This document shows, piece after piece, positions 1 to 64,000 of a stretch of DNA of 64,000 nucleotides. The notes beneath the pieces are model-generated. The model saw only the letters and a list, made by a program, of their open reading frames with translations, was not told where the DNA came from and did not search any database. The translations under genes were made by a program, and so were the position numbers. The stretch covers positions 1 through 64,000 of the forward strand of contig NZ_JASGBQ010000001.1 in assembly GCF_030053595.1 (NCBI RefSeq), written 5' to 3'. This DNA comes from Fusibacillus kribbianus (GTDB taxonomy: Bacteria; Bacillota; Clostridia; Lachnospirales; Lachnospiraceae). How positions within the stretch are numbered: position 1 is the stretch's first letter; each line of letters opens with the position of its first letter.

Positions 1-234
1 CATCTCCACGTTGTATCGTTTTTCTTCATTATCTTTTGCATATACATCCAGCCGCACGCCCCGATTTTCCGGGTGGTACGCCATGGTTTTCTCCCGGATC
101 ACTTCAATGCGCCCGATGGGGAATCCCAGAACCAGCTCCAGAAAATCCCGGCAGTTCTTTTCCTCCGCCATCACTGTGCCAAACATAAAGTCATCCTTAA
201 GCGTAAGCTCCTGAAGTGTTTTTCTTGTACTCAT
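1..234 (-). CDS. Rpn-family PD-(D/E)XK nuclease/transposase-like protein (N-terminal part)
   Basis: The 78 codons visible read MSTRKTLQELTLKDDFMF... and continue through FLELVLG, an EKT segment, NRGVRLDVYAKD and YNVEM. This order (LKDDFMFG, then RLDVYA with the acidic catalytic residue, then the VEMQ strand) is the N-terminal signature of the Rpn/PDDEXK_2 recombination-promoting nuclease family, abundant in Clostridia. The start ATG at 234-232 has a GGAGG-like site upstream. The gene runs off the left edge, so the rest of the nuclease core cannot be checked. Rpn proteins are linked to RecA-independent recombination and recently to phage defence; no role is inferred for this copy. Confidence 0.75.
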   Translation of the reverse strand, partial: MSTRKTLQELTLKDDFMFGTVMAEEKNCRDFLELVLGFPIGRIEVIREKTMAYHPENRGVRLDVYAKDNEEKRYNVEM

Positions 235-336
235 GTTCCTCCGTTTCCGCAGAGGAATTCTATAAGAAAAGTATAGCACGACCGTGACCGAATTGCAATC
301 GATTCCGACTCTTGTATGTGAACCTTTTCATTTGTC

Positions 337-376
337 CAGTTGACATTTCATCGTATCCCGTATATAATGTCAACTG
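337..376 (+). promoter_or_regulatory. bioY promoter with overlapping BirA-type operator
   Basis: A perfect promoter is present: TTGACA at 340-345, 17-bp spacer, TATAAT at 363-368. It is exactly framed by a perfect 10-bp inverted repeat, CAGTTGACAT (337-346) and ATGTCAACTG (367-376), with a 20-bp centre. The 40-bp footprint matches the length of the classical biotin operator bound by BirA dimers, so biotin-dependent repression of bioY is inferred. Confidence 0.75.
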
Positions 377-417
377 TTCTTAAATATAAGTTTACATTCA
401 AGAAGGAGTTCATCATT

Positions 418-987
418 ATGGAAAAGAATGCGGTTCAAAAACACTCAGAAATCTCTGTTGTCACCATGACTCTCATCGGTGTGATGACTGCCATCACCTG
501 CATACTCGGCCCCCTTTCCGTCCCGCTTCCCATCAGTCCGGTTCCCATTTCCTTTACCAACCTGGCTATATACATCACCGTGTATGTGCTGGGCATGAAA
601 CCCGGAACTATCAGCTATCTTGTATATCTGCTGATCGGACTTGTGGGCGCACCGGTATTCTCCGGCTTCACCGGAGGCCCTGCCAAGCTGGCAGGCCCCA
701 CAGGCGGTTATCTGATCGGGTTCATTTTTATAGCTCTGATTGCCGGATTTTTCATTGATAGATTTCCGAAAAAATATTATCTGCATTTCATTGGTATGGT
801 GCTGGGAACTGCAGTATGCTACCTGTTCGGCACCCTCTGGCTCTGTTACCAGCTGAAGCTCGGTTTCGTGGCAGGTCTTTGGGCCGGCGTGATTCCTTAC
901 CTGCCGGGAGATGCAGCCAAGATCATCATTTCCCTGATCCTCGGCCCCGTTCTCAGAACGGCGGTCTCCGAATTTAAAAATCATTAA
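418..987 (+). CDS. bioY: Biotin transporter BioY (ECF S component)
   Basis: A 189-residue, strongly hydrophobic protein with about six membrane segments. BioY hallmarks are visible: a PLPISPVPISFTNLAIYI-like substrate loop near residues 40-55, the VYLLIGLVGAPVFSGF segment, and the GPTGGYLIGF motif near residue 95. BioY is the biotin-binding S component of an energy-coupling factor transporter in the cytoplasmic membrane. No ECF A/T genes are nearby, so a shared module is likely. The start at 418 was chosen over the upstream ATG at 340 because AAGGAG lies 8-9 bases before it and the upstream ATG sits inside the promoter. Confidence 0.93.
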   Translation: MEKNAVQKHSEISVVTMTLIGVMTAITCILGPLSVPLPISPVPISFTNLAIYITVYVLGMKPGTISYLVYLLIGLVGAPVFSGFTGGPAKLAGPTGGYLIGFIFIALIAGFFIDRFPKKYYLHFIGMVLGTAVCYLFGTLWLCYQLKLGFVAGLWAGVIPYLPGDAAKIIISLILGPVLRTAVSEFKNH

Positions 988-1001
988 AAAACCTGTTCAT
1001 C

Positions 1002-1050
1002 AAAAAAGCTGGTGTGGAACAGAAATTCTCTGTTTCGCACCAGCTTTTTT
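1002..1050. terminator. Bidirectional Rho-independent terminator
   Basis: A long hairpin (AGCTGGTGTGGAACAG pairing with CTGTTTCGCACCAGCT, one or two wobbles) flanked by six A on the left and six T on the right. It separates the convergent bioY and the EIIC-like gene and can serve both. Confidence 0.85.
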
Positions 1051-1060
1051 ACAAAAGAAC

Positions 1061-2635
1061 TTATGCCTGTGCCGCTTTCTTCCGTCCTGCCAGGTTCGCC
1101 ATGACGGTGATCACAAAGGCGATTCCAAAGGCAATGAGCATGCAGAGGAAGAAGTAAAAGCCCTTGCCCGCATTGGCTGCAAAGGGAGCAGCATAGGCGG
1201 GAAGATAGGCCGTGCCTCTCACATCAAAGATTCCCACAAAGGCGCCGGATACAGTAGATGCGATCAGTGCTCCCGCAAATACCATCTTGTGGGCAAACAT
1301 GAACGGATAGGCTGCCTCCACAAATGTACCGAAGCCTACATTGATGGCAAAGCCGGGAAGAGCCACCACTGCATCCCCCTTCTGTCTGGGACATACCACA
1401 TTTGCCAGGGTAATGCCTGCCGATACCATAACAAGGCCTGTCATATCGATCGCTCCCAGGAAGCTGCTGCCTGACACCTCGATCTCCAAAAGTACAATAG
1501 GAAGGATCGCTGCATGGTACACACCTCCGATGATAGCCGGCCAGATGAGAAGGCCTGCCAGCGCCCCTGCTGCAATGGGACTTATGGCAATGGCGGAATC
1601 AATCAGATAACGGATGCCGTCACCGATCCAGAGGGCAACCGGAGAGATCACATAGAGTCCAAACAGACCGGCGATCAGACCGGCAAGTCCTCCGGCGGCA
1701 ATATTCGCCGTGGTACCGGGAACCTTATGCTTAAAACAGAAGGTAATAATATAGTATACAAGAATACCGGCGATGAGACCTGTCACAAGACCTCCCAGAA
1801 TTCCGCCGTCCTTGGAAAGAACTCCGGTCATGACACCAGCCACGACACCAACCTCGCTGAAGCCGGACACCTTCATGGAAGCAATGGCTGCCACCACTAC
1901 AGGAAGTGCCCCGATCAGGGTATTGAATACATCCTCCAGCACTGCCAGGCCGGGGATCTTGCTTAAAGCCAGGCAGATCGCCATGGCAATGAAGGCAGGC
2001 ATGGAGGTCATCATGATCCCCCGGAAATTGATCCGTTTCCATACGCTTCCCTGTGCCTTCTCAGCAGCTGCAGCACCGGTATTGCCGATCACCGGCATGT
2101 ATTTCATATTCCACGCTTTTGCGAGAGCCATGGTAAACCCTACCGCTCTTGTCCGATTGGTAGTTCCTGTCGTTCCGGAAGCCGAGATCACATTGCAGCC
2201 CAGATCTCTGGCGTCTGCAATGGAGGAGCCGCCGGTGCCTGCGATGGGAAGCTTCTTTTCTGCCGCTGCCGTAAGAGCCTGACGGTTTACCCCCTTCGGA
2301 TCGGCACTCATCAGCATAATGCCGTCCACCTTCCCATCCTGTATGGCCTTTGCCAGCTCCGCATCCGTCTTTGCAGCTGCTCCGTTGACCTCAGTAAGAG
2401 GGCCCTCAAAGGCCGGTGCCACTCTTCCGTTCTGAAGAGTATAAAGAGCCGCCGGCGCTTCTTTTGATATGTTATCCATGGAGCCTGACGCTCCGATAAA
2501 CTGTATGAAGGCGATCTCCATCCCGGCTGACTCTGCCTGGGTAAAAATCTCTTTCATAAGTGCATCCACATTGCTGCCGCCCTGATTATACAGGTTTCCC
2601 CCACTGCTTCCGATCACTGCGATCTGCTTTTTCAT
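1061..2635 (-). CDS. PTS EIIC-like sugar transporter with N-terminal Rossmann-like domain
   Basis: A 524-residue two-part protein. Residues 1-185 are soluble and alpha/beta-like, opening MKKQIAVIGSSGGNLYNQGG, with the conserved-looking stretches MSADPKGVN, GTGGSSIAD and SGTTGTTNRTRA. Residues 200-520 have about ten membrane segments with the motif WPAIIGGVYHAAILPIVLLE and FGTFVEAAYPFMF, typical of PTS membrane (EIIC) proteins of the fructose-like group. No EIIA or EIIB phosphorylation domain is recognised in the protein or next to it. Start ATG 2635 is preferred over the GTG at 2644 because GAGGTG lies correctly before it. Substrate unknown. The N-terminal domain does not look like an EIIB. 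Confidence 0.6.
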   Translation of the reverse strand: MKKQIAVIGSSGGNLYNQGGSNVDALMKEIFTQAESAGMEIAFIQFIGASGSMDNISKEAPAALYTLQNGRVAPAFEGPLTEVNGAAAKTDAELAKAIQDGKVDGIMLMSADPKGVNRQALTAAAEKKLPIAGTGGSSIADARDLGCNVISASGTTGTTNRTRAVGFTMALAKAWNMKYMPVIGNTGAAAAEKAQGSVWKRINFRGIMMTSMPAFIAMAICLALSKIPGLAVLEDVFNTLIGALPVVVAAIASMKVSGFSEVGVVAGVMTGVLSKDGGILGGLVTGLIAGILVYYIITFCFKHKVPGTTANIAAGGLAGLIAGLFGLYVISPVALWIGDGIRYLIDSAIAISPIAAGALAGLLIWPAIIGGVYHAAILPIVLLEIEVSGSSFLGAIDMTGLVMVSAGITLANVVCPRQKGDAVVALPGFAINVGFGTFVEAAYPFMFAHKMVFAGALIASTVSGAFVGIFDVRGTAYLPAYAAPFAANAGKGFYFFLCMLIAFGIAFVITVMANLAGRKKAAQA

Positions 2636-2723
2636 CCTCGTCACCTCGTATTATTTGTCCATTCTGTCCTTTGATGATGTGTTAATATTGTATCACTTTA
2701 CCTCATTAAATCACGCTATTCCT

Positions 2724-2751
2724 ATTATACATAAATTTTCCGGAGATGCAA
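2724..2751 (-). promoter_or_regulatory. Promoter of the EIIC-like gene
   Basis: On the minus strand TTGCAT (2751-2746), 16-bp spacer, TATAAT (2729-2724), reading toward the EIIC-like gene about 90 bases downstream. Confidence 0.55.
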
Positions 2752-2816
2752 GAACTTTCTTTATCTGTGACTCATACTCTCTCAGAAAATCCGGTATCTC
2801 AATCCATTATATTTTG

Positions 2817-2828
2817 GAGAACGTTCTC
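2817..2828. promoter_or_regulatory. LacI-type operator
   Basis: GAGAACGTTCTC is a perfect 12-bp palindrome with the central CG typical of LacI/GalR-family operators. It lies just upstream of the truncated LacI reading frame and about 70 bp behind the EIIC-like promoter. Confidence 0.6.
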
Positions 2829-2873
2829 AGCATTATCTGTTTCACATAGGATACGACAGGATGTGACGCCATA

Positions 2874-3103
2874 ATGAAAAAAAGCAGAGATACAGTTACC
2901 ATAGAGGACGTAGCGGCCCTGGCCGGAGTCTCTCGATTTACAGTGGGCCGGATCGTCGGCGGTTACGGCAGCGTTTCCGAAAAGAGCGGACCTATAACGC
3001 CGACAATACCTTAGCTTCCCACGCCTATTATGACGGAAATGGAACTCTGCTCTCCACCACAGAAGCAGTCTATACGACCATCACAGTCATAGCAGAAGAA
3101 TAA
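2874..3103 (+). pseudogene. LacI-family regulator remnant
   Basis: From ATG 2874 a 46-codon frame reads TIEDVAALAGVSRFTVGRIV followed by GGYGSVSEKS, the first helix-turn-helix and hinge start of a LacI-family repressor; it stops at 3014. The entire sugar-binding domain (about 280 residues) is missing. From about 2993 a different frame reads 36 codons ending AVYTTITVIAEE at 3103, which looks like the tail of an unrelated protein. The junction near 2990 therefore joins two broken genes. The palindrome at 2817-2828 is probably the regulator's own surviving operator. Confidence 0.8.
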
Positions 3104-3116
3104 TCTCCGAAAAACA

Positions 3117-3145
3117 AAAGGGCTGTCCGAAAACAGCCCTTTTTG
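3117..3145. terminator. Rho-independent terminator
   Basis: GGGCTGT (3120-3126) pairs with ACAGCCC (3133-3139), extended by A/T pairs and ending in T5 on the plus strand and A-run on the left. It ends the minus-strand operon at 3170 and can also act on the plus strand. Confidence 0.8.
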
Positions 3146-3169
3146 TTATCTTCTGCAGTCTCCTGTTTT

Positions 3170-4126
3170 TCAGCTTCTGAGTCTGTCCAAAAGCTCCATG
3201 ACCATCAGACTTTCCTTCTGCCAGCCGAGGAACCGTTCCCGGTCACTCGCTTCGACGGCCTTCACAAAATCGGCGATTTCAAAGGTCATCCGGTTGGTGG
3301 CAAGATCGTATGAGGCAGTTTTTGTTTCGCCGCCACGCAGGTGAAGCTCTGCATTTCCCCAGGTATTTCCGGCCTCCTTCACAAGAATATAGCCCTTTTC
3401 CCCTTCGATGAGTCCTGTATTGACACCGTCACAGTCCTTGGCCCCCATGCAGCTGCACACAAAACCGTCATAGGAAAGCACTGCTGTCCCGGAGCAGTCA
3501 ATGCCGTTGAAGCCCCGGTTGGCAAAATATTCTGCCTCCTTCGGTGCGCCGAACAGCCCCACTGCTCCATGAAGATTATACACATTGATATCCATGAGAG
3601 CTCCGCCGGCGTATTCCGGATTGAACACATTGGTGATCCGGCCTTCCAGATAAGCGTCGTAACGGCTGGAATACTGGCTGTAGTTGAAATTCGCCAGACG
3701 GATCGGACCGATTTCTTCAAGCCAGCCCCTGACGACATGGAAATTCGGCATATGGAGAACGGTAATCGCCTCCATCAGATACAGCCCCCGCTCCTCCGCC
3801 AGAGCAAACAATTCCGCCGCTTCCTCTCTGTTCCCAACAAAGGGTTTCTCACAGATCACATGCTTACCCGCAAGAAGAGCCCTTTTTGCATAGCTGTAAT
3901 GAAGGCTGTTGGGGGAAGCCACATAAATACAGTCGATCTCCGGGTCAGACAGCATTGCGTCCAGATCCACATACCATTTTAAAGCCCCATGCTTTTTGGC
4001 AAATTCGGCTGCCCGTTTCTCTGTCCTGGAGAAAACCGCCGAAAGATCGATTCCCTCCGTTCTGGATACTGCATCAAGAAACAAATCTACAATACTTCCG
4101 CTTCCAATGGTTGCAAGCCGCAGCAT
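3170..4126 (-). CDS. Gfo/Idh/MocA family NAD(P)-dependent oxidoreductase
   Basis: A 318-residue dehydrogenase. An N-terminal Rossmann fold begins MLRLATIGSGSIVDLFL, followed near residue 92 by HVICEKPF, the EKP motif carrying the catalytic lysine of this family, and then the alpha/beta C-terminal domain with GGALMDINVYN (usual GG..D..H/N region). Family members oxidise or reduce sugars, cyclitols or sugar derivatives with NAD(P). It is the last gene of the hexulose-phosphate operon, 30 bp behind hxlB, so a sugar substrate feeding or leaving that pathway is inferred. The exact substrate cannot be told. Confidence 0.85.
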   Translation of the reverse strand: MLRLATIGSGSIVDLFLDAVSRTEGIDLSAVFSRTEKRAAEFAKKHGALKWYVDLDAMLSDPEIDCIYVASPNSLHYSYAKRALLAGKHVICEKPFVGNREEAAELFALAEERGLYLMEAITVLHMPNFHVVRGWLEEIGPIRLANFNYSQYSSRYDAYLEGRITNVFNPEYAGGALMDINVYNLHGAVGLFGAPKEAEYFANRGFNGIDCSGTAVLSYDGFVCSCMGAKDCDGVNTGLIEGEKGYILVKEAGNTWGNAELHLRGGETKTASYDLATNRMTFEIADFVKAVEASDRERFLGWQKESLMVMELLDRLRS

Positions 4127-4155
4127 AAAATCTCCTCCTTACAATTCTGCTTTTC

Positions 4156-4716
4156 TCACTCCAGATTCGCGTGTCTGGAGAAATAGTGGTCCGTGGGGAT
4201 CCCGGCTTTTTTCCCGAGAGGCAGTACCATGGCGTCTCCCAGCACCAGCATACACTGCTCAAACATACTTCCTCCCGGAAGGATCGGCATCTCTCTGTCC
4301 GTCATATCCACCTTGTCGGTATAGGCGGGAATCTCCACCATCACATCGCTCATTTTCCCCAGGGTCGATTCCCTGTTGATGGTCATGACTGCAATTTTAC
4401 CGCCCAGCTTTTTCGCCTTGGCAGCGATGTTCACCAGGCTTCCGGTCTCCCCGGAGCCGGAGCCGAGGATCAGAAGATCTCCCTCCTCAAAGGCCGGCGT
4501 GGTCGTGTCCCCTACCACATAGCTCTGGAATCCCAGGTGCATCAGCCTCATGGCAATACACCGGAGCATCAGCATGGAACGTCCCGCCCCATAAACAAAC
4601 ACTTTTTTTGCGCTGCAGATGGCGTCCATAAACGCTTCCACCTGTGCCTCGTCGATCTTTTTCAGTGTCTCAGAAAGCTGCACTGCTGCTGCCGCTGCCG
4701 TCTCTGTCACATTCAT
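4156..4716 (-). CDS. hxlB: 6-phospho-3-hexuloisomerase (SIS domain)
   Basis: A 186-residue single SIS-domain protein. VFVYGAGRSMLMLRCIAMRL (residues 39-58) and GSGSGETGSLV (about 91-101) are the sugar-phosphate-binding loops, and the length matches bacterial PHI enzymes. PHI converts D-arabino-3-hexulose 6-phosphate to fructose 6-phosphate in the ribulose monophosphate pathway. The gene is 12 bp from the hexulose-phosphate synthase gene, the usual hxlA-hxlB pairing, which supports the specific call over other SIS isomerases. Confidence 0.85.
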   Translation of the reverse strand: MNVTETAAAAAVQLSETLKKIDEAQVEAFMDAICSAKKVFVYGAGRSMLMLRCIAMRLMHLGFQSYVVGDTTTPAFEEGDLLILGSGSGETGSLVNIAAKAKKLGGKIAVMTINRESTLGKMSDVMVEIPAYTDKVDMTDREMPILPGGSMFEQCMLVLGDAMVLPLGKKAGIPTDHYFSRHANLE

Positions 4717-4728
4717 ATGCTCTGCCCC

Positions 4729-5370
4729 CTATTTCTGTAAATAGCTGTCCATGATTTCTCTCATCTTTGCAGCGGTTTCCCTTCTGTTTTTCTGATTGCA
4801 GATTCCGCCGCCGCTGATGATGACCTCCGCCGGGCTTGCGACCGCCTCCGCAAAGGTGTCAAGCTTGATTCCTCCGGCAATGGCCTTGGCACAGCTTACG
4901 CCTTCCAGCTTGCGAAGCTCCTCAATGGGATCCGCACCTGTCTCCTGAATATCATATCCCACATGAACACAGATGTAGTCCGGTTCCATGGCTTCGATCT
5001 CTTTTCCTCTTGCCGCAATGTCTTTTACCGAACACATATCCACCAGCACTTTTGCGCCGTATTCCTTTGCAATGCGGATTGCCCCTTTAATGGTACTGTC
5101 ATCGGAGGCCGCCAGCACAGAGATCATATCCGCTCCCGCCTCCAGCACCGACTTCGGAACCACATTTCCGCCGTCCATGACCTTAATATCGGCAAAAACG
5201 ATCTTATCCGGATACTTATCCTTCACCGTCTTTACAACTCTCGCACCCTCGGAAATAATAAGGGGAGTTCCCAGTTCGATAATATCCACGTAATCTGCAA
5301 CCTCTTCAAGAATCTCCAGTGCATCCTCTGTTTTAAACAGATCCAACGCCACCTGCAGCTTTTTTTTCAT
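4729..5370 (-). CDS. hxlA: 3-hexulose-6-phosphate synthase
   Basis: A 213-residue protein of the orotidine-phosphate decarboxylase suprafamily. The signature FADIKVMDGG (residues 61-70, DxKxxDxG) and the second-half segments VLAASDDSTI, VHVGYD and AIAGGIK match HPS and the related 3-keto-L-gulonate-6-phosphate decarboxylase. Methionine in KVMD and the adjacent PHI gene favour HPS. HPS reversibly condenses ribulose 5-phosphate with formaldehyde. In a heterotrophic gut anaerobe it could run in the retro-aldol direction to make pentose phosphate, or act on another 3-keto sugar phosphate. Confidence 0.8.
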   Translation of the reverse strand: MKKKLQVALDLFKTEDALEILEEVADYVDIIELGTPLIISEGARVVKTVKDKYPDKIVFADIKVMDGGNVVPKSVLEAGADMISVLAASDDSTIKGAIRIAKEYGAKVLVDMCSVKDIAARGKEIEAMEPDYICVHVGYDIQETGADPIEELRKLEGVSCAKAIAGGIKLDTFAEAVASPAEVIISGGGICNQKNRRETAAKMREIMDSYLQK

Positions 5371-5387
5371 AATTTTTCTCCCTTCCT

Positions 5388-6221
5388 TTATTTCGTCACC
5401 AGCTCATCGTGATAAATGAGCATGGACATGATCTCATCCACATAGTTGTCAGGATATCCCAGGAAACGAAATGCCTCCGGATTTTCCTTGTAGCTCTTAT
5501 AGACCGGCAGACCGAATTTGATTCCCAGTGCCGGATTTTCCTTTACCGTGGCAAATTTCAGCTTCGGTACCTGATGATAGCGGTCGTTGAGCTTTACCCG
5601 GATCTCTCCGTTTTCCTTAAACACGTAGCAGCTCATACCGTGGTAATGCTTCACCGGTCCGTAATTAACCGTGCAGGGCACATAGGCCAGGTTGGAAAAG
5701 ACCAGCGGTCCCTCCCCGATATTGACCGAGCAGTGTCCGTAATTGGGGGGCACGATGATGGTCTCCCCTTCATGCACCGTAGTCAGGATCAGGTCATCCA
5801 CCTTCACATCCTCCGGATCTTCCGCATCAAAGTTGTCGGAGCGCTGCAGGATGTAAAGCGCTGTTCCCTTGATCACCTCATATACCTCACCGTATGTATT
5901 GGTGTGCTCCGGATTCCAGCCGTGGTAATGACCGGAGGTCTTTTTGCATTCCCCGTTGATCTGTCCGGGCATGATAATGGTGATATCGTAGCAGAAATCA
6001 TTCTTCTTAAGGAGCTCTTCATCCTCCGGAAACGCAATTTTTCTGTATACGTCGTAAACATTTTCCTCCATGGGAAGATTGGTCTCATCAGCCAGAAGCC
6101 CCTGCATCTTCGCCGCAGGCTTTCTTCCAAAGCCTCCGTAGGTAAGAAGGGCGCTGAGAGCCATCACATGGTTTTCCTCATCGAGATAAAGCGGAAGTCC
6201 GCTGTTTTTCAGTTCGAGCAT
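5388..6221 (-). CDS. Cupin-type glucose-6-phosphate isomerase
   Basis: A 277-residue protein carrying the archaeal/cupin phosphoglucose isomerase core: KTSGHYHGWNPEHTNTYGEV with metal-binding His residues (about 137-139) and glutamate, then YEVIKGTALYIL, and a second His in PNYGHCSVN (about 181). Classical PGI is unrelated. It would interconvert fructose 6-phosphate and glucose 6-phosphate, directly consuming or supplying the hexuloisomerase product two genes downstream. The RBS AAGGAGG precedes the ATG. C-terminal residues 215-277 extend beyond the usual 190-residue archaeal enzyme. Confidence 0.82.
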   Translation of the reverse strand: MLELKNSGLPLYLDEENHVMALSALLTYGGFGRKPAAKMQGLLADETNLPMEENVYDVYRKIAFPEDEELLKKNDFCYDITIIMPGQINGECKKTSGHYHGWNPEHTNTYGEVYEVIKGTALYILQRSDNFDAEDPEDVKVDDLILTTVHEGETIIVPPNYGHCSVNIGEGPLVFSNLAYVPCTVNYGPVKHYHGMSCYVFKENGEIRVKLNDRYHQVPKLKFATVKENPALGIKFGLPVYKSYKENPEAFRFLGYPDNYVDEIMSMLIYHDELVTK

Positions 6222-6236
6222 TCTGTTCCTCCTTGT

Positions 6237-7442
6237 CTATAAACCGATGGACTGCCCCGCCAGGGTACAGGCTCCGTACATGCCGGCCTCTGAGCCCAGC
6301 GTTGCCTGCACCACCGGGCACCAGGAGCGTTCCTGGGCAACCATCTCTTTTGTTTTCTCATTGAGAGGCTTTAAAAGCAGCTCTCCTGCATTGGAAAGCC
6401 CGCCTCCAATGACAATGATGGACGGATTATACATCATCATCACATTGGTAACCCCCACCGCAAGATAATGGATATACCGATCCAACAGCCTGAGGCATAC
6501 CTGATCGCCTGCCATCGCGCCCCGGGTAACCATCTGGTTTTCAAAGACTCCGCCGGCCTCCTTCATATATTCATGCAGAACGGTGTCCGGACAAGTTCCC
6601 ATCATAAAAACGGCATCCCGCTTCAGAGCGCTTCCGGAACAGTAGGCTTCCAGATGGCCCCTTCTACCGCAGAGGCAGATATCCCCATCGTAGGCATCCA
6701 CGATCATATGCCCCAGTTCTGCCGCCATATTGGAAGCTCCTCCGTAAATTTTTCCGTTGATAATAACACCGCATCCCACTCCCGTTCCAAGGGTAATAAG
6801 CACCATGTTATCATTTTTTCCGTTGCTGCCAAAGGCATATTCGCCAAGGGCATTGATATTTGCGTCATTATCAATAAAGGAAGGTGCGTTATAATATGCT
6901 CCGATCTTTTCCGCCGGGTTGAATCCATCCCAATGGAGCTTTGAAAGCCAGACGGTTTGATTTTTTTCTTTATCCACCGTTCCGGGAAGCCCCATCGCCA
7001 CCGCCAGAACATTCGGCTCCTCAATGCCGGCTTCTGTGAACATAAAATCAATGGCCTGGATCATGGCATCGCCGGCTGTTTCATAGCCCTCTTCTCCTCG
7101 GGTAGCAATCTGCCTTTTGGCGATCACCTCCTGCTGCTCGTTCATGATCATAAGCTTGGTATTGGTACCGCCCACATCGATCCCGATCAGATATCCTGAC
7201 ACCGGTCGTTTCAGCTCGGCTGCCAGACTGCCGGCCAGTCCCAGCTTCATCTGGGCAAAGCCGGAGTATCCAATATGGCGGCACATCCGGATCACCGTTG
7301 CATCACTGGTCTCACTTTTTTTCGCCAGCTCTGCGATGCTGAGATCCAGAGTCTCCTCCGGATGTTCTATCATGAAATCGGCAACCCGCTTCTCAGCCTT
7401 CGACATTTCATCGTAAAACTGTCTGATATTCTCGATTGCCAT
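6237..7442 (-). CDS. ROK-family protein with N-terminal RpiR-type HTH
   Basis: A 401-residue chimera. Residues 1-75 (IRQFYDEMSKAEKRVADFMI, LSIAELAKKSETSDATVIRM) are the RpiR/MurR HTH_6 domain, which is normally followed by SIS. Here residues 83-401 are instead a ROK sugar kinase/sensor: ATP site GIDVGGTNTKLMI, ITLGTGVGCGVI, and the zinc motif CLCGRRGHLEAYCSG, where the usual third Cys is His. Starting at 7442 gives AAGGAGG at good distance; the upstream in-frame ATG at 7556 lacks a site and lies upstream of the promoter core. As first gene of the sugar-phosphate operon it is probably an autoregulated sugar-sensing repressor, possibly also a hexokinase. Confidence 0.82.
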   Translation of the reverse strand: MAIENIRQFYDEMSKAEKRVADFMIEHPEETLDLSIAELAKKSETSDATVIRMCRHIGYSGFAQMKLGLAGSLAAELKRPVSGYLIGIDVGGTNTKLMIMNEQQEVIAKRQIATRGEEGYETAGDAMIQAIDFMFTEAGIEEPNVLAVAMGLPGTVDKEKNQTVWLSKLHWDGFNPAEKIGAYYNAPSFIDNDANINALGEYAFGSNGKNDNMVLITLGTGVGCGVIINGKIYGGASNMAAELGHMIVDAYDGDICLCGRRGHLEAYCSGSALKRDAVFMMGTCPDTVLHEYMKEAGGVFENQMVTRGAMAGDQVCLRLLDRYIHYLAVGVTNVMMMYNPSIIVIGGGLSNAGELLLKPLNEKTKEMVAQERSWCPVVQATLGSEAGMYGACTLAGQSIGL

Positions 7443-7456
7443 AAGCCCTCCTTTCT

Positions 7457-7583
7457 GAAGTTTTACTTCTTTTAAGCCGGTTGAATTTTGAAGTTTTGCT
7501 ACTTTTCTCTTGATTTGCTTCTGTTTGATTGAATTATAAATGAAGATTATCTTCACGTCAAGATAGTTTCGAAGTTTTACTTC
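7457..7583 (-). promoter_or_regulatory. Promoter and GAAG-N5-CTTC operator array of the sugar-phosphate operon
   Basis: On the minus strand TTGACG (7561-7556), 17-bp spacer, TATAAT (7538-7533). The spacer is filled by the perfect dyad TGAAGATTATCTTCA (7541-7555). Two further perfect dyads GAAGTTTTACTTC lie at 7457-7469 (leader, next to the RBS) and 7571-7583 (just upstream of -35). All share GAAG-N5-CTTC. Weaker copies start at 7490 and 7641. GAA-N7-TTC dyads suit RpiR-type repressors, so self-regulation by the RpiR-ROK protein is inferred. Confidence 0.7.
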
Positions 7584-7714
7584 TTTTTTTGGGATTCAGA
7601 GTTTCTATTGGGGATTTTTATAATCAGGAAATGAGTTTTTGAAGTTTTGCTTTATATGAGTATTTTTGACTATGGAATGTACCAAACGAGATTTTCTTCT
7701 GTTCTGTCGCCGTA

Positions 7715-7845
7715 CAGCTCAGGGTAGCCTCACGCTTCGCTGCCGCTCGCGCTCGCTAAGCGCTCCATGTTTGCTCACGATGTTCGCTCACGCATAAGCG
7801 GCCCGGCAAAGCCGGTCCGCACGCGGGCATTCGTAGAATGCCCGC
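7715..7845. repeat. Cluster of GC-rich hairpins (intergenic repeat-like element)
   Basis: Between the operon promoter region and the nifJ terminator lies a GC-rich stretch containing several palindromes: CCGGC-AAA-GCCGG (7803-7815), GCGGGCATTC-GTA-GAATGCCCGC (7823-7845, perfect 10-bp arms), and the low-complexity GCTTCGCTGCCGCTCGCG segment. No reading frame is convincing. It resembles a dispersed palindromic repeat, but no second copy is seen in the window. Confidence 0.45.
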
Positions 7846-7849
7846 ATAT

Positions 7850-7907
7850 AAATAGAAAACCCCGGTCTTTGGCAAGTAAACTTGCCGTCGACCAGGGTTT
7901 CCTATTT
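7850..7907 (-). terminator. nifJ terminator
   Basis: A long stem with small bulges: AAATAG/AAACCC/GGTC/GGCAAGT on one side and ACTTGCC/GACC/GGGTTT/CTATTT on the other, 35 bp past the nifJ stop, ending in an A/T-rich tail. Confidence 0.75.
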
Positions 7908-7941
7908 ATTTATGCGTTCACTTTACTCAAAGCTTTCGCGA

Positions 7942-10900
7942 TCAGTCTTCTACGCCGTACAGCTTAACCAGCTTCTGCAGGTGAGCATACTTAGCCTTGG
8001 ACTGTGCCTCAGCAGCGTCGAACAGCTCGGCAGCTCTTTCAGGGTTAGCACGTACTAAGGAGTTGTAACGTACTTCGCCGTTCAGGAATGCCTTGTAGTC
8101 TCCGGTAGGAGCCTTGCTGTCCAGGCTGAATGCAGCCTTGCCTTCTGCAGCCAGTTCAGGATTGTAGCGGAAGTTGAACCAGTAACCTGCCTCAACAGCA
8201 GCCTTCTCCTCAAGCTGAGCCTTTGCCATACCAGCCTTGATACCATGGTTGATACAAGGAGCGTATGCGATTACCAGGGAAGGTCCGGGATAAGCTTCAG
8301 CTTCTGCCAGAGCCTTTACACACTGATTCATATCAGCGCCCATAGCGATCTGTGCAACGTATACATAGCCGTAGCTCATAGCGATTGCTGCAAGGTCTTT
8401 CTTCTTAACATCCTTGCCGCCTGCTGCGAACTTGGCGATAGCGCCGGTAGGTGTAGCCTTGGAGGACTGTCCGCCGGTGTTGGAGTAAACCTCGGTATCG
8501 AATACCATGATGTTGATGTCTCTGCCGCTGGCCAGTACATGGTCAACACCGCCGAAGCCGATGTCGTATGCCCAGCCGTCGCCGCCGAAGATCCACTGAG
8601 ACTTCTTAGCCAGGAAGTCCTTATCCTTCAGAATATCCTGAGCCTTCTCGCATCCGCAGGCTTCCAGAGCAGCTACCAGCTTGTCGGTTGCTGCACCGTT
8701 CAGTGCGCCTACACTGAAGGTATCCAGCCATTCCTTACCGGCTGCAACAACAGCTTCATTCTTGCCGTTAGCTACAACATCCTCAACCTTAGCCTTCAGA
8801 GTCTCTCTCATGGCGTTCTGAGCCAGGCTCATACCATAACCAAACTCAGCAGCATCCTCGAACAGGGAGTTGGACCAAGCCGGACCCTTGCCCTCAGGAG
8901 TTACGGTGTAAGGAGTGCTCGGTGAAGAGTTGCCCCAGATGGAGGAGCAGCCTGTAGCATTTGCAATGTACATTCTGTCACCAAACAGCTGAGTGATCAG
9001 CTTAGCGTAAGGAGTCTCGCCGCAGCCTGCGCAAGCGCCGGAGAACTCGAGCAGGGGCTGCTTGAACTGGCTGCCCTTTACGGTGTTCTCTTTGAACTTG
9101 GCAAGAACTTCAGGCTTCTTAGGCAGCTTCAGGCCATACTCGAAGCCCTTCTGCTGATCCAGATTTGCTTCCAGAGGCTCCATGGTAAGAGCCTTTGCGC
9201 CCTTCTTTCCGGGACAAACAGTAGCACAGGAACCGCAGCCTAAGCAGTCCAGAACGTCTACGGTCATGGAGAAGAGCATTCCGGGCATACCGGTCATGTT
9301 GTTCTTCTTCATCTCTGCAGGTGCTGCAGCAGCCTCTTCCTCTGTCATGGCAACAGGACGGATCGCTGCATGAGGACATACATAAGAGCAGAAGTTACAC
9401 TGGATACAATTCTCAGGGTTCCATACAGGAACGGTTACGGCAACGCCTCTCTTCTCGAATGCAGCAGCACCGGAAGGAGTGGAACCGTCTACATAGTCAA
9501 CGAAAGCGGATACAGGCAGCTTGTTGCCTTCCTGTGCGGAAACGCTCTGCTGAATGTTCTTAACGAATTTAACAACGTCTTCTCTGTCGCCTGCGGGAAC
9601 CTCTGCAGACAGATCCTCGTACTCAGCGTTCTTCCAGCTCTCAGGTACTTCAACCTGATGAACCTGCTTAGCGCCTTCTTCGATGGCTGCCCAGTTCTTC
9701 ATAACGACATCGTCGCCCTTGCGTCCGTATGTAGCCTTTGCAGCAGCCTTCATCAGATCGATGGCCTCAGCCTCGGGAATGATGGCAGCCAGCTTGAAGA
9801 ATGCGGACTGAAGGATGGTGTTGATACGGGTTGCACCCATACCGGTCTCGATACCGATCTTCACACCGTCGATGACATACATCTTGATGTTGTGATCAGC
9901 GATATACTTCTTAGCCTGTCCGGGCATATGCTTCTCAAGGTCGGCCATATCCCAAGGGCAGTTGAGCAGGAAGGTTCCGCCGTCCTTCAGATCCTGTACC
10001 ATGTTGTACTTTCTCAGGTATGCAGGATTGTGGCATGCTACGAAATCAGCCTTGCTGATCAGGTAGGTGGACTTGATGGGATCCTTACCAAATCTCAGAT
10101 GGGAAATGGTAACGCCGCCGGACTTCTTGGAGTCATAATCAAAGTATGCCTGTGCATACATATCAGTGTTGTCACCGATGATCTTAATGGAGTTCTTGTT
10201 GGCACCTACAGTACCGTCTGCACCAAGGCCCCAGAACTTGCAGCTGATGGTTCCCTCGGGAGCAACTGCGATCTCCTCGCCTACAGGCAGGGACAGGTTG
10301 GTCACATCATCAACGATACCGATGGTGAATACCTTCTTCTCAGTGTTGTTGTAAACAGCAACGATCTGAGCAGGAGTGGTATCCTTGGAACCAAGGCCGT
10401 AACGTCCGCTGTAGATAGGAACATTGTGGAACTTGGTGTCACGAAGAGCTGCAACTACATCCAGATACAGAGGCTCACCCTGAGCACCGGGCTCTTTTGT
10501 TCTGTCAAGTACGGAGATCTTCTTAACGGTTTCAGGAATAGCAGCTACCAGCTTCTCAGCGCAGAAAGGTCTGTAAAGACGTACGATCACGAGACCAACC
10601 TTCTGGCCCTGAGCGTTCAGGTAGTCAATAGTCTCCTCGATGGTCTCACATACGGAACCCATAGCGATGATAACCTGCTCAGCATCGGGAGCACCATAGT
10701 AATTGAATAACTGATAGTTTGTACCAAGCTTCTCATTAACAAGAGCCATCTTCTCTTCTACGATTGCAGGAAGTGCATTGTAGTAGGAGTTGCAGGCCTC
10801 TCTTGCCTGGAAGAAGATATCGGGGTTCTGTGCGGAACCTCTCTGGCAGGGATGCTCAGGGTTCAGAGCGTGACGTCTGAATGCGTCGATGGCATCCATA

Positions 10901-11487
10901 TCTACCATATCCTTCAGATCCTCATCATCCCAAACTTCGATCTTCTGATACTCATGAGAAGTACGGAAGCCGTCGAAGAAGTTGATGAAAGGAACGCGGC
11001 CCTTGATTGCTGCGCAGTGAGCAACGGGGGTCAGGTCCATAACTTCCTGTACGCTGCCTTCGCAGAGCATAGCCACACCGGTCTGACGGCAAGCGTAGAT
11101 ATCGGAATGGTCACCGAAGATGGACAGAGCATGGCTGGCCAGCGCACGTGCGGAAACGTTGAATACGCCGGGAAGCAGCTCACCAGCAACCTTGTACAGG
11201 TTGGGGATCATCAGCAGTAAGCCCTGAGATGCGGTGTAAGTAGTAGTCAGAGCACCTGCTGCCAGAGAGCCGTGAACAGCACCTGCTGCACCAGCCTCAG
11301 ACTGCATCTCAGCCATCTTTACAGTCTGGCCGAAGATGTTCAGCTTGCCCTGAGTTGCCCACTCATCCGTGGCTTCTGCCATGGGGGATGAAGGGGTAAT
11401 GGGGTAGATGGCAGCCACGTCAGTATAAGCATAAGAAGCATATGCCGCTGCATGGTTACCATCCATGGTTTTCATTTTTCTTCCCAT
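7942..11487 (-). CDS. nifJ: Pyruvate:ferredoxin (flavodoxin) oxidoreductase
   Basis: An 1181-residue single-chain enzyme, the usual length for homodimeric PFOR. Order of parts: N-terminal pyruvate-binding domain with YPITPSSPMAE near residue 30; ferredoxin-like domain with two [4Fe-4S] motifs, CIQCNFCSYVCPH (about 690) and CLGCGSCATVCPG (about 745); C-terminal thiamine diphosphate domain with CAGCGETPYAKL (about 810), GDGWAYDIGFGGVDH and NTGGQSSKATP. It oxidises pyruvate to acetyl-CoA and CO2, reducing ferredoxin in the cytoplasm, central to clostridial fermentation. Start 11487 is preceded by GAGGAGG. Monocistronic, with its own promoter and terminator. Confidence 0.97.
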   Translation of the reverse strand: MGRKMKTMDGNHAAAYASYAYTDVAAIYPITPSSPMAEATDEWATQGKLNIFGQTVKMAEMQSEAGAAGAVHGSLAAGALTTTYTASQGLLLMIPNLYKVAGELLPGVFNVSARALASHALSIFGDHSDIYACRQTGVAMLCEGSVQEVMDLTPVAHCAAIKGRVPFINFFDGFRTSHEYQKIEVWDDEDLKDMVDMDAIDAFRRHALNPEHPCQRGSAQNPDIFFQAREACNSYYNALPAIVEEKMALVNEKLGTNYQLFNYYGAPDAEQVIIAMGSVCETIEETIDYLNAQGQKVGLVIVRLYRPFCAEKLVAAIPETVKKISVLDRTKEPGAQGEPLYLDVVAALRDTKFHNVPIYSGRYGLGSKDTTPAQIVAVYNNTEKKVFTIGIVDDVTNLSLPVGEEIAVAPEGTISCKFWGLGADGTVGANKNSIKIIGDNTDMYAQAYFDYDSKKSGGVTISHLRFGKDPIKSTYLISKADFVACHNPAYLRKYNMVQDLKDGGTFLLNCPWDMADLEKHMPGQAKKYIADHNIKMYVIDGVKIGIETGMGATRINTILQSAFFKLAAIIPEAEAIDLMKAAAKATYGRKGDDVVMKNWAAIEEGAKQVHQVEVPESWKNAEYEDLSAEVPAGDREDVVKFVKNIQQSVSAQEGNKLPVSAFVDYVDGSTPSGAAAFEKRGVAVTVPVWNPENCIQCNFCSYVCPHAAIRPVAMTEEEAAAAPAEMKKNNMTGMPGMLFSMTVDVLDCLGCGSCATVCPGKKGAKALTMEPLEANLDQQKGFEYGLKLPKKPEVLAKFKENTVKGSQFKQPLLEFSGACAGCGETPYAKLITQLFGDRMYIANATGCSSIWGNSSPSTPYTVTPEGKGPAWSNSLFEDAAEFGYGMSLAQNAMRETLKAKVEDVVANGKNEAVVAAGKEWLDTFSVGALNGAATDKLVAALEACGCEKAQDILKDKDFLAKKSQWIFGGDGWAYDIGFGGVDHVLASGRDINIMVFDTEVYSNTGGQSSKATPTGAIAKFAAGGKDVKKKDLAAIAMSYGYVYVAQIAMGADMNQCVKALAEAEAYPGPSLVIAYAPCINHGIKAGMAKAQLEEKAAVEAGYWFNFRYNPELAAEGKAAFSLDSKAPTGDYKAFLNGEVRYNSLVRANPERAAELFDAAEAQSKAKYAHLQKLVKLYGVED

Positions 11488-11551
11488 AGGTAATTTCCTC
11501 CTCTAAATATATAGATGAAATATTAATAATTTTAAACAAATCATCTTTCCC

Positions 11552-11581
11552 ATTATACAATTCCTGTGACAGGAATGTCAA
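11552..11581 (-). promoter_or_regulatory. nifJ promoter with palindrome in the spacer
   Basis: Minus strand: TTGACA (11581-11576), 18-bp spacer, TATAAT (11557-11552). The spacer is almost exactly filled by the perfect 17-bp palindrome ATTCCTGTGACAGGAAT (11560-11576), placed for steric repression or for a regulator that distorts the spacer. It is not a Rex (TTGTTAA...) or Fnr (TTGAT...) site; the regulator is unknown. Confidence 0.75.
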
Positions 11582-11590
11582 ACAAGTATC

Positions 11591-11615
11591 TTAAAAAATA
11601 CACGGTTCGCCGTTA
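11591..11615 (-). terminator. Transketolase operon terminator
   Basis: On the minus strand AACGG-CGAA-CCGTG followed by TATTTTTTA: a short hairpin with a GNRA tetraloop and T6, beginning inside the stop codon of the transketolase C-terminal subunit. Confidence 0.65.
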
Positions 11616-12554
11616 TTTTACAAAAGCCTTTACCTTTTCTGCGATGCTGTCACCGTCAAGACCGTATTTTGCGATCAGGGCCTTGGCCGGACCGGATTCG
11701 CCGAAGGTATCGTTGATACCGATTCTCAAAACGGGAGTAGGAGCCTTCTCGGAAAGCACCTCACATACTGCGCCGCCCAGACCGCCGATGATGGAATGTT
11801 CCTCCACAGTCACGACCTTGCCGGTTTCCTTTGCTGCTGCTACAACAAGCTCCTCATCGATGGGCTTGATGGTGTGGATGTTGATGACTTTGGCATCGAT
11901 GCCCTCAGCTGCCAGCTTCTCAGCTGCTGCCAGAGACTCGCTTACGCAAAGGCCGGTGGTGACGATGGTCACGTCCTTGCCTTCTCTCTCAACAATACCC
12001 TTGCCAATTTCGAATTTATAAGTAGCCTCATCATGGATCACCGGAACTGCCAGACGTCCGAATCTCAGGTAAACAGGGCCTACATGCTCAATGGCAGCGC
12101 GAACAGCAGCCTTTGCCTCCACATCGTCTGCAGGGCTGATGACTACCATGCCGGGGATAGTTCTCATAAGAGCGATATCCTCATTGCACTGATGGGTCGC
12201 ACCGTCCTCACCTACAGAAATACCGGCATGAGTCGCGCCGATCTTCACATTCAGATGGGGATAACCGATGGAGTTTCTCACCTGCTCGAAGGCTCTGCCT
12301 GCTGCAAACATGGCAAAGGAGCTGGCAAAGGGGATCTTTCCTGCAGTAGCAAGGCCTGCTGCCACAGTCATCATATTGCCTTCTGCGATACCGCAGTCGA
12401 TATGACGCTCAGGAAATACCTTCTTGAAGGTACCGGTCTTGGTAGCGCCTGCCAGATCGGCATCCAGAACTACCAGGTTTTCATATTTTGCACCGCATTC
12501 TGCCAGCGCATTTCCATAGCTCTCTCTTGTAGCGATCTTCTTTACTTCTGACAT
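11613..12554 (-). CDS. tktB: Transketolase, C-terminal subunit
   Basis: A 313-residue protein holding the pyrimidine-binding and C-terminal transketolase domains: VVLDADLAGATKT near residue 28, FPERHIDCGIAEGNM (conserved Glu activating thiamine diphosphate), and THAGISVGEDGATHQ. It lacks the N-terminal cofactor domain, which is supplied by the overlapping upstream gene (13-nt overlap). Together they form the two-polypeptide transketolase common in Firmicutes and archaea, shuffling two-carbon units in the non-oxidative pentose phosphate pathway. It links to the hexulose-phosphate and pentose genes elsewhere in this window. Confidence 0.95.
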   Translation of the reverse strand: MSEVKKIATRESYGNALAECGAKYENLVVLDADLAGATKTGTFKKVFPERHIDCGIAEGNMMTVAAGLATAGKIPFASSFAMFAAGRAFEQVRNSIGYPHLNVKIGATHAGISVGEDGATHQCNEDIALMRTIPGMVVISPADDVEAKAAVRAAIEHVGPVYLRFGRLAVPVIHDEATYKFEIGKGIVEREGKDVTIVTTGLCVSESLAAAEKLAAEGIDAKVINIHTIKPIDEELVVAAAKETGKVVTVEEHSIIGGLGGAVCEVLSEKAPTPVLRIGINDTFGESGPAKALIAKYGLDGDSIAEKVKAFVK

Positions 12555-13378
12555 AATGCTTCACCTACTTTCTCCAAATCTGCCATTGCGACTGCATACT
12601 GCTCGTCGTTGGGTGCAGTACCGTGCCATGCTGCCTGATTCTCCATGAAGGATACGCCCTTGCCCTTAACAGTTTTTGCAATGATAGCGGTGGGCTGACC
12701 CTTAACAGTCTTTGCCTCTTCAAAGGCGGCTCTGATCTGATCAAAGTCATGACCGTCGATGTTGATCACATGGAAATTGAAGGCCTCGAACTTCTTATCA
12801 ATGGGATAAGGGGAGTTTACGTCAGCAATATTTCCGTCGATCTGAAGACCGTTGTTGTCCACGATCACTACCAGGTTGTCCAGCTTTCTGTGAGCTGCCA
12901 GCATGGAAGCCTCCCAGACCTGCCCCTCCTGGATCTCGCCGTCGCCAAGAAGCGTATATACACGATAATCGGCATTGTCAAGCTTTCCTGCGATCGCCAT
13001 ACCTACTGCTGCAGAAATGCCCTGTCCCAGAGAACCGCTGGACATATCCACACCGGGAATATGCTGCATGCAGGGATGCCCCTGTAAATAGGAGCCCAGA
13101 TGACGAAGGGTCAGAAGATCCTCCACCGGGAAAAATCCCTTGTGAGCCAGTGCTGCGTAGTATCCGGGAGCTGTATGGCCCTTGGACAGTACGAAACGGT
13201 CTCTGTCCGGTGCATCCGGATTCTTCGGGTCAACATTCATTTCTTCAAAATACAGATAAGTAAAAATATCTGCTGCGGAAAGGGATCCGCCGGGATGGCC
13301 AGCTTTTGCGCTGTGCACGGCTGAAACGATGCCCTTGCGGACCTCGTTGGCCATTTTTTTGAGTTCCAACGTATTCAT
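12542..13378 (-). CDS. tktA: Transketolase, N-terminal subunit
   Basis: A 278-residue protein carrying the thiamine-diphosphate-binding half: GHPGGSLSAADIFTYLYF (about 27-44), SKGHTAPGYYAAL, and the cofactor motif GDGEIQEGQVWEAS ending in the NN pair about residue 174. It is the first gene of a two-gene operon with RBS AAGGAGG. The partner is the overlapping C-terminal subunit gene. Confidence 0.95.
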   Translation of the reverse strand: MNTLELKKMANEVRKGIVSAVHSAKAGHPGGSLSAADIFTYLYFEEMNVDPKNPDAPDRDRFVLSKGHTAPGYYAALAHKGFFPVEDLLTLRHLGSYLQGHPCMQHIPGVDMSSGSLGQGISAAVGMAIAGKLDNADYRVYTLLGDGEIQEGQVWEASMLAAHRKLDNLVVIVDNNGLQIDGNIADVNSPYPIDKKFEAFNFHVINIDGHDFDQIRAAFEEAKTVKGQPTAIIAKTVKGKGVSFMENQAAWHGTAPNDEQYAVAMADLEKVGEALCQK

Positions 13379-13418
13379 TGCATTTCCTCCTTGTAATATC
13401 TAACCATACCTATTAAAA

Positions 13419-13447
13419 ATTATATCATTTTAACGCTTTTATGTCCA
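13419..13447 (-). promoter_or_regulatory. Transketolase operon promoter
   Basis: Minus strand: TGGACA (13447-13442), 17-bp spacer, TATAAT (13424-13419), about 40 bp before the tktA start. Confidence 0.6.
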
Positions 13448-13527
13448 CCTGTTTTCCTGCTCTTTTCCATTGTGATATCTGTTCTTTTCCGGCGTCTTTT
13501 TACCACCCCCGGCTGCCGGCACAGCCT

Positions 13528-14391
13528 CTAGGCAGCCGTATGCTTTCTGTTGTACAGAAACATGGCTACAGATGCTGCTATGATCACGCCGTAACCGAGA
13601 ATGCTCATAAGATCCGGCGTCTGATGGAGGAAGAGAAAGCCGAGAATAGCGGAGAACACCACCTGGGAATAATCGTATACAGAGATCTCCCTGGCCGGTG
13701 CGAACCGGTAAGCAGCCGTGATGGCAAACTGCCCCGCTGCCGCAAAGGCGCCGGCCACCAGAAGGCAGGCAAGCTGCCACCATTCCATGGGATAATAGTT
13801 GGGGATCACATAGGGAAGGACCACCACGCAGGAAAAGGCCGAGAAAAAGAATACGATGAACGGTCCCGGAACTCCCCTCTTCTGGAGAAGTCTTACAATG
13901 CAGTAGGCCGTTCCCGCTCCTGCGCCGCCCAGTACACCGATGAGAGCCGGTCCCACCGGCATTCCGGACATGCCGGGCTTCACCACCAGAAGGGCTCCCA
14001 GAAAAGCCACTATGATACAGGCGGCCTGGGGCAGGCGGATCTTTTCCTTCAGAAGAAGGACAGAGACCAGTACCGTAAAGAACGGAGCCAGCTTATTTAA
14101 AATCGTTGCATCGGCCACCATCATCCGGTCCAGGCAGTAAAAATTGGCCAGAAGACCGATGGTCCCCGCCGTGGCCCGGAACAAAAGCCAGGGCATATCC
14201 CCCTTTTTGAGCTTCACCTTCGTGTGGGATGCCAGCAGATAGATCCCGGCTGCCAGCATTGCCACCAGGTTTCGGAATACACTTTTCTGAAAGGACGGCA
14301 CATCACCGGCCAGTCTCACGAAAATTCCCATGGCCGCCCAGGAAAAAGCGGACGTCATGATACACAAAATTCCCTTTGTTTTATTGGACAT
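13528..14391 (-). CDS. EamA/DMT-family membrane permease
   Basis: A 287-residue protein with about ten hydrophobic helices in two EamA repeats (roughly 5-140 and 150-285), e.g. GILCIMTSAFSWAAMGIFV at the start and SILGYGVIIAASVAMFLY at the end. The family exports or imports metabolites such as amino acids or nucleosides; substrate unknown. Start ATG 14391 is preferred over the TTG at 14397 because the GGGGG ribosome site is 10 bases away from it. Monocistronic, between the tkt operon and a divergent glycosyltransferase. Confidence 0.85.
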   Translation of the reverse strand: MSNKTKGILCIMTSAFSWAAMGIFVRLAGDVPSFQKSVFRNLVAMLAAGIYLLASHTKVKLKKGDMPWLLFRATAGTIGLLANFYCLDRMMVADATILNKLAPFFTVLVSVLLLKEKIRLPQAACIIVAFLGALLVVKPGMSGMPVGPALIGVLGGAGAGTAYCIVRLLQKRGVPGPFIVFFFSAFSCVVVLPYVIPNYYPMEWWQLACLLVAGAFAAAGQFAITAAYRFAPAREISVYDYSQVVFSAILGFLFLHQTPDLMSILGYGVIIAASVAMFLYNRKHTAA

Positions 14392-14524
14392 GATCAAGTT
14401 TCCCCCTGTTTCTTATTCTTTTGTCTCCTGTTCTTTTAATCGAACGGGAAGCCCGGGCTTAACCTCCAAAACCGGAGCTGCCGCGGGCATCTTATTATTA
14501 TTATTATAACTCGATTAAGAAAAG

Positions 14525-14609
14525 TTGCAACTTTTATGAAAAAAGAGTATACTTAGATTTAGCGTCGGTGAGCAGAGGGCAGCATGGTCACCTGTTCACC
14601 GATGCTGCC
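14525..14609 (+). promoter_or_regulatory. Glycosyltransferase promoter and structured leader
   Basis: TTGCAA (14525-14530), 17-bp spacer, TATACT (14548-14553). The leader then holds two interleaved stems: CGGTGAGCAG (14566-14575) with CTGTTCACCG (14592-14601), and GGCAGCAT (14578-14585) with ATGCTGCC (14602-14609). With no bases left between the last two arms, they should be mutually exclusive, suggesting an RNA switch or attenuator-like leader before the RBS at 14634. Confidence 0.5.
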
Positions 14610-14646
14610 ATAGATTGGCATTCAAATTATTATAAGGAGCTGCTTT

Positions 14647-15672
14647 ATGAAATTATTATCCATTGCCGTACCCTGCTACAATTCGCAGGATTACATGGAA
14701 CACTGTGTGGAGTCTCTTCTTCCCGGCGGAGACGACGTGGAAATTCTCATTGTCGACGACGGCTCCAAAGATAATACGGCTGCCATTGCCGACCGTCTGG
14801 AGGCTTCCCATCCCGGTATTGTCCGGGCCATCCATCAGGAAAACGCCGGACACGGCGGCGCTGTGAATACCGGTCTTAAGCATGCCACCGGACTGTTTTT
14901 CAAGGTCGTGGACAGCGACGACTGGGTGGATGCTTCCGCTTACGAAAAAATCATGACCTTTCTCAGGAAAGCAGTCAGCGAAAACCGGCTGCCGGACCTT
15001 GTGCTTTCCAATTATGTATATGAAAAGCAGGGCGTCGCCCACAAGAAGATCATGCAGTACCGCAAATACTTCCCCACGGATACCTATTTTACCTGGGATG
15101 AGGTAAAGCCTCTGCCACCCACCACCTATATTCTGATGCACTCGGTGATCTATCGGACAGAAGTTCTTCGAGCTTCTCATCTGGATCTTCCCAAGAAGAC
15201 ATTTTATGTGGACAGCCTGTTTGTTTTCCAGCCCATGCCCTGGGCAAAGAGCATCTACTACATAGATGTGGATTTTTATCGATATTTCATCGGCAGAGAG
15301 GATCAGTCCGTCAACGAATCCGTCATGATATCCCGGCTTGATCAGCAGTATCGTGTCAATTACCGTATGATCGATATCCTGTTGAATTCCGGTCTTCACT
15401 TTGACAGCTCCACCCTCTGCAAAAATATGTGCTCTTATTTGAATATCATCACAACGGTCTCCTCTATTATGTCCATCAAATCAGGCACGGAGGAACATCT
15501 CCGCTGGAAAAAGGAGCTTTGGGAGTATCTGAAAGAATCCAACAGTTCCCTTTACCGAAAGCTTCGTTACCGGACCCTGCTGGGCATTTTCATGAATCTG
15601 CCCGGAAAGCCTGGCCGAAAAATTTCTGTGATTGCTTACAATATCACCCAGAAGATCTACGGCTTCAATTAA
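14647..15672 (+). CDS. Glycosyltransferase family 2
   Basis: A 341-residue GT-A fold enzyme. LLSIAVPCYNSQDYMEHCVE opens the nucleotide-binding domain, LIVDDGSKDNT (about 33-43) holds the first Asp pair, and VVDSDDWVD (about 83-91) is the metal-binding DxD. C-terminal residues 220-341 have no membrane helices, so it is a soluble or peripheral enzyme adding sugar to a surface glycan or lipid. RBS AAGGAG is well placed. It stands alone between its own promoter and a terminator, with no capsule cluster around it. Confidence 0.9.
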   Translation: MKLLSIAVPCYNSQDYMEHCVESLLPGGDDVEILIVDDGSKDNTAAIADRLEASHPGIVRAIHQENAGHGGAVNTGLKHATGLFFKVVDSDDWVDASAYEKIMTFLRKAVSENRLPDLVLSNYVYEKQGVAHKKIMQYRKYFPTDTYFTWDEVKPLPPTTYILMHSVIYRTEVLRASHLDLPKKTFYVDSLFVFQPMPWAKSIYYIDVDFYRYFIGREDQSVNESVMISRLDQQYRVNYRMIDILLNSGLHFDSSTLCKNMCSYLNIITTVSSIMSIKSGTEEHLRWKKELWEYLKESNSSLYRKLRYRTLLGIFMNLPGKPGRKISVIAYNITQKIYGFN

Positions 15673-15687
15673 AGAATCGAATTATAT

Positions 15688-15735
15688 AAAACCGGCCGCA
15701 TCTGTTTCCTGCAGACACGGCCGGTTTCTTTTCTT
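15688..15735 (+). terminator. Glycosyltransferase terminator
   Basis: AAACCGGCCG pairs with CGGCCGGTTT around a loop, followed by CTTTTCTTT, 15 bp past the stop; A-rich upstream, so it may also serve the convergent lipoprotein gene. Confidence 0.85.
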
Positions 15736-15737
15736 TA

Positions 15738-16772
15738 TCAATAATAAAACTCCAGCGCCTCATCCATATTGTTGACAGGATAATACAAAAGCACCTTCCG
15801 TTCCCGGTCTAGCTCATACCAGGCCGTATTCCAGAGCGGCGCAAAGCGCTGGTCGACCGCCGCGTATTCCGGCTGATCGAGTCCATTCACCTCTGCCACG
15901 TTAAAATAAGAAATCGGATAATCCCCCTCCTGCTGTCGCTTTTCATCCGTCATTCCGAAATAGCGAAGCCCTACGAACGTATCCAGCTCAAAGGTAGGAT
16001 CCATATGATAATACTGCCCGTCGAGAACCACCATCACCCATTCATGGGCATTGCTCATATCCCGGGAAAGCGCCCCGCACAGACAGGCATTGACGTCTGT
16101 CTGAAGGAGCAGATACACATAAGCCCCTGCGATCTCCTGACAGATGGCCCTGTCTTCCATGAGCGCCCGGTAAGGCGACAGATCGATGGATGATTCAAGT
16201 GCCTCATAATCATAACACAGGTTATTTGTCAACGCCGTGTAAAGAGAAACCACCCGTTCAAAAGGGACATCTCCCTCCTTAAGACAGCCTGTGATCCACC
16301 AGCTGATCCTGTCCTTAAACTCCTGTACCCGCTCTTTATACTCCTCCAAAGGAACCGTGTAGGTGATCTTTCCGATCCCGTTCTGAGGCTGATTTTCCTC
16401 TATGACGGTGTAAGCGGATGCCACCGGAAGGCAGGATCTGGCAATGTCAAAGACGGCATAATAGGATATCGCATCCGGGCAGGGAAAGCTCTCCTCCCCG
16501 GCCAGAGCTGCGTCGCAGAAATCGTAAAAGATCTGTTCGATCTCCTCTCCGTATTTATCCTTATACTCCGCCGACATCACATGCGGCTGGAACACATACG
16601 GGTAAGGCTTCTGCGCCTCCGCTTCCGGTACGGTCTGTGTCGTCTTCTGCATTTCTCCTGCAGCACCGGACTCCCGATTGCCGGATCGTCCGCAGCCGGA
16701 CAAGCCAAAGGAAACGACAAAAAGGCAGCACAAAAGCACCGCTGCCAAAACTCTCTTTTTCCGGTTTTTCAT
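15738..16772 (-). CDS. Transglutaminase-like lipoprotein
   Basis: A 344-residue secreted protein. The N-terminus MKNRKKRVLAAVLLCCLFVV with LSGC is a lipoprotein signal. The C-terminal half carries a transglutaminase/cysteine-protease-like triad in order: Cys in RAICQEIAGAY, His in SNAHEWVMV, Asp in YYHMDPTFE. Such domains cleave or cross-link peptides at the cell surface. ATG 16772 overlaps the upstream stop as ATGA, the classical coupled start; an ATG six codons earlier is possible. Position behind a Mur-ligase-like gene suggests a cell-wall role, which is inference. Confidence 0.8.
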   Translation of the reverse strand: MKNRKKRVLAAVLLCCLFVVSFGLSGCGRSGNRESGAAGEMQKTTQTVPEAEAQKPYPYVFQPHVMSAEYKDKYGEEIEQIFYDFCDAALAGEESFPCPDAISYYAVFDIARSCLPVASAYTVIEENQPQNGIGKITYTVPLEEYKERVQEFKDRISWWITGCLKEGDVPFERVVSLYTALTNNLCYDYEALESSIDLSPYRALMEDRAICQEIAGAYVYLLLQTDVNACLCGALSRDMSNAHEWVMVVLDGQYYHMDPTFELDTFVGLRYFGMTDEKRQQEGDYPISYFNVAEVNGLDQPEYAAVDQRFAPLWNTAWYELDRERKVLLYYPVNNMDEALEFYY

Positions 16773-18229
16773 GAATTTTCTTTTATCCATCTCTGCACTG
16801 CCTTTGCATCCGAAATATAGGGTACAAATTCACCGCGGATCCGCTGGGTCACCTCAGCTCCCTTTCCCGCCAGGATCACCACATCTCCCGGCTTTGCCGC
16901 ATCCAGAGCCGCCCCGATGGCCTCCTCCCTGTCGGGAATGATCCTGCAGGGCTTTGTGATATGGCATTTGATCTCTTTACAGATATCCACCACATTTTCA
17001 TAACCGGGATCATCCGCCGTCAGATACACATAATCGGCGTATTTCTCTGCCAGCTCTCCCATATCCCGGCGCCGCACCGCCGACCGCTCTCCGGCGCTTC
17101 CGAATACGGAATGAACATGCTTCGGGGCAAAGGTCTCCAGCACTGCCTTATAAACATTCAAAAAACTCAGATAATTGTGGGCATAATCCACCACGATATG
17201 GATCCCCCTGTGCTCCATGAGCATCATCCGTCCCGGAATATGGATATAACGGATTCCCTCCTGGATGGTACCGGGATCGATCCCCATGACAAAAGCCGCC
17301 AGAATAGCCGCCGTCAGATTCTCCACATTGAACCGGCCCACCAGGCTGGTCTCAAAGGCATACCATTTCCCCTGCCAGCCCACCTCAAACCGGCTGCCGG
17401 ACGCAGAAGGCTCAATGCTTCGGATCACCCCGTCGCAGGTCTCATCATGGCCGTAAAGAAGTACCTTTTTTCCGGCACACCCCGCCATGACCTGTTCAAA
17501 AAAACGGGTTTCCCGGTTTACAATGACCGTATCGCACTGGGCAAGGAAGGAGATCTTACAGCCCACATACTCCTCCAGGGTGGCATGCTCCTTGCCTCCG
17601 ATATGATCCTCATCCACATTGAGGAAGATCCCGATGGGAAACCGCTCTCCGTAAACGCGGGACAGCTTCATGGCCTGGGAGGACACCTCCATCACCACAT
17701 GATCGCAGCCGTTGTCTACCGCCTCCCGAAAATAGGACTGGAGCTCAGCAGGCTCCGGCGTCGTCAGATGGCTGATCCTGGATTCCCTTCCGGTATTGAT
17801 CTCCATGGTGGAAAATATCGCAGTCTTTCCCGGCCGTGCTGCATCCAGTATGGATTTGAGGATATAGGCCGTCGTGGTCTTTCCTTTTGTTCCGGTAATA
17901 CCCGTCACATACATCTTCTCACCTGGATATCCGTAAAACCACCGGGCCGCCACGGAAGCTGCCTTTCTGATATCCGTCACCAGAATATGGGGAAGCTCCA
18001 CGCCGAAATCCATCTCCGCCATATAGAGCATGGCTCCCTTCTCGGCTGCCATTTCCAGATATTCCTTTTTAAAAGTATAGCCTTTGCACACAAAGAAGGC
18101 TCCTTCCGAAGCCTCCCTGGAATTGGTGGTAAAGGAGGCGGGCGCCAGGCTTCCAATGCCATCGGAAGCCATCAGAAGGAGTCCCTCCTCTTCCAGCAAT
18201 GCTGTCAATTCTCCGATCGTTCCCTTCAT
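16769..18229 (-). CDS. Mur ligase family protein (MurE-like)
   Basis: A 486-residue ligase with the three Mur domains: N-terminal domain with TTNSREASEGAFFVCKG; central ATPase with P-loop GITGTKGKTTT (about 107-117), HLTTPEP and NVDEDHIGG; C-terminal domain with VDYAHNYLSF and FGSAGERSAVRRRDMGE. It joins an amino acid to UDP-MurNAc-peptide or an analogue using ATP. The C-terminal selectivity motif is DDPG, not the DNPR of diaminopimelate-adding MurE, so it may be a paralogue with another amino-acid or substrate choice rather than the housekeeping enzyme. It sits in an operon behind feoAB and a VOC gene, not in a dcw cluster. Confidence 0.85.
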   Translation of the reverse strand: MKGTIGELTALLEEEGLLLMASDGIGSLAPASFTTNSREASEGAFFVCKGYTFKKEYLEMAAEKGAMLYMAEMDFGVELPHILVTDIRKAASVAARWFYGYPGEKMYVTGITGTKGKTTTAYILKSILDAARPGKTAIFSTMEINTGRESRISHLTTPEPAELQSYFREAVDNGCDHVVMEVSSQAMKLSRVYGERFPIGIFLNVDEDHIGGKEHATLEEYVGCKISFLAQCDTVIVNRETRFFEQVMAGCAGKKVLLYGHDETCDGVIRSIEPSASGSRFEVGWQGKWYAFETSLVGRFNVENLTAAILAAFVMGIDPGTIQEGIRYIHIPGRMMLMEHRGIHIVVDYAHNYLSFLNVYKAVLETFAPKHVHSVFGSAGERSAVRRRDMGELAEKYADYVYLTADDPGYENVVDICKEIKCHITKPCRIIPDREEAIGAALDAAKPGDVVILAGKGAEVTQRIRGEFVPYISDAKAVQRWIKENS

Positions 18230-18241
18230 ATGCCAGCTCCC

Positions 18242-18613
18242 TTATCTCCGCTCCGGTATAATTTCCAGCCAGTAGCCGTCCGGATCTGAAATAAAATAGA
18301 TGCCCATAGAAGGATTTTCAAAACAGATGCAGTCCATGGCGGCATGCTTTGCGTGAGCCGCGTCGTAATCATCCACCGTGAAGGCAAGATGGATCTCATT
18401 ATCTCCCAGCTCATAAGGCCTGTCCATATCCCGCAGCCAGGTCAGCTCCAGCTGGTGAGGAGTCTGTCCGTCTCCCAGGTAAACGAGGATAAAGCTTCCG
18501 TCCTCCTTTTCCTTTCTGCGTACCTCTTTAAGACCAAGGGCTTCCTTATAAAAATTCAGAGATCTCTGAAGATCATAAACGTTGAGATTGTTATGGGCAA
18601 ATTTGAAGTTCAT
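18242..18613 (-). CDS. VOC/glyoxalase I family protein
   Basis: A 123-residue protein beginning FKFAHNNLNVYDLQRSLNFY, with HQLELTW, GDNEIHLAFTV and ending YFISDPDGYWLEIIPE. His near residue 6, Glu in LELT, His in EIHLAF and Glu in LEIIPE are the glyoxalase I metal ligands, so detoxification of methylglyoxal-type compounds is plausible. The start at 18613 has GGAGG; an in-frame extension to 18676 runs into the upstream gene and is discarded. Confidence 0.85.
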   Translation of the reverse strand: MNFKFAHNNLNVYDLQRSLNFYKEALGLKEVRRKEKEDGSFILVYLGDGQTPHQLELTWLRDMDRPYELGDNEIHLAFTVDDYDAAHAKHAAMDCICFENPSMGIYFISDPDGYWLEIIPERR

Positions 18614-18626
18614 ATCCTGTTCCTCC

Positions 18627-19184
18627 TTACAGCTCTTCAATAAATTCCTCCACGGCCTCGCCCTTATGGCGCCCACAGGGCTCCTGAGGATAAGAGACCA
18701 GTACGTCCCCCTCCTTCAAACCGACAAAAGCTGCCGCTTCCTCTTCTCCTGCAAGATAAACGCTGTCCGCCTCCTGCACCGTAGCCGAGATGCCGTTTTC
18801 CAGCTCCAGACGCCACAGGGGACGCTGTTCCTTTTTGACCCGGCCCACACAGACACTTCTCACACCGCTCTCAGAAAACACCGAGATCAGATCTCCCGGC
18901 TCCACCTCGGCCAGATACTTCACAGCACCGCCGACGGTATAAACATACTGATGAAGAGCACCTGCATTGACCCGAAAAACCCGGCGGGGATACGTCTCCA
19001 CCTGCCGATTTTCCGACATGGCCTTCACAAAACCCAGGCAGGTATTTCCGATCAAAATCCCTTCCTCCTCAGACAGGGCATCAATAAAATCCAGTTCCAC
19101 CCGGATTCCCTCCCCGAGCTTTGAAAGCCTGACGATTTCTGATGGCTGCACAGTCTGCAGCCCTTCTTCCTTTTTCTTTTCCAT
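18627..19184 (-). CDS. Stand-alone C-terminal domain of 3-dehydroquinate synthase II family
   Basis: A 185-residue protein matching only the C-terminal half of archaeal-type dehydroquinate synthase II: GEGIRVELDFIDALSEEEG, ILIGNTCLGFVKAM, RRVFRVNAGALHQYVY, KYLAEVEPGDLISV, VGRVKKEQRPLWRLE and a final CGRHKGEAVEEFIEE align in order with the archaeal family. The N-terminal TIM-barrel-like half (about 180 residues, with the Schiff-base lysine) is absent, so normal shikimate-pathway chemistry is unlikely. The frame is clean, arguing against recent decay. It lies 28 bp after feoB without a clear ribosome site, suggesting coupled expression. Function unknown. Confidence 0.7.
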   Translation of the reverse strand: MEKKKEEGLQTVQPSEIVRLSKLGEGIRVELDFIDALSEEEGILIGNTCLGFVKAMSENRQVETYPRRVFRVNAGALHQYVYTVGGAVKYLAEVEPGDLISVFSESGVRSVCVGRVKKEQRPLWRLELENGISATVQEADSVYLAGEEEAAAFVGLKEGDVLVSYPQEPCGRHKGEAVEEFIEEL

Positions 19185-19212
19185 ATGCTCAGTATAACAC
19201 AGGGCAGTTTCC

Positions 19213-21582
19213 TCACGCAAGTCCTGCCGCCATTCCGATCAGTTTCACAAAAAATGCACAGATCCATGCAATAACACACTGTCCGATCACCACGTATGCA
19301 GCCCACTTGCCTCCCAGCTCCCGTTTGACGGACGCTACAGCCGCCACGCAGGGGGTATAAAGCAGACAGAACACCAGAAGAGAAGCCGCCGCCAGCGGAG
19401 TGATCACGGCCGCCAGTCCCGCTGTAGTTCCGAAAAGCACAGACAGGGTAGAAACCACGCTCTCCTTTGCCATAAAGCCTGCGATCAACGCGGTAGAGAT
19501 CCTCCAGTCGCCAAAGCCAAGAGGTGCAAATACAGGGGCGATCAGACCGGCCAGCACAGCCAGCATGCTGTTCTGGGAATCTGTCACCACATTGAGGCGG
19601 ACATCAAAGGTCTGTAAGAACCAGATCACGATCGTCGCCACAAAAATGACCGTGAAGGCCCGCTGCAGGAAATCCTTTGCCTTTTCCCACAGAAGCTGGG
19701 CCACATTTTTTAATCCGGGCATCCGGTAATTAGGAAGCTCCATCACAAAGGGAACTGCCTCCCCCTTAAACATGCTTCCCTTGAAAATAAGCGCCATCAA
19801 AATCCCCACAACAATTCCAAGGAAATACAGACCGATCATAATGAGACCGCTGTATTTCGGGAAAAAGACTGCCGTAAAAAATCCATAGATCGGAAGCTTC
19901 GCCGTACAGCTCATGAACGGCGTCAGAAGGATCGTCATTTTTCTGTCCCGCTCAGACGGCAGCGTTCTGCTTGCCATCACTCCCGGCACCGTACATCCAA
20001 AGCCGATGAGCATGGGAACGATGCTCCGTCCCGAAAGACCGATCTTCCTCAGAAGCTTATCCATGACAAAGGCGACCCTGGCCATGTAGCCGGTATCCTC
20101 CAGAAGAGACAGGAAGAAAAATAGCGTCACGATAATGGGAAGGAAGCTGAGGACACTTCCGACCCCGTTAAAGATACCGTCAATAATCAGGGAATGAAGG
20201 ACTGCATTCACATTCCATGAGGTAAGAGCTGCATCAACAACACCTCCCAGCCAGTCAATTCCCATTTCCAGAAGGCCCTGGAACCAGGCACCGATCACGT
20301 TGAAGGTCAGGAAAAACACCAGCCCCATGATCGCCACAAAGGCAGGGATGGCCGTATATTTTCCGGTCAGGAACCGGTCGACCTTTTCGCTTCTCTCCCG
20401 CTCCTTACTCTCTCTTGGCTTCACCACCGTTTTTTCCACCAGACGCTGGATAAAGGAAAATCTCATATCGGCAATGGCCGCTGCCCGGTCCAGTCCCCGC
20501 TCCTCTTCCATCTGACAGATGATATGCTCCAGCATTTCCTTCTCATTTTGGGAAAGATTCAGGGCTTCAAGGATCCGCGGATCCCCCTCCACCAGCTTGG
20601 TTGCCGCAAAGCGGACAGGAATTCCCACTGCCTCCGCATGGTCTGTAATCAGATGAATGATACCGTGAAGGCAGCGGTGGACCGCTCCTCCCTCATCGTC
20701 CTGGCCGCAGAAATCCATACGACCGGGCTTCTCCTGATACTGGGACACATGGAGAGCATGATTGACAAGCTCCTCAATTCCTTCATTTTTTGCCGCAGAA
20801 ATGGGAACCACCGGGATTCCCAGCATGGCTTCCATTTCGTTGATATGTATAGCCCCGCCGTTTCCACGTACCTCATCCATCATATTGAGAGCCAGAACCA
20901 TGGGAACATTCAGTTCCATAAGCTGCATGGTCAGGTACAGATTCCGTTCAATATTGGTGGCATCCACAATATTGATGATGCCGGTGGGCTTTTCCTCAAG
21001 AATAAATCTTCTGGACACGATCTCCTCGCTGGTATAGGGGGACAGAGAATAGATGCCGGGAAGATCCGTCACCAGCGTGTTGTCGTGGCCCTTGATGGAA
21101 CCGCTTTTTCTGTCCACCGTGACACCGGGAAAATTTCCTACATGCTGATTGGAGCCGGTCAGCTGATTAAACAGGGTCGTTTTTCCACAGTTCTGATTTC
21201 CGGCCAGAGCAAAGGTCAGACAGGTATCCTTGGGAAGCGGGTGCTCCTCCGCCTTCACATGGTAGCGTCCGCCCTCGCCAAGGCCCGGATGCTCTCTGCT
21301 GGAAACCCTGGTCAGAATCGCTCTGCCGGATTTATCCCTGTTGGAGGATTCCCTTTCTTCCGTTTTCTCTATCTCGATCTGCTCCGCGTCTGCGATCCGC
21401 AGAGTCAGCTCATAGCCGTGGATGCGAAGCTCCATCGGATCACCCATGGGAGCATACTTAATAAGGGTGACCCTCGCTCCGGGAATCACCCCCATATCCA
21501 GAAAATGCTGCCGCAGCGAGCCGGAGCCGCCGACACTCTTTACAATGGCTGACTGTCCAATTTCCAAGTCTCTGATTGTCAT
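19213..21582 (-). CDS. feoB: FeoA-FeoB fusion, ferrous iron transporter
   Basis: A 789-residue protein. Residues 1-75 are a FeoA SH3-like domain (MTIRDLEIGQSAIVKSVG, LRQHFLDMGVIPGARV). Residues 125-300 are the FeoB GTPase: GNQNCGKTTLFNQLTG (P-loop), NFPGVTVD, DLPGIYSLSPYT and NMMDEV. The rest is the membrane channel with paired Gate motifs such as GCTVPGVMASRT and FMSCTAKLPIYGF. It imports Fe2+ across the cytoplasmic membrane. Start 21582 has AAGGAGG 9 bases before it; a longer frame to 21660 covers the promoter and is rejected. Led by a metal-box promoter. Confidence 0.95.
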   Translation of the reverse strand: MTIRDLEIGQSAIVKSVGGSGSLRQHFLDMGVIPGARVTLIKYAPMGDPMELRIHGYELTLRIADAEQIEIEKTEERESSNRDKSGRAILTRVSSREHPGLGEGGRYHVKAEEHPLPKDTCLTFALAGNQNCGKTTLFNQLTGSNQHVGNFPGVTVDRKSGSIKGHDNTLVTDLPGIYSLSPYTSEEIVSRRFILEEKPTGIINIVDATNIERNLYLTMQLMELNVPMVLALNMMDEVRGNGGAIHINEMEAMLGIPVVPISAAKNEGIEELVNHALHVSQYQEKPGRMDFCGQDDEGGAVHRCLHGIIHLITDHAEAVGIPVRFAATKLVEGDPRILEALNLSQNEKEMLEHIICQMEEERGLDRAAAIADMRFSFIQRLVEKTVVKPRESKERERSEKVDRFLTGKYTAIPAFVAIMGLVFFLTFNVIGAWFQGLLEMGIDWLGGVVDAALTSWNVNAVLHSLIIDGIFNGVGSVLSFLPIIVTLFFFLSLLEDTGYMARVAFVMDKLLRKIGLSGRSIVPMLIGFGCTVPGVMASRTLPSERDRKMTILLTPFMSCTAKLPIYGFFTAVFFPKYSGLIMIGLYFLGIVVGILMALIFKGSMFKGEAVPFVMELPNYRMPGLKNVAQLLWEKAKDFLQRAFTVIFVATIVIWFLQTFDVRLNVVTDSQNSMLAVLAGLIAPVFAPLGFGDWRISTALIAGFMAKESVVSTLSVLFGTTAGLAAVITPLAAASLLVFCLLYTPCVAAVASVKRELGGKWAAYVVIGQCVIAWICAFFVKLIGMAAGLA

Positions 21583-21618
21583 GACATAATGCCTCCTTTT
21601 TCTCATCGGTAAGTCTAG

Positions 21619-21660
21619 CCTTACTATATAAGGTATACTCCGACCGGAGAAAGATGTCAA
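21619..21660 (-). promoter_or_regulatory. feoAB promoter with DtxR/MntR-like metal box
   Basis: Minus strand: TTGACA (21660-21655), 17-bp spacer, TATACC (21637-21632). The palindrome CCTTACTATATAAGG (21619-21633, CCTTA-N5-TAAGG) overlaps the -10 end and the expected start site, where an iron-loaded DtxR-type repressor would block transcription. It does not match a Fur box. Confidence 0.6.
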
Positions 21661-21696
21661 CTTATTTATGATTCAATCCGTTTGACTCTTTTTATG

Positions 21697-22275
21697 TCAG
21701 CCCAAGATGGCAGCGATACTGCCGAACAATGTGAACAGCATTACCGCCGCCAGAACGATTCCGATTCTTCCCAGCGATTTTATCAGCCGAAACAGGGTAA
21801 GCTTTTTTCCGTCACTCTCCGCCCGTCCGACACCAAACAGGGAAAAGATCCCCACCTTCCGGTCGTCACGTCTGCCGATCAGCCTTTTTTTCCCGTTCCT
21901 TTGTCACCGTGATCTGTCCTGTCTGACCATTCATAACCGCAGTCAGTTTTCCGTATTTTATAAAATAAACCGGAAGCAGAGCAGGGATTGCGTTCATATT
22001 TCCCGTTTCTGTCAGTACGCTGACGCCGCTTGACTGCATGACTCTTTCCACCTCCGGAAGAAAATCTTCTGCAGCCTCCTCCCTGATTCTGCGGTCTGTC
22101 TCCGCACCCGAAATATCCGACAGCTTCACATGATGCCCCGCGACGTATCCATACTCAAACGGACGGGCTTTTGACCAGTCAAAGGGCTCTATCTCGTCAA
22201 GGACCTGATTATCCAGCTGACCGGAGGTATTGACGGCCGTTCCCTCCCGTTTGATGTCCCTTTCCCTTTGTTCAG
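21697..22275 (-). pseudogene. Frameshifted C-terminal fragment of a zinc-ribbon membrane protein
   Basis: Without a start codon, a frame beginning near 22275 reads DIKREGTAVNTSGQLDNQVL, DEIEPFDWSKARPFEYGYVA and continues to LPVYFIKYGKLTAVMNGQTG. It parallels the C-terminal half of the intact gene at 23652 (MESIEPFDFAEAVDF, YPVWILNTSWNGQKY, MNGQTGKF). A slip in an A-run near 21890 shifts the frame, after which VGIFSLFGVG and a membrane helix (IVLAAVMLFTLFGSIAAILG) end at 21697. It is a decayed paralogue of that gene. Confidence 0.8.
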
Positions 22276-22296
22276 CTCTGATTTAGTTTTCTTTTT

Positions 22297-22789
22297 TCAC
22301 GCCCACGGATCATTTGCCTTCGGCTGCCGGATATCCGTCAGCAGATACTGCTCCCAAAGGCACCACTGTCCGTCGCCTTTTCTGCGCAGCTTTATGGGGC
22401 GGGGCTGTCTGCGCCGCCACTTCCAATATACAGCCGGGCATAGCCCTGCTCATCATAAGAATGGGCATCCGATGTGACCGTCACACTGAACGGCTCCGTC
22501 GGCGTGTAGTTATTATCCGGCGTTGCACCTGTGAAGTAAGAAAAAGGCAGATATGTGCGGTTCCCGCGAAAACGGTCTTTCAAAAAGGAAAGATCCTGTC
22601 CGTTCAAAGGTCTGGGGCCACGAAGGAAATTCAGCTGCTCAATGCCGATGTCCAGCTGTGCTGCATAGGCACAGAGCGCACAGACAGTCAGCTCTGCAGT
22701 TTTAAAGGGAGTATCCATGGATGCTTCCTGCAACTGAACGGACAGTGAGTGGCCTGTGTCTTGTTTTTCAACTGATCAAATATACTCAT
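22297..22789 (-). pseudogene. DUF6935-like gene with internal deletion and frameshift
   Basis: The start reads MSIFDQLKNKTQATH, then the frame shifts (about 22742) into SMDTPFKTAELTVCALCAYA, NFLRGPRPLNGQDLSFLKDR, PFSYFTGATPDNNYTP and GGADSP. A lost C in a C-run near 22405 shifts it again, and the tail RPIKLRRKGDGQWCLWEQYL plus DIRQPKANDPWA is in another frame, ending at 22297. From memory of this family the linker between the start and the TPFKTAEL core is much longer, so an internal segment was also lost. Function of the family is unknown; it commonly travels with TPM and zinc-ribbon genes like those next door. Confidence 0.75.
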
Positions 22790-22853
22790 AGGATACTCTC
22801 CCTTCTATTTTTTTCCGAATTTTCCTGTCTAAAAGCGTTCCTCCCGCATGGTT

Positions 22854-23639
22854 CTAAAACTTGCCGCCGCTTCCCCCGTGGGTATTTCCGGAAGAGGAGG
22901 TGTGCGTTGTACTGGAGCCGGATCTCTTTTCCTCCTTTTCCGTACGGTCAACGTGCCGATATAAAAACATATCACTGCTTCTTGTCACCTGCATACTCCC
23001 CGGCACCACATAGCTTGTAGCCTTTGGCTGCCTGCGGACAGTTTTCAGCTTACTCCTCATACTGCCGGTAATAATAAGAGCCACAATCAAGCCACCGGCC
23101 AGAGCGATCAGCAGATGCTTGACGACCCCGAAAGGTTTTTTCGGCAGGTTGCCGCTGTTATAAGGCTTCCCTGTCCTGGCCTGCTCAATAAAGTCCCGGC
23201 ACTGATCGGCAAAGGTATGGAACGCCTTTGCATACTCCCCATCAGACAGATCATCCAGAAACTGCTCAGACAGGTATTCCAGACCGGCATCGGTAAAAGC
23301 GGTAATTCCATAACCGGAGGTGGAAATCCACCAGTCCCGGTCTTCCATGCTGACAAGGAGCAAAACTCCGTCCTTTCCATAGCCGCCATAATCATAGAAA
23401 TCATCCGCAAAGGCCATGGGAGGCAGCCCTTCGGTGCTGTCCACAGTTACAATCACAGCATCCATTCCATATGTAGCTTTGATCTTATCCAGTTTTTTCA
23501 GAACATCTGCTTCTTCCGAGGCTGACAAAAGATCTGCATCATCCACCAGCCTAGGCAGGCTTTCTTCCGCAAAAGCCGGCAGCACCAAAGAGACGCACAG
23601 AAGCAGAGTAAAAAGCATTGCAAACAGTTTCTTCTTCAT
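22854..23639 (-). CDS. TPM-domain membrane-anchored protein
   Basis: A 261-residue protein with a signal peptide (MKKKLFAMLFTLLLCVSLVL, AFA cleavage), then a TPM domain (about 28-150: LPRLVDDADLLSASEEADVL, IVTVDSTEGLPP, GKDGVLLLVSMEDRDWWIST), one membrane helix (HLLIALAGGLIVALIITG, about 180-197) and a cytoplasmic Ser/Gly-rich tail ending THGGSGGKF. TPM proteins have been tied to photosystem repair phosphatases in plants and envelope functions in bacteria; the role here is unknown. ATG 23639 has TAGGAGG upstream. Confidence 0.85.
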   Translation of the reverse strand: MKKKLFAMLFTLLLCVSLVLPAFAEESLPRLVDDADLLSASEEADVLKKLDKIKATYGMDAVIVTVDSTEGLPPMAFADDFYDYGGYGKDGVLLLVSMEDRDWWISTSGYGITAFTDAGLEYLSEQFLDDLSDGEYAKAFHTFADQCRDFIEQARTGKPYNSGNLPKKPFGVVKHLLIALAGGLIVALIITGSMRSKLKTVRRQPKATSYVVPGSMQVTRSSDMFLYRHVDRTEKEEKRSGSSTTHTSSSGNTHGGSGGKF

Positions 23640-23651
23640 TCTACGCACCTC

Positions 23652-24737
23652 CTACAGCAGCCACAACAGATAAGATGCCGCAAAAATCACGGCACCGATC
23701 CCGCCGGTCAGTCCAAACAGCCATTTTTTATAGGCGCCCTTATCCACCGGCAGATCTCCCACAAACTTTCCGGTCTGCCCGTTCATGGCAAAGGTGTATT
23801 TCTGTCCATTCCATGAGGTGTTCAGGATCCACACAGGATACAGCGCATACTTTGCAGTCCCGTTGTGAAGACGGATCGTGGAAGATTCCGGGGTGACGGT
23901 CATATATCCCTGCACGGTGGAAGCAAAGGCATCCTCCGTACTCCTTTTTATTCTCGCATTGGCCCGCTCCACACTCTGTCCTGCATCCACATCGTATTTA
24001 TCCGCCAGATATCCGGCCAGATAGGCCGTCTTAAAATCCACCGCTTCTGCAAAATCAAAGGGTTCTATGGATTCCATCAGATCATCTGCCATTTTGGAAG
24101 AGCCGTCCACCGGAACATGGTTGAACCCGATGCTGCCGCCCCGGTTCACCGAATAGAAGCTGGTCTCGGTGTAACGGTATCTGCTGTCGGACCACTGGCG
24201 GACACGGGTCGCCTTATAACGGATATCCGCATCTGCATCTGCATCGAACAGCCAGAAGGGCACATAAATCCCCTTGATCTCGTCAATGTGATTCTGATCC
24301 CGGAAGACCTTCGGCAGCAGCCTCTTCCCGCTGTAATGCTTGAGCAGGGCTGCCTTCGCGGCCTTTTTGTCCACTTTAAACGGAATCACATAATCTGGCC
24401 TGAGATCTCCGGAAAACTGTCTCATCATGACCACCGGATTTCCGCAAAACGGACAGGATGTGGCTCCCGTATTCTCGTCTCCTACAATTTCTCCTCCGCA
24501 GGACTTACAGATAAAGATACGCAGCCCTTCGGTCTCTCCCTCCTGCCAGGCGCCTCCTGCCGAATCATCCCATGCCATTTCATCTTCCGGTTCATTCTTC
24601 AGGCGCTCATCATAGGCAGCCAGAGTATCCATCTCAAATTCCGTATCGCAAAACGGACATTTCACTTTCTGTATGGTACTGTCAAAAGCCATCGGGCCTC
24701 CGCAGCACGGGCATTTATACTCCTGCAAATCTGCCAA
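23652..24737 (-). CDS. Zinc-ribbon (TFIIB-type) membrane protein
   Basis: About 361 residues. Two zinc ribbons lie at the N-terminus: CPCCGGP with CPFCDTEFE (about 9-35) and CKSCGGEIV with CPFCGNPV (about 78-103). A long middle with VIPFKVDKKAAKAALLKHY and IDEIKGIYVPFWLFDADAD follows, and the end is one or two membrane helices (KWLFGLTGGIGAVIFAASYL). TTG 24737 is favoured since AAGGAG sits 8 bases before it; GTG 24746 would overlap that site. It forms a pair with the TPM gene 12 bp downstream. The family is often near SPFH/virion-core-like proteins, function unknown. Confidence 0.75.
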   Translation of the reverse strand: MADLQEYKCPCCGGPMAFDSTIQKVKCPFCDTEFEMDTLAAYDERLKNEPEDEMAWDDSAGGAWQEGETEGLRIFICKSCGGEIVGDENTGATSCPFCGNPVVMMRQFSGDLRPDYVIPFKVDKKAAKAALLKHYSGKRLLPKVFRDQNHIDEIKGIYVPFWLFDADADADIRYKATRVRQWSDSRYRYTETSFYSVNRGGSIGFNHVPVDGSSKMADDLMESIEPFDFAEAVDFKTAYLAGYLADKYDVDAGQSVERANARIKRSTEDAFASTVQGYMTVTPESSTIRLHNGTAKYALYPVWILNTSWNGQKYTFAMNGQTGKFVGDLPVDKGAYKKWLFGLTGGIGAVIFAASYLLWLL

Positions 24738-24853
24738 ACTGCTCACTCCTTTCCAATAGGACTTGCTCCTGTTCCTTTACATTTCATTATATAGTTTTTT
24801 TCAATCGCACTTCCCCCATTTGGGGGATAACTGCAATTTTTTCCGCATTGTTT

Positions 24854-25271
24854 TCAGAAACCGTTCACAATGAGCCTCTTACTCATGACCATGGCAGCCA
24901 GCTTGGTTTTGGACGCATAGCCGGTCTTCAAAAGCATATTGCTGACATGGGTTTTTACTGTCTCAACCGACACATTGAGGACAGCTGCCATCTCCTTATA
25001 GGTCATACCCTCCACCAGCAGATGGAGGGTCCAGCATGGACGTAACAATAATAACTTTGAGCTTCGGGAAACGCGCCTTGAGAACCCCGGTCGCCTCAAA
25101 TCCGCTTTCGTCATTTTCCGTACAGACATCCATCAGCACCAGATCCGTCTGAACGGATGCACAGAGCTTTTCCGCAAGGCTTGCCCTTGCAACAGACCCG
25201 ACCAGGCAATACCCTTCACTCTGCCTGATGTAGCCTTCCATCGTCTCACGCATCATTCGTTGATCTTCCAC
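24854..25271 (-). pseudogene. NarL/LuxR-type response regulator with internal deletion
   Basis: One frame gives a receiver domain start (VEDQRMMRETMEGYIRQSEG, phospho-acceptor in LVLMDV, LKVIIVTSML); at about 25030 it jumps to another frame giving the HTH (LLVEGMTYKEMAAVLNVSVE, TVKTHVSNMLLKTGYASKTK) and ends at 24854. About 50-60 residues (last third of the receiver and the linker) are missing. No partner kinase is seen. Non-functional as a regulator. Confidence 0.85.
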
Positions 25272-25384
25272 GATCAGCTTCTGATCTGATTTTATCTTAT
25301 CATACCCGACGCCGGATTTCTATTATCATTTTGCTATTTATATGAAAACCGGGGCCTGGAAAACACGGCAATCGCTTATGAATC

Positions 25385-25451
25385 CAAAAGAAAACGCCGC
25401 AAAACCAACTGTCCATGCGTTTGCACACTGACATTGGATTTTGCAGCGTTC
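25385..25451 (-). terminator. Terminator of the pentose/deoxyhexose operon
   Basis: Minus strand: AACGCTGCAAAATCC pairs with GGTTTTGCGGCGTT across a 35-nt loop and is followed by TTCTTTTGG, 26 bp beyond the last gene. Confidence 0.7.
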
Positions 25452-25476
25452 TCTCTTTATCTTTCTTTCCGCGCAG

Positions 25477-26625
25477 TTACAGCAGACTTCTGTACAGAGC
25501 CTCGATCTCCTCCAGGGTCACATCCTTGGGATTGCCGGGCGTACAGGCATCCTTGATGGCACTTTCGGAAAGGAAGAGGACATCCTCAGGCTTTGCAATC
25601 TCCTTTAAATCGGCGGGAATTCCCACATCAGCCGCCAGCTTTTTCACAGCATCCACAGCGGCCTTCCGGTATTCCTCCTGACTCATGGAATCAACACCCT
25701 CCACTCCCATGGCTCTGGCGATCTCCCGATACTTTTCTCCCGTGGCATCTGCATTGAACTCCATGATGGTTGGAAGGAGAACTGCATTGGCCACACCGTG
25801 AGGTGTGTCATAAACAGCACCCAGGGCATGTGCCATGGAATGAACGATGCCGAGGCCCACATTGGAGAAGCCCATGCCGGCGATGTACTGTCCAAGGGCC
25901 ATTCCGTCACGGCCCTCGTCGGTATTGTCCACGGCACCGCGAAGAGATTTCGCAATGAGCTCGATGGCCTTCAGATGGAACATATCCGTCATCTCCCAGG
26001 CTGCCTTTGTGATGTAGCCCTCAATGGCGTGGGTAAGAGCATCCATGCCGGTGGCTGCCGTCAGCCCCTTGGGCATGGAAGCCATCATATCCGGATCCAC
26101 CACTGCCACAATGGGAATATCATGGGTATCCACACATACAAATTTTCTTCTGTTTTCCACATCGGTGATCACGTAATTGATGGTGACCTCCGCAGCCGTT
26201 CCCGCTGTGGTCGGCACTGCAATGATGGGCACGGAAGGGTTCTTTGTGGGCGCCACACCCTCCAGGCTCCTCACATCCGCAAATTCAGGATTGTTGATGA
26301 TAATACCGATGGCCTTGGACGTATCCATAGGAGAACCGCCGCCTACCGCCACAATGAAGTCTGCGCCGGATTCCTTAAAGGCTTCCACGCCTCCCTGTAC
26401 ATTCTCGATGGTAGGATTTTCCTTAATATTGGTATAAACCTCATAAGGGCAGCCCACCTTCTCCAGCACATCGGTCACCTTCTTTGTGACACCGTACTTG
26501 AAGATCGTAGGACCGGAGCACACAAATGCCTTCTTAAATCCCCTCTTCTGTACCTCTGTTCCGATTTCAGCCACAGAGCCTCTGCCGAAATAAGAGGTTT
26601 CGTTTAAAATCATTCTTCCACCCAT
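25477..26625 (-). CDS. fucO: Iron-containing alcohol dehydrogenase (FucO-like lactaldehyde reductase)
   Basis: A 382-residue group III alcohol dehydrogenase: GGGSPMDTSKA (NAD site, about 96-106), VPTTAGTAAEVT, MDALTHAIEGY, and the iron ligands in GIVHSMAHALGA and YDTPHGVANA. FucO reduces L-lactaldehyde to 1,2-propanediol during fucose or rhamnose breakdown. Here no lactaldehyde-forming aldolase is present, so glycolaldehyde or a sugar/polyol may be the real substrate. Start 26625 has AAGGAG. Last gene of a nine-gene operon. Confidence 0.88.
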   Translation of the reverse strand: MGGRMILNETSYFGRGSVAEIGTEVQKRGFKKAFVCSGPTIFKYGVTKKVTDVLEKVGCPYEVYTNIKENPTIENVQGGVEAFKESGADFIVAVGGGSPMDTSKAIGIIINNPEFADVRSLEGVAPTKNPSVPIIAVPTTAGTAAEVTINYVITDVENRRKFVCVDTHDIPIVAVVDPDMMASMPKGLTAATGMDALTHAIEGYITKAAWEMTDMFHLKAIELIAKSLRGAVDNTDEGRDGMALGQYIAGMGFSNVGLGIVHSMAHALGAVYDTPHGVANAVLLPTIMEFNADATGEKYREIARAMGVEGVDSMSQEEYRKAAVDAVKKLAADVGIPADLKEIAKPEDVLFLSESAIKDACTPGNPKDVTLEEIEALYRSLL

Positions 26626-26658
26626 GTTACCCTCTCCTTTACTGCTATGTAGTTTCTA

Positions 26659-27525
26659 TTAAACAGTATAACCGCCCTGTCTCATTTTATCAACCACAAA
26701 CTCCTTTGCCGCACGAAGGTCTGCCACAGCCTCCTCCATGGTGCAGGGCTTTGTATTGTCGGCCCACATCTCCACCATGAATCTTCCGGCATAGCCAAGG
26801 TCATGAAGCTTCTTAAACAGATCGGCAAACCGCACAGTACCGGTACCGAAGGGCACGCATTTGAACACACCGGGCTTTGTCTCCTTCACATGGATGGCTG
26901 TAATATCCGGAAATCCCAGCTCAAACTCATTCTCCGGGTCAGCGGAAAACTGAGTCAGATTTCCCATATCGGGATAGATCTTGAAATACGGAGAAGGGAT
27001 CTCCCTCAGGTAGTGAGTCGCCCGGAGAATGGTTCCCACAAAAGGAGTATCCATGATCTCCATGGCGAGAATGATCCCTGCCTTGGCGGCCATGTCCACA
27101 GAATCTTTCATTCCCTGTAAAAACAGTGCCTTTGTTTCCTCATCGGATTCCTCATAGTACACGTCATACGTAGCCAGCTGGATGCAGGTCACTCCCAGCT
27201 TCTGAGCCAGAAGAATCCCCTTTTCCATGATCTCATAAGCTTTTTTTCTTGTCTCAGGATTTTTACTTCCAAAAGGAAATCTTCTGTGACCGCTCAGACA
27301 CATGCTGGGGAAGGTGATCCCGGTCTCATCCATCAGCTCCCGCATTTCCCGGATCGTCTTCTGATCCCAGTCCAGGCGGGCCAGCCGTTCATCGGACTCG
27401 TCCACGGAGATCTCGATGAAATCAAAACCTGCCGCCTTGGCGGCCAGCATTTTTTCCTTCCATGAAAAGGCGTTGGGAAGAGCCTTCTCATAAATTCCCA
27501 GAGGGATTTTATGCAGACTAAACAT
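26659..27525 (-). CDS. ulaE: L-ribulose-5-phosphate 3-epimerase (UlaE/SgaU family)
   Basis: A 288-residue TIM barrel of the xylose-isomerase-like epimerase group. IPLGIYEKALPNAFSWKEKM at the start, FIEISVDESDERLARLDW, MCLSGHRRFPFGS, and the metal-ligand glutamates in LAMEIMDTPF, YPDMGNLT, AIHVKETKPG and FMVEMWAD are the UlaE pattern. It converts L-xylulose 5-phosphate to L-ribulose 5-phosphate. Overlaps the kinase gene by 8 nt, and chemically follows it. ATG 27525 has GGAGGAG. Confidence 0.9.
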   Translation of the reverse strand: MFSLHKIPLGIYEKALPNAFSWKEKMLAAKAAGFDFIEISVDESDERLARLDWDQKTIREMRELMDETGITFPSMCLSGHRRFPFGSKNPETRKKAYEIMEKGILLAQKLGVTCIQLATYDVYYEESDEETKALFLQGMKDSVDMAAKAGIILAMEIMDTPFVGTILRATHYLREIPSPYFKIYPDMGNLTQFSADPENEFELGFPDITAIHVKETKPGVFKCVPFGTGTVRFADLFKKLHDLGYAGRFMVEMWADNTKPCTMEEAVADLRAAKEFVVDKMRQGGYTV

Positions 27526-29050
27526 CACTCTCTCCTCCGTTATTTAAGGTTTCCCAAACGCCGGACAATGCATCGATCACCTTCCGGTACATCTGGTATT
27601 TGCGTCCGTAAACGTCAGCGTACTCCGGACGGGGCATCACCTTTTTCGATACATGCACCAGTCTGGCCGCAGCTGCCTCATAGCTCTCATAAACACCGGC
27701 GCCGATTCCTGCTGCCATGGCTGCTCCCATGATGCCCTGTTCCTCACACTCCACCGTCTCAATGGGGATCTGGAGGGCATCGGCAAAGATCTGTACCCAT
27801 ACATCGGAATTGGCTGCACCGCCTGCCAGACGAATGGCCTCCGGTGCTTCCCTGTTGGCAAGAAGCCTCTTCACGTGGGTCAGATGAGAAAATACGATTC
27901 CTTCATAAACAGCACGAAGCATATGGCGTCTGTCGTGGAAATCGGTAAGACCGACAAAGCTTCCTCTTGCCAGCGCATCCTCGTTGGATCCGTTTAAGAA
28001 AGGCAGGAAGATCACATTGCTGTCTCCCGGCTCCACAGAAGCAACTGCCTCGTTGGTAAAGTCATAAATGCTCTTTCCTTCTGCTTTGAGCTCCGCCTTC
28101 TTCTCAGCAAGAAGCTCATCAATGAACCACTGCATATTTCCAGCTGAGGTAGGACTGCTCTCCTCGATCAGGAAATATCCGGGAATACAGAACATGGAAT
28201 TAAGAGCCACTGTCCCATTGGTGATGGGTGCCTTTGTAATATATTCATTGATACTCCAGGTGCCCGCGATCATGCACATGGGCGCTTCATCGTAAATACC
28301 GGAGGCGATTCCGCAGGCATCCACATCGAACATGCCGGCCATCACAGGAGTTCCGGGAAGAAGACCTGTCAGCTTTGCCGCATCCTCCGTCACAGAGCCG
28401 CAGATGTCCGCCGAAAACTTAAGCGGCGGAAGCTTGTCATACACCATCTCCAGGCCGAAATATTCAAGAAGCTCCTTGTCGTAGGCAGCTGTCTTGAGAT
28501 TCACCAGGTTGGCGCCGGAAAAATTGGTATATTCCCCATTGGCCACGCCGGTCAGGCAGTAGCGGATATAATCATTGACGGAAAAGATGTATTTTGTTTT
28601 TTCCAGTACACCGTCCTCATGATCCCGGATCCAGGCAAGAAGGCTCACTGGCTGGCAGGCCAGAATATCCTGAAACGTCTTTTCATAGACTTTTTTCGCC
28701 GTACCGTCTTCTTTCCACTGCCTGGGATAAGCCCAGGCTCTTGTATCTGTAGAAAGGATGCCGGGATAAGAAGGACGTCCGTCCTCTCCCACCATGTAAA
28801 GGCCCTTGCCGTGTCCCGAGAAGGATACACCCACGATATCAGCAGGATCCACACCGCTCTTTTCCACTGCCGCCTTTACCACCTTGGCATTCTGCTCCCA
28901 GAGAGCATCCATATCACGCTCCGTAAAACCGGGCTGGGGGGTCTTGTTCTGGATGGGTTCCCTGGCCACTGCGGCCAGGGAACCATTTTCATCGACGAGA
29001 CCTGCCTTCACGAAGGTTCCGCCGTTGTCAATTCCAATTAAGTACTTCAA
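27518..29050 (-). CDS. lyxK: FGGY-family carbohydrate kinase, L-xylulokinase-like
   Basis: A 510-residue sugar kinase. N-terminal phosphate loop MKYLIGIDNGGTFVKAGLVD, substrate region VGVSFSGHGKGLYM, the FGGY-type AGMFDVDACGIASG, and the C-terminal adenosine motif AIRLAGGAANSDVWVQIFAD. The GIDNGGTxxKA start and SGHGKGLY are those of LyxK/SgbK-type L-xylulose kinases rather than rhamnulokinase. With the 3-epimerase overlapping its end, phosphorylation of L-xylulose is the best guess. Substrate assignment is inference. Confidence 0.8.
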   Translation of the reverse strand: MKYLIGIDNGGTFVKAGLVDENGSLAAVAREPIQNKTPQPGFTERDMDALWEQNAKVVKAAVEKSGVDPADIVGVSFSGHGKGLYMVGEDGRPSYPGILSTDTRAWAYPRQWKEDGTAKKVYEKTFQDILACQPVSLLAWIRDHEDGVLEKTKYIFSVNDYIRYCLTGVANGEYTNFSGANLVNLKTAAYDKELLEYFGLEMVYDKLPPLKFSADICGSVTEDAAKLTGLLPGTPVMAGMFDVDACGIASGIYDEAPMCMIAGTWSINEYITKAPITNGTVALNSMFCIPGYFLIEESSPTSAGNMQWFIDELLAEKKAELKAEGKSIYDFTNEAVASVEPGDSNVIFLPFLNGSNEDALARGSFVGLTDFHDRRHMLRAVYEGIVFSHLTHVKRLLANREAPEAIRLAGGAANSDVWVQIFADALQIPIETVECEEQGIMGAAMAAGIGAGVYESYEAAAARLVHVSKKVMPRPEYADVYGRKYQMYRKVIDALSGVWETLNNGGESDV

Positions 29051-29067
29051 TGTGTTATCTCCTTCTA

Positions 29068-30279
29068 TTATACTTCAGGAACAGTTTTAGGATCGTCCGG
29101 GTTGTTGGGTCCAAAATGCTTCAGGATCACGATGGGCTCAAACTTACTCTTGTTCTCGATGACAATGCCTGCCTTTGCAGCCTGCTCGGATACGAAATAC
29201 TCATCAGCGCTCTGCTGACCGAACCGCAGCATGGTAGCAGTCTCCGCATCAAATTCGCCGAAGCGTCCATGGCCCTGAACGAAAATGCAGCCGTAAGCAG
29301 CCGGATCGGAGATGGTCACGGTCTGTCCGGGATATACCGTCAGCTCCTTGGCGCACACGTAGCCGTTGGCATAGGAAACCCATTTCTCCACGTACTGCTC
29401 CGTCTCTCTGTGTACAACAGGCGGACGGAAATAGGTCTTCTTATAGTGGGGATCCACATTCTTTTCCCAGTCGAGAAGTCCGAAAATATAATCGATATCA
29501 TCCTTCTTGTCCTCAGGGCACTCCTCCACCAGCATGTCGCGGGGATAGATCTCACCGGAAACCACGTTCTCCTGTACGGAGTTTACATCAGAATTCCACT
29601 GAGGCTCATAGGTCAGATAAGAAGCCGGTGCATGGATCACGCCTGCAGGAGTATACCAGCCGGTGCCAAGCTCTACTCTGTAAGCTCTGGAGAGCTCCGT
29701 AATTCTGGTATCACCGTCGCTGTAATGTCTCAGACGCTCCTTAACTTCCTCAGGATCCGTATCGGGATCAAATCCAAAATAAGTAGCGTTGCACTCACCG
29801 GAATAATTGTTGAGCTGCTTCGGGAAGTAATAGGACTCGGGCTTTCCGAGCTTGCCTACCCTTGCTGCTGCCTCAAAGGTCAGATGTACGTGATGGAACA
29901 GAGGATTCTCAAAATCAAAGAATTTGGAATACATGGGCCAGCCGCCGTATTTCTCCATGAGCTCCTCGCCGACCACCTCAGCGCCCAGCGTATCGATTGC
30001 TTCCTTCAGAGTGAATTTCTCATCGGAATCCGGAGATACTGCCACATAGCTCATGCCTTCATCAGGAGCTGCCAAAGGGCCGTTGTTGGCTGCAATGGTG
30101 GAGGAGAACCAGCGCTCCTTGATGGATCCGCGCTCGATTCCCAGCGCATAGTAATCATCGGGATGAAGTTTCAGTCTGTGTCCTGCTTTTCCGAATCGTC
30201 TCGGTACGAAGGTCGGCATCAGACGGAATACGCCTTTGCCTTCTTCAAAAGTTTTCTTAATCAATGCTTTGTCTGCCAT
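29068..30279 (-). CDS. Cupin-fold phosphomannose-isomerase-like protein
   Basis: A 403-residue protein resembling class I mannose-6-phosphate isomerase-like double cupins: LPKQLNNYSGECNATYFGF, GWYTPAGVIHAPASYLTYEP (metal-binding His), YEPQWNSDVNS, and the second barrel LTVYPGQTVTISDPAAYGCI ending GRFGEF. It could be a sugar or sugar-phosphate isomerase, for example on D-lyxose/D-mannose-like sugars, but the catalytic set was not verified. ATG 30279 has AGGAGG; a TTG three codons earlier is rejected. Mid-operon between LacI and the kinase. Confidence 0.65.
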   Translation of the reverse strand: MADKALIKKTFEEGKGVFRLMPTFVPRRFGKAGHRLKLHPDDYYALGIERGSIKERWFSSTIAANNGPLAAPDEGMSYVAVSPDSDEKFTLKEAIDTLGAEVVGEELMEKYGGWPMYSKFFDFENPLFHHVHLTFEAAARVGKLGKPESYYFPKQLNNYSGECNATYFGFDPDTDPEEVKERLRHYSDGDTRITELSRAYRVELGTGWYTPAGVIHAPASYLTYEPQWNSDVNSVQENVVSGEIYPRDMLVEECPEDKKDDIDYIFGLLDWEKNVDPHYKKTYFRPPVVHRETEQYVEKWVSYANGYVCAKELTVYPGQTVTISDPAAYGCIFVQGHGRFGEFDAETATMLRFGQQSADEYFVSEQAAKAGIVIENKSKFEPIVILKHFGPNNPDDPKTVPEV

Positions 30280-30321
30280 AATTTTCAATCCTCCTATTTT
30301 ATTTTCATATAGCTTCTGTAA

Positions 30322-31395
30322 CTACTCATCAAACATCACATCAAGGCGTTTGGTCGCCGAATTCATCGTCGAGTCGCGGACCGCCATGTGAACCCGCATA
30401 AAGATCCGTTTCGGCTCCTCTTCCGCTCCCTCCATGCGTTCGAATAAAAGCCTGGCTGCTTCCGCCCCCATCTCATACCTGGGAGCGATCATCGTCGTGA
30501 TGGACGGCGAAGTGATAATAGAGAGGGCTGTTCCCTCGAAGCCGACCAAAGCAGCCTCCTGGGGTACAGCGATTTCCTGCTCCCTGCAGGCGGCAAGGGC
30601 TCCCGACGCTACCTGGTCATTGACACAGACAATACCATCGGGCCGTTTCCCGCAGGCCAGAAGATCCATCATGGAATGGTAGCCGTCAAGAACCGTGTAA
30701 TTATTGTTCCGGATCAGCTTCCTGTCCAGGCAGAGCCCGTAATCCATCATGGCCCGTTCCACTCCGCAGAGGGCCAGATGATGCAGAGGTGCGTCCTCGG
30801 CATTGCCCAGATAGGCGATCTCATGCCTGCCGATCTCCAAAAGATGCTCCGTCATAGCATAAAACGCTGCCTCGTGATCCACACGCACAAGATCCAGTTC
30901 CCTATTCATATCATGGGACTCCAAAAGCACCACCGGAATCCTCGTGCCGCTTTTTTTTAACTGGCTTAAGGATTTTTCGTATTCCGCATACTCCCTGTCC
31001 TCCTGACGCTGGCCGGGAATAAGAATGATCCCGTCGATCCAGAGCTTTTCCAGGGACCGGATCAGTTCCTTTTCCTTTTCCAGAATACCGTCGCTCTCCA
31101 GGATCACAGGAGTAATATTCTTTTTGTAGAAAAACTCACTGATGCCCTTGATGATATCGGTGTAATAATTTCTGCGCAGGGTGGGAATCACAATGGCGAT
31201 CTGATTGCGCCTGGTGCTCTTTAAACTGCTTGCAATGGGATTCGCACTGTAGCCTGTCTCCTGCACCGCTCTGATTACCCGGTCCGCAAGGACGTCATCC
31301 ACATTTCCCGAATGATTAAGCACCCGGGAAACCGTGGAAATACTGACTCCTGCCGCTGCAGCAACATCTTTGATATTTGGCACGCCTTTTTTCAT
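30322..31395 (-). CDS. LacI-family transcriptional repressor
   Basis: A 357-residue repressor: HTH NIKDVAAAAGVSISTVSRVL (7-26), hinge ANPIASSLKS, then a periplasmic-binding-like sensor domain with IAIVIPTLRRNYYTDIIKGI and IVCVNDQVASGALAAC. It is encoded inside the carbohydrate operon and should bind the GAAAACGTTTTC site at the operon head, released by the pathway sugar. Extra length comes from an insertion around residues 100-160. Confidence 0.92.
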   Translation of the reverse strand: MKKGVPNIKDVAAAAGVSISTVSRVLNHSGNVDDVLADRVIRAVQETGYSANPIASSLKSTRRNQIAIVIPTLRRNYYTDIIKGISEFFYKKNITPVILESDGILEKEKELIRSLEKLWIDGIILIPGQRQEDREYAEYEKSLSQLKKSGTRIPVVLLESHDMNRELDLVRVDHEAAFYAMTEHLLEIGRHEIAYLGNAEDAPLHHLALCGVERAMMDYGLCLDRKLIRNNNYTVLDGYHSMMDLLACGKRPDGIVCVNDQVASGALAACREQEIAVPQEAALVGFEGTALSIITSPSITTMIAPRYEMGAEAARLLFERMEGAEEEPKRIFMRVHMAVRDSTMNSATKRLDVMFDE

Positions 31396-31417
31396 CCTGC
31401 AACCTCATGAACGTATG

Positions 31418-31972
31418 TTATACGATCATTTTTTCTTTCATTTTCTCGATCTTGAAATCACAGTAATCGCAGCCGGCATGTGCGCTGGCACACAGCCAGG
31501 TTCCGGTCAGGCCAAGGGCATTTGCATGGCCGAAGTCGCCGTAGCTTGCGATATCACAGAGATAGCCGACTTCTTCGGGAGAAAGTCCCATTTTTTCCCA
31601 TCCCTGGACGAGTGCACACTTGCCCTCCATCCGCACGGTGGTATACTCCTCGTTCTTTTCCAGGATCTTGTTTCCGACAGCCAGAGTATTGGCTACACCG
31701 TTTACATCCACCAAGAACTGTGCCAGGCCTGCGGGATCTCCCTCATGACCCTTGCCGAAGCCCAGACCGTTTGCCTTGTACTCACCGTAAGCATAAAGAG
31801 CCTTCTTTGCATACAGATCAAACAATTCCTTCGGCATTACCTTATAGAAAAATGCAAGATACCTGGCTCTGTCCTCCATACAGGACTCCACCATGGCTCT
31901 CACCTCTTCGTAGGTGTATGTTTCTTTCTTGTTGTAAGCTTCATTCTGATCCTTGCTGTATTCCTTTACCAT
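31418..31972 (-). CDS. L-2-amino-thiazoline-4-carboxylic acid hydrolase-like protein
   Basis: A 184-residue protein of the ATC-hydrolase family (PF14196-like): YEEVRAMVESCMEDRARYLA, AVGNKILEKNEEYTTVRMEG, and the C-terminal Cys-rich CASAHAGCDYCDFKIEK. Characterised members open a thiazoline ring, but most family members are of unknown function. Its place inside a sugar operon, 12 bp from the aldo/keto reductase gene, argues for another role here. Confidence 0.65.
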   Translation of the reverse strand: MVKEYSKDQNEAYNKKETYTYEEVRAMVESCMEDRARYLAFFYKVMPKELFDLYAKKALYAYGEYKANGLGFGKGHEGDPAGLAQFLVDVNGVANTLAVGNKILEKNEEYTTVRMEGKCALVQGWEKMGLSPEEVGYLCDIASYGDFGHANALGLTGTWLCASAHAGCDYCDFKIEKMKEKMIV

Positions 31973-31984
31973 TGCTGTTCTCCT

Positions 31985-32941
31985 TTATAACGCTTTTAAA
32001 AATGTATAATCAGCGGCAGAAAACTCTGTCGACAGTGTGTCAGTCAGATCCTTAAGCTGCGCAGCGCTTGATGCCGCAGCCAGCGGAACCATAGGGAAAT
32101 CCTGTACGGCAATGAATCCCAGAAGGGCCTGGGTCAGGCACCAGCCCTTTTCCCGGCAGAGCGCTTCCAGGCCTTCAGCGATTTTCAGATTGCCTTCGGT
32201 GCAGAAGCAGTTGTCCTTCATGGCCTCTTTTCCCTTTTTCTGAAGGGCGTGGAAAAAGCCGCCTGCGATCCCCATGTAGGGAACAAGCAGATTCTTTGAA
32301 TTTCTGTGATAATCCAGCATTTCGTCATCACAGATCACCATGGTTGCATCGGGATAGGTTCCCATATACTTTACACCGATGTTGTACATGGCCTGATTTG
32401 CAACGAAGCCACGGTAGCCCATTTTTTCACAATAGGCGTCCGCCTCCTTCATTCTGGCTGTGGACCAGTTGGAGCAGGCGTAGTAACGGATCTTGCCGGC
32501 ACGTCTGAAATCCTCCATGGTCTCGATCAGTTCTTCCACCGTCCTGTTCTCATCGTCCCTGTGGTAGAAATAAATATCCACATAATCCACCTGGAGCTTT
32601 TCCAGACTGGAATCCAGATCAGAGGTCATCTCCTCTTTGGAAAGCCGGCTGGTGGTCATGGATTCAAAGCGGGGGTGTCCGCCCTTGGTCATCAGGATAA
32701 AATCCTCCCGGTGTCCCCGTCCATGGATCCATTCTCCGACTACCCGCTCAGAGCGGGCGATTTCTCCGGGAACCCAGTCAGAGTACACGTGGGCAGTGTC
32801 AATGACGTTGCCGCCGCCGGCAAGATAGCCCTCCAGCATCCTGGCCGCATCGTCTCCGTCCCATTTAAGTCCCGCATTGACCGTACCAAAGCCCACACCG
32901 CTCATCGTAAGATCCGTGTCGGGAATCTGAATCATTTTCAT
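31985..32941 (-). CDS. Aldo/keto reductase
   Basis: A 318-residue NADPH-dependent reductase with the AKR tetrad: Asp and Tyr in VIDTAHVYSDW (about 49-59), Lys in ILMTKGGHPR (about 85), His in IYFYHRDDE (about 128). Barrel-end residues VPLAAASSAAQL bind NADPH phosphate. It reduces sugar aldehydes or ketones to alcohols. In this operon it may interconvert a ketose and a polyol (for example L-xylulose), which is inference. Confidence 0.88.
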   Translation of the reverse strand: MKMIQIPDTDLTMSGVGFGTVNAGLKWDGDDAARMLEGYLAGGGNVIDTAHVYSDWVPGEIARSERVVGEWIHGRGHREDFILMTKGGHPRFESMTTSRLSKEEMTSDLDSSLEKLQVDYVDIYFYHRDDENRTVEELIETMEDFRRAGKIRYYACSNWSTARMKEADAYCEKMGYRGFVANQAMYNIGVKYMGTYPDATMVICDDEMLDYHRNSKNLLVPYMGIAGGFFHALQKKGKEAMKDNCFCTEGNLKIAEGLEALCREKGWCLTQALLGFIAVQDFPMVPLAAASSAAQLKDLTDTLSTEFSAADYTFLKAL

Positions 32942-32953
32942 GCTGTTCCTCCA

Positions 32954-34180
32954 TTATTCATATCTGCGGATCCAGCTGTCCTGCTCGCAGCCGCACATCT
33001 CGCAGTATTTTGCCCATACAAGGCCGAAGGGAAGACCCTTAACCTCCTCAAGAAGGGCAAGACGTTTGGTGAGGTTGCCTTCATGCTCTGCCTTCTGAAG
33101 CTCTGCAGTGGGCTGAAGAAGTGCCTTCAGGATGGCCTTCTTGGCCGTCCGTCCGCCGATGGCCGTAGCCGCAATGCGGTCGATGCTGGCATCGAAGAAA
33201 TCCAGTCCGATATGTACTTTATCAAATGCGTCGTATCTTGCGATCTCTTCCATGATAGCCATGGTCTCGTCATCAAGGATCGTCACATGGTCGCTGTCCC
33301 ATCTCATCGGACGGCTCACATGGAGCATGATCTCCTGTCCGAAAACAAGGTAGGAGCTCAACTTGGCGGAGATCACCTCAGTGGGATGATAATGTCCCGC
33401 ATCCAGACAGATGATGCAGTTTTTCCTGTTGGCCACATAGTTGGTGTAGAATTCATGGGAGCCGGTCACGTAGGCTTCGCTTCCGAGGCCGAACAGCTTG
33501 CTCTCCACAGAATCCACATTGTAAGCAGGGTCGATCTTCTCTGCAAAGATCTCATCCAGGGACCGGATCAGAACCTCTCTGGGGCCCATCTTATCCACGG
33601 TGATATCCTTGTAGCCGTCGGGGATCCAGTGATTGGTGTAGCAGACCTGTCCCATCTCTTTTCCAAAGTATTCTCCGATCTTTCTGCAGCGCTTTCCGTG
33701 CTCGACCCAGAATTGACGGATTCCCTCATCGTAGCTGGAAAGAGTAAATCCATCCTCTGCCTTGGCGTGATTAAAGTAGGTGGGATTAAAATCCAGGCCG
33801 ATGCCCATTTCCTTTGCATACTCCACCCAATGGGTGAAATGCTTCGGCTCAATGGCATTCCGGTCGATATTGTTGACGCCGCCATTGTCCAGATAAATGG
33901 CATGGGCAGCCACCTTCTTCTTTCCGGGGATCAGCTTCAGGGCCTTTGTCAGATTTTCAAAATACTCCGGCACACTCTTGGGCTTTCCTCCTGCATTTCC
34001 TGTTGCTGCCAGACCTCCGGAAAGCTTTGCATTGAAATCCTCAAAACCGGTCAGATCGTCGATCTGCCAGCAGTGAACCGAAACGGGGATCTCTGACAGC
34101 TTCTCCAGCACTGCATCGGTGTCGATCCCATACTGTGCATACAATTCCTTTGCTACCTGATAATTACTCTCTACGCTCAT
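32954..34180 (-). CDS. rhaA: L-rhamnose isomerase family protein
   Basis: A 408-residue metal-dependent isomerase: SVHCWQIDDLTGFE (about 34-47), DFNPTYFNHAKA, the metal site CLDAGHYHPTEVIS (about 264-277), VSRPMRWDSDHV and DFFDASIDRIAA match RhaA. RhaA interconverts L-rhamnose/L-rhamnulose but also L-lyxose/L-xylulose and L-mannose/L-fructose. With L-xylulokinase and UlaE-type epimerase genes and no rhamnulose-phosphate aldolase, L-lyxose is the more consistent substrate. Second gene of the operon. Confidence 0.9.
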   Translation of the reverse strand: MSVESNYQVAKELYAQYGIDTDAVLEKLSEIPVSVHCWQIDDLTGFEDFNAKLSGGLAATGNAGGKPKSVPEYFENLTKALKLIPGKKKVAAHAIYLDNGGVNNIDRNAIEPKHFTHWVEYAKEMGIGLDFNPTYFNHAKAEDGFTLSSYDEGIRQFWVEHGKRCRKIGEYFGKEMGQVCYTNHWIPDGYKDITVDKMGPREVLIRSLDEIFAEKIDPAYNVDSVESKLFGLGSEAYVTGSHEFYTNYVANRKNCIICLDAGHYHPTEVISAKLSSYLVFGQEIMLHVSRPMRWDSDHVTILDDETMAIMEEIARYDAFDKVHIGLDFFDASIDRIAATAIGGRTAKKAILKALLQPTAELQKAEHEGNLTKRLALLEEVKGLPFGLVWAKYCEMCGCEQDSWIRRYE

Positions 34181-34197
34181 AATTCCTCCTTGTTTCC

Positions 34198-34542
34198 TTA
34201 TATAATGGTTGTCGCTATGGCAAGCTGTGCCTGCGTGGTATCTACTCTTGTATACTGGACATGAAGCTCTGCTTCACTTTCCACCAGGACTGCATAAGGG
34301 GTATCGGTGGGAACTGACTCCCCGTCACAGCTCCTGATCTGGTCCATCCGGCAATGGATCGTCCGCTCCGCCGGAATCGTCACGGAAAAGCCGCCGAGCT
34401 TTTCTCTGTTCTCAAAATAGAGCGTCATCCTTGCGTTGGCATCCTCTGCTCCCACATTGAGAAAGCAGATGGCTTCATGGCTCACGTATTCTCCGTTTTT
34501 GCTGCTGGGATAATAGCAGTCAGGAATGTACCATTTGTTCAT
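34198..34542 (-). CDS. Sensory rhodopsin transducer-like (ASRT) beta-sandwich protein
   Basis: A 114-residue protein, WYIPDCYYPSSKNGEYVSHE, AICFLNVGAEDANARMTLYF, PAERTIHCRMDQI and VQYTRVDTTQAQLAIATT, matching the family founded on the Anabaena sensory rhodopsin transducer (PF07100-like). There is no rhodopsin here. In heterotrophs these small tetramer-forming proteins sit in sugar operons and may bind carbohydrate or DNA. First gene of the operon, 17 bp ahead of the isomerase. Confidence 0.75.
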   Translation of the reverse strand: MNKWYIPDCYYPSSKNGEYVSHEAICFLNVGAEDANARMTLYFENREKLGGFSVTIPAERTIHCRMDQIRSCDGESVPTDTPYAVLVESEAELHVQYTRVDTTQAQLAIATTII

Positions 34543-34635
34543 CTCTTTTTTCCTTTCCTTTTATCAGTTTTCTGCAGCGCCGGTGAACAGAGGTGTATTG
34601 TCCCCTGTTACCCTGCGCTAAGGTCGGAAAATTCC

Positions 34636-34702
34636 GAAAACGTTTTCTCTTCCGACCGCATTACTCTACCTCCATGATACTGGTCTGTCCCAGGCTTGTC
34701 AA
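34636..34702 (-). promoter_or_regulatory. Carbohydrate operon promoter and LacI operator O1
   Basis: Minus strand: TTGACA (34702-34697), 17-bp spacer, TATCAT (34679-34674), start expected near 34667. The perfect palindrome GAAAACGTTTTC (34636-34647) lies about 20-30 bp inside the transcript, a roadblock position. It is nested in a second dyad GTCGGAA (34623-34629) / TTCCGAC (34650-34656). Confidence 0.8.
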
Positions 34703-34793
34703 TAGTTTTTCGTTTTGCTTTTTCTGCATATGTTTCTCCCTGTTTTTTTGTACATATTATATAATTTTTAGAGCTTCTCTTTCACTCTCCAGA

Positions 34794-34807
34794 GAAAAAC
34801 GTTTTCC
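34794..34807. promoter_or_regulatory. Second LacI-type operator (O2)
   Basis: GAAAAACGTTTTCC, with the palindromic core AAAACGTTTT at 34796-34805, repeats the O1 core 159 bp away (centre to centre) and lies between the divergent carbohydrate and thiamine promoters. It could support DNA looping with O1. Confidence 0.55.
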
Positions 34808-34830
34808 GCTTCTGCGCGGCTGTATTTTTG

Positions 34831-34859
34831 TTGACTTTTTCCATATCTGCTACTATAAT
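34831..34859 (+). promoter_or_regulatory. Thiamine operon promoter
   Basis: TTGACT (34831-34836), 17-bp spacer, TATAAT (34854-34859), directly upstream of the TPP riboswitch. Confidence 0.75.
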
Positions 34860-34884
34860 CAATCTGTACAAACTTCATATGCAG

Positions 34885-34980
34885 GAATGATTCTGGGGAG
34901 CTTCTGCTAAAGAGGCTGAGAGGGAGTCCGGCTCCGACCCATGACCTGATACGGATAATGCCGTCGTAGGAAGATGTTCC
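34885..34980 (+). ncRNA. TPP riboswitch (THI element)
   Basis: The conserved aptamer pieces appear in order: GGGGAGC, AGGCTGAGAGGG (34914-34925), then GACCCATGACCTGATACGG and ATAATGCCGTCGTAGGAAG (34936-34973). These are the pyrimidine- and pyrophosphate-sensing helices of the thiamine pyrophosphate riboswitch. A GC-rich segment ending GGGCCC followed by TTATTTTTTATT at 35017-35035 is a likely expression-platform terminator. It controls the whole thiC-W-D-M-E operon. Confidence 0.95.
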
Positions 34981-35066
34981 GCACCAGAACAATCTGGGGC
35001 TTGTCTTTACTGGCGGGCCCTTATTTTTTATTCTATCGCCATACCGGATGGCAGAACGGAGGAATT

Positions 35067-36374
35067 ATGGAATACACCACACAGATGGATGCCGCAAGAC
35101 GCGGAATCGTCACCAAAGAAATGGAAATTGTCGCAAAAAAAGAGCAGATGGAGCTTTCGGAGTTAATGAAGCTGATGGCCGAGGGAAAAATCATCATTCC
35201 CGCCAACAAGCTTCACACCTGCATCGAGCCCAACGGCATCGGCTCCATGCTGAAAACAAAGATCAACGTAAATCTGGGAACCTCCAGAGACTGCGTGGAT
35301 CTGAATAAGGAACTGGAAAAGGTTAACGATGCAGTGAAGATGGGTGCGGAAGCCATCATGGACTTAAGCTCCTTCGGAAAGACCCAGGAGTTCAGAAGAA
35401 AGCTGACCCATGAGTGCCCCGCTATCATCGGAACCGTACCCATTTACGACGCCGTCGTCTACTACCACAAGCCCCTGAAGGAGATCACCACCGAGGAATG
35501 GCTGGACATCGTCCGCATGCATGCCGAAGACGGCGTGGATTTCATGACCATTCACTGCGGAATCAATAAAAACACTGCCGGACGCTTCAAGGAAAACAAG
35601 CGTCTTACCAACATCGTTTCCCGCGGCGGTTCCATCATCTTCGCCTGGATGGAAATGACAGGAAAGGAAAACCCCTATTTCGAGCATTTCGATGAGATCC
35701 TGGACATCTGCCAGAAGTATGACATTACCCTGAGTCTGGGCGATGCCTGCCGTCCCGGCTGCATTGCCGACGCCTCCGATATTTCTCAGATCGAGGAGCT
35801 CATCACCCTTGGCGAGCTGACAAGACGTGCCTGGGAGAAAAATGTCCAGGTCATGATCGAGGGCCCCGGCCATATGCCTCTGGATCAGATCGAGGCCAAT
35901 ATGCGGATCCAGAAAACTATCTGCAAGGGCGCTCCCTTCTATGTTCTCGGGCCGCTGGTCACCGATATCGCTCCCGGTTACGACCATATTACGGCAGCCA
36001 TCGGCGGCGCCATTGCCGCCACCTACGGTGCGGCCTTCCTCTGCTATGTCACCCCTGCCGAGCATCTTCGCCTGCCTGACGTGGACGATGTGAAGGAAGG
36101 AATCATTGCCTCCAAGATCGCAGCCCACGCCGCTGACATCGCAAAGGGCGTCAAGGGTGCAGCCGACTGGGATTATGCCATGAGCACCGCCAGAAAGAAG
36201 CTGGATTGGGAAGCCATGTTTGATCTGGCCATTGATCCGGAGAAGGCCCGCCGCTATCGTGCCTCCGCCAAGCCGGAGAAGGAAGACACCTGCTCCATGT
36301 GCGGAAATTTCTGCGCTGTTAAGAACATGAACCGGATTCTGGACGGAGAGATCGTCAGCATCTACGACGAATGA
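35067..36374 (+). CDS. thiC: Phosphomethylpyrimidine synthase ThiC
   Basis: A 435-residue radical-SAM-like enzyme converting aminoimidazole ribotide to hydroxymethylpyrimidine phosphate. Motifs: [10 protein letters not shown] near residue 70, [40 protein letters not shown] and the C-terminal iron-sulfur motif [11 protein letters not shown] (about 410). The start at 35067 has GGAGG; the longer open frame from 34974 runs through the riboswitch and is not coding. Confidence 0.97.
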
Positions 36375-36465
36375 TCTCCGATACGTAACAATCATTGTGA
36401 CCGTTCGTGTACAGAGGGCTATGTCCCCTGCACGCGGACGCTGACAGCAGAAAAGAGGTTTTTCC

Positions 36466-36981
36466 ATGAAAATCAATATAAGGAAGCTGGCAGCGGCGGG
36501 AATGCTGACTGCTCTGACCGTGGCCCTGTCCTGGTTTTATATTCCCGTCGGCGCCTCGAAATGTTATCCCATTCAACATCTTTGCAACATCCTGTGTGCT
36601 GTATTTCTGGGTCCCTTTTACGGGGTGGCCTCTGCCTTTGCTTCGTCCCTGATCCGCAACCTGATGGGCACCGGAAGCCTGTTAGCCTTCCCCGGAAGTA
36701 TGGTGGGTGCATTTTTAGCTGCCCTTCTCTATGAGAAGAGCCGCAAACTGACCCTGGCCTATGCCGGAGAGCTTTTCGGCACCGCCGTTCTGGGCGGTCT
36801 GCTCTGCTTCCCCATAGCCACCCTGCTGATGGGAAAGGCCGTCGCCGTCTTCGCCTTTGTCCTCCCTTTCTTTATGAGTTCTGCCGCCGGCACCTGCATC
36901 GCCATTGTGGTCATCGGCGCGCTCTATAAGGGCGGAGTGCTGGAAATGCTCCGGCGTTCCCTGGAAGGAAACGCCGCATGA
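36466..36981 (+). CDS. thiW: ThiW, thiazole-specific ECF transporter S component
   Basis: A 171-residue membrane protein with about five helices: [80 protein letters not shown]. The CYPIQH and [12 protein letters not shown] stretches are ThiW hallmarks. It is thought to bind hydroxyethylthiazole for uptake through a shared ECF module. A hairpin lies in the 91-bp gap after thiC (36400-36436). Its last bases overlap thiD. Confidence 0.92.
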
Positions 36982-37823
36982 AGCGGCCGGTGGTTCTCAC
37001 CATTGCCGGATCCGACCCCAGCGGAGGAGCCGGAATCCAGGCAGATTTAAAAACCATAACCGCCTTTGGCTGCTACGGAATGAGTGTCATTACGGCAGTC
37101 ACCGTACAAAATACCATGGGCGTCACCGGAGTGGAGGCCATGGCTCCCGACCTGGTAGCGGCCCAGCTGGACGCCGTTTTCTCTGATATCCGTCCCAATG
37201 CGGTAAAAATCGGAATGGCTGTCTGCCGGGAGACCATCGAGGTCCTCATCGAAAAGCTCACGGAATACAGAGCGGAGCATATCGTTCTGGATCCGGTCAT
37301 GATCTCCACCAGCGGACGGCGGCTCCTCTCAAAGGATGCGGTGGATACGCTGATCCACGGACTCCTGCCCCTTGCCGGCCTTTCCACTCCCAATCTTCCT
37401 GAGTGTGAGGCTCTCACCGGACAGCCCATCCGTTCCAGAGAAGATATGATCCTGGCCTCCCTCATGCTTCACCGTCAGACGAAGCAGCCGGTGCTGTTGA
37501 AGGGCGGCCATATGACCTTCTCACCCCAAGATTCTCCGGAAGGCAGTTTCCGTGAGGCGGCCCCGGTTGACTGTTCCGACCTTCTCAGGACCCCGGACGG
37601 TGTCCGTTGGTACCGGACGCCGCTCATTCAGACAACCAACAGCCATGGAACCGGCTGTACCCTGTCATCGGCCATTGCTTCCTGCCTGGCAGGCGGTCTT
37701 TCGCTTCCCGATGCCGTCGCCGAAGCCAAGACCTACCTTTCCGGTGCACTGGCCGCCGGCCTTGATCTGGGGAAAGGCAACGGACCTCTGGACCATTGTT
37801 TCCGAATCAAACCACTCAGCTGA
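36978..37823 (+). CDS. thiD: Hydroxymethylpyrimidine/phosphomethylpyrimidine kinase ThiD
   Basis: A 281-residue ribokinase-like enzyme: [19 protein letters not shown] at the start, [15 protein letters not shown] in the middle, and the anion-hole motif [15 protein letters not shown] (about 217-231) with catalytic Asp replaced in register by the GTGC loop of the family. It phosphorylates HMP twice to HMP-PP. ATGA overlap with thiW indicates translational coupling. Confidence 0.96.
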
Positions 37824-37844
37824 TCGTCTACAGGAGTCTTCGTT

Positions 37845-38741
37845 ATGACACAGACTGTTTTTATTGATGATATTTTATCTCTTACCCGGACGCTTCCCAG
37901 GGAGCGTCCTTTGGTTCATATGATTCCCAACGGAGTCTCCGCCGCTTTCTGTGCCGATGTGATGTCCGCTGCCGGGGCACGGCCCATCATGGCCTCTTCT
38001 CCGCTGGAGGCAGCAGAGATCACCTCCCATGCGGCGGCCCTGGCCGCCAACATGGGCCAGCCCTCTGAGGAAAAGGAGAAGGCGCTTTTTGCTTCCCTCT
38101 CTGCCGCAGCCGAACAGGGGCTTCCCGCAGTCTTCGACCCGGTAGGCGCAGGCGCGTCCGAATATCGGCGCTGTACCGCCCAAAAGCTTGTCGCCATTCC
38201 CTGGACGGGAATCATCAAAGGCAATGCCGCCGAGCTCCACACGCTGCTCACCGGAAGTCTGGTCCACCAGGGCGTGGACTCTGCCGGCTTTTCCGCCGAG
38301 GCTCTTGCCCTCCCGACGAACGGCCTCCTGTATGGCCCTGCCGATCGTGTGATCGCGGTCACCGGCTCTGTGGACCGGATTCTCTGCCGCAGGCAGACAG
38401 ACTCTGACCCGGCCCATATACTGGAAGCCCGTCTTGTCCACGCCGAAAAGAACCCGTACACCATCGTAGGTACCGGCTGCGCGGCAGGCGCCCTCTGTGC
38501 ATGCTTTGCCGCCGTCACAGACGACAGGTTTCTGGCCGCTCTGACAGCCCTTTCCCTGTCCGCCTTCGCCCAATCTCAGGCTGCTGACTGCTTTGCCCGG
38601 GCTTCTGCCTCGAAATCTCCTTCAATGGGATACGGCACCTTCAAGGAGCTGGTTCTCAATGCTTTCAGCGAAGGTGACTGCAGCGTATTCCAAAACTGGT
38701 TGGAACAGCACCTCATCATCATTACAGGAGAAACCACATGA
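37845..38741 (+). CDS. thiM: Hydroxyethylthiazole kinase ThiM
   Basis: A 298-residue kinase salvaging hydroxyethylthiazole. Motifs: VHMIPNGVSAAFCADVMSAA near residue 24 (usually HxITNxVv; here the T is replaced by P), ARPIMASSPLEA, VFDPVGAGASEYR, IIKGNAAELHTL and GTGCAAGALCACFAA. 21 bp after thiD and overlapping thiE by 4 nt. Pairs logically with the thiazole importer ThiW. Confidence 0.94.
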   Translation: MTQTVFIDDILSLTRTLPRERPLVHMIPNGVSAAFCADVMSAAGARPIMASSPLEAAEITSHAAALAANMGQPSEEKEKALFASLSAAAEQGLPAVFDPVGAGASEYRRCTAQKLVAIPWTGIIKGNAAELHTLLTGSLVHQGVDSAGFSAEALALPTNGLLYGPADRVIAVTGSVDRILCRRQTDSDPAHILEARLVHAEKNPYTIVGTGCAAGALCACFAAVTDDRFLAALTALSLSAFAQSQAADCFARASASKSPSMGYGTFKELVLNAFSEGDCSVFQNWLEQHLIIITGETT

Positions 38742-39361
38742 AATTAAAAAACACTCAGAAAATTTTATATTTGATCGCCGACTGCAAGGCAGGCCTTGCC
38801 CCCATCGAGGAGGCTCTTCGGGCCGGTGTCGATTATCTGCAGCTTCGGGAAAAGGATCTGACCTCGGCCAGATACCTGGAGCTTGCAAGAGCGGTGAAGT
38901 CTCTCTGTGAAAAATACCACACCCCCTTCATTGTCAATGACCGGATCGACATTGCCCTCCTCTCCGGTGCCGACGGTGTTCATCTGGGAGCCGACGATGT
39001 CCCGGTGTCAGATGCAAGACGTCTGCTCGGAGAAGCTGCCATCATTGGTGCTACGGCAAAAACTGTGGAGGGTGCCATCGCCGCACAGCGAAGCGGAGCC
39101 GACTATCTGGGCAGCGGAGCCTTCTTCGAAACCGCCACAAAATCTGACGCTGTTCCCCTTGCACCGGAGCTCTATCGGGAGATCCTGAACTCCATCACCA
39201 TCCCCGACGTGGCTGTGGGCGGCATCACCGTCGACAACTGTGACCTGCCCCTTTCCCTCGGCGCAGACGGTCTGGCCATTTCCGCCGGGATCATGAAATC
39301 GGAACACATTGCTGAGGCCGTTTCCGCCTTCCGCAAAAAACTCGGGATGCTGCATCGGTAG
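38738..39361 (+). CDS. thiE: Thiamine-phosphate synthase ThiE
   Basis: A 207-residue TIM barrel joining HMP-PP and thiazole phosphate: VDYLQLREKDLTSARYLELA, PFIVNDRIDIALLSGADGVH, LGADDVPVSDAR, IIGATAKTVEGA and YLGSGAFFETATKSDA (phosphate loop, usually GPxFpTxTK, here GSGAFFETATK). ATGA overlap with thiM; last gene of the operon. No thiG/thiH/thiS appear, so thiazole must be salvaged or made elsewhere. Confidence 0.95.
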   Translation: MKLKNTQKILYLIADCKAGLAPIEEALRAGVDYLQLREKDLTSARYLELARAVKSLCEKYHTPFIVNDRIDIALLSGADGVHLGADDVPVSDARRLLGEAAIIGATAKTVEGAIAAQRSGADYLGSGAFFETATKSDAVPLAPELYREILNSITIPDVAVGGITVDNCDLPLSLGADGLAISAGIMKSEHIAEAVSAFRKKLGMLHR

Positions 39362-39453
39362 TCCTTCGCTGAACCATACGGGTGCAGACCAGAAAAGGGC
39401 TGATGCTCTGCAGATTACATTAATCCACTTTTGCAACAACCCTCGTTTTTATG

Positions 39454-40812
39454 TTATGATTCTGTTTTTTCCTTTTTCACCAGCTGTTCATCGGAGCCGT
39501 GCTTCTGCCACTTTCCGCTGGCCAGCCGCCACAAAAAGACGATCGCCCGGAAAATCCAGTCAATACTCATGGCGATCCATACGCCAATAACAGGAAAACG
39601 GAAAACCTTGACCAGCAAATAGGCTAAGCCAATACGGAATACCCACATGGAAGAAACCGCGATGATCATGGTAAAGGTTACATCGGAAGCTGCCCGCAGC
39701 GCATGGGGAAGCAAAAAGGCCGGCGGCCATAAAATCATGGCAAACCCATGGAACACGATCAATCCCCGGGCAATGGAAGCGGCCTCGGGTGACAGATTAT
39801 AAATCCCGATAATCGGTATACAGAACAGATCCAGAACGACGACGATAACGGCCAGAATACAATAATTCAGCTTCAGGAAGGTTTTCACATAGGCCTTCAC
39901 CTGTCCGAATTCCTTTGCCCCCACACACTGGGAGGCTACCGTCAAAAGCCCCATGCCAAGAGCCATCCCCGGCAGATACTCCAGACTGGCCAGATTGCCG
40001 GCCACCGCAAAACCTGCAATCGCTGCAGTCCCCATAGTGGAGACAAGACTCTGTACCATGATCTTCCCCAACTGAAACATTCCGTTTTCCATTCCGCTGG
40101 GAATTCCGATCCGCAGGATCTGCCTGATCATATCCGGCTCATAGCCCAGCCTCAGCTGCCTGTCCACATGGACCGGATTTTTCTCGCTTCGGATGATAAA
40201 CAACATGATTCCCGCTGCTATCATTCGGGAGATCAGAGTGGGAACCGCCACACCGGCCACGCCTACCCGCAGAACGTACACGCCAATGGCATTTCCTCCA
40301 ATATTCAGGCCGTTCATCACCAGAGAGGTCTCCATGGAAACCCTGGAGTTCCCCATGACCCGGTAAAGGGCGGCACAGGAATTATAGATGGCGAGGAAGG
40401 GGAAGGACAGGGCTGTGATATAAAAATAAAGCCGCGCATTGGACATGACATCCGCTTCGATCTTTCCGAACAGCACACGGAGGATCAACCCGTTTCCCAG
40501 CAGGGAAATGGCCATAATCATTACGGAAAACACCGTCGTCACCAGCAAAAGCTGATTGGCCGCATGACAGGCCCGTCCCTCATTTCTGCAGCCGAGAAGC
40601 TGTCCCGCCACCACAGCACCTCCGGTCGCCATTGCCGCCAGAAGCTGAATCAGAAGCAGATTGATGGCATCCACCAGTGACACACCGGAAACAGCCGCCT
40701 CGCCGACTTCCGCCACCATAACAACATCCACCATTCCTACCAAAACTGCAAGAAACTGCTCAATGATGAGCGGCACCAGCAGCTTTCTCAAATCACGTTT
40801 GGAAAACAACAT
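39454..40812 (-). CDS. MATE family efflux transporter
   Basis: A 452-residue protein with about twelve membrane helices in two halves: LLVPLIIEQFLAVLVGMVDV at the start, the typical AAVSGVSLVDAINLLLIQLL, ATGGAVVAGQLLG, and in the second half IPSGMENGMFQLGKIMVQSL and FAVAGNLASLEYLPGMALGM. Exports cationic drugs or metabolites with Na+ or H+. Start ATG 40812 has a GAAGGG site; an 11-codon upstream TTG extension is possible. Convergent with thiE. Confidence 0.92.
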   Translation of the reverse strand: MLFSKRDLRKLLVPLIIEQFLAVLVGMVDVVMVAEVGEAAVSGVSLVDAINLLLIQLLAAMATGGAVVAGQLLGCRNEGRACHAANQLLLVTTVFSVMIMAISLLGNGLILRVLFGKIEADVMSNARLYFYITALSFPFLAIYNSCAALYRVMGNSRVSMETSLVMNGLNIGGNAIGVYVLRVGVAGVAVPTLISRMIAAGIMLFIIRSEKNPVHVDRQLRLGYEPDMIRQILRIGIPSGMENGMFQLGKIMVQSLVSTMGTAAIAGFAVAGNLASLEYLPGMALGMGLLTVASQCVGAKEFGQVKAYVKTFLKLNYCILAVIVVVLDLFCIPIIGIYNLSPEAASIARGLIVFHGFAMILWPPAFLLPHALRAASDVTFTMIIAVSSMWVFRIGLAYLLVKVFRFPVIGVWIAMSIDWIFRAIVFLWRLASGKWQKHGSDEQLVKKEKTES

Positions 40813-40947
40813 AAAACTGATCTGCCCTTCATAATCTTTTATCAAATCCGTTACGATTGTAACACCACCCCTCCAAATTTACAACCCTTTTAGGAATTCT
40901 TGACTTTCCTCACTGAAAATGATACGATAATACCGCATTGTCACTTC

Positions 40948-41028
40948 GCGGATATGGCGGAATTGGCAGACGCGCCAGATTTAGGTTCTGGTGTCCATGA
41001 CGTGCAGGTTCAAGTCCTGTTATCCGCA
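40948..41028 (+). tRNA. tRNA-Leu (anticodon UAG)
   Basis: Acceptor GCGGATA pairs with TATCCGC; D arm GCGGAATTGGCAGACGC; anticodon stem CCAGA/TCTGG around loop TTTAGGT (anticodon TAG); a long class II variable arm; T arm with GGTTCAAGTCC. CCA is not encoded. Type II tRNA, decoding CUA/CUG leucine codons. It borders phage genes. Confidence 0.95.
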
Positions 41029-41039
41029 GTTTTTTATAT

Positions 41040-41087
41040 ACCCTTGATTTTACGCGGATTGGCGAAAAGTCCAGTAAAATCAAGGGT
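41040..41087. repeat. 14-bp perfect inverted repeat after tRNA-Leu
   Basis: ACCCTTGATTTTAC (41040-41053) and GTAAAATCAAGGGT (41074-41087) with a 20-bp loop, 12 bp past the tRNA. May be tRNA 3' processing/termination structure or part of a former phage attachment region. Confidence 0.6.
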
Positions 41088-41091
41088 GTTT

Positions 41092-41125
41092 GGCCGGGGA
41101 GTAATCTCCCCGGCCGTTTTTGTTA
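41092..41125 (+). terminator. Terminator after tRNA-Leu
   Basis: GGCCGGGGAG-TAAT-CTCCCCGGCC followed by GTTTTTGTT on the plus strand. It overlaps the last codon of the convergent endolysin gene. Confidence 0.75.
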
Positions 41126-41881
41126 CCCGATGTATTTTGGCCAGACATAGCCCACCATGGATCCCGCCTGGACCTTGTGCCAGGTATCTCCGTCGGAATC
41201 CTTTCCGAATCCGACAATATACACATTGGACCCGCCCCTTACGGAGCCCATGATGGTTCCGTTTGGAGTCTCCCGGACATTGAGCGCGGTACATCCGACT
41301 ACAGTTGCCGCCCTTGCACCGGTCACTCCACCGCCGGACAGGCCAAAGGCGGAAATGATCCCGTTTGCCACCGCCTCAGCGATCCGCTGCTTGTTGGCGT
41401 TGTAGATGGCCATGTCGGCTGCGTTGTCGTAAAAACAGGTCTCCAGCAGCGCATAATCCACACCGATGGCCAGACAGGTCCGCATGTTGAGGAGATCCGA
41501 CCGTCTCACGATACCATTTGTACCGCGCTTTTTAAATCCGATGGCGGCCAGGTTATTTGCAATGGTCTGCTCCACCGAGATCCCACCACGGTAGTTGGTG
41601 TGCAGCTGCACGCTGGTCCCGCGTGCCTGGCCATTGGACGCGTTGTGGTGCCACTCAAAGATGTAGTCAAAGGCTCTGAGGTTTACCTGCAGGCAGCCGT
41701 TGGCATTGTCTTTGTACATGTCTCTCTCGATCGGATAAAGCGTCACATCCGTATACGACGACAAGAGGGGAGCGGTCCGCTTGACCATGTCGATGTTTAA
41801 ATCGCCCTCATTTACGCCGGTTGCTTCGCTGTAATTGTATCCGGAGGTGTGGCCGGACACCAGCAGAATCTTCTTACTCAT
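41123..41881 (-). CDS. Phage endolysin, N-acetylmuramoyl-L-alanine amidase with SH3 domain
   Basis: A 252-residue lysin. Residues 1-175 are an Amidase_3 domain: ILLVSGHTSGYNYSEATGVN (zinc His), FEWHHNASNGQARGT (second His) and YALLETCFYDNAADM (catalytic Glu). After a Gly-rich linker, residues 190-252 form a bacterial SH3 domain (GCTALNVRETPNGTIMGSVR, VGYVWPKYIG) for wall binding. It cleaves the glycan-peptide bond of peptidoglycan. It overlaps the holin gene start by 8 nt: a phage lysis cassette left behind near tRNA-Leu. Confidence 0.92.
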   Translation of the reverse strand: MSKKILLVSGHTSGYNYSEATGVNEGDLNIDMVKRTAPLLSSYTDVTLYPIERDMYKDNANGCLQVNLRAFDYIFEWHHNASNGQARGTSVQLHTNYRGGISVEQTIANNLAAIGFKKRGTNGIVRRSDLLNMRTCLAIGVDYALLETCFYDNAADMAIYNANKQRIAEAVANGIISAFGLSGGGVTGARAATVVGCTALNVRETPNGTIMGSVRGGSNVYIVGFGKDSDGDTWHKVQAGSMVGYVWPKYIG

Positions 41882-42149
41882 TTCTTTCCTCCTTCATAAG
41901 CTGCTTGTATACCTGATTGCTGCCTGTGGCCGCCAGTCCTGATACGATGCCGACTGCAATGGCTGTGATATAATCGCCAGCCGGAAAGTCCGCCATCAGG
42001 AACATGCCAGCAAAGCCCAGAATACCTCCCAGGACTCCGCAGATCACCGGGATCCACTTATTGTCCAGCGGTGTAGCCTTTACGGCCAGAGCAGCCAAAT
42101 AACAGATCACAGTAATGCCTACTACACTTCCGATTGTTCCAAATTCCAT
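41874..42149 (-). CDS. Phage holin
   Basis: A 91-residue membrane protein with two to three hydrophobic segments (FGTIGSVVGITVICYLAALA, IPVICGVLGGILGFAGMFLM, YITAIAVGIVSGLAATG) and a charged tail KQLMKEERNE, typical of small phage holins. It overlaps the endolysin. GAGAGGG site precedes the ATG at 42149. Confidence 0.85.
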   Translation of the reverse strand: MEFGTIGSVVGITVICYLAALAVKATPLDNKWIPVICGVLGGILGFAGMFLMADFPAGDYITAIAVGIVSGLAATGSNQVYKQLMKEERNE

Positions 42150-42252
42150 GTGATACCCTCTCTTTCTCCAGATCATCGATCCGGTGGTTTGCCGCCTTCA
42201 ACCTTCCATTTTCTTCCTGCCAGAGTACCGACAAGAGATTAGATTGCCACAA
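42141..42252 (-). pseudogene. Fragment of a small coiled-coil phage protein
   Basis: Upstream of the holin a frame reads LLSVLWQEENGRLKAANHRI and DDLEKERV before being cut off, similar in style to XhlA-like lysis accessory proteins (NHRIDDLE). No start codon with ribosome site; truncated at the 5' end. Confidence 0.4.
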
Positions 42253-42354
42253 TAATTGCTTCTGTCACGTTTTTTCCTTTCCGTGAGACGTTGTACATTT
42301 TATTTTATGCATAAAAAATAGGCTTCGCCTATTCAACTCCCCTGCCCCTCAATC

Positions 42355-42634
42355 GAGGGCACTGAAAAAGTAGATAATACCGCCTGTATTTGGTACAATG
42401 TATATATCAAATACAGGCGGTGTTTTTATGATCGAACAACAGCAGAAATTGGTGTTAAGTCCATACATGGAATTATATGAATTAGTAATCCCGAAAGATA
42501 ATCTTCTTCGAAAGATAAAAGAATTGGTTGATTTTAGCTTTATTTATGATGAACTGCTTGATAAATATTGTCTGGATAACGGACGAAATGCAGTTCCACC
42601 TATGATCCTCTGGAAGGAGGATGAACTACTATGA
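42355..42634 (+). mobile_element. 5' remnant of an IS1182-type transposase gene
   Basis: From ATG 42428 the frame reads MIEQQQKLVLSPYMELYELV, IPKDNLLRKIKELVDFSFIY and DELLDKYCLDNGRNAVPPMI, the conserved N-terminal domain (DUF772-type) of IS1182/IS5-like transposases. After about 60 residues the match ends and the frame runs into the next gene's ribosome site. A terminal-repeat-like GGGCACTGAAAAAGTA (42357-42372) and a long hairpin ACCGCCTGTATTTG/CAAATACAGGCGGT (42380-42423) precede it. The catalytic DDE part is gone. Confidence 0.8.
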
Positions 42635-42804
42635 AACCAAACATCGAGGAATTACGCAAAAAATACATGGATAATCCTCCAGAAGGTATGACTTCCAAGG
42701 ACATTCGCCTTATGAGCGAGGAAGAACTTCTGGATATGGACTATTTCTTAAATGATGACGAACTTGATGACGATTTTGGTGAAGAAGGTTTTTATATCTT
42801 CTAA
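42631..42804 (+). CDS. Small acidic protein of unknown function (57 aa)
   Basis: ATG 42631 follows a very strong site, GGAAGGAGG at 42612-42620. The product reads MKPNIEELRKKYMDNPPEGM then TSKDIRLMSEEELLDMDYFL and a D/E-rich tail ending EEGFYIF. Strong acidity and the clear RBS argue for a real gene too short for standard ORF cut-offs. I recall near-identical small proteins in other Lachnospiraceae but do not know a function. It now lies directly behind the IS remnant. Confidence 0.75.
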   Translation: MKPNIEELRKKYMDNPPEGMTSKDIRLMSEEELLDMDYFLNDDELDDDFGEEGFYIF

Positions 42805-42827
42805 ACCAGCATTCGTTTTTTGTTGTT

Positions 42828-42852
42828 CCCGCCTCCGGGCGGGCCCTTTTCA
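42828..42852 (+). terminator. Terminator of the small acidic protein gene
   Basis: CCCGCC (42828-42833) with GGCGGG (42838-42843) followed by CCCTTTTC. Confidence 0.65.
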
Positions 42853-42891
42853 ATTCAAGAGAGCGCCGCAGGAGGCCTTTCCTATAAAATG

Positions 42892-42914
42892 AAAAAAGGC
42901 ATCCGCCGGATGCC
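42892..42914 (-). terminator. VOC gene terminator
   Basis: Minus strand: GGCATCC and GGATGCC around a two-base loop, followed by T6. Confidence 0.7.
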
Positions 42915-42956
42915 CCTCTCGATTTGTGTTTCTCTCTATATCAATGCTCAAAATCA

Positions 42957-43340
42957 TCAAACCGTGATCTCGATCTGATTCCCTTCCATATCCAGCACAC
43001 AGCTCTCATAGTAGCCGTCACCGGTCCGGCGCGGGCCGCTGATCACCTCAAATCCATCCGCCTTCATTCTTGCAGTCAGCTCATCCACACGGGCCTCACT
43101 TCCCACACTGAAGGCCATATGGATGTAACCGGTCCTCTTCAAAGCCTTTTTCTGGTCATCCATCCCGGGGGCAGACATGAGCTCCAGCCGCGAACCGCCC
43201 TCAAAGTTCAGGAAATACGAGCGAAAACCTGTTTTTTCGTTATGATAGACCTCATTGGATACCGCATCAAAATACTTCATAAAAAATGCCCGGGCCGCCT
43301 CCAGATCCTTTACATATATCGCAACATGTTCAATCTTCAT
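42957..43340 (-). CDS. VOC/glyoxalase family protein
   Basis: A 127-residue protein: KIEHVAIYVKDLEAARAFFM, SRLELMSAPG, TGYIHMAFSVGS and ESCVLDMEGNQIEITV supply His5, Glu in LELM, His in IHMAF and Glu in IEITV, the metal ligands of the VOC fold. Could be a glyoxalase-like lyase or antibiotic-binding protein. ATG 43340 follows GAGGGGAAAG. Confidence 0.85.
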   Translation of the reverse strand: MKIEHVAIYVKDLEAARAFFMKYFDAVSNEVYHNEKTGFRSYFLNFEGGSRLELMSAPGMDDQKKALKRTGYIHMAFSVGSEARVDELTARMKADGFEVISGPRRTGDGYYESCVLDMEGNQIEITV

Positions 43341-43482
43341 CGTTTTGCTTTCCCCTCTCTCCACCAGTTTTTTTCATTGTAGTCAGGTCCTGTCCAAATG
43401 TCAACATATTCCTCAAAAATCCCCCTGTTTTCAAACCATATGATTTCATTTGGCATATAGTAAAGAAAAAGGAGAAAATTTC

Positions 43483-43653
43483 ATGCCTGATAATTTTAAT
43501 CAGATCTTTGACTGGCGCAGACGCAGCTGCCCTCCCTGTCCCCCCTGCCGCTGCGGCCGCGACCGGAGAGATGACCGGCGTGACGACCGCAGAGACGACC
43601 GCAGGGATGACCGCAGAGATGATCGAAGGGATGACCGCAGAGACCGCTATTAA
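43483..43653 (+). CDS. Cys-rich protein with RRDD tandem repeat
   Basis: A 56-residue protein: MPDNFNQIFDWRRR, then CPPCPPCRCGRD and about six RRDD tetrapeptides ending RRDRY. The DNA shows a 12-bp tandem repeat (GAYGACCGCAGR units, 43566-43645), but synonymous variation between units argues that protein sequence is under selection. Start 43483 has AAGGAGAAA; a longer frame to 43450 is unlikely. Terminator follows. Function unknown; the CPPCPPCRC cluster could bind metal, and alternating Arg/Asp charge could drive self-association. Confidence 0.65.
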   Translation: MPDNFNQIFDWRRRSCPPCPPCRCGRDRRDDRRDDRRDDRRDDRRDDRRDDRRDRY

Positions 43654-43667
43654 ACAGCGATATGATA

Positions 43668-43703
43668 AGGGAGCCGCTCCGGCGGCTCCTCATCGTTTTT
43701 TCC
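43668..43703 (+). terminator. Terminator of the RRDD protein gene
   Basis: GAGCCGC (43671-43677) / GCGGCTC (43682-43688) with loop TCCG and T6 at 43695-43700. Confidence 0.75.
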
Positions 43704-44475
43704 TATTTACTCTGCTTTTTTACCGGGATCCAGATTTCACAGTAATAGTTCTCATCCATCGTACCGCCAGCATATTTTGCGGAATCGTCATAGTATTCCA
43801 CGCAATATCCCGCTGCAAACTCATATTCCTTCAGCGACGGCAGCCATTCCGAAAAGATCTTTTTATTCACATCCTGCAAAGCATCCGGCATGGCGCCTCT
43901 GCAGGGAAATACCGCCCAGGTAAAAGCCGGAATCGTCCTCACGACAAACCCTTCCGGAACCTCTCCGGCCGGATCATAGGGATCGGCGATCAGATATTCA
44001 AAAGTGTCCTGTCCCATTTTCTCGTCGATATTGATGCCGTATGTCCCCATAACCGTTTTTCCTCTGCCTTCCTTATAGTGCTGCTGCCAGAACTGGGGAA
44101 CCAGCTCCTTCGCGCCTTCGTAAGGAAAAACCTTTCGGATTTGAGCATCACCTGCTCTTTCCTCACCTGGGATGGAGTAACTCCATGAAATCTTGTAAAT
44201 GCCTTCGTAAAGCTGTCCGGTGAATCATACCCGTACTTTAAGGCAATATCGATCACCTTTTCGCTCCCTGCCGCAAGCTCACCGCCGGCCAGAGCCAGGC
44301 GGCGGTTTCGGATATATTCAGCGAGGGTAAAACCGCAGAGCATTGCAAACCCTTTCTGAAAATAAAAGGGTGAAAGATTCACCTGCTTTGCGATCTCCTC
44401 CGCAGACAGATCCTCCGTGATATGCTCCTCCACATACTGGATCGCCGTTCCCACTGCTTCCATCCATCCCATCAT
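43703..44475 (-). pseudogene. AraC/GyrI-type regulator with internal deletion
   Basis: From ATG 44475 the HTH reads AIQYVEEHITEDLSAEEIAK, NLSPFYFQKGFAMLCGFTLA and YGYDSPDSFTKAFTRFHGVT. At about 44135 the sequence jumps into another frame: FPYEGAKELVPQFWQQHYKE then GTYGINIDEKMGQDTFEYLI to the end at 43703, a GyrI-like effector domain. About 35-40 residues joining the two domains are missing and the frame is shifted, so no intact regulator is made. Both halves remain long open frames. Confidence 0.85.
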
Positions 44476-44598
44476 CTGTGATCCCCCTTCTCTGTACTCA
44501 CAGTTTATCGCCGATAAGCTCACGTTTCCCGATTTTTTCTGTCTGCTTTTGTCCGTATGCAGGAAAGGATTACCGCTTTTTCTTCACCGGATGCCGAA

Positions 44599-44842
44599 TC
44601 ACAGTCCTCCATTTTTCCGGTGCCACCGCCTGGCATCTGACAAATAGATCTCATGATGAAGCCGTCCGTCGGAAAAATCGTTCTCGTATCCGTTTTCCTG
44701 AAGATACTGATCCATCCTTTCCACAGTTTCCGCCTCTGCAATTGCCCATTCAAAGTCTGCCTTTGTCACAAAATCCGGAACAAAACAGTCTGATACAATT
44801 ATTTCACATCGGCAGCCATACAGGGCCTGGAACCCTTGCGCT
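44599..44842 (-). pseudogene. GyrI-like domain protein with internal deletion
   Basis: One frame reads LYGCRCEIIVSDCFVPDFVT, KADFEWAIAEAE then directly TVERMDQYLQENGY and LHHEIYLSDARRWH. In intact members about 45 residues separate AIAEAE from the following MxxYLxxNGY helix, and about 130 residues precede LYGCRCEI is not needed but a start codon is; here neither start nor middle is present. It abuts the end of the Crp/Fnr gene. Confidence 0.7.
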
Positions 44843-45502
44843 CTATTTCAGAATAAAATGATTTCTTTCAAACGACAGGATCCCTTCATCCCGCATTTTG
44901 CAAAGCTCATTGGACATGGCGCTCCGGTCCACCGACAGAAAATCTGCAAGCTGCTGCCGGTTAAAGGGAATATCAAAAGAAGAACACCCCGCCTTCAGAG
45001 ACTGTTCTGACAGATAAGACAGCAGTTTTTCACGGGTGGTCCGCTGAGAGATATGTTCCAGCTTCTGCGTAAGCATCTTATTCTTTAATGCAACGGCAGA
45101 CAGAAGATTCCGGATGAGTCTCCCATGGAAACGACAGGATGACGGACACATGGTAAGCACCCGATTGATCTCCAGAAAAAGCACCACGCTCTGTTTCACT
45201 GCCACTGCATTGTTCAGGATCTCATCATTCCCCAGACAGGCATACACCTCCCCAAACAATTCCCCCTCTGCAATTTCACTGAGGATGCTTAAATTCCCCC
45301 AATAATCTTCCTTTTGGATATGAACACACCCTTCCAGCAGCATTGCTACGGCAGTGATCTGCTCTCCTCTGCGAAACACAAGCTCTCCCTTTTTATAAGA
45401 ATGGGTGACTGCAGACAAACATTCCAGCATAGCTTCCATCTCGCTCTCCGTAATGCCATAAAACAATTTTGTTCGTTTTAACAGTTTCAGATATTCTTTC
45501 AT
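44843..45502 (-). CDS. Crp/Fnr-family regulator (HcpR-like)
   Basis: A 219-residue regulator: cyclic-nucleotide-like sensor domain (YKKGELVFRRGEQITAVAML, residues 37-56; GELFGEVYACLG), dimer helix, and C-terminal HTH (NRQQLADFLSVDRSAMSNEL, about 185-204). No N-terminal Fnr-type cysteine cluster. It is divergent from hcp with a 14-bp palindrome between them, the HcpR arrangement, so it probably senses NO or redox stress and activates hcp. Confidence 0.85.
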   Translation of the reverse strand: MKEYLKLLKRTKLFYGITESEMEAMLECLSAVTHSYKKGELVFRRGEQITAVAMLLEGCVHIQKEDYWGNLSILSEIAEGELFGEVYACLGNDEILNNAVAVKQSVVLFLEINRVLTMCPSSCRFHGRLIRNLLSAVALKNKMLTQKLEHISQRTTREKLLSYLSEQSLKAGCSSFDIPFNRQQLADFLSVDRSAMSNELCKMRDEGILSFERNHFILK

Positions 45503-45515
45503 TTTGTCCCTTTTT

Positions 45516-45557
45516 GTTGTAAATACAACTGAATTGTTTTGTTTATCATAGTATAAT
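45516..45557 (+). promoter_or_regulatory. hcp promoter with class II Crp/Fnr-type site
   Basis: GTTGTAAATACAAC (45516-45529) is a perfect palindrome. TATAAT lies at 45552-45557, and no good -35 box exists at the right spacing (CTGAAT). The palindrome centre is 41.5 bp before the expected start near 45564, the classical class II activator position. Confidence 0.75.
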
Positions 45558-45586
45558 CAGGTCATAAAGTCAAGGAGGCCATATAA

Positions 45587-47176
45587 ATGGAACATAAAAT
45601 GTTTTGCTTTCAATGTGAACAGACCGCCGGCTGCGCAGGCTGCACCGGCCAGACAGGCGTATGCGGTAAGAGATCCGATATTGCTACATTGCAGGATGAG
45701 TTAACCGGAGCGCTGATCGGCCTTGCACGGGCATCCAGGGGAAAACAACCCACTGACTCTGCCCACAGAGCGATGCTGGAAGGTCTTTTCACCACTGTCA
45801 CCAATGTAAATTTCAACGAAGAAACCATTCGGAAACAGCTGGAAAACGTAATAGAAGAAACAAGCGCACTGATCGGTTCATCCGCAGGACATGAAGCAAA
45901 TCCTGCGCTCCGGTATAACATGCAGGAGCTCTGGAATGCCCAGGAGGATATCCGCTCCCTGAAATCCCTGATCCTGTTCGGCCTGCGGGGAATGGCCGCC
46001 TACGCTTACCATGCACGGATGCTCGGATATACCGATGACGCCGTGAATGCATTCTTTTATGAGGGCCTGTCTGCTGTCGGCGAGGACTGGGGTATGGAGA
46101 AGCTTCTGCCCGTTGTCCTGAAGGTCGGTGAGGTCAACCTCCGCTGCATGGCTCTTTTAGACAAGGCAAACACGGAAACCTACGGCGCTCCGGTGCCGAC
46201 GACAGTTCCCCTCAGAGTGGAAAAAGGCCCTTTTATTGTCATCAGCGGCCATGACCTGAAGGATCTCAAGCTTCTTCTGGAGCAGACCGACGGAATGGGG
46301 ATCAATATCTATACAAACGGAGAAATGCTGCCGTCCCATGCTTATCCCAAACTGAAAGCCTATCCCCATCTCAAGGGAAATTTCGGAACTGCATGGCATA
46401 ATCAGCAGAAAGAATTCGCAGACATTCCGGCTCCGATCCTCTTTACGACCAACTGCCTGATGCCGCCGAAGGCCAGCTATGCTGACCGGGTCTTCACAAC
46501 AGAGGTGGTTTCCTATCCGGGAATCACCCATATCGGAGAAGAAAAAGATTTTACACCGGTGATCAGAAAGGCCCTGGAGCTGGGCGGATATTCAGAAGAT
46601 CGGGAATTTACCGGAATCAACGGCGGAAAAGCTGTTACAACAGGATTTGCCCACGATGCAGTATTGGCAGTTGCTGATACCGTCATTGATGCAGTGAAAA
46701 CCGGTGCTTTAAAACACATTTTCCTTGTCGGCGGATGCGACGGTGCCCGTTCCGGCCGCAGCTACTATACAGAATTTGTAAAGCAGACTCCTGCGGATAC
46801 CGCTGTCCTCACCCTTGCCTGCGGCAAATACCGCTTCAATGACCTTGATCTCGGGACTATCGGCGGTCTTCCCCGCATCATGGATATGGGACAGTGCAGC
46901 GACGCCTACAGTGCGATCCAGGTGGCTGCTGCCCTGGCGGAAGCTTTCGGCTGCGGGATCAACGATCTGCCGCTGACCCTGGTGCTTTCCTGGTACGAGC
47001 AGAAAGCAGTCTGCATCCTGCTGACTCTTTTGCATCTTGGTATGAAAAACATTTATCTGGGACCCACCCTGCCGGCCTTTGTTTCCCCCGGTGTACTGGA
47101 TTTTCTGGTGAAAAACTATCACATTCATCCCACCACCACACCGGAAGCAGATCTGGCACAGATGCTAAATTCCTGA
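45587..47176 (+). CDS. hcp: Hydroxylamine reductase / hybrid cluster protein
   Basis: A 529-residue Hcp. The N-terminal cysteine motif is MFCFQCEQTAGCAGCTGQTG with VCGKRSD. Hybrid-cluster ligands are visible later: His/Glu region ISGHDLKDLKLLLEQT, NCLMPPKASYADRVFTTE, LVGGCDGARSGRSYYTE and LACGKYRFNDLDLGTIGGLP. Hcp reduces hydroxylamine and acts as an NO reductase under nitrosative stress in anaerobes. RBS AAGGAGG is well placed. Divergent from its likely activator. Confidence 0.97.
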   Translation: MEHKMFCFQCEQTAGCAGCTGQTGVCGKRSDIATLQDELTGALIGLARASRGKQPTDSAHRAMLEGLFTTVTNVNFNEETIRKQLENVIEETSALIGSSAGHEANPALRYNMQELWNAQEDIRSLKSLILFGLRGMAAYAYHARMLGYTDDAVNAFFYEGLSAVGEDWGMEKLLPVVLKVGEVNLRCMALLDKANTETYGAPVPTTVPLRVEKGPFIVISGHDLKDLKLLLEQTDGMGINIYTNGEMLPSHAYPKLKAYPHLKGNFGTAWHNQQKEFADIPAPILFTTNCLMPPKASYADRVFTTEVVSYPGITHIGEEKDFTPVIRKALELGGYSEDREFTGINGGKAVTTGFAHDAVLAVADTVIDAVKTGALKHIFLVGGCDGARSGRSYYTEFVKQTPADTAVLTLACGKYRFNDLDLGTIGGLPRIMDMGQCSDAYSAIQVAAALAEAFGCGINDLPLTLVLSWYEQKAVCILLTLLHLGMKNIYLGPTLPAFVSPGVLDFLVKNYHIHPTTTPEADLAQMLNS

Positions 47177-47185
47177 TCCAGGCTG

Positions 47186-47226
47186 AAAAAGCGGCTGTCG
47201 GAAAACCTCCGACAGCCGTGTTTTAT
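47186..47226. terminator. Bidirectional terminator between hcp and the MerR gene
   Basis: CGGCTGTCGGA (47192-47202) pairs with TCCGACAGCCG (47208-47218), A5 before and T4 after. Confidence 0.8.
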
Positions 47227-48080
47227 CAATGGTTCTTTTCCCTCACCGGGATCTGGATCTCAGACAGCCATTCCTCCTCGGAATCCTTATTCCAGACACC
47301 ATCAATATAAGATTCTCTGATGTTTCCTGCAATTTCATATCCATGATCCTCAATAAACTGAAGCAAAACCGCATAGGACCTGGGAAACTCTGCATAAGAT
47401 CCTTTGTGGAAGATGCACGCCGCCGTGACCTCCTCCACAGCATAAAATCTCAGATTTTCCGTATCTTCTTTAAGCTCCGTCACCGCCTCACAGATCTCCA
47501 CATTGAGCTCTGTTTCTTTAAAGCCCGGATCCAGATACTGGGTAAAGCAATACTCCGGAAGTGCACATTCGCATCCGAGCCGCTCCATTTCCGCCCCCAT
47601 TTCAGGCATGAGATCAAAGAGCGCATCATAGGAATCGATGGTCTTCCTGCTGGATACAATGATACATGCCGGCAGGGTTTTCACCAGCACCGGCGCGTGC
47701 AGTGATGCGGATTCATCGAGCAGATAAGAATCGATCACTGCGATCTGCCTTGTCAGCTCAGCGATCCGGGACAGAAGTCTGGATTTCTTTTTCTGCAGCA
47801 GCGTCTCCTTGGCTTCCCCCGAATGGATCTGTTTGATTTCATCCAGGGTAAATCCCGCCTGCTTTAAGGCTGTGATCTGGTGGATCCCTGCCATCTGGTC
47901 AAGGGTATAATAACGGTATCCGTTTTCTTCCTCCACATAGACAGGGCTTAACAGCCCCTGCTCCTCATAAAAGCGGAGCGTTTTAACCGTAATATGATTC
48001 ATCTGGGCAAACATGCCGATCCGATACAGATGGTTTTCTGTCCGTATCCTGCATGGCTCATGTTTTTCTTTCATCTGCAT
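47226..48080 (-). CDS. MerR-family regulator with GyrI-like effector domain
   Basis: A 284-residue BmrR-like protein: HTH YRIGMFAQMNHITVKTLRFY (about 19-38), EENGYRYYTLDQM, coiled-coil dimer helix about 90-125, then a GyrI-like multidrug-binding domain about 135-284. It is the third gene after the ABC exporter pair, and the operon promoter carries a MerR-type dyad, so it likely activates its own operon on binding a cationic drug. RBS GGGAG. Confidence 0.88.
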   Translation of the reverse strand: MQMKEKHEPCRIRTENHLYRIGMFAQMNHITVKTLRFYEEQGLLSPVYVEEENGYRYYTLDQMAGIHQITALKQAGFTLDEIKQIHSGEAKETLLQKKKSRLLSRIAELTRQIAVIDSYLLDESASLHAPVLVKTLPACIIVSSRKTIDSYDALFDLMPEMGAEMERLGCECALPEYCFTQYLDPGFKETELNVEICEAVTELKEDTENLRFYAVEEVTAACIFHKGSYAEFPRSYAVLLQFIEDHGYEIAGNIRESYIDGVWNKDSEEEWLSEIQIPVREKNH

Positions 48081-48084
48081 TCTC

Positions 48085-48825
48085 TTACTCCCATCTGAAG
48101 GTTTTGACTGCTGTCGTGATGCAAACTGCTGCGATCAATGTTAAAATCAGGATCTCCCTCCCCATTGCAGCAACCGGAATTCCCGCCGAAACGCCTTTCA
48201 TCAGCCGGATCCCCACGCCCAGCGGCAGATATCCGGCCACAAGCTGCAGACTCTTCGGAAAAAGCTCCACAGGAATCGTTGCTCCGGAGAACAAAAGCAT
48301 GGGGAAATACAGCAGCGAGGCTGCCACATTCATGCTTTTTACCGTCTTACAAAGTGCAGCAACAAGAAGTCCTATGGAAAACATGGAGATCATGGTAAGC
48401 AGCCAGGCTCCTATGTATATTATCACATTTCCGCTCATTCTGTAACCAAATCCTGCACAGGCTGTGATGGTGACGCATATTGCGGAGAGCGCTGCCATCA
48501 CTCCGCTGCAAAGCATATCGACGAAAAGCAGACGCGCAGGGGAACAGGGACTGCAGTAAAAATGCTTCAGTATTTTCTTATCCCTGTAATCCACCATCAC
48601 AATGGGAATGCTCATAAATGCGCTGCAGCAGATCCCAACTGTTGAGATTGCCGCAAAGGAGCTTTCCAGATAGGTCAGTCCGCTGTCTCCCGCCATCTTT
48701 GACCCGACGATCAGTCCAATAAGAAACAGTGTAATCACCGGCATACATAAATTGAAGATAAAGACATCCACTGAGCGGAAAAACAGCTTCTGTTCGATTT
48801 TATACAGTTTAAAGAATTGCTTCAT
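48085..48825 (-). CDS. ABC-2 type transporter permease
   Basis: A 246-residue membrane protein with six helices (VFIFNLCMPVITLFLIGLIV, AISTVGICCSAFMSIPIVMV, LLFVDMLCSGVMAALSAICV, the LYFPMLLFSGATIPVELFP ABC-2 signature near the fifth helix). ATG 48825 has AGGAGG and overlaps the ATPase gene by 17 nt. Forms a drug or lipid exporter with the ATPase. Confidence 0.9.
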   Translation of the reverse strand: MKQFFKLYKIEQKLFFRSVDVFIFNLCMPVITLFLIGLIVGSKMAGDSGLTYLESSFAAISTVGICCSAFMSIPIVMVDYRDKKILKHFYCSPCSPARLLFVDMLCSGVMAALSAICVTITACAGFGYRMSGNVIIYIGAWLLTMISMFSIGLLVAALCKTVKSMNVAASLLYFPMLLFSGATIPVELFPKSLQLVAGYLPLGVGIRLMKGVSAGIPVAAMGREILILTLIAAVCITTAVKTFRWE

Positions 48826-49573
48826 TGTTGTCTGCCTCCTCTTTTTCCGAATCCTCAACGGTTTCTCCCATGTACCAGAGATATGCTTCCTCCAGTGTCC
48901 TGTAGGGAGACGATTGAAGGATCTCTCCGACGGTTCCTTCGATCACTTTTTTGCCTTTCTTCAGGATACAGATCCTGTCACACAGAGCTTCGGCCTCCTC
49001 CATATAATGGGTCGTCAGGAAAATGGTAAGCCCCTGTTTCTTAAGCTTTTTTAACGTTCTCCACACTTCCCGTCTCGCCGCCACATCAAGTCCGGTCGTC
49101 AGTTCATCAAGAAAAATCACCTCCGGATTTCCGATCAGGGCCAGTACCACCGACAGCCTCTGCCGCTCCCCTCCCGAAAGCTTCATCACCGGGCTTTTTG
49201 TCAGTTTTTCAAGACCAAACTGCTTCAGAAGGCTCTGATAATCCGCCGGCTTTCGATACAGAGACGCATATTCCTCACAGACCTCTCCCACCCGTATTGC
49301 CGCCTGATAGGAGGAGGATTGGAACTGTACTCCGACCTTCTCAAATATCTCCTTCCTGTGCTTTGCGGCCTCCAGGCCAAACAGCTCAAGCTCTCCAAAA
49401 TCCGGCTTCTTAAGCCCCAAAATCATTTCAATGGTGGTGGTTTTTCCTGCCCCGTTATGCCCCAGAAGCCCAAAGACTTCTCCACTGCAAACGGTAAAAG
49501 ACAGACCATCCACCACCCTTCGCCCGTCATACTCCTTTGCTGCATTCTTCACATCAATACAGGTTTTGTCCAT
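48809..49573 (-). CDS. ABC transporter ATP-binding protein
   Basis: A 254-residue ATPase: Walker A GLLGHNGAGKTTTIEMI (about 35-51), Q-loop VQFQSSSY, signature LSGGERQRLSVVLAL, Walker B VIFLDELTTGLD (note Leu-Thr where Pro-Thr is usual) and switch TTHYMEEA. ATG 49573 has AAGGAGG; the longer open frame to 49708 crosses the promoter. Confidence 0.94.
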   Translation of the reverse strand: MDKTCIDVKNAAKEYDGRRVVDGLSFTVCSGEVFGLLGHNGAGKTTTIEMILGLKKPDFGELELFGLEAAKHRKEIFEKVGVQFQSSSYQAAIRVGEVCEEYASLYRKPADYQSLLKQFGLEKLTKSPVMKLSGGERQRLSVVLALIGNPEVIFLDELTTGLDVAARREVWRTLKKLKKQGLTIFLTTHYMEEAEALCDRICILKKGKKVIEGTVGEILQSSPYRTLEEAYLWYMGETVEDSEKEEADNNEAIL

Positions 49574-49604
49574 AAAAAAATCCTCCTTGTCTTTCTCAAG
49601 AAGG

Positions 49605-49636
49605 ATCTTACACCCTCCCCTAAAGGGGAGAGTCAA
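49605..49636 (-). promoter_or_regulatory. MerR-type promoter of the ABC exporter operon
   Basis: Minus strand: TTGACT (49636-49631), overlong 20-bp spacer, TAAGAT (49610-49605). The spacer holds the dyad CTCCCC-TTTA-GGGGAG (49615-49630). An overlong spacer with a CTCCCC/GGGGAG dyad is the BmrR-type activator architecture. Confidence 0.8.
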
Positions 49637-49789
49637 GGGGAAAAATTCAATTTTGGCAAATTTCTGAGCCGCACCGTTATCCATTTCAAAAGATTTTTCC
49701 ATAATCATTTCTCATTATTGAGCGGCAGCAGAATAACTGTCTCGATTTTGCTGATCCTTAGAAAATCAGGAAATCTCAAATATATAAAT

Positions 49790-50113
49790 TCACCTTTGAA
49801 CCATACTCAAAAATAACGTATTTAACAAATCCCAAGAGCCACTTGTATCTTCTTGTCCTTCCGCAATACTTTTAATTTCAGGTAATGCTCTTTCAATATA
49901 TTCATTAAGCACCTGAACCTTTGCCCCTTTTATCCATTTAGCTGCCAATAATGGTCTTAATGCATAAAAATATTTTTTCAGGCGTATTTTTTCATCTTTT
50001 AAATACTCACGATAGTGTGTTTCTGCCATGTGCCAATAGTGAAACAGACTTTTCTTTATCGAGAAAAATTCCGGCAAGCTTTTCTTTAATTCCGCCAAAA
50101 TAGCATCCTTCAC
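49790..50113 (-). pseudogene. Fragment of a YcgL-type nucleotidyltransferase
   Basis: The 107-codon frame (EFFSIKKSLFHYWHMAETHY, REYLKDEKIRLKKYFYALRP, LLAAKWIKG) matches the helical C-terminal part of RNA-repair-type nucleotidyltransferases (PF10127-like). The catalytic GSxx...DxD N-terminal half is missing, and KGAKVQVLNEYIERALPEIK follows too early, suggesting another internal loss. Confidence 0.65.
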
Positions 50114-50144
50114 AATCTTATACCTCTCATACAGATACTATACG

Positions 50145-50465
50145 TTATGATTTATTTTTCTCTTCCAATTTTTCCAACAGATACTTTCTTGCAGCAGCCA
50201 TTTCTTTTTGATGCATCTCAAGCGCCCGCATCCTGCCGCGAATCTTCATCCTCTTTGATTGAACTTCCTCACTTTCTCCCAGGTCCAGTTCTTTCTCTTT
50301 CAGCCCATTTTTCATTTCCTGCAAACGATTCTCCAGAACCTTCACCTGCTCTATATTATTCAGGCAATACTTCCTGCAGATATATTCTCCATTCAGCAAC
50401 ATTCGATTTTTCTCTGCCCCAATCCGTCGAAGTGCTTTTTCCTCTTCTTTCGGAGTTGGAATCAT
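50145..50465 (-). CDS. Unrecognised charged coiled-coil protein (106 aa)
   Basis: From ATG 50465 the frame reads MIPTPKEEEKALRRIGAEKN and ends KYLLEKLEEKNKS, almost entirely charged helix with heptad-like Leu/Ile spacing. The frame is open upstream to 50591 but that part overlaps mobile-element genes on the same strand. It could be a real small protein or the tail of a larger gene cut by the element boundary near 50500. Function unknown. Confidence 0.4.
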   Translation of the reverse strand: MIPTPKEEEKALRRIGAEKNRMLLNGEYICRKYCLNNIEQVKVLENRLQEMKNGLKEKELDLGESEEVQSKRMKIRGRMRALEMHQKEMAAARKYLLEKLEEKNKS

Positions 50466-50496
50466 TTCCCACCAAAGAAATAAATAGGATGCCGCA

Positions 50497-50622
50497 TCAT
50501 CTGCCGCCCCAGGTCCGATAGTCCCGTAGAAATTCTTCACAGAACATGGTTTCATTGATTTTCTTCCCGTCAAACCACGCAGGATTTTCAACGTGTGTGG
50601 TCTGCATCATTTCCTCGCTCAT
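50497..50622 (-). pseudogene. 5' end of an ICE/phage D5-type primase-helicase gene
   Basis: ATG 50622 has AAGGAGG. The 41-codon frame (MSEEMMQTTHVENPAWFDGK, KINETMFCEEFLRDY) is the start of a large replication protein that normally follows the CHC2 gene in integrative elements; after DY the match ends and a stop follows. It overlaps the CHC2 gene end. This marks the left truncation point of the mobile element. Confidence 0.6.
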
Positions 50623-51217
50623 GGCGCACATCCTCCTTTTTCTTACTTGCGGTGTACTCTTTCAGAAAAGTGATCTTGCTGCCTTTCATCAGCTCGTCCA
50701 CCACGGCAACCCGTTCTTCCAGATCGCCCACTGTCAAAATGTCTGCCAGATATTCGATATAATCAAGCATCTGGCAGGCTTCCACAAAACGGTCATCCAG
50801 AGCATCGTCCGGTGTCTTGGGTGCATACCGTACTTTCCAATCTTCCAGAAGATGCAGATAATCCGTCAGCGCCCGGAAGCACAGCATTTCGTCCTCCCGG
50901 AACTGACGGATACAGGGATGCTTCGACTTGGGTAAAACTGCGGCAGTAGGCGGTTTCTGGTCAAGCCCGAAATCCGCTGTCAGCTTCTGCGCTGCTTCAT
51001 AACTGCTCAGATCGAACAGCCTTGCCACGAAGTTGATCACATCCCCCTTGGCTCCGCAGCCGAAGCAGAAGAAATAGTCCTCGTTCAGCTCCAAGCTCGG
51101 ATGCCTGTCGTTGTGGAACGGGCAGCAAGCCATACCGTAGCGGCTCACCTTCAGCCCGTAGTGTTCGGCGGCTTGTCTTACGGGAACTGCCGCCTTGATG
51201 GTTTCAAATAAATTCAT
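50588..51217 (-). CDS. CHC2 zinc-finger (DNA primase-type) mobile element protein
   Basis: A 209-residue protein. MNLFETIKAAVPVRQAAEHY, then the zinc finger with CCPFHNDRHPSLELNEDYFF and CFGCGAKGDVINFVARL (Cys, His, Cys, Cys) as in DnaG N-termini and integrative-element replication proteins. There is no TOPRIM catalytic domain. Start ATG 51217 lies 7 bases past GGAGG. The pair with the truncated primase gene is typical of Tn1549-like or related elements. Confidence 0.85.
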   Translation of the reverse strand: MNLFETIKAAVPVRQAAEHYGLKVSRYGMACCPFHNDRHPSLELNEDYFFCFGCGAKGDVINFVARLFDLSSYEAAQKLTADFGLDQKPPTAAVLPKSKHPCIRQFREDEMLCFRALTDYLHLLEDWKVRYAPKTPDDALDDRFVEACQMLDYIEYLADILTVGDLEERVAVVDELMKGSKITFLKEYTASKKKEDVRHERGNDADHTR

Positions 51218-51320
51218 ACGCATACCTCCATAATTAATTTGACAATTCTTGCTTGTCACCTGAATATACGGAGAAAACAGCTGTCAACCGAAAAATCCGG
51301 CACTTCTGCAAAAAAAGAAA

Positions 51321-51367
51321 TCGCCGCCCTGAATTTTTGCAAAAATGCAAAATACACAGGGCGGCGA
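51321..51367. repeat. Long inverted repeat in the mobile-element divergent region
   Basis: TCGCCGCCCTG (51321-51331) and CAGGGCGGCGA (51357-51367), perfect 11-bp arms around a loop with repeated TTTGCAAAA-like words. It lies between divergent CHC2 and HTH genes; possibly a terminator or control site. Confidence 0.6.
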
Positions 51368-51385
51368 ATGTTCACAATATGCATC

Positions 51386-51414
51386 TTGATATTGTTCTGC
51401 AAATAGAATATAAT
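51386..51414 (+). promoter_or_regulatory. Promoter of the mobile-element HTH genes
   Basis: TTGATA (51386-51391), 17-bp spacer, TATAAT (51409-51414). The word ATATTGTT occurs at 51389 and 51413 and inverted at 51373-51380 (AACAATAT-like), suggesting repressor sites. Confidence 0.6.
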
Positions 51415-51447
51415 ATTGTTAGATTTAGACGAAAAGGGGTGTTGAGG

Positions 51448-51654
51448 ATGCGCTATTTATCAACTTTTGAGGTGGCAGAGAAATGGGGGATTTCTCCGCG
51501 TCGTGTGGGTGTTCTCTGTAGCCAAAACCGCATCCCCGGCGCACAGCAAGCAGGAAGCCGTTGGATTATCCCAGAAGATGCAGAGAAGCCTGCTGATGCC
51601 AGAATCAAAAGCGGCAAATATATCAAAGCAAAAAATAAGGAAGGGGGGACATAA
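51448..51654 (+). CDS. Small HTH DNA-binding protein (excisionase/MerR-like)
   Basis: A 68-residue protein, MRYLSTFEVAEKWGISPRRV then CSQNRIPGAQQAGSRWIIPE, the winged-helix fold of excisionase-like proteins on integrative elements, with a Lys-rich tail. ATG 51448 follows GGGTGTTGAGG. First gene of a rightward operon. Confidence 0.8.
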   Translation: MRYLSTFEVAEKWGISPRRVGVLCSQNRIPGAQQAGSRWIIPEDAEKPADARIKSGKYIKAKNKEGGT

Positions 51655-51657
51655 CGA

Positions 51658-52429
51658 GTGGAGAATACATTTTTGCCCGGTACTGTCAGACAGCTTGCTC
51701 AGCCGTTTCCTAACCGGAAAGACGGACAAGATCGGTGACGAAAACATCATCCGGATTGCCAGAGTATTCAATGTGTCCACCGACTTTCTTTTAGGCGTGA
51801 CCAATGTTCCCGATAGAAAAAATTATGAGATTGACGAGCTGGGCTTGTCAGCCCAGGCGGCACGAAACCTCTACACCGGCAAGGTTAATGCACAAGTGGT
51901 CAATCGGCTCTTGGAAAGTCCCCGCTTTGCTGAACTAACCTACATATTGGAGCAGTATTTCAATGACACTATCGCATCCGGCTTTGCAGCTCAGAATCAG
52001 CTTTACGCTACCCTCGCCAATCTGACAAGAAGTACCGTACAAACCGATGCAGCAAAAGAAGCTGACAAGGACATTAGCCGTTTACGGACACCGGCATATC
52101 AGGCAGATCTCGCCACCATTGAAGCTCAATTTATGGCGGCAGTCAAAGAAGTGAAGAAAGAGATCGGTCACGATTTTACAGTACAGCAGGCCCTCACCAA
52201 AGAAGCCGCCGAGCGAATGTTTACAGAGCTTACAAAAGGTCAGGATATGGAAAACCCCAAGGTCACACCGGAGCAAGTGACCGAACTGATTATCGACAGC
52301 GTTGCCGGTATGGATGGGGTCAACCAAGAAGCACTGGACAAGCTCAGTCAGGCGTTGACCGCCTTTATGCAGACCACCTTAGATCAGGCGGCAAAACAGG
52401 AGAAAGACGATGAAAAACCGGAGCAATGA
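51658..52429 (+). pseudogene. Mobile-element XRE-type HTH protein, N-terminal deletion with frameshift
   Basis: GTG 51658, after AAGGGGGG, starts VENTFLPGTVRQLAQPFPNR and soon stops. The body is in another frame: LLSRFLTGKTDKIGDENIIR, VFNVSTDFLLGVTNVPDRKN and on to a Gln/Glu-rich end at 52429. The segment between TVRQL and the recognition helix (first part of the XRE HTH) is lost, and the frame shifted there (about 51695). The rest (about 245 residues) is open and could be expressed from an internal start, but no good one is seen. Confidence 0.65.
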
Positions 52430-53072
52430 GCAGCTCTGCGCTCTGGCACAGAAGGGGAATACGAACGCCCGTGACCTGCTTCTGGAAAACAATTTCGGTT
52501 TTATCCGCAAAACCGCCAACGAGATTTATTTCGGTATGAATCTGGGCGAAAGCGAACTCAGTATCGACAAAGACGACCTGGAGCAGGAGGGCTGTATCGG
52601 CTTATTGGACGCCATCCCTCGCTTTGACAGCAGCAAAGGCACTAAGTTTCTGACCTATGCAGCACCATCTATCCGAAATGCCATGACCAATCTGATACGG
52701 GATGCGTTTTCTCGGTACGAACAGCGGATGGTTGATACCAAAGACGGGCTTGCTTTTCAGAAAATCCGTCTGGATGAAGTTGTCCCCGGTGAGGAACGGA
52801 TGCTGCATATCGAAGCAATTGCTGACCCGATTGCCAAATCACCGGAGCAGATTTATGTGGAACAAGAAATATTGCGTGAACTGTATGCAGGACTCGATAG
52901 GATTGGAAGGCGAGAGCAAGCCTATCTGCTGTACCGTTATGGCTTCACAGACGATATAGAGCATACGACGATTGGAGCAGCAATCCACTTTAATCTGAGC
53001 GAAAGCCGAGCCAAGAAAACCGAGGAACAGGCTATGGACAACCTCTGGTTAGAGTTGCCGTGGTGGTTTTAG
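52410..53072 (+). CDS. Mobile-element sigma-70 family RNA polymerase factor
   Basis: A 220-residue sigma factor. Region 2 is clear: NARDLLLENNFGFIRKTANE, DLEQEGCIGLLDAIPRFDSS and KGTKFLTYAAPSIRNAM. Region 4 is weaker (LLYRYGFTDDIEHTTIGAAI, FNLSESRAKKTEEQAMDNL). Such factors are carried by conjugative elements of gut Firmicutes. Its start overlaps the preceding frame by 20 nt. Confidence 0.85.
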   Translation: MKNRSNEQLCALAQKGNTNARDLLLENNFGFIRKTANEIYFGMNLGESELSIDKDDLEQEGCIGLLDAIPRFDSSKGTKFLTYAAPSIRNAMTNLIRDAFSRYEQRMVDTKDGLAFQKIRLDEVVPGEERMLHIEAIADPIAKSPEQIYVEQEILRELYAGLDRIGRREQAYLLYRYGFTDDIEHTTIGAAIHFNLSESRAKKTEEQAMDNLWLELPWWF

Positions 53073-53668
53073 TGCGTGTCGCTGCGGAGGGACGGGGGCT
53101 TATATATACCTCTGCTTCCTTCTCCGGTCAGTCGGATTTTGTTTCTCAAAAATTCTGCATTTGTGTCAACACCGTTGTCACAAAATCCGCCTGCCCTACT
53201 GCCGCCGAAAAGCGTCTGTCCGCTTCAATCTGCCTATGTCGCAGATGCCGCAGCCAGCCCCTTTCCAGCGTCAGCCGGAAGCAAAGGTATAACACACTAG
53301 ACTTTCCTACGGAAAATCGTGTGCCAACAGGGCTGCTACTCGCCCCTATTGGAAACCCAGAGCCAAAGGGATTGCCCCCCTCTGGACACCTGCAATTTTC
53401 TTCACACAATGGTACCCAAACTGTAAAAACTCAGTTTGGAACCGGCACGAAGAAAATGACAAATCTGAAAACTCTCTTTGATCTGTATCAGTGATTTTTC
53501 AGATTTTCCTACATCAGCAATTGCCTTGTGTTTGCAATTTCCCATGTGTCTGCTGTAGACAGATTTATTCTTAGTTACTCAGAGAGAGGGCCTTAAACTC
53601 AAAAAGGCAAAAACAAAAAAATACTTAAGGAAAATAAAAAAGAGGAAACTACATAAGGAGGAATGCAT
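53073..53668. other. Non-coding stretch with two inverted repeats
   Basis: No convincing gene in about 590 bp. It contains CCAAACTG (53416-53423) / CAGTTTGG (53432-53439), perfect with an 8-bp loop, and AAATCTGAAAA (53461-53471) / TTTTCAGATTT (53496-53506), perfect 11-bp arms. Between and inside them a 12-codon frame MTNLKTLFDLYQ (53458-53496) may be the start of a lost element gene. The 3' part (53580-53660) is A-rich. A transfer origin or the promoter for the next operon could lie here. Confidence 0.5.
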
Positions 53669-55228
53669 ATGGCTTCACTAACACATGTCTGTATGTGGTC
53701 AGAAAACGGCTGGAAGCGTATCACAGCAGAACAAGCCGCCCGATTGCATCCAGGTGGGACTGTATCTGCTCATAGCGGTCTGTTTATGTGTGAACTCTGT
53801 GGCCAGTATGTCATTCTTACCGATGGCGACATTAGGATACGTTACTTCAAACACAGTGCCTATGAAAAAAGCAAAGGTTGTCCTGAGCGTACATTCGGAG
53901 CTGGCTATTCAATCTCTTACGGTTCTCAGGAACACGATTTACCAATCCGTATTACAAGCGTATCCTCATCTTCTTTCAGCTTTGAAGTCGGCTTGATTCG
54001 TGCTCCAATAAGTTCTCTCAACAAGGATTTCCGTATAGAAATCAAACCAAAGGGAGCATTTGATGTATCCTATGTGTTCACCAAAGAACGACTGAACTAC
54101 GACAGTATTACATATCTTCCTATCGGTGAAAGGCCATTTGAAAAATACACTCTCAGTTTCCAAAATGGAAGCGATAAATTACGTGAATTCTGGCCGGCAG
54201 AGATTAAAGGCATTGAGCCGGAAGGTACGTTGTTTGAAAAAGTTTCCGGTAAAAAACTCTCATATGATGCCGATGTTGAGATTGGTAAAGAATACTACCT
54301 GCTAAAACGTGGCTACATCTATAGGAAGTCATTCAGCAGCGTGCGAATTCAAGAAATCATGCAAAAACGAATCGGGTGGGAAACTTGGAGTCTCTATGTG
54401 GTTTCTGCATCTGCATTTAATGAAGATGCAGCCCGATTCTATCTCGAGTTCCATTGTCGGCTGACAGATCACCCTGTTTCATTGCAACCGGTATGGCCGT
54501 TATTTGTCGAAGGAAATTATATTGTTAAGCACAATCAAAACAGTATGTATATGCTTATCGAAGGTAATGTAGCCGCAGTTAAAACATTTCCTTCTGTGAC
54601 AGTTCGTCAGCTAAATTACAATTCATCTCAGTCAAAACTATATGAGGTGTTTTGTTCCGGCAGACAGCAGTTAATATCTGCTGGCCGCACTCAAGCCTTA
54701 CAATACACATACCTTTGGAAAGAGCCTCTTGACCAGGTGGGCTTGCATCCAGAAGTTTCAGTAACCGATATTGCAGGTGCTGAGGTTGATCCTGGCGAGA
54801 CCGATACTCTACCGCACGACAAAACATTGCGCTTCAAATCAACATTTGATGGAGAGCTAATTATCTTCAACAATAACCGTGTTGTAGATAAGCGGAAATT
54901 ATCCGCTGACAAATATATAGAGTTGAACGGACTATCCTACGGTTTAGGCGTTCAAGTTGTCATTGGCCTTGATGTCATCTGGCAAATCGATTTCAAGAAG
55001 CAACAGCCCATCGTTGTAAATGACGAAATTGAAATGCTGAAGCGAATTACTAATGTATCAGGGGCAACAATCCCGGCTCCGCACTCTTTGCGAAATATGT
55101 TAGCTGGTATGAATTGCTATCCGCAGGTATGTCAGTGGATACGAAAATGTATTAAAAATGGCACTATTAATGAGCAATCATACCGCAGATTGCAAGAGGC
55201 CTATCGCAGCATGAATACGAATAGATAA
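53669..55228 (+). CDS. CoiA-like zinc-finger protein, first gene of candidate defence operon
   Basis: A 519-residue protein of unknown function. Near the N-terminus SAHSGLFMCELCGQYVILTD followed by RYFKHSAYEKSKGCPE gives a C-x2-C...H-x8-C zinc-binding pattern like the CoiA/nuclease-associated finger (usually YxCPxCGxxVxLR...HFAH). The remainder (about 90-500) looks all-beta, with many alternating polar/aromatic strands, and no catalytic motif. ATG 53669 lies 7 bases after AAGGAGG; the ATG two codons earlier abuts the site. Composition is clearly AT-richer than the region left of 50 kb. 11 bp before the next gene. Confidence 0.7.
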   Translation: MASLTHVCMWSENGWKRITAEQAARLHPGGTVSAHSGLFMCELCGQYVILTDGDIRIRYFKHSAYEKSKGCPERTFGAGYSISYGSQEHDLPIRITSVSSSSFSFEVGLIRAPISSLNKDFRIEIKPKGAFDVSYVFTKERLNYDSITYLPIGERPFEKYTLSFQNGSDKLREFWPAEIKGIEPEGTLFEKVSGKKLSYDADVEIGKEYYLLKRGYIYRKSFSSVRIQEIMQKRIGWETWSLYVVSASAFNEDAARFYLEFHCRLTDHPVSLQPVWPLFVEGNYIVKHNQNSMYMLIEGNVAAVKTFPSVTVRQLNYNSSQSKLYEVFCSGRQQLISAGRTQALQYTYLWKEPLDQVGLHPEVSVTDIAGAEVDPGETDTLPHDKTLRFKSTFDGELIIFNNNRVVDKRKLSADKYIELNGLSYGLGVQVVIGLDVIWQIDFKKQQPIVVNDEIEMLKRITNVSGATIPAPHSLRNMLAGMNCYPQVCQWIRKCIKNGTINEQSYRRLQEAYRSMNTNR

Positions 55229-55239
55229 GGAGATGCATT

Positions 55240-58002
55240 ATGAATTACATTGATCTTCTTACTCAGGAAGAAAAACCAATCCTCTGCAGAATCATCACTG
55301 GTAGAGATTTCAAAGAACTCTTTAAAAGAAACGAACAGGAATTCTCGAAAATACGAAAAGGATTCAGAGCCAAATCATTGACAGAGCAGCAAGCGCTTTC
55401 GATTGCTATAGTCAATGTTGATAAGCCCTTTATTGCAATGTGGGTCAATACAAGGGTAGATATCTGGCTTAAGGAAATTCAGGAAAACATTGAGGAACTT
55501 GAAGAGGAGGGTTCAACGCATGACATTGCCCTGGCATCGACTATGCTTGACTCCGTCTTTGCCAATAATGTTGATTTATACCTCAAACTTGCAGGAAAAA
55601 CTATGGATGCGGATGCCCGCTCTAAACTTCATGAAAGAATGGAGAGCATCAAATCTGAGCGTGCAAGGAATGCGGAGGTGGCTGACCGTATTAAGGTTTT
55701 GGAAGAAGAAAAACGCCATCTACTCGATCAAATTGCTGCTCAGCAGAGTGTTAATACTATAAAGGCAGAATACAAACGGAAAATACAAGAGATTGAACAG
55801 GATAAAGACACATTGGAATCCTTGTTAGCTGAGGCGCAAGAGAGAATTACGGAGTTGCAGACTGCTCCTACCGCTGCTAAAAGTGACGATGCCGATTATC
55901 TCGCACAGTTTGACGATACAGATACTTCTGTTCTGCCCTCTGTTGGTAGCGATGAAATCGTTTCTTTATGTGGTGTTATCTCAGATTACAATGGGCAGAA
56001 ATGGCTTATTCGTTATGCTGATTTGAGTCATAATGGGCACTATCACATTTTCCGCAAAAGTGAAGATGTTCCGCCGTACTTCACAAATAGAGACAAGATT
56101 TTCTATAAGGACGGCCCTTCCAATGACGGTTTTTATGGCATTTGGGCTTGGTCCGCAACTCCGAATGAGAAGGACCCTTCCAGGGATTATATATTATCCC
56201 GGTACAACATGGACCTTGATGCCATTGAAGTCGTTACCATTTCAGAAGCATCAAACCTTGACAACCTGATCAATCTGCTAAAAAACGGAATCGAATACCA
56301 ACCTCATAGTCATAGAGTCATGTTCGCCTTTTATGCATCCAAAGGACAGTACATGGGCATTCTGTGCAACACCCAAGAACTCAACACGGTTAATGGAAAA
56401 ACTGCCTTTGCTGAAGATTGCATTGAAGTACCAGTATATGAATTTACCGGTGGCAACATTTTGCGTTTGGATAATGGGCTCTCTTTCTATAGAAATGCGT
56501 TTGCTGGTCTTCCAAGTAAGCTTTATCAATTGAAAAGTCCCCTTGATATTGTAAAGAATATCGTTTTCTCTTCAATTTCTTGGGGTACATATAAAACAAG
56601 AGGGTTGACTCGTGCCGAGTATAGAACCTTCAAGGATTTTCTCGGTGCAATTCCAGTTGACGACATAACGTGCAAGATTGAGACTGCGTGCCGTTGCTCC
56701 AATTCCGCTGCTAAAGAATTGCTGGATGAATTCCTAAATGTGGTCTGGAAATACGTTGATGAAGATAGTTTAGAAGACGAAATAATCCTCTCTGCTATTT
56801 CTGCAAGTACTGAACTTCAGGAAAGAATAAAAGCACTCATTCGTACGGATTGGGAAGCAGAGAATAAGAGTTTATTAGCTGAAGCCCAGAAGAAACTCGA
56901 TTCACTTGATGCCCAGTTAAAATCTGCTACTGTTAGTTTAATCGAAGCGCAAGAAGCATTTAATAAAACTAAATTGGAAGAAGAACGTCTTGCCGGTATC
57001 ATAGCTGAAAAGGAAAAACTGGCTGAGGATGTTGAAGTTGCAGTTGCTGAAAGAATCCAAAAGGCGCGCGAAAACGCGGCAGATTTCATTGCAAATATGG
57101 CATTCATTGGTGGACAACCAATTCAAGTTGCAGCCACAAAGGCTCCTGCCTCAGTTGAAGTTTTGCCCAAACCTGTTATTACCCCATATCACACTTTTTC
57201 AGCATTCGAGGACCTCAATGATCTCGAAGTTCATCACTCTTGGGCAGATGTCATTAATACAGCTGCATTTGAACTCGGAGAGGCCGGTGTAGCAGAAAAA
57301 TACAGAAGCGGCCTAGCCGTGTTCCTCTGCGCTGCCTATATCGAAAAACAGCCAATTTTTCTTGTTGGCCCTAATGCAATTGACATTGTTCAAGCATTCA
57401 GCGCAGCCGTAACAGGTTATAAATATGGAATGCTCTGCTGTGAGGGCGGTTATTGCAATCAGGTAATCACTGAAATTGGCACCGATGGCGAAGACATCGT
57501 GATAATCAACAATCTTCTTGCAAGTGGCTGGATGAACAGACTCCCGGAGATTCTTTCTCAAAAAGATATTTTCTATGTTGCCACCCATCCATATGCAGAA
57601 GATATCCAAGTTGAGCCAAAGAGCCTGTACGGATTTATGCTACCGCTGTTTACAGAGTTTTTTGTGGATGAAAAAGCTACTGGAAAATACTGTGGAGGTT
57701 ATTTTGCTGAGGACTTCAAAGCCTACTCAACGCCAAAGGGTACACGTAAAGATTTAAGGGTCCTTTCAAAATTAAAGATAAGTTCGTTAGTCAGGAACCG
57801 AATCAACAGACTTGTTGCTACGATGCACGGCATTTACTCTGCAACAACAACGGATGAGGACTTCTTATATGCTGTCCTTCCTATTGCTTATGCTTCACTG
57901 GAAATTAATGAACTCACAGAGGCGATTGCTGATCCTCAAAAGGGTATCGCAATTTCTGAAGGCCTCAAGCGTGATCTGCAGTATGTTTTAGGAGAATTCT
58001 AA
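55240..58002 (+). CDS. 920-residue coiled-coil protein with degenerate AAA-like domain
   Basis: Residues 1-95 are helical; 125-215 (RARNAEVADRIKVLEEEKRH, YKRKIQEIEQDKDTLESLLA) and about 550-625 (KKLDSLDAQLKSATVSLIEA) are coiled coils. Between them, about 235-500, lies a beta-rich domain. The C-terminal part resembles a McrB/MoxR-like AAA module: KQPIFLVGPNAIDIVQAFSA sits where a Walker A should be but has no GK[ST]; EDIVIINNLLASGW where Walker B should be lacks the DE; then IFYVATHPYAED. It is probably a structural, non-hydrolysing ATPase-like subunit. TAATG overlap with the next gene. No known family was recognised. Confidence 0.6.
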   Translation: MNYIDLLTQEEKPILCRIITGRDFKELFKRNEQEFSKIRKGFRAKSLTEQQALSIAIVNVDKPFIAMWVNTRVDIWLKEIQENIEELEEEGSTHDIALASTMLDSVFANNVDLYLKLAGKTMDADARSKLHERMESIKSERARNAEVADRIKVLEEEKRHLLDQIAAQQSVNTIKAEYKRKIQEIEQDKDTLESLLAEAQERITELQTAPTAAKSDDADYLAQFDDTDTSVLPSVGSDEIVSLCGVISDYNGQKWLIRYADLSHNGHYHIFRKSEDVPPYFTNRDKIFYKDGPSNDGFYGIWAWSATPNEKDPSRDYILSRYNMDLDAIEVVTISEASNLDNLINLLKNGIEYQPHSHRVMFAFYASKGQYMGILCNTQELNTVNGKTAFAEDCIEVPVYEFTGGNILRLDNGLSFYRNAFAGLPSKLYQLKSPLDIVKNIVFSSISWGTYKTRGLTRAEYRTFKDFLGAIPVDDITCKIETACRCSNSAAKELLDEFLNVVWKYVDEDSLEDEIILSAISASTELQERIKALIRTDWEAENKSLLAEAQKKLDSLDAQLKSATVSLIEAQEAFNKTKLEEERLAGIIAEKEKLAEDVEVAVAERIQKARENAADFIANMAFIGGQPIQVAATKAPASVEVLPKPVITPYHTFSAFEDLNDLEVHHSWADVINTAAFELGEAGVAEKYRSGLAVFLCAAYIEKQPIFLVGPNAIDIVQAFSAAVTGYKYGMLCCEGGYCNQVITEIGTDGEDIVIINNLLASGWMNRLPEILSQKDIFYVATHPYAEDIQVEPKSLYGFMLPLFTEFFVDEKATGKYCGGYFAEDFKAYSTPKGTRKDLRVLSKLKISSLVRNRINRLVATMHGIYSATTTDEDFLYAVLPIAYASLEINELTEAIADPQKGIAISEGLKRDLQYVLGEF

Positions 58003-59012
58003 TGAACAAGTATAATGGGCTGCTTTCGTCAGTGGCGCACAAGTATCATATCTTCAAAGGAGCACGAGAAACAGAGAACGAATGGAAAACTCGTCTGGTG
58101 TATAGTATCTGTGGAATGATGGCTTATGCTTCGCTCTGGGACGACTCGGAAGAAGACCCCATTTCCATTGTGCACTTAAAAAGAAAAGTCCGCAGTATGC
58201 TTGCAAATTACAAATCAATGTACCCGGAGCTTTCTGGCAGCTTACCATATGTTTCCGAGGAACTCGAAGATGAGATTGTAGACCAATTCTTAAGTACGGG
58301 AGTGGTTTATCACCGCCCCAACCGAATAGCTCCATCAATGAAGCACGAAGAACCGTTTGGTGATATCTTATTTCAAAGAGGCATTGCTCTGGATAGTATT
58401 TCCTGCGTATCCGGTATTGGGTTTTATTCAAAACAGTATGGAGCAAAAAATCCAGATAGGACAAAGGCAATGTTCGGTCTCGAACAAGAGAATTTACAAG
58501 CATTGTGGCGTATAACGCTATCTTCTGCTTCGTGGAAATCCAATCTGTCGTTTGAGCAAAATACAGAGTACCTTCGCTTAAAACAACCCTTCTCTCAAGG
58601 GTACTGGGTAAACAAGCCGGATACGACTGGTACTGTTTCGATCCTTCGAACCGGAATGAAAGGTTCACAGTTGTACTATCTTTACCGCTATTCTGGTACT
58701 ACGATAGAAGTCAGCCCGCTCCCACAGTGGCAGGTAGAGTCCTACAATTACAGATCGCTTGCATGTGCTTGTCTCTCAACCTATGGAACATTGCCGCCAA
58801 TAGAGTATTTCGAGGATGGAGCATTAGTCCATGTACATATGAATTATTTGCTCCCACCACGTGAACTTGAGTTTTTAAAACTCTATAGCTGGCCTGAGAT
58901 ATGCACATCACTCCCGTGCAATTTTAGGCGGAAACTCTCAATAGAAGTCTTTACAGCCATTAAAAATGTTCTATCTGATGAGGGATATGAATTTAAAGGA
59001 GGGACAATCTGA
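58002..59012 (+). CDS. 336-residue protein of unknown function in candidate defence operon
   Basis: Starts in a TAATG overlap and ends in a TGATG overlap, so it is translationally coupled on both sides. N-terminal helical part (KYHIFKGARETENEWKTRLV, YSICGMMAYASLWDD), then YHRPNRIAPSMKHEEPFGDI, a central SGIGFYSKQYG, and FSQGYWVNKPDTTGTVSILR before an alpha/beta tail. No catalytic or zinc motif seen. The only clue is its position just before the giant helicase, comparable to small accessory proteins in Druantia-type operons. Confidence 0.6.
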   Translation: MNKYNGLLSSVAHKYHIFKGARETENEWKTRLVYSICGMMAYASLWDDSEEDPISIVHLKRKVRSMLANYKSMYPELSGSLPYVSEELEDEIVDQFLSTGVVYHRPNRIAPSMKHEEPFGDILFQRGIALDSISCVSGIGFYSKQYGAKNPDRTKAMFGLEQENLQALWRITLSSASWKSNLSFEQNTEYLRLKQPFSQGYWVNKPDTTGTVSILRTGMKGSQLYYLYRYSGTTIEVSPLPQWQVESYNYRSLACACLSTYGTLPPIEYFEDGALVHVHMNYLLPPRELEFLKLYSWPEICTSLPCNFRRKLSIEVFTAIKNVLSDEGYEFKGGTI

Positions 59013-62000
59013 TGCCAAACGGAGCGAATTCTGTTCATAAGCAGTTGCGAACGGAGTTGGAAGACTATATTAAATCACAGTATTTCGGAAAGTCTCCCCT
59101 CCTGCTCTCTGCCTTAAGCGATCATATTGATGATGAGGGACTGCTTTACCAGAAACCCTTTATTGAGTCATCTCCGGCATACGTTACTGTCCGAAACGGC
59201 ATTGAAACAGCATCCATAGAACCTTGGCTGAAAGATTATTTTTTACAGTTGGCAGAAGCGGGTATCGGTGTTTTCCCATCTCCATTTGCTCACCAGATAT
59301 CTGCGCTTGAAGCAGCAACCAGAGGTGAAAACCTGTTTGTGTCAACGGGTACTGGTTCTGGTAAAACGGAGTGTTTTATGTGGCCGCTTCTTGCGAAGAT
59401 GGCTGATGAAGCGAGAAACTCCAAAGAATCATGGGCAAAACGAGGTGTTCGCACAATTGTCATGTATCCCATGAACGCTCTGGTTTCAGATCAGGTTAGC
59501 CGACTCAGAAGGATGATTGGAGATCCTGATAAGAAGTTTATCAAGATATTCAGAAACACCTGCGGTGACGAAGTTCGCCGTCCCCAATTTGGTATGTATA
59601 CTGGTCGAACCCCATACCCTGGAGCGCAGCCTTCTACAGAACAGGACAGAAAACTTGAAAAAACTTTGGCCAGAATGTCTTTCCCGCAAAGTGATTCTGA
59701 ACAAGAATACTTCAATCACCTTCTCAAAGAGGGAAAGATCCCCGCAAAGGCAGATATGCATCAGTTTCTGCAAGGACTTCATGAGAGTAGGCATATTCCA
59801 AACGATGAGGACGCAGAGCTAATAACCCGCTTTGAAATGCAGCAATTTTGCCCAGACATTCTCATCACAAACTATTCTATGCTGGAATATATGTTGCTGC
59901 GCCCTAGAGAACAGAAAATCTGGGATGATACTCGCGAGTGGCTTGCTTCGAACAACGAGAACAAATTGCTGTTTGTTATTGATGAAGCACACATGTACCG
60001 TGGTTCATCAGGCGGTGAAGTTGCGTTGCTGATTCGCAGACTTTTCCATAAACTTGGTATTAGCCGTGACCGCGTGCAATTTATACTTACAACCGCAAGT
60101 ATGCCCAACAAGAATCAGCAAGACGTTGATTCAGTAATGAAGTTTGCAAATGAGCTTACTGCCTCCGACAAAGCAACCCGGTTTTGCTATCTCACCGGCG
60201 AAAGAGAAGTCATTGATGGTCAGTTGAAATATGACATACCCGCTGAGCTTCTCTTAAGCTCAGATCCTAGCCAATTTGAGGACAAGGATGACTTAAAGCT
60301 TTCTGCGCTCTTGTCGTTCTGGCGTCAATTAGAAGGCTTTGACCAGAATATCAACTCCTTGGAAGCGATCTGCAACTGGATGTACGACAATCTTGTCTAT
60401 TATCGCCCGTTCCATGAACTCATCAAGTATTGTCGTGGGAATGCAGTATCCCTGGGAGAGTTGTCTTACGGTATCTTCCCGGATCTCAGTCAGGAAAATG
60501 CTTTAAAAGCGGTCAGTGTCCTTCTGGCAATTGCACCACTTGCAAAAAACGCCAAGGGTTCTGTCCTTTTCCCTGCACGCATGCATATGCTTTTCAAAGG
60601 CATTTCTGGAGTTTATGCCTGTGCCAATGCGAATTGCAGCCGTTCTCATTCGGAAGGAGGTCTCACTTTAGGTGAGGTCTATTTGTCTGATGGTAATTTG
60701 ATTTGCCCCCATTGTGGCAGTGTGGTCTATGAGCTTTATAATGACAGACGCTGTGGTGCGCTATTCTTCAAGGGCTATGTCCTTGAAGATGACTCGGAAC
60801 TTCATGGAAATGTATACCTGTGGCGCTACCCCGGTCAGTTAATGGATCACAGGATGAAAGAAGTACATCTGTTTATTCCAACTGACGATTTTGAGCTACC
60901 TGCAAAACAGGGTAAAAACGCCATCAAACCCTGTTATCTTGATGTGAAGAGCGGGTTTATCAACTTTACGGATGACTCTTCCGCTGGTAAGTCATGGATT
61001 AGAAAGCTATACTACTGCAACTACTCTGCAAAAGGCAGGCCGCAGATCATTACCTTCCCGACCTGCCCGCATTGCAGGCATCAACTTTCTACATCGCAGC
61101 TTACCTCATTCAGCACTCGAGGTAATCAGTCTTTCTTCAACTTGATTAAATCGCAGTTCCAACTGCAACCTACTGTACCAGGAAAGGAGAGTGATCCTGT
61201 TCGTTTTCCTAACGAGGGACGCAAGGTTTTGCTTTTCTCTGATAGCCGTCAACGTGCAGCAAAACTGGCTAGAGATATGTCTGATGCTTCGGACATTTCT
61301 GCTGCAAGGCAGTTATTTGCAATAGCGATCAAAACAATGGAAGAGCAAGCAGTCGAGCAATCCATGAATACGCTGTACGATTATTTCTGCCTTGCAGCTG
61401 GTCAGCGTCATGTGCAGATGTTCCATGCCGATGAACGCACAAAATTCGCTGAAGATTGTGCTTCCGCGCTGAATAATTACAATCGATGCGTAAAACGGGG
61501 AAGAGACTACGCTCCGCGATTTACGATTGCGAATGCGCCTGTACAGATGCAAGAATACCTTCTTCGACTGTTCGCTGGAGGTTATAACACTTTGTACGAC
61601 TCCGCTACGAGCTGGATTGAACCTACCGATCAGGCACTTTTTGATGCTGTCGATGCTCTCGAGGAAAACCATGTGACGGTCACCGATGAGGAGTTTATCA
61701 ATCTCTTCAATGCTTGGATTCTATCGATCTGTGATATGTCTACTGCTCTTGGCCATACCATCAATGATACGGTTCGGTTAAAGGTTCGCCCAAAGCGAGG
61801 TGGTTATGGACTTGATAAAGATTGGGAGTTTTCGAAAGTCATCCGAGAGATCATGGGTTGGAGTGACGGAAATGAAACTGAGATGGCTTGGAAACGAGTA
61901 TTGAAAGAAGCATTCCTTGACTCAGCGCAACCTGATAACGGCAAACTATATATTGATCTTTCCAGAGTAAAGACACGTTATGATGCTACGCATGTATGGT

Positions 62001-64000
62001 ACAAGTGTGAGCAGTGCTCTGAGTTGACACCTTTCTTCCTAAAAGGCAGATGCCCAAGCTGCGGTTCTACTCATATCCACAAGATGGAATCCGACGAATA
62101 CGAAGCACTTAGTTTCTGGAGAAGGCCGGTTGCTGACGCGGTTCAAGGTGAGCCAATCCATGTGATCGACACAGAGGAGCATACTGCTCAGCTCTCACAT
62201 AAAGACCAGCGTGACGACCTTTGGAGTAAGACCGAACAATATGAGTTACGCTTCCAGGACTTGATTCAAGATGGTGAAACGCCTGTTGATATTCTCAGCA
62301 GCACAACCACCATGGAAGTTGGTATTGATATTGGCTCCCTAGTTGCAGTTGGTCTGCGAAACATTCCTCCAATGCGTGAAAACTATCAACAGAGAGCTGG
62401 CCGTGCGGGCCGACGTGGATCTAGTTTATCTACAATCGTTACCTTCTGTGAAGATGGTCCTCATGATACATTGTACTTCAATGACCCGATTCCCATGTTC
62501 CGTGGCGATCCCCGCAGGCCGTGGATCGATGTGCGAAGCGAGAAACTCCTCCAGCGCCATCTGGCTATGGTTGTCTTACAGGAATTTCTCGCAGAAAAAC
62601 ATATGAGCCTTGATACAGTTCCCGCGGCCGTTTTTCTCGAAGATTTCCTTGACAGTTTCAAGAACTATCTTGCTTCCTACAGTGTTGATAAGGACAAGCT
62701 CCTTTTGCCTATTGGAGTGGTATTTCATTATTCAGAGTTTGCGGATGAACTCAAAGAGGCCCTTGATACACTTAAAGAAAAATGCCATGCTCATCCCGAG
62801 CTTTTTGGTGTAGATGAAGGTGCCAAGGAAGGCGATGCAAAAGTTCTCTTGGATGCTCTTTATGAAGAAGGTATCATCCCAACATATTCGTTCCCGAAGA
62901 ACGTCGTCAGTACTTATATACCAGATATGCACGGGAAAATCCTTTACGAGGTTGAACGTGGACTTGATGTAGCTATTGGCGAATATGCTCCTGGCAGAGC
63001 AATTGTGGTTGATAAGCAAACCTATCAGATTGGCGGATTCTACTATCCTGGAAGTGAACGTCATCACGGTCAATCACTAACCCCGGCACGTGCCTACGCA
63101 GAAGACCCAAATTATGTGAAGCAGATTATCTCTTGTCCTGAGTGCGGCTGGTTTGGTTTGATGGAGGAAAACACAAAACAGTGCCCATTCTGTGGGAACG
63201 ATGATCTCAAAATCACTCGTGAAATGATGCGTCCATGGGGCTTTGCACCAAGAAATGCTGAAGCAATACCGGATGTTCAGCTATCAGAAGAGTATACCGC
63301 CGTACAGCAGCCTCTATATTCAACTCTACCAGATGCAGAAGAAATGAAACTTGCCCCAGGTTGCAAGAACATACGAATTGCTTCGCGAACAAATCAGCGA
63401 ATCATCATGCTGAATAAAGGATCGGATGACAAGGGCTTTATGGTCTGCAAAGATTGTGGCGCTGCTATGCCAGGCGACGATATTTCTGTTCTGAATGACG
63501 TTAACAGGCCATACAAGTCAAAGTATGCTCGAAGCAGATGCCGTCACGGTAATTCCTTTAATGTGAATCTTGGCTATGACTTCATAACTGATATGTTGGT
63601 CCTTGAATTCACAATTGACGACAAGGTTATTGATGCACGCCGTAATGATAATCCATGGCTTAGCCGTGCAGCTCAATCCTTAGCTGAAGCGCTGCGACTG
63701 GTAGCAAGCAAAAAACTCGATGTTGAATTCACCGAACTTGTCACCGGTTATCGTCTCAGGACTGGGGCTGAAGCCTCCTATGTCGATATCTATCTTTACG
63801 ATAGTCTATCGAGCGGCGCTGGTTATGCTGTCAGTGTAGCCGATGCAATTGCCGAACTACTATCCGATATGAAAGAGCTGTTGAGTTCCTGTGATTGTGG
63901 ATCTGCGTGTTCCAAATGCCTAAAGCATTACAGGAACCAATATGTACATGGCATGCTTGACCGCTTTGCTGCACTTCAGCTCCTTGAATGGGGTGTTGAT
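59012..64000 (+). CDS. Giant DEAH-box helicase with zinc knuckles and DUF1998-like C-terminus (partial)
   Basis: 1663 codons are visible with no stop; it continues past the edge. SF2 motifs: Walker A STGTGSGKTECFMWP (about 110-124), DEAH in LFVIDEAHMYRGSSGGE (about 325), FILTTASMP, a second RecA lobe with VLLFSDSRQRAAKLARDM, STTTMEVGIDIG and QQRAGRAGRRG. Cys pairs recur: CANANCS with CPHCGS, CPHCRH, CEQCSE with CPSCGS, CPECGW with CPFCGN, CKDCGA. The end (LYDSLSSGAGYAVSVADAIA, CDCGSACSKCLKHYRNQY) is the DUF1998/MrfB-like module. Architecture and size suit DruE of Druantia, or DISARM DrmA relatives; which one cannot be decided by eye. Confidence 0.9.
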   Translation, partial: MPNGANSVHKQLRTELEDYIKSQYFGKSPLLLSALSDHIDDEGLLYQKPFIESSPAYVTVRNGIETASIEPWLKDYFLQLAEAGIGVFPSPFAHQISALEAATRGENLFVSTGTGSGKTECFMWPLLAKMADEARNSKESWAKRGVRTIVMYPMNALVSDQVSRLRRMIGDPDKKFIKIFRNTCGDEVRRPQFGMYTGRTPYPGAQPSTEQDRKLEKTLARMSFPQSDSEQEYFNHLLKEGKIPAKADMHQFLQGLHESRHIPNDEDAELITRFEMQQFCPDILITNYSMLEYMLLRPREQKIWDDTREWLASNNENKLLFVIDEAHMYRGSSGGEVALLIRRLFHKLGISRDRVQFILTTASMPNKNQQDVDSVMKFANELTASDKATRFCYLTGEREVIDGQLKYDIPAELLLSSDPSQFEDKDDLKLSALLSFWRQLEGFDQNINSLEAICNWMYDNLVYYRPFHELIKYCRGNAVSLGELSYGIFPDLSQENALKAVSVLLAIAPLAKNAKGSVLFPARMHMLFKGISGVYACANANCSRSHSEGGLTLGEVYLSDGNLICPHCGSVVYELYNDRRCGALFFKGYVLEDDSELHGNVYLWRYPGQLMDHRMKEVHLFIPTDDFELPAKQGKNAIKPCYLDVKSGFINFTDDSSAGKSWIRKLYYCNYSAKGRPQIITFPTCPHCRHQLSTSQLTSFSTRGNQSFFNLIKSQFQLQPTVPGKESDPVRFPNEGRKVLLFSDSRQRAAKLARDMSDASDISAARQLFAIAIKTMEEQAVEQSMNTLYDYFCLAAGQRHVQMFHADERTKFAEDCASALNNYNRCVKRGRDYAPRFTIANAPVQMQEYLLRLFAGGYNTLYDSATSWIEPTDQALFDAVDALEENHVTVTDEEFINLFNAWILSICDMSTALGHTINDTVRLKVRPKRGGYGLDKDWEFSKVIREIMGWSDGNETEMAWKRVLKEAFLDSAQPDNGKLYIDLSRVKTRYDATHVWYKCEQCSELTPFFLKGRCPSCGSTHIHKMESDEYEALSFWRRPVADAVQGEPIHVIDTEEHTAQLSHKDQRDDLWSKTEQYELRFQDLIQDGETPVDILSSTTTMEVGIDIGSLVAVGLRNIPPMRENYQQRAGRAGRRGSSLSTIVTFCEDGPHDTLYFNDPIPMFRGDPRRPWIDVRSEKLLQRHLAMVVLQEFLAEKHMSLDTVPAAVFLEDFLDSFKNYLASYSVDKDKLLLPIGVVFHYSEFADELKEALDTLKEKCHAHPELFGVDEGAKEGDAKVLLDALYEEGIIPTYSFPKNVVSTYIPDMHGKILYEVERGLDVAIGEYAPGRAIVVDKQTYQIGGFYYPGSERHHGQSLTPARAYAEDPNYVKQIISCPECGWFGLMEENTKQCPFCGNDDLKITREMMRPWGFAPRNAEAIPDVQLSEEYTAVQQPLYSTLPDAEEMKLAPGCKNIRIASRTNQRIIMLNKGSDDKGFMVCKDCGAAMPGDDISVLNDVNRPYKSKYARSRCRHGNSFNVNLGYDFITDMLVLEFTIDDKVIDARRNDNPWLSRAAQSLAEALRLVASKKLDVEFTELVTGYRLRTGAEASYVDIYLYDSLSSGAGYAVSVADAIAELLSDMKELLSSCDCGSACSKCLKHYRNQYVHGMLDRFAALQLLEWGVD

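Follow-up and report, generated by a model that had tools for sequence, protein, structure and literature searches.

A mobile Druantia type I operon of Fusibacillus kribbianus, probably reduced to druBCDE

The 64,000-nucleotide stretch of Fusibacillus kribbianus DNA analyzed here (the window) ends in four coupled genes, the last of which encodes a giant helicase. The question raised by this locus is whether the genes constitute an undescribed defence system, as first proposed, or a form of a known one. We consider it highly probable that these genes represent a mobile operon of Druantia type I of which only druBCDE is left, with the mechanism proposed below and a probable single loss of DruA. 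By sequence comparison, the genes are assigned as druB, druC, druD and druE of a gut-bacterial branch of Druantia type I without druA. We regard the locus as a variant of type I rather than a new system, since it represents an incomplete five-gene set, with DruA absent from this locus and from nearly the whole branch.

Operon layout and mobile setting

All four open reading frames lie on the forward strand (Table 1), and their coordinates confirm the coupling by an 11-bp gap, TAATG and TGATG given in the preliminary description. The first gene may start at 53663 or 53669, the latter being the better fit to an AAGGAGG ribosome site, and the helicase gene ends 258 bases beyond the window. A sigma-70 promoter scan gave no signal clearly above shuffled sequences. 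In 2-kb steps, the GC content is 0.41–0.46 across the operon versus 0.46–0.57 in the rest of the window; the described AT-richness is confirmed, although values in the right part of the operon are also reached in the most AT-rich steps of the flanks.

The operon was also thought to be carried by a mobile element, and this view is upheld by the CHC2 primase-type, weak-HTH and sigma-70 region 2 genes upstream and by the right edge of the island, which lies inside an rlmD-like gene. The HTH match is weak and under the Pfam cut-off. The upstream region contains stretches in common with loci L021, L023, L040 and L051 at 70–84% identity. A direct repeat was looked for at the left end of the island and not found, and comparison of the left flank (45587–53600) with 12 genomes gave mostly short matches, part of the first gene being matched in two congeners. 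Phage records yielded two DruE matches, neither reaching 80% coverage of DruE.

Table 1. Features of the operon and its upstream region (window positions)
Feature	Position	Strand	Remarks
Mobile-element-type genes	50588..53072	-, +, +	CHC2 primase-type zinc protein (-), weak-HTH protein (+), sigma-70 region 2 protein (+)
Short leader with ribosome site	53643..53668	+	Left edge of block shared with L019 (97% identity)
druB-like gene, 519 aa	53669..55228	+	hhalign to DruB, invariant Cys/His site, weak PADLOC DruB1
druC-like gene, 920 aa	55240..58002	+	
druD-like gene, 336 aa	58002..59012	+	
druE helicase, 1748 aa	59012..64000, on to contig position 64258	+	PADLOC DruE1; Pfam DEAD, Helicase_C, MZB

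Identity of the helicase and its partners

The helicase matches the PADLOC DruE1 model with 1719 bits over residues 3–1661, nearly its full length, and the next-best class reaches 626 bits (DruE2, DruE3 and DruE4 models all ≤626). Together with the MZB matches, this bears out the earlier reading of a Druantia-like helicase with a DUF1998-type end. Walker A is located at residue 113, DEAH at 324 and motif VI (QRAGRAGR) at 1127, and the tested residues of these motifs are invariant in 87/87 DruE sequences. The MZB/DUF1998 zinc cysteines begin at residue 1627. The earlier description needs one correction: the invariant C-x2-C...H...C set belongs to gene 1, and the helicase contains eight CxxC motifs. 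The protein is 32% identical to P. putida DruE. The C-terminal Vsr domain of type I DruE is predicted to be inactive, according to an excerpt of PMC12458937.

The partners had been said to match no known Druantia proteins; profile comparison instead identifies them as divergent DruB, DruC and DruD. Using hhalign, we compared genes 1–3 with the DruB, DruC and DruD proteins of E. coli and P. putida. The corresponding pairs reached probabilities of 97.2% for gene 1 and DruB (E 3e-11), 96.1% for gene 2 and DruC (E 3e-9) and 94.4% for gene 3 and DruD (252 columns), while all nine mismatched pairings remained below 1%. The DruC alignment, at 115 columns the shortest of the three, falls largely on a coiled-coil stretch and may therefore be inflated; the DruC assignment is the weakest of the three partners.

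The PADLOC models, which recognized E. coli DruB, DruC and DruD as positive controls, are unevenly sensitive in this family. DruD1 (PDLC00008) was matched in 45/45 relatives, down to 3.8e-33, whereas the DruB and DruC models match only some relatives. In the window, gene 1 matched DruB1 weakly (E 0.0056) and DruC matched none of the DruC models. Across the 43 members of the DruC family, LmuB was matched in 18 and two DruC1 models in 16 and 4, with weak matches also to JetC, DndD and DruG2 (the last in two). The DruB1 model PDLC00004 found no match in 369 genomes of the class to which the Anaerobiospirillum genome belongs; since it missed that genome, whose locus L049 has a DruB homologue, the model is too narrow here. 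Because PADLOC recognizes DruE securely in the window and DruD in each of the 45 relatives tested but is patchy for DruB and DruC, druBCDE loci are easily mistaken for an unknown system, as happened in the preliminary description.

Gene 1, described as a CoiA-like zinc protein, has a CoiA_N-like zinc site formed by C41, C44, H62 and C71 and invariant in 48/48 sequences; the CoiA_N match itself (E 0.005) lies below the cut-off. The coiled-coil and AAA-like character ascribed to gene 2 recurs in its predicted structure, which comprises a pair of long helices interpreted as coiled coils (about 124–207 and 524–612), a beta domain (240–430) and a C-terminal MoxR/RavA-like AAA+ fold (666–911) without the Walker A lysine. 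The P-loop GK[ST] is missing in 41 of the 43 DruC rows. The remaining two, L041 and L063, keep GKS, so the loss of ATPase activity may not be general in DruC. Sequence searches of the PDB returned almost only coiled-coil matches for DruC and nothing useful for DruB, and Foldseek gave no match for DruD or DruC at E ≤0.001. DruD has a weakly indicated, possible winged helix near residues 26–127, and the best VIA-align Z of 4.2 is too weak to name the fold.

The locus shares with Druantia type I of E. coli and P. putida (druABCDE) the B-C-D-E order, a DruE1-class helicase, homologous DruB, DruC and DruD, and proximity to mobile genes. It differs in the absence of druA and in a DruC of 920 residues, with the degenerate AAA+ domain modelled at its C-terminus, versus 627 residues in E. 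coli, and the proteins are only distantly alike. Druantia II, III and IV have a DruE of the same family with an MZB/DUF1998 end, but their partner proteins gave no match to genes 1–3 at E 0.01. DISARM (DrmA, DrmB), Dpd and ARMADA employ the same YprA-like helicase family, according to an excerpt of PMC12458937, but the four window proteins include neither a separate DrmB or methyltransferase nor another helicase or the products of deazaguanine genes. The suggested resemblance to DISARM found no support, as DrmA scored ≤37 bits and neither DrmB nor a methyltransferase is among the matches listed, which for the helicase cover the best 25 of 29 families. Dpd, whose DpdJ scored 82 bits against the helicase, and ARMADA are likewise unsupported by the PADLOC and Pfam matches of the four proteins. 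A distinct new system that shares just a DruE-type helicase, with genes 1–3 unrelated to DruB, DruC and DruD, could explain the weak or missing PADLOC matches of these proteins and the longer DruC, but it is extremely improbable given the cleanly diagonal profile matches, the same gene order, the presence of DruD1 throughout the family and the positive E. coli controls.

Absence of DruA and history of the branch

A DruA hidden elsewhere in the host genome was considered and rejected, as the DruA profile (PF14236, DUF4338) gave 0 matches there; the model recognized DruA in two known carriers used as controls. Among relatives' genomes, it matched in 0/49 and 1/31, so that DruA is absent from 79/80. 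The lone match (L159) comes from the genome of L056, on a separate contig of at least 3516 bases where no druE was seen. No DruA was found by HMM at loci L002 and L019–L097. DruA or DUF4338 lies nearby in 8/8 of the more distant DruE1 loci retrieved. Seven of these eight DruE sequences were classed by PADLOC with DruE1 as the best score, and the eighth, L125, nearly equals L099; the Meiothermus DruE is narrowly DruE1 (1033 vs 891 bits).

In the rooted DruE tree, in which L082 and L056, whose genome has DUF4338 at another place, were counted as DruA-less, the DruA-less rows fall together on the same side of a branch with an SH-aLRT of 100, nested among DruA carriers. This arrangement points to one probable loss of DruA, at the base of the window's branch. 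The single loss is likely rather than proven, since the tree has long branches and the three chosen outgroup rows do not form one group, one of them (Leisingera) being itself DruE1. In an earlier DruE tree, loci with short flanks also bear the label 'none'; when refetched, five such loci carried C-D-E without a near DruA or Eco47II-like or EcoO109I-like restriction-modification (R-M) genes, and DruB was detected in 4/5.

The absence of one gene from the five-gene set studied in E. coli might also indicate decay, with a Druantia type I that has lost druA and no longer functions. Decay is nevertheless very unlikely: the four-gene form is common to a whole branch, mostly of Bacillota with records from other phyla, and the DruA loss looks old on the rooted tree. 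Furthermore, all four reading frames are intact, and their dN/dS values against three relatives are 0.05–0.33; at the sequence level, the four genes are under purifying selection.

Proposed working and the druA position

The mechanism of druBCDE, its anti-phage action included, is putative. DruE would be a YprA/MrfA-type SF2 helicase that is powered by ATP and loads on single-stranded or tailed phage DNA. The mechanistic Druantia work that we found concerns type III, including PMC13192584, an excerpt of which describes loading of the type III DruE on 3'-tailed DNA. DruB as a zinc protein, DruC as a coiled-coil, degenerate AAA+ hub and DruD with its possible winged helix may form a complex that activates DruE on recognizing phage DNA or replication structures. 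Since no active nuclease was recognized in the four-gene core, as judged by the absence of any match, the most likely output would be that the helicase disrupts phage replication or exposes DNA to host nucleases. DruA (DUF4338, GNAT-like) appears dispensable in the window's branch.

In a sister branch, a type II endonuclease lies directly before druB in 13/68 loci, as it does in 2/2 virus-called contigs. The enzymes belong to two families, Eco47II-like and EcoO109I-like, whose placement on the tree requires no fewer than two changes. Here a type II R-M pair stands in DruA's place, perhaps supplying DNA ends. The DruA-less operon could be a partner module reliant on break-making enzymes supplied from outside it, such as these R-M enzymes in the sister branch and other host or island nucleases in the window, rather than a stand-alone defence. 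The recurrent endonucleases and the lack of a recognized nuclease in the core speak for this possibility, as does the requirement of RecBCD for the joint action of Druantia III and Zorya II (excerpt of PMC13192584). However, neither endonuclease family is found upstream in the window or in 40/51 other loci (those with at least 2 kb upstream, excluding P. putida), and mere adjacency may be due to the clustering of genes in defence islands. We hold this reading to be rather doubtful. It is a similarly tentative idea that druBCDE is a self-sufficient core and the druA position an exchangeable slot, occupied by DruA in one set of lineages, by nothing in the window's branch and, in the sister branch, by a type II R-M pair whose cuts make ends for DruE loading.

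As a natural, old and widespread four-gene type I, the druBCDE operon suggests which parts of Druantia are core and makes the role of DruA directly testable, and the R-M pairs located where DruA would otherwise lie hint that a common helicase core may carry a modular front end.

Four-gene operon and its partner proteins

The preliminary description regarded the four genes as coupled and AT-rich. They form one operon, as judged from the coordinates, which leave a gap of 11 bp at one junction and stop/start overlaps at the other two, and the measured GC content confirmed the AT-richness. The dN/dS values of 0.05–0.33 for all four genes, obtained by comparing the window with three loci from other genomes (L019, L021, and L023), indicate that the genes are genuine and under selection.

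Coordinates of the operon and the downstream gene
Feature	Position	Strand	Remark
Gene 1, druB-like	53669–55228	+	ORF coordinates
Gene 2, druC-like	55240–58002	+	ORF coordinates
Gene 3, druD-like	58002–59012	+	ORF coordinates
Gene 4, druE helicase	59012–64258	+	ORF coordinates; end outside the window
rlmD-like gene	64608–66284		Contig coordinates; right of the window

PADLOC assigned the helicase to DruE1 with 1719 bits over residues 3–1661, compared with at most 626 bits for the other DruE classes. Gene 1 matched DruB1 weakly (E 0.0056), gene 3 matched DruD1 weakly (E 1.1e-6), and gene 2 gave no DruC match in this search; E. coli DruA–D, used as positive controls, were all detected. Since the window proteins score weakly, the related loci were used to build families of 63 B, 68 C, and 82 D sequences. 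These were set against alignments of the DruB, DruC, and DruD proteins of E. coli and P. putida and against E. coli DruA. The profile comparison paired B with DruB at 97.2%, C with DruC at 96.1%, and D with DruD at 94.4%, while the remaining nine pairings all fell below 1%; the earlier view that the partners are unlike known ones is thus not upheld. The DruC pairing is the weakest, because it spans only about 115 columns, a coiled coil among them; the identification is helped by the gene order and by the DruC1 matches in other C members (16/43 and 4/43 by PADLOC). The LmuB matches in 18 of 43 C members are read as coiled-coil likeness.

Absence of DruA and its likely loss

The PF14236 model, which detects DruA in two known carriers, found no DruA in the host genome. 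Among genome handles with related operons, it gave no match in 49 and a single match in a further 31, the latter being an ORF of 294 aa that lies on a separate contig and precedes one of 464 aa. These genome-wide counts leave out one locus, L082, and slightly fewer than 80 separate genomes may stand behind the 80 handles, because the DruE rows of L009 and L089, as well as those of L007 and L057, are identical. A DruA HMM built from four sequences matched neither L002 nor any of the loci L019–L097.

A DruE-like match of any class (E ≤ 1e-50) occurs in 13 of 392 genomes of the host's order, its own included. The genome-collection scan yielded 127 relatives; the 79 loci retained represent the best 80 of them. 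Among these best 80, the near relatives (86–99% DruE identity) are mostly Clostridia; there are also records from Pseudomonadota, Planctomycetota, Bacteroidota, Mycoplasmatota, and an archaeon, several of these non-Clostridia records being metagenome bins whose taxonomy could be wrong. One locus from Anaerobiospirillum succiniciproducens (L049, 4071–22236) carries two tandem druBCDE copies, the second cut by the locus end.

DruA or DUF4338 lies close to druE in all eight more distant DruE loci examined: DruA in E. coli, DUF4338 in Leisingera, and DruA/DUF4338 in P. putida, Nitrosococcus, Paracoccus, Meiothermus (downstream), and two haloarchaea (opposite strand). Seven of the eight were classed by PADLOC, all best as DruE1, Meiothermus narrowly. 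Separate searches of 5426 E. coli genomes found druA in 64 and druE in 69, with at least 80% of druE present in 63 of the 69. The Nitrosococcus plasmid locus (L123, 1777–12526) encodes druA, a protein of 955 aa with no PADLOC match at the E 1e-10 cut-off, another of 360 aa, and druE1, and is possibly another type I layout. Two class-level relatives (L119 and L120) carry DruA homologues, and in each of them the homologue is followed by ORFs about 380 and 590 aa long.

The seven DruA carriers in a 94-row DruE tree all lie to one side of a branch with full support. For a 37-row tree, only Nostoc (DruE4) and P. luteola (DruE3) were taken as outgroups from the remaining plasmid DruE matches. Its 28 DruA-less rows form one branch (SH-aLRT 100), nested among the DruA carriers, a pattern consistent with one loss of DruA in the ancestry of the DruA-less forms. 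We regard this one loss as probable but short of proof, because the outgroup rows do not form one group (Leisingera, also set as an outgroup, is a DruE1 with DUF4338 and is placed among the carriers) and long branches meet.

Neighbouring restriction-modification genes and island edges

A type II endonuclease gene takes the DruA position, directly 5' of druB and on the same strand, in 13 of the 68 DruB-bearing loci (window and P. putida included), and in 11 of the 53 with at least 2 kb upstream. Two representatives belong to the Eco47II and EcoO109I families, and the two neighbouring genes scanned are C5-cytosine methylases. L077 has a methylase without the endonuclease; in L019, L035, L037, L039, and L064 the HTH-methylase query is the only match, through a 77-aa HTH-like ORF in four of the five. 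All 13 endonuclease loci fall in the sister branch of the DruE tree, with at least two changes between the Eco47II and EcoO109I families. The upstream-gene search of the window gave no match to these endonuclease or methylase genes. In two virus-called contigs (L154 and L155), the methylase gene, the endonuclease gene, and druBCDE follow one another; in L154, further ORFs after the operon look phage-like by eye. In two other loci (L163 and L164), the ORF directly 3' of druE begins like a DNA adenine methylase, as labelled by eye from the sequence.

The block 97% identical to L019 extends from 26 bases 5' of druB to the druE stop, and the upstream genes are partly common to L021, L023, L040, and L051. 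The downstream region has a long match in nine of ten congeners searched. In nine genomes of the same genus, the match to the downstream gene, which we take to be rlmD-like, does not begin until about 64890–64909, and the island hence seems, from this comparison, to end within its 3' part. The last ~300 bases of the ORF are absent from congeners and common to several other loci of this kind; the ORF is a likely integration site.

Relation to described Druantia systems and a possible mechanism

Druantia type I is described as a five-gene set, and a table in that report marks strains with only part of it (PMC7251935). The PADLOC paper describes a new Druantia type IV, and its consulted passages contain no DruA-less type I form (PMC8565338). 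Our literature search, which was limited in extent and covered listings and abstracts, found no description of a DruA-less type I or of its restriction-modification coupling; given this scope, others may already have noticed the form. According to the consulted parts of the respective papers, Druantia III DruE both loads on and unwinds 3'-tailed DNA (PMC13192584), the type I DruE C-terminus is a Vsr domain predicted to be inactive (PMC12458937), and DUF4338 is GNAT-like (PMC10853773). DruBCDE would recognise phage DNA or replication forms, and this recognition would drive DruE either to disrupt these targets or to make them accessible to host nucleases, with DruA as a putative accessory module.
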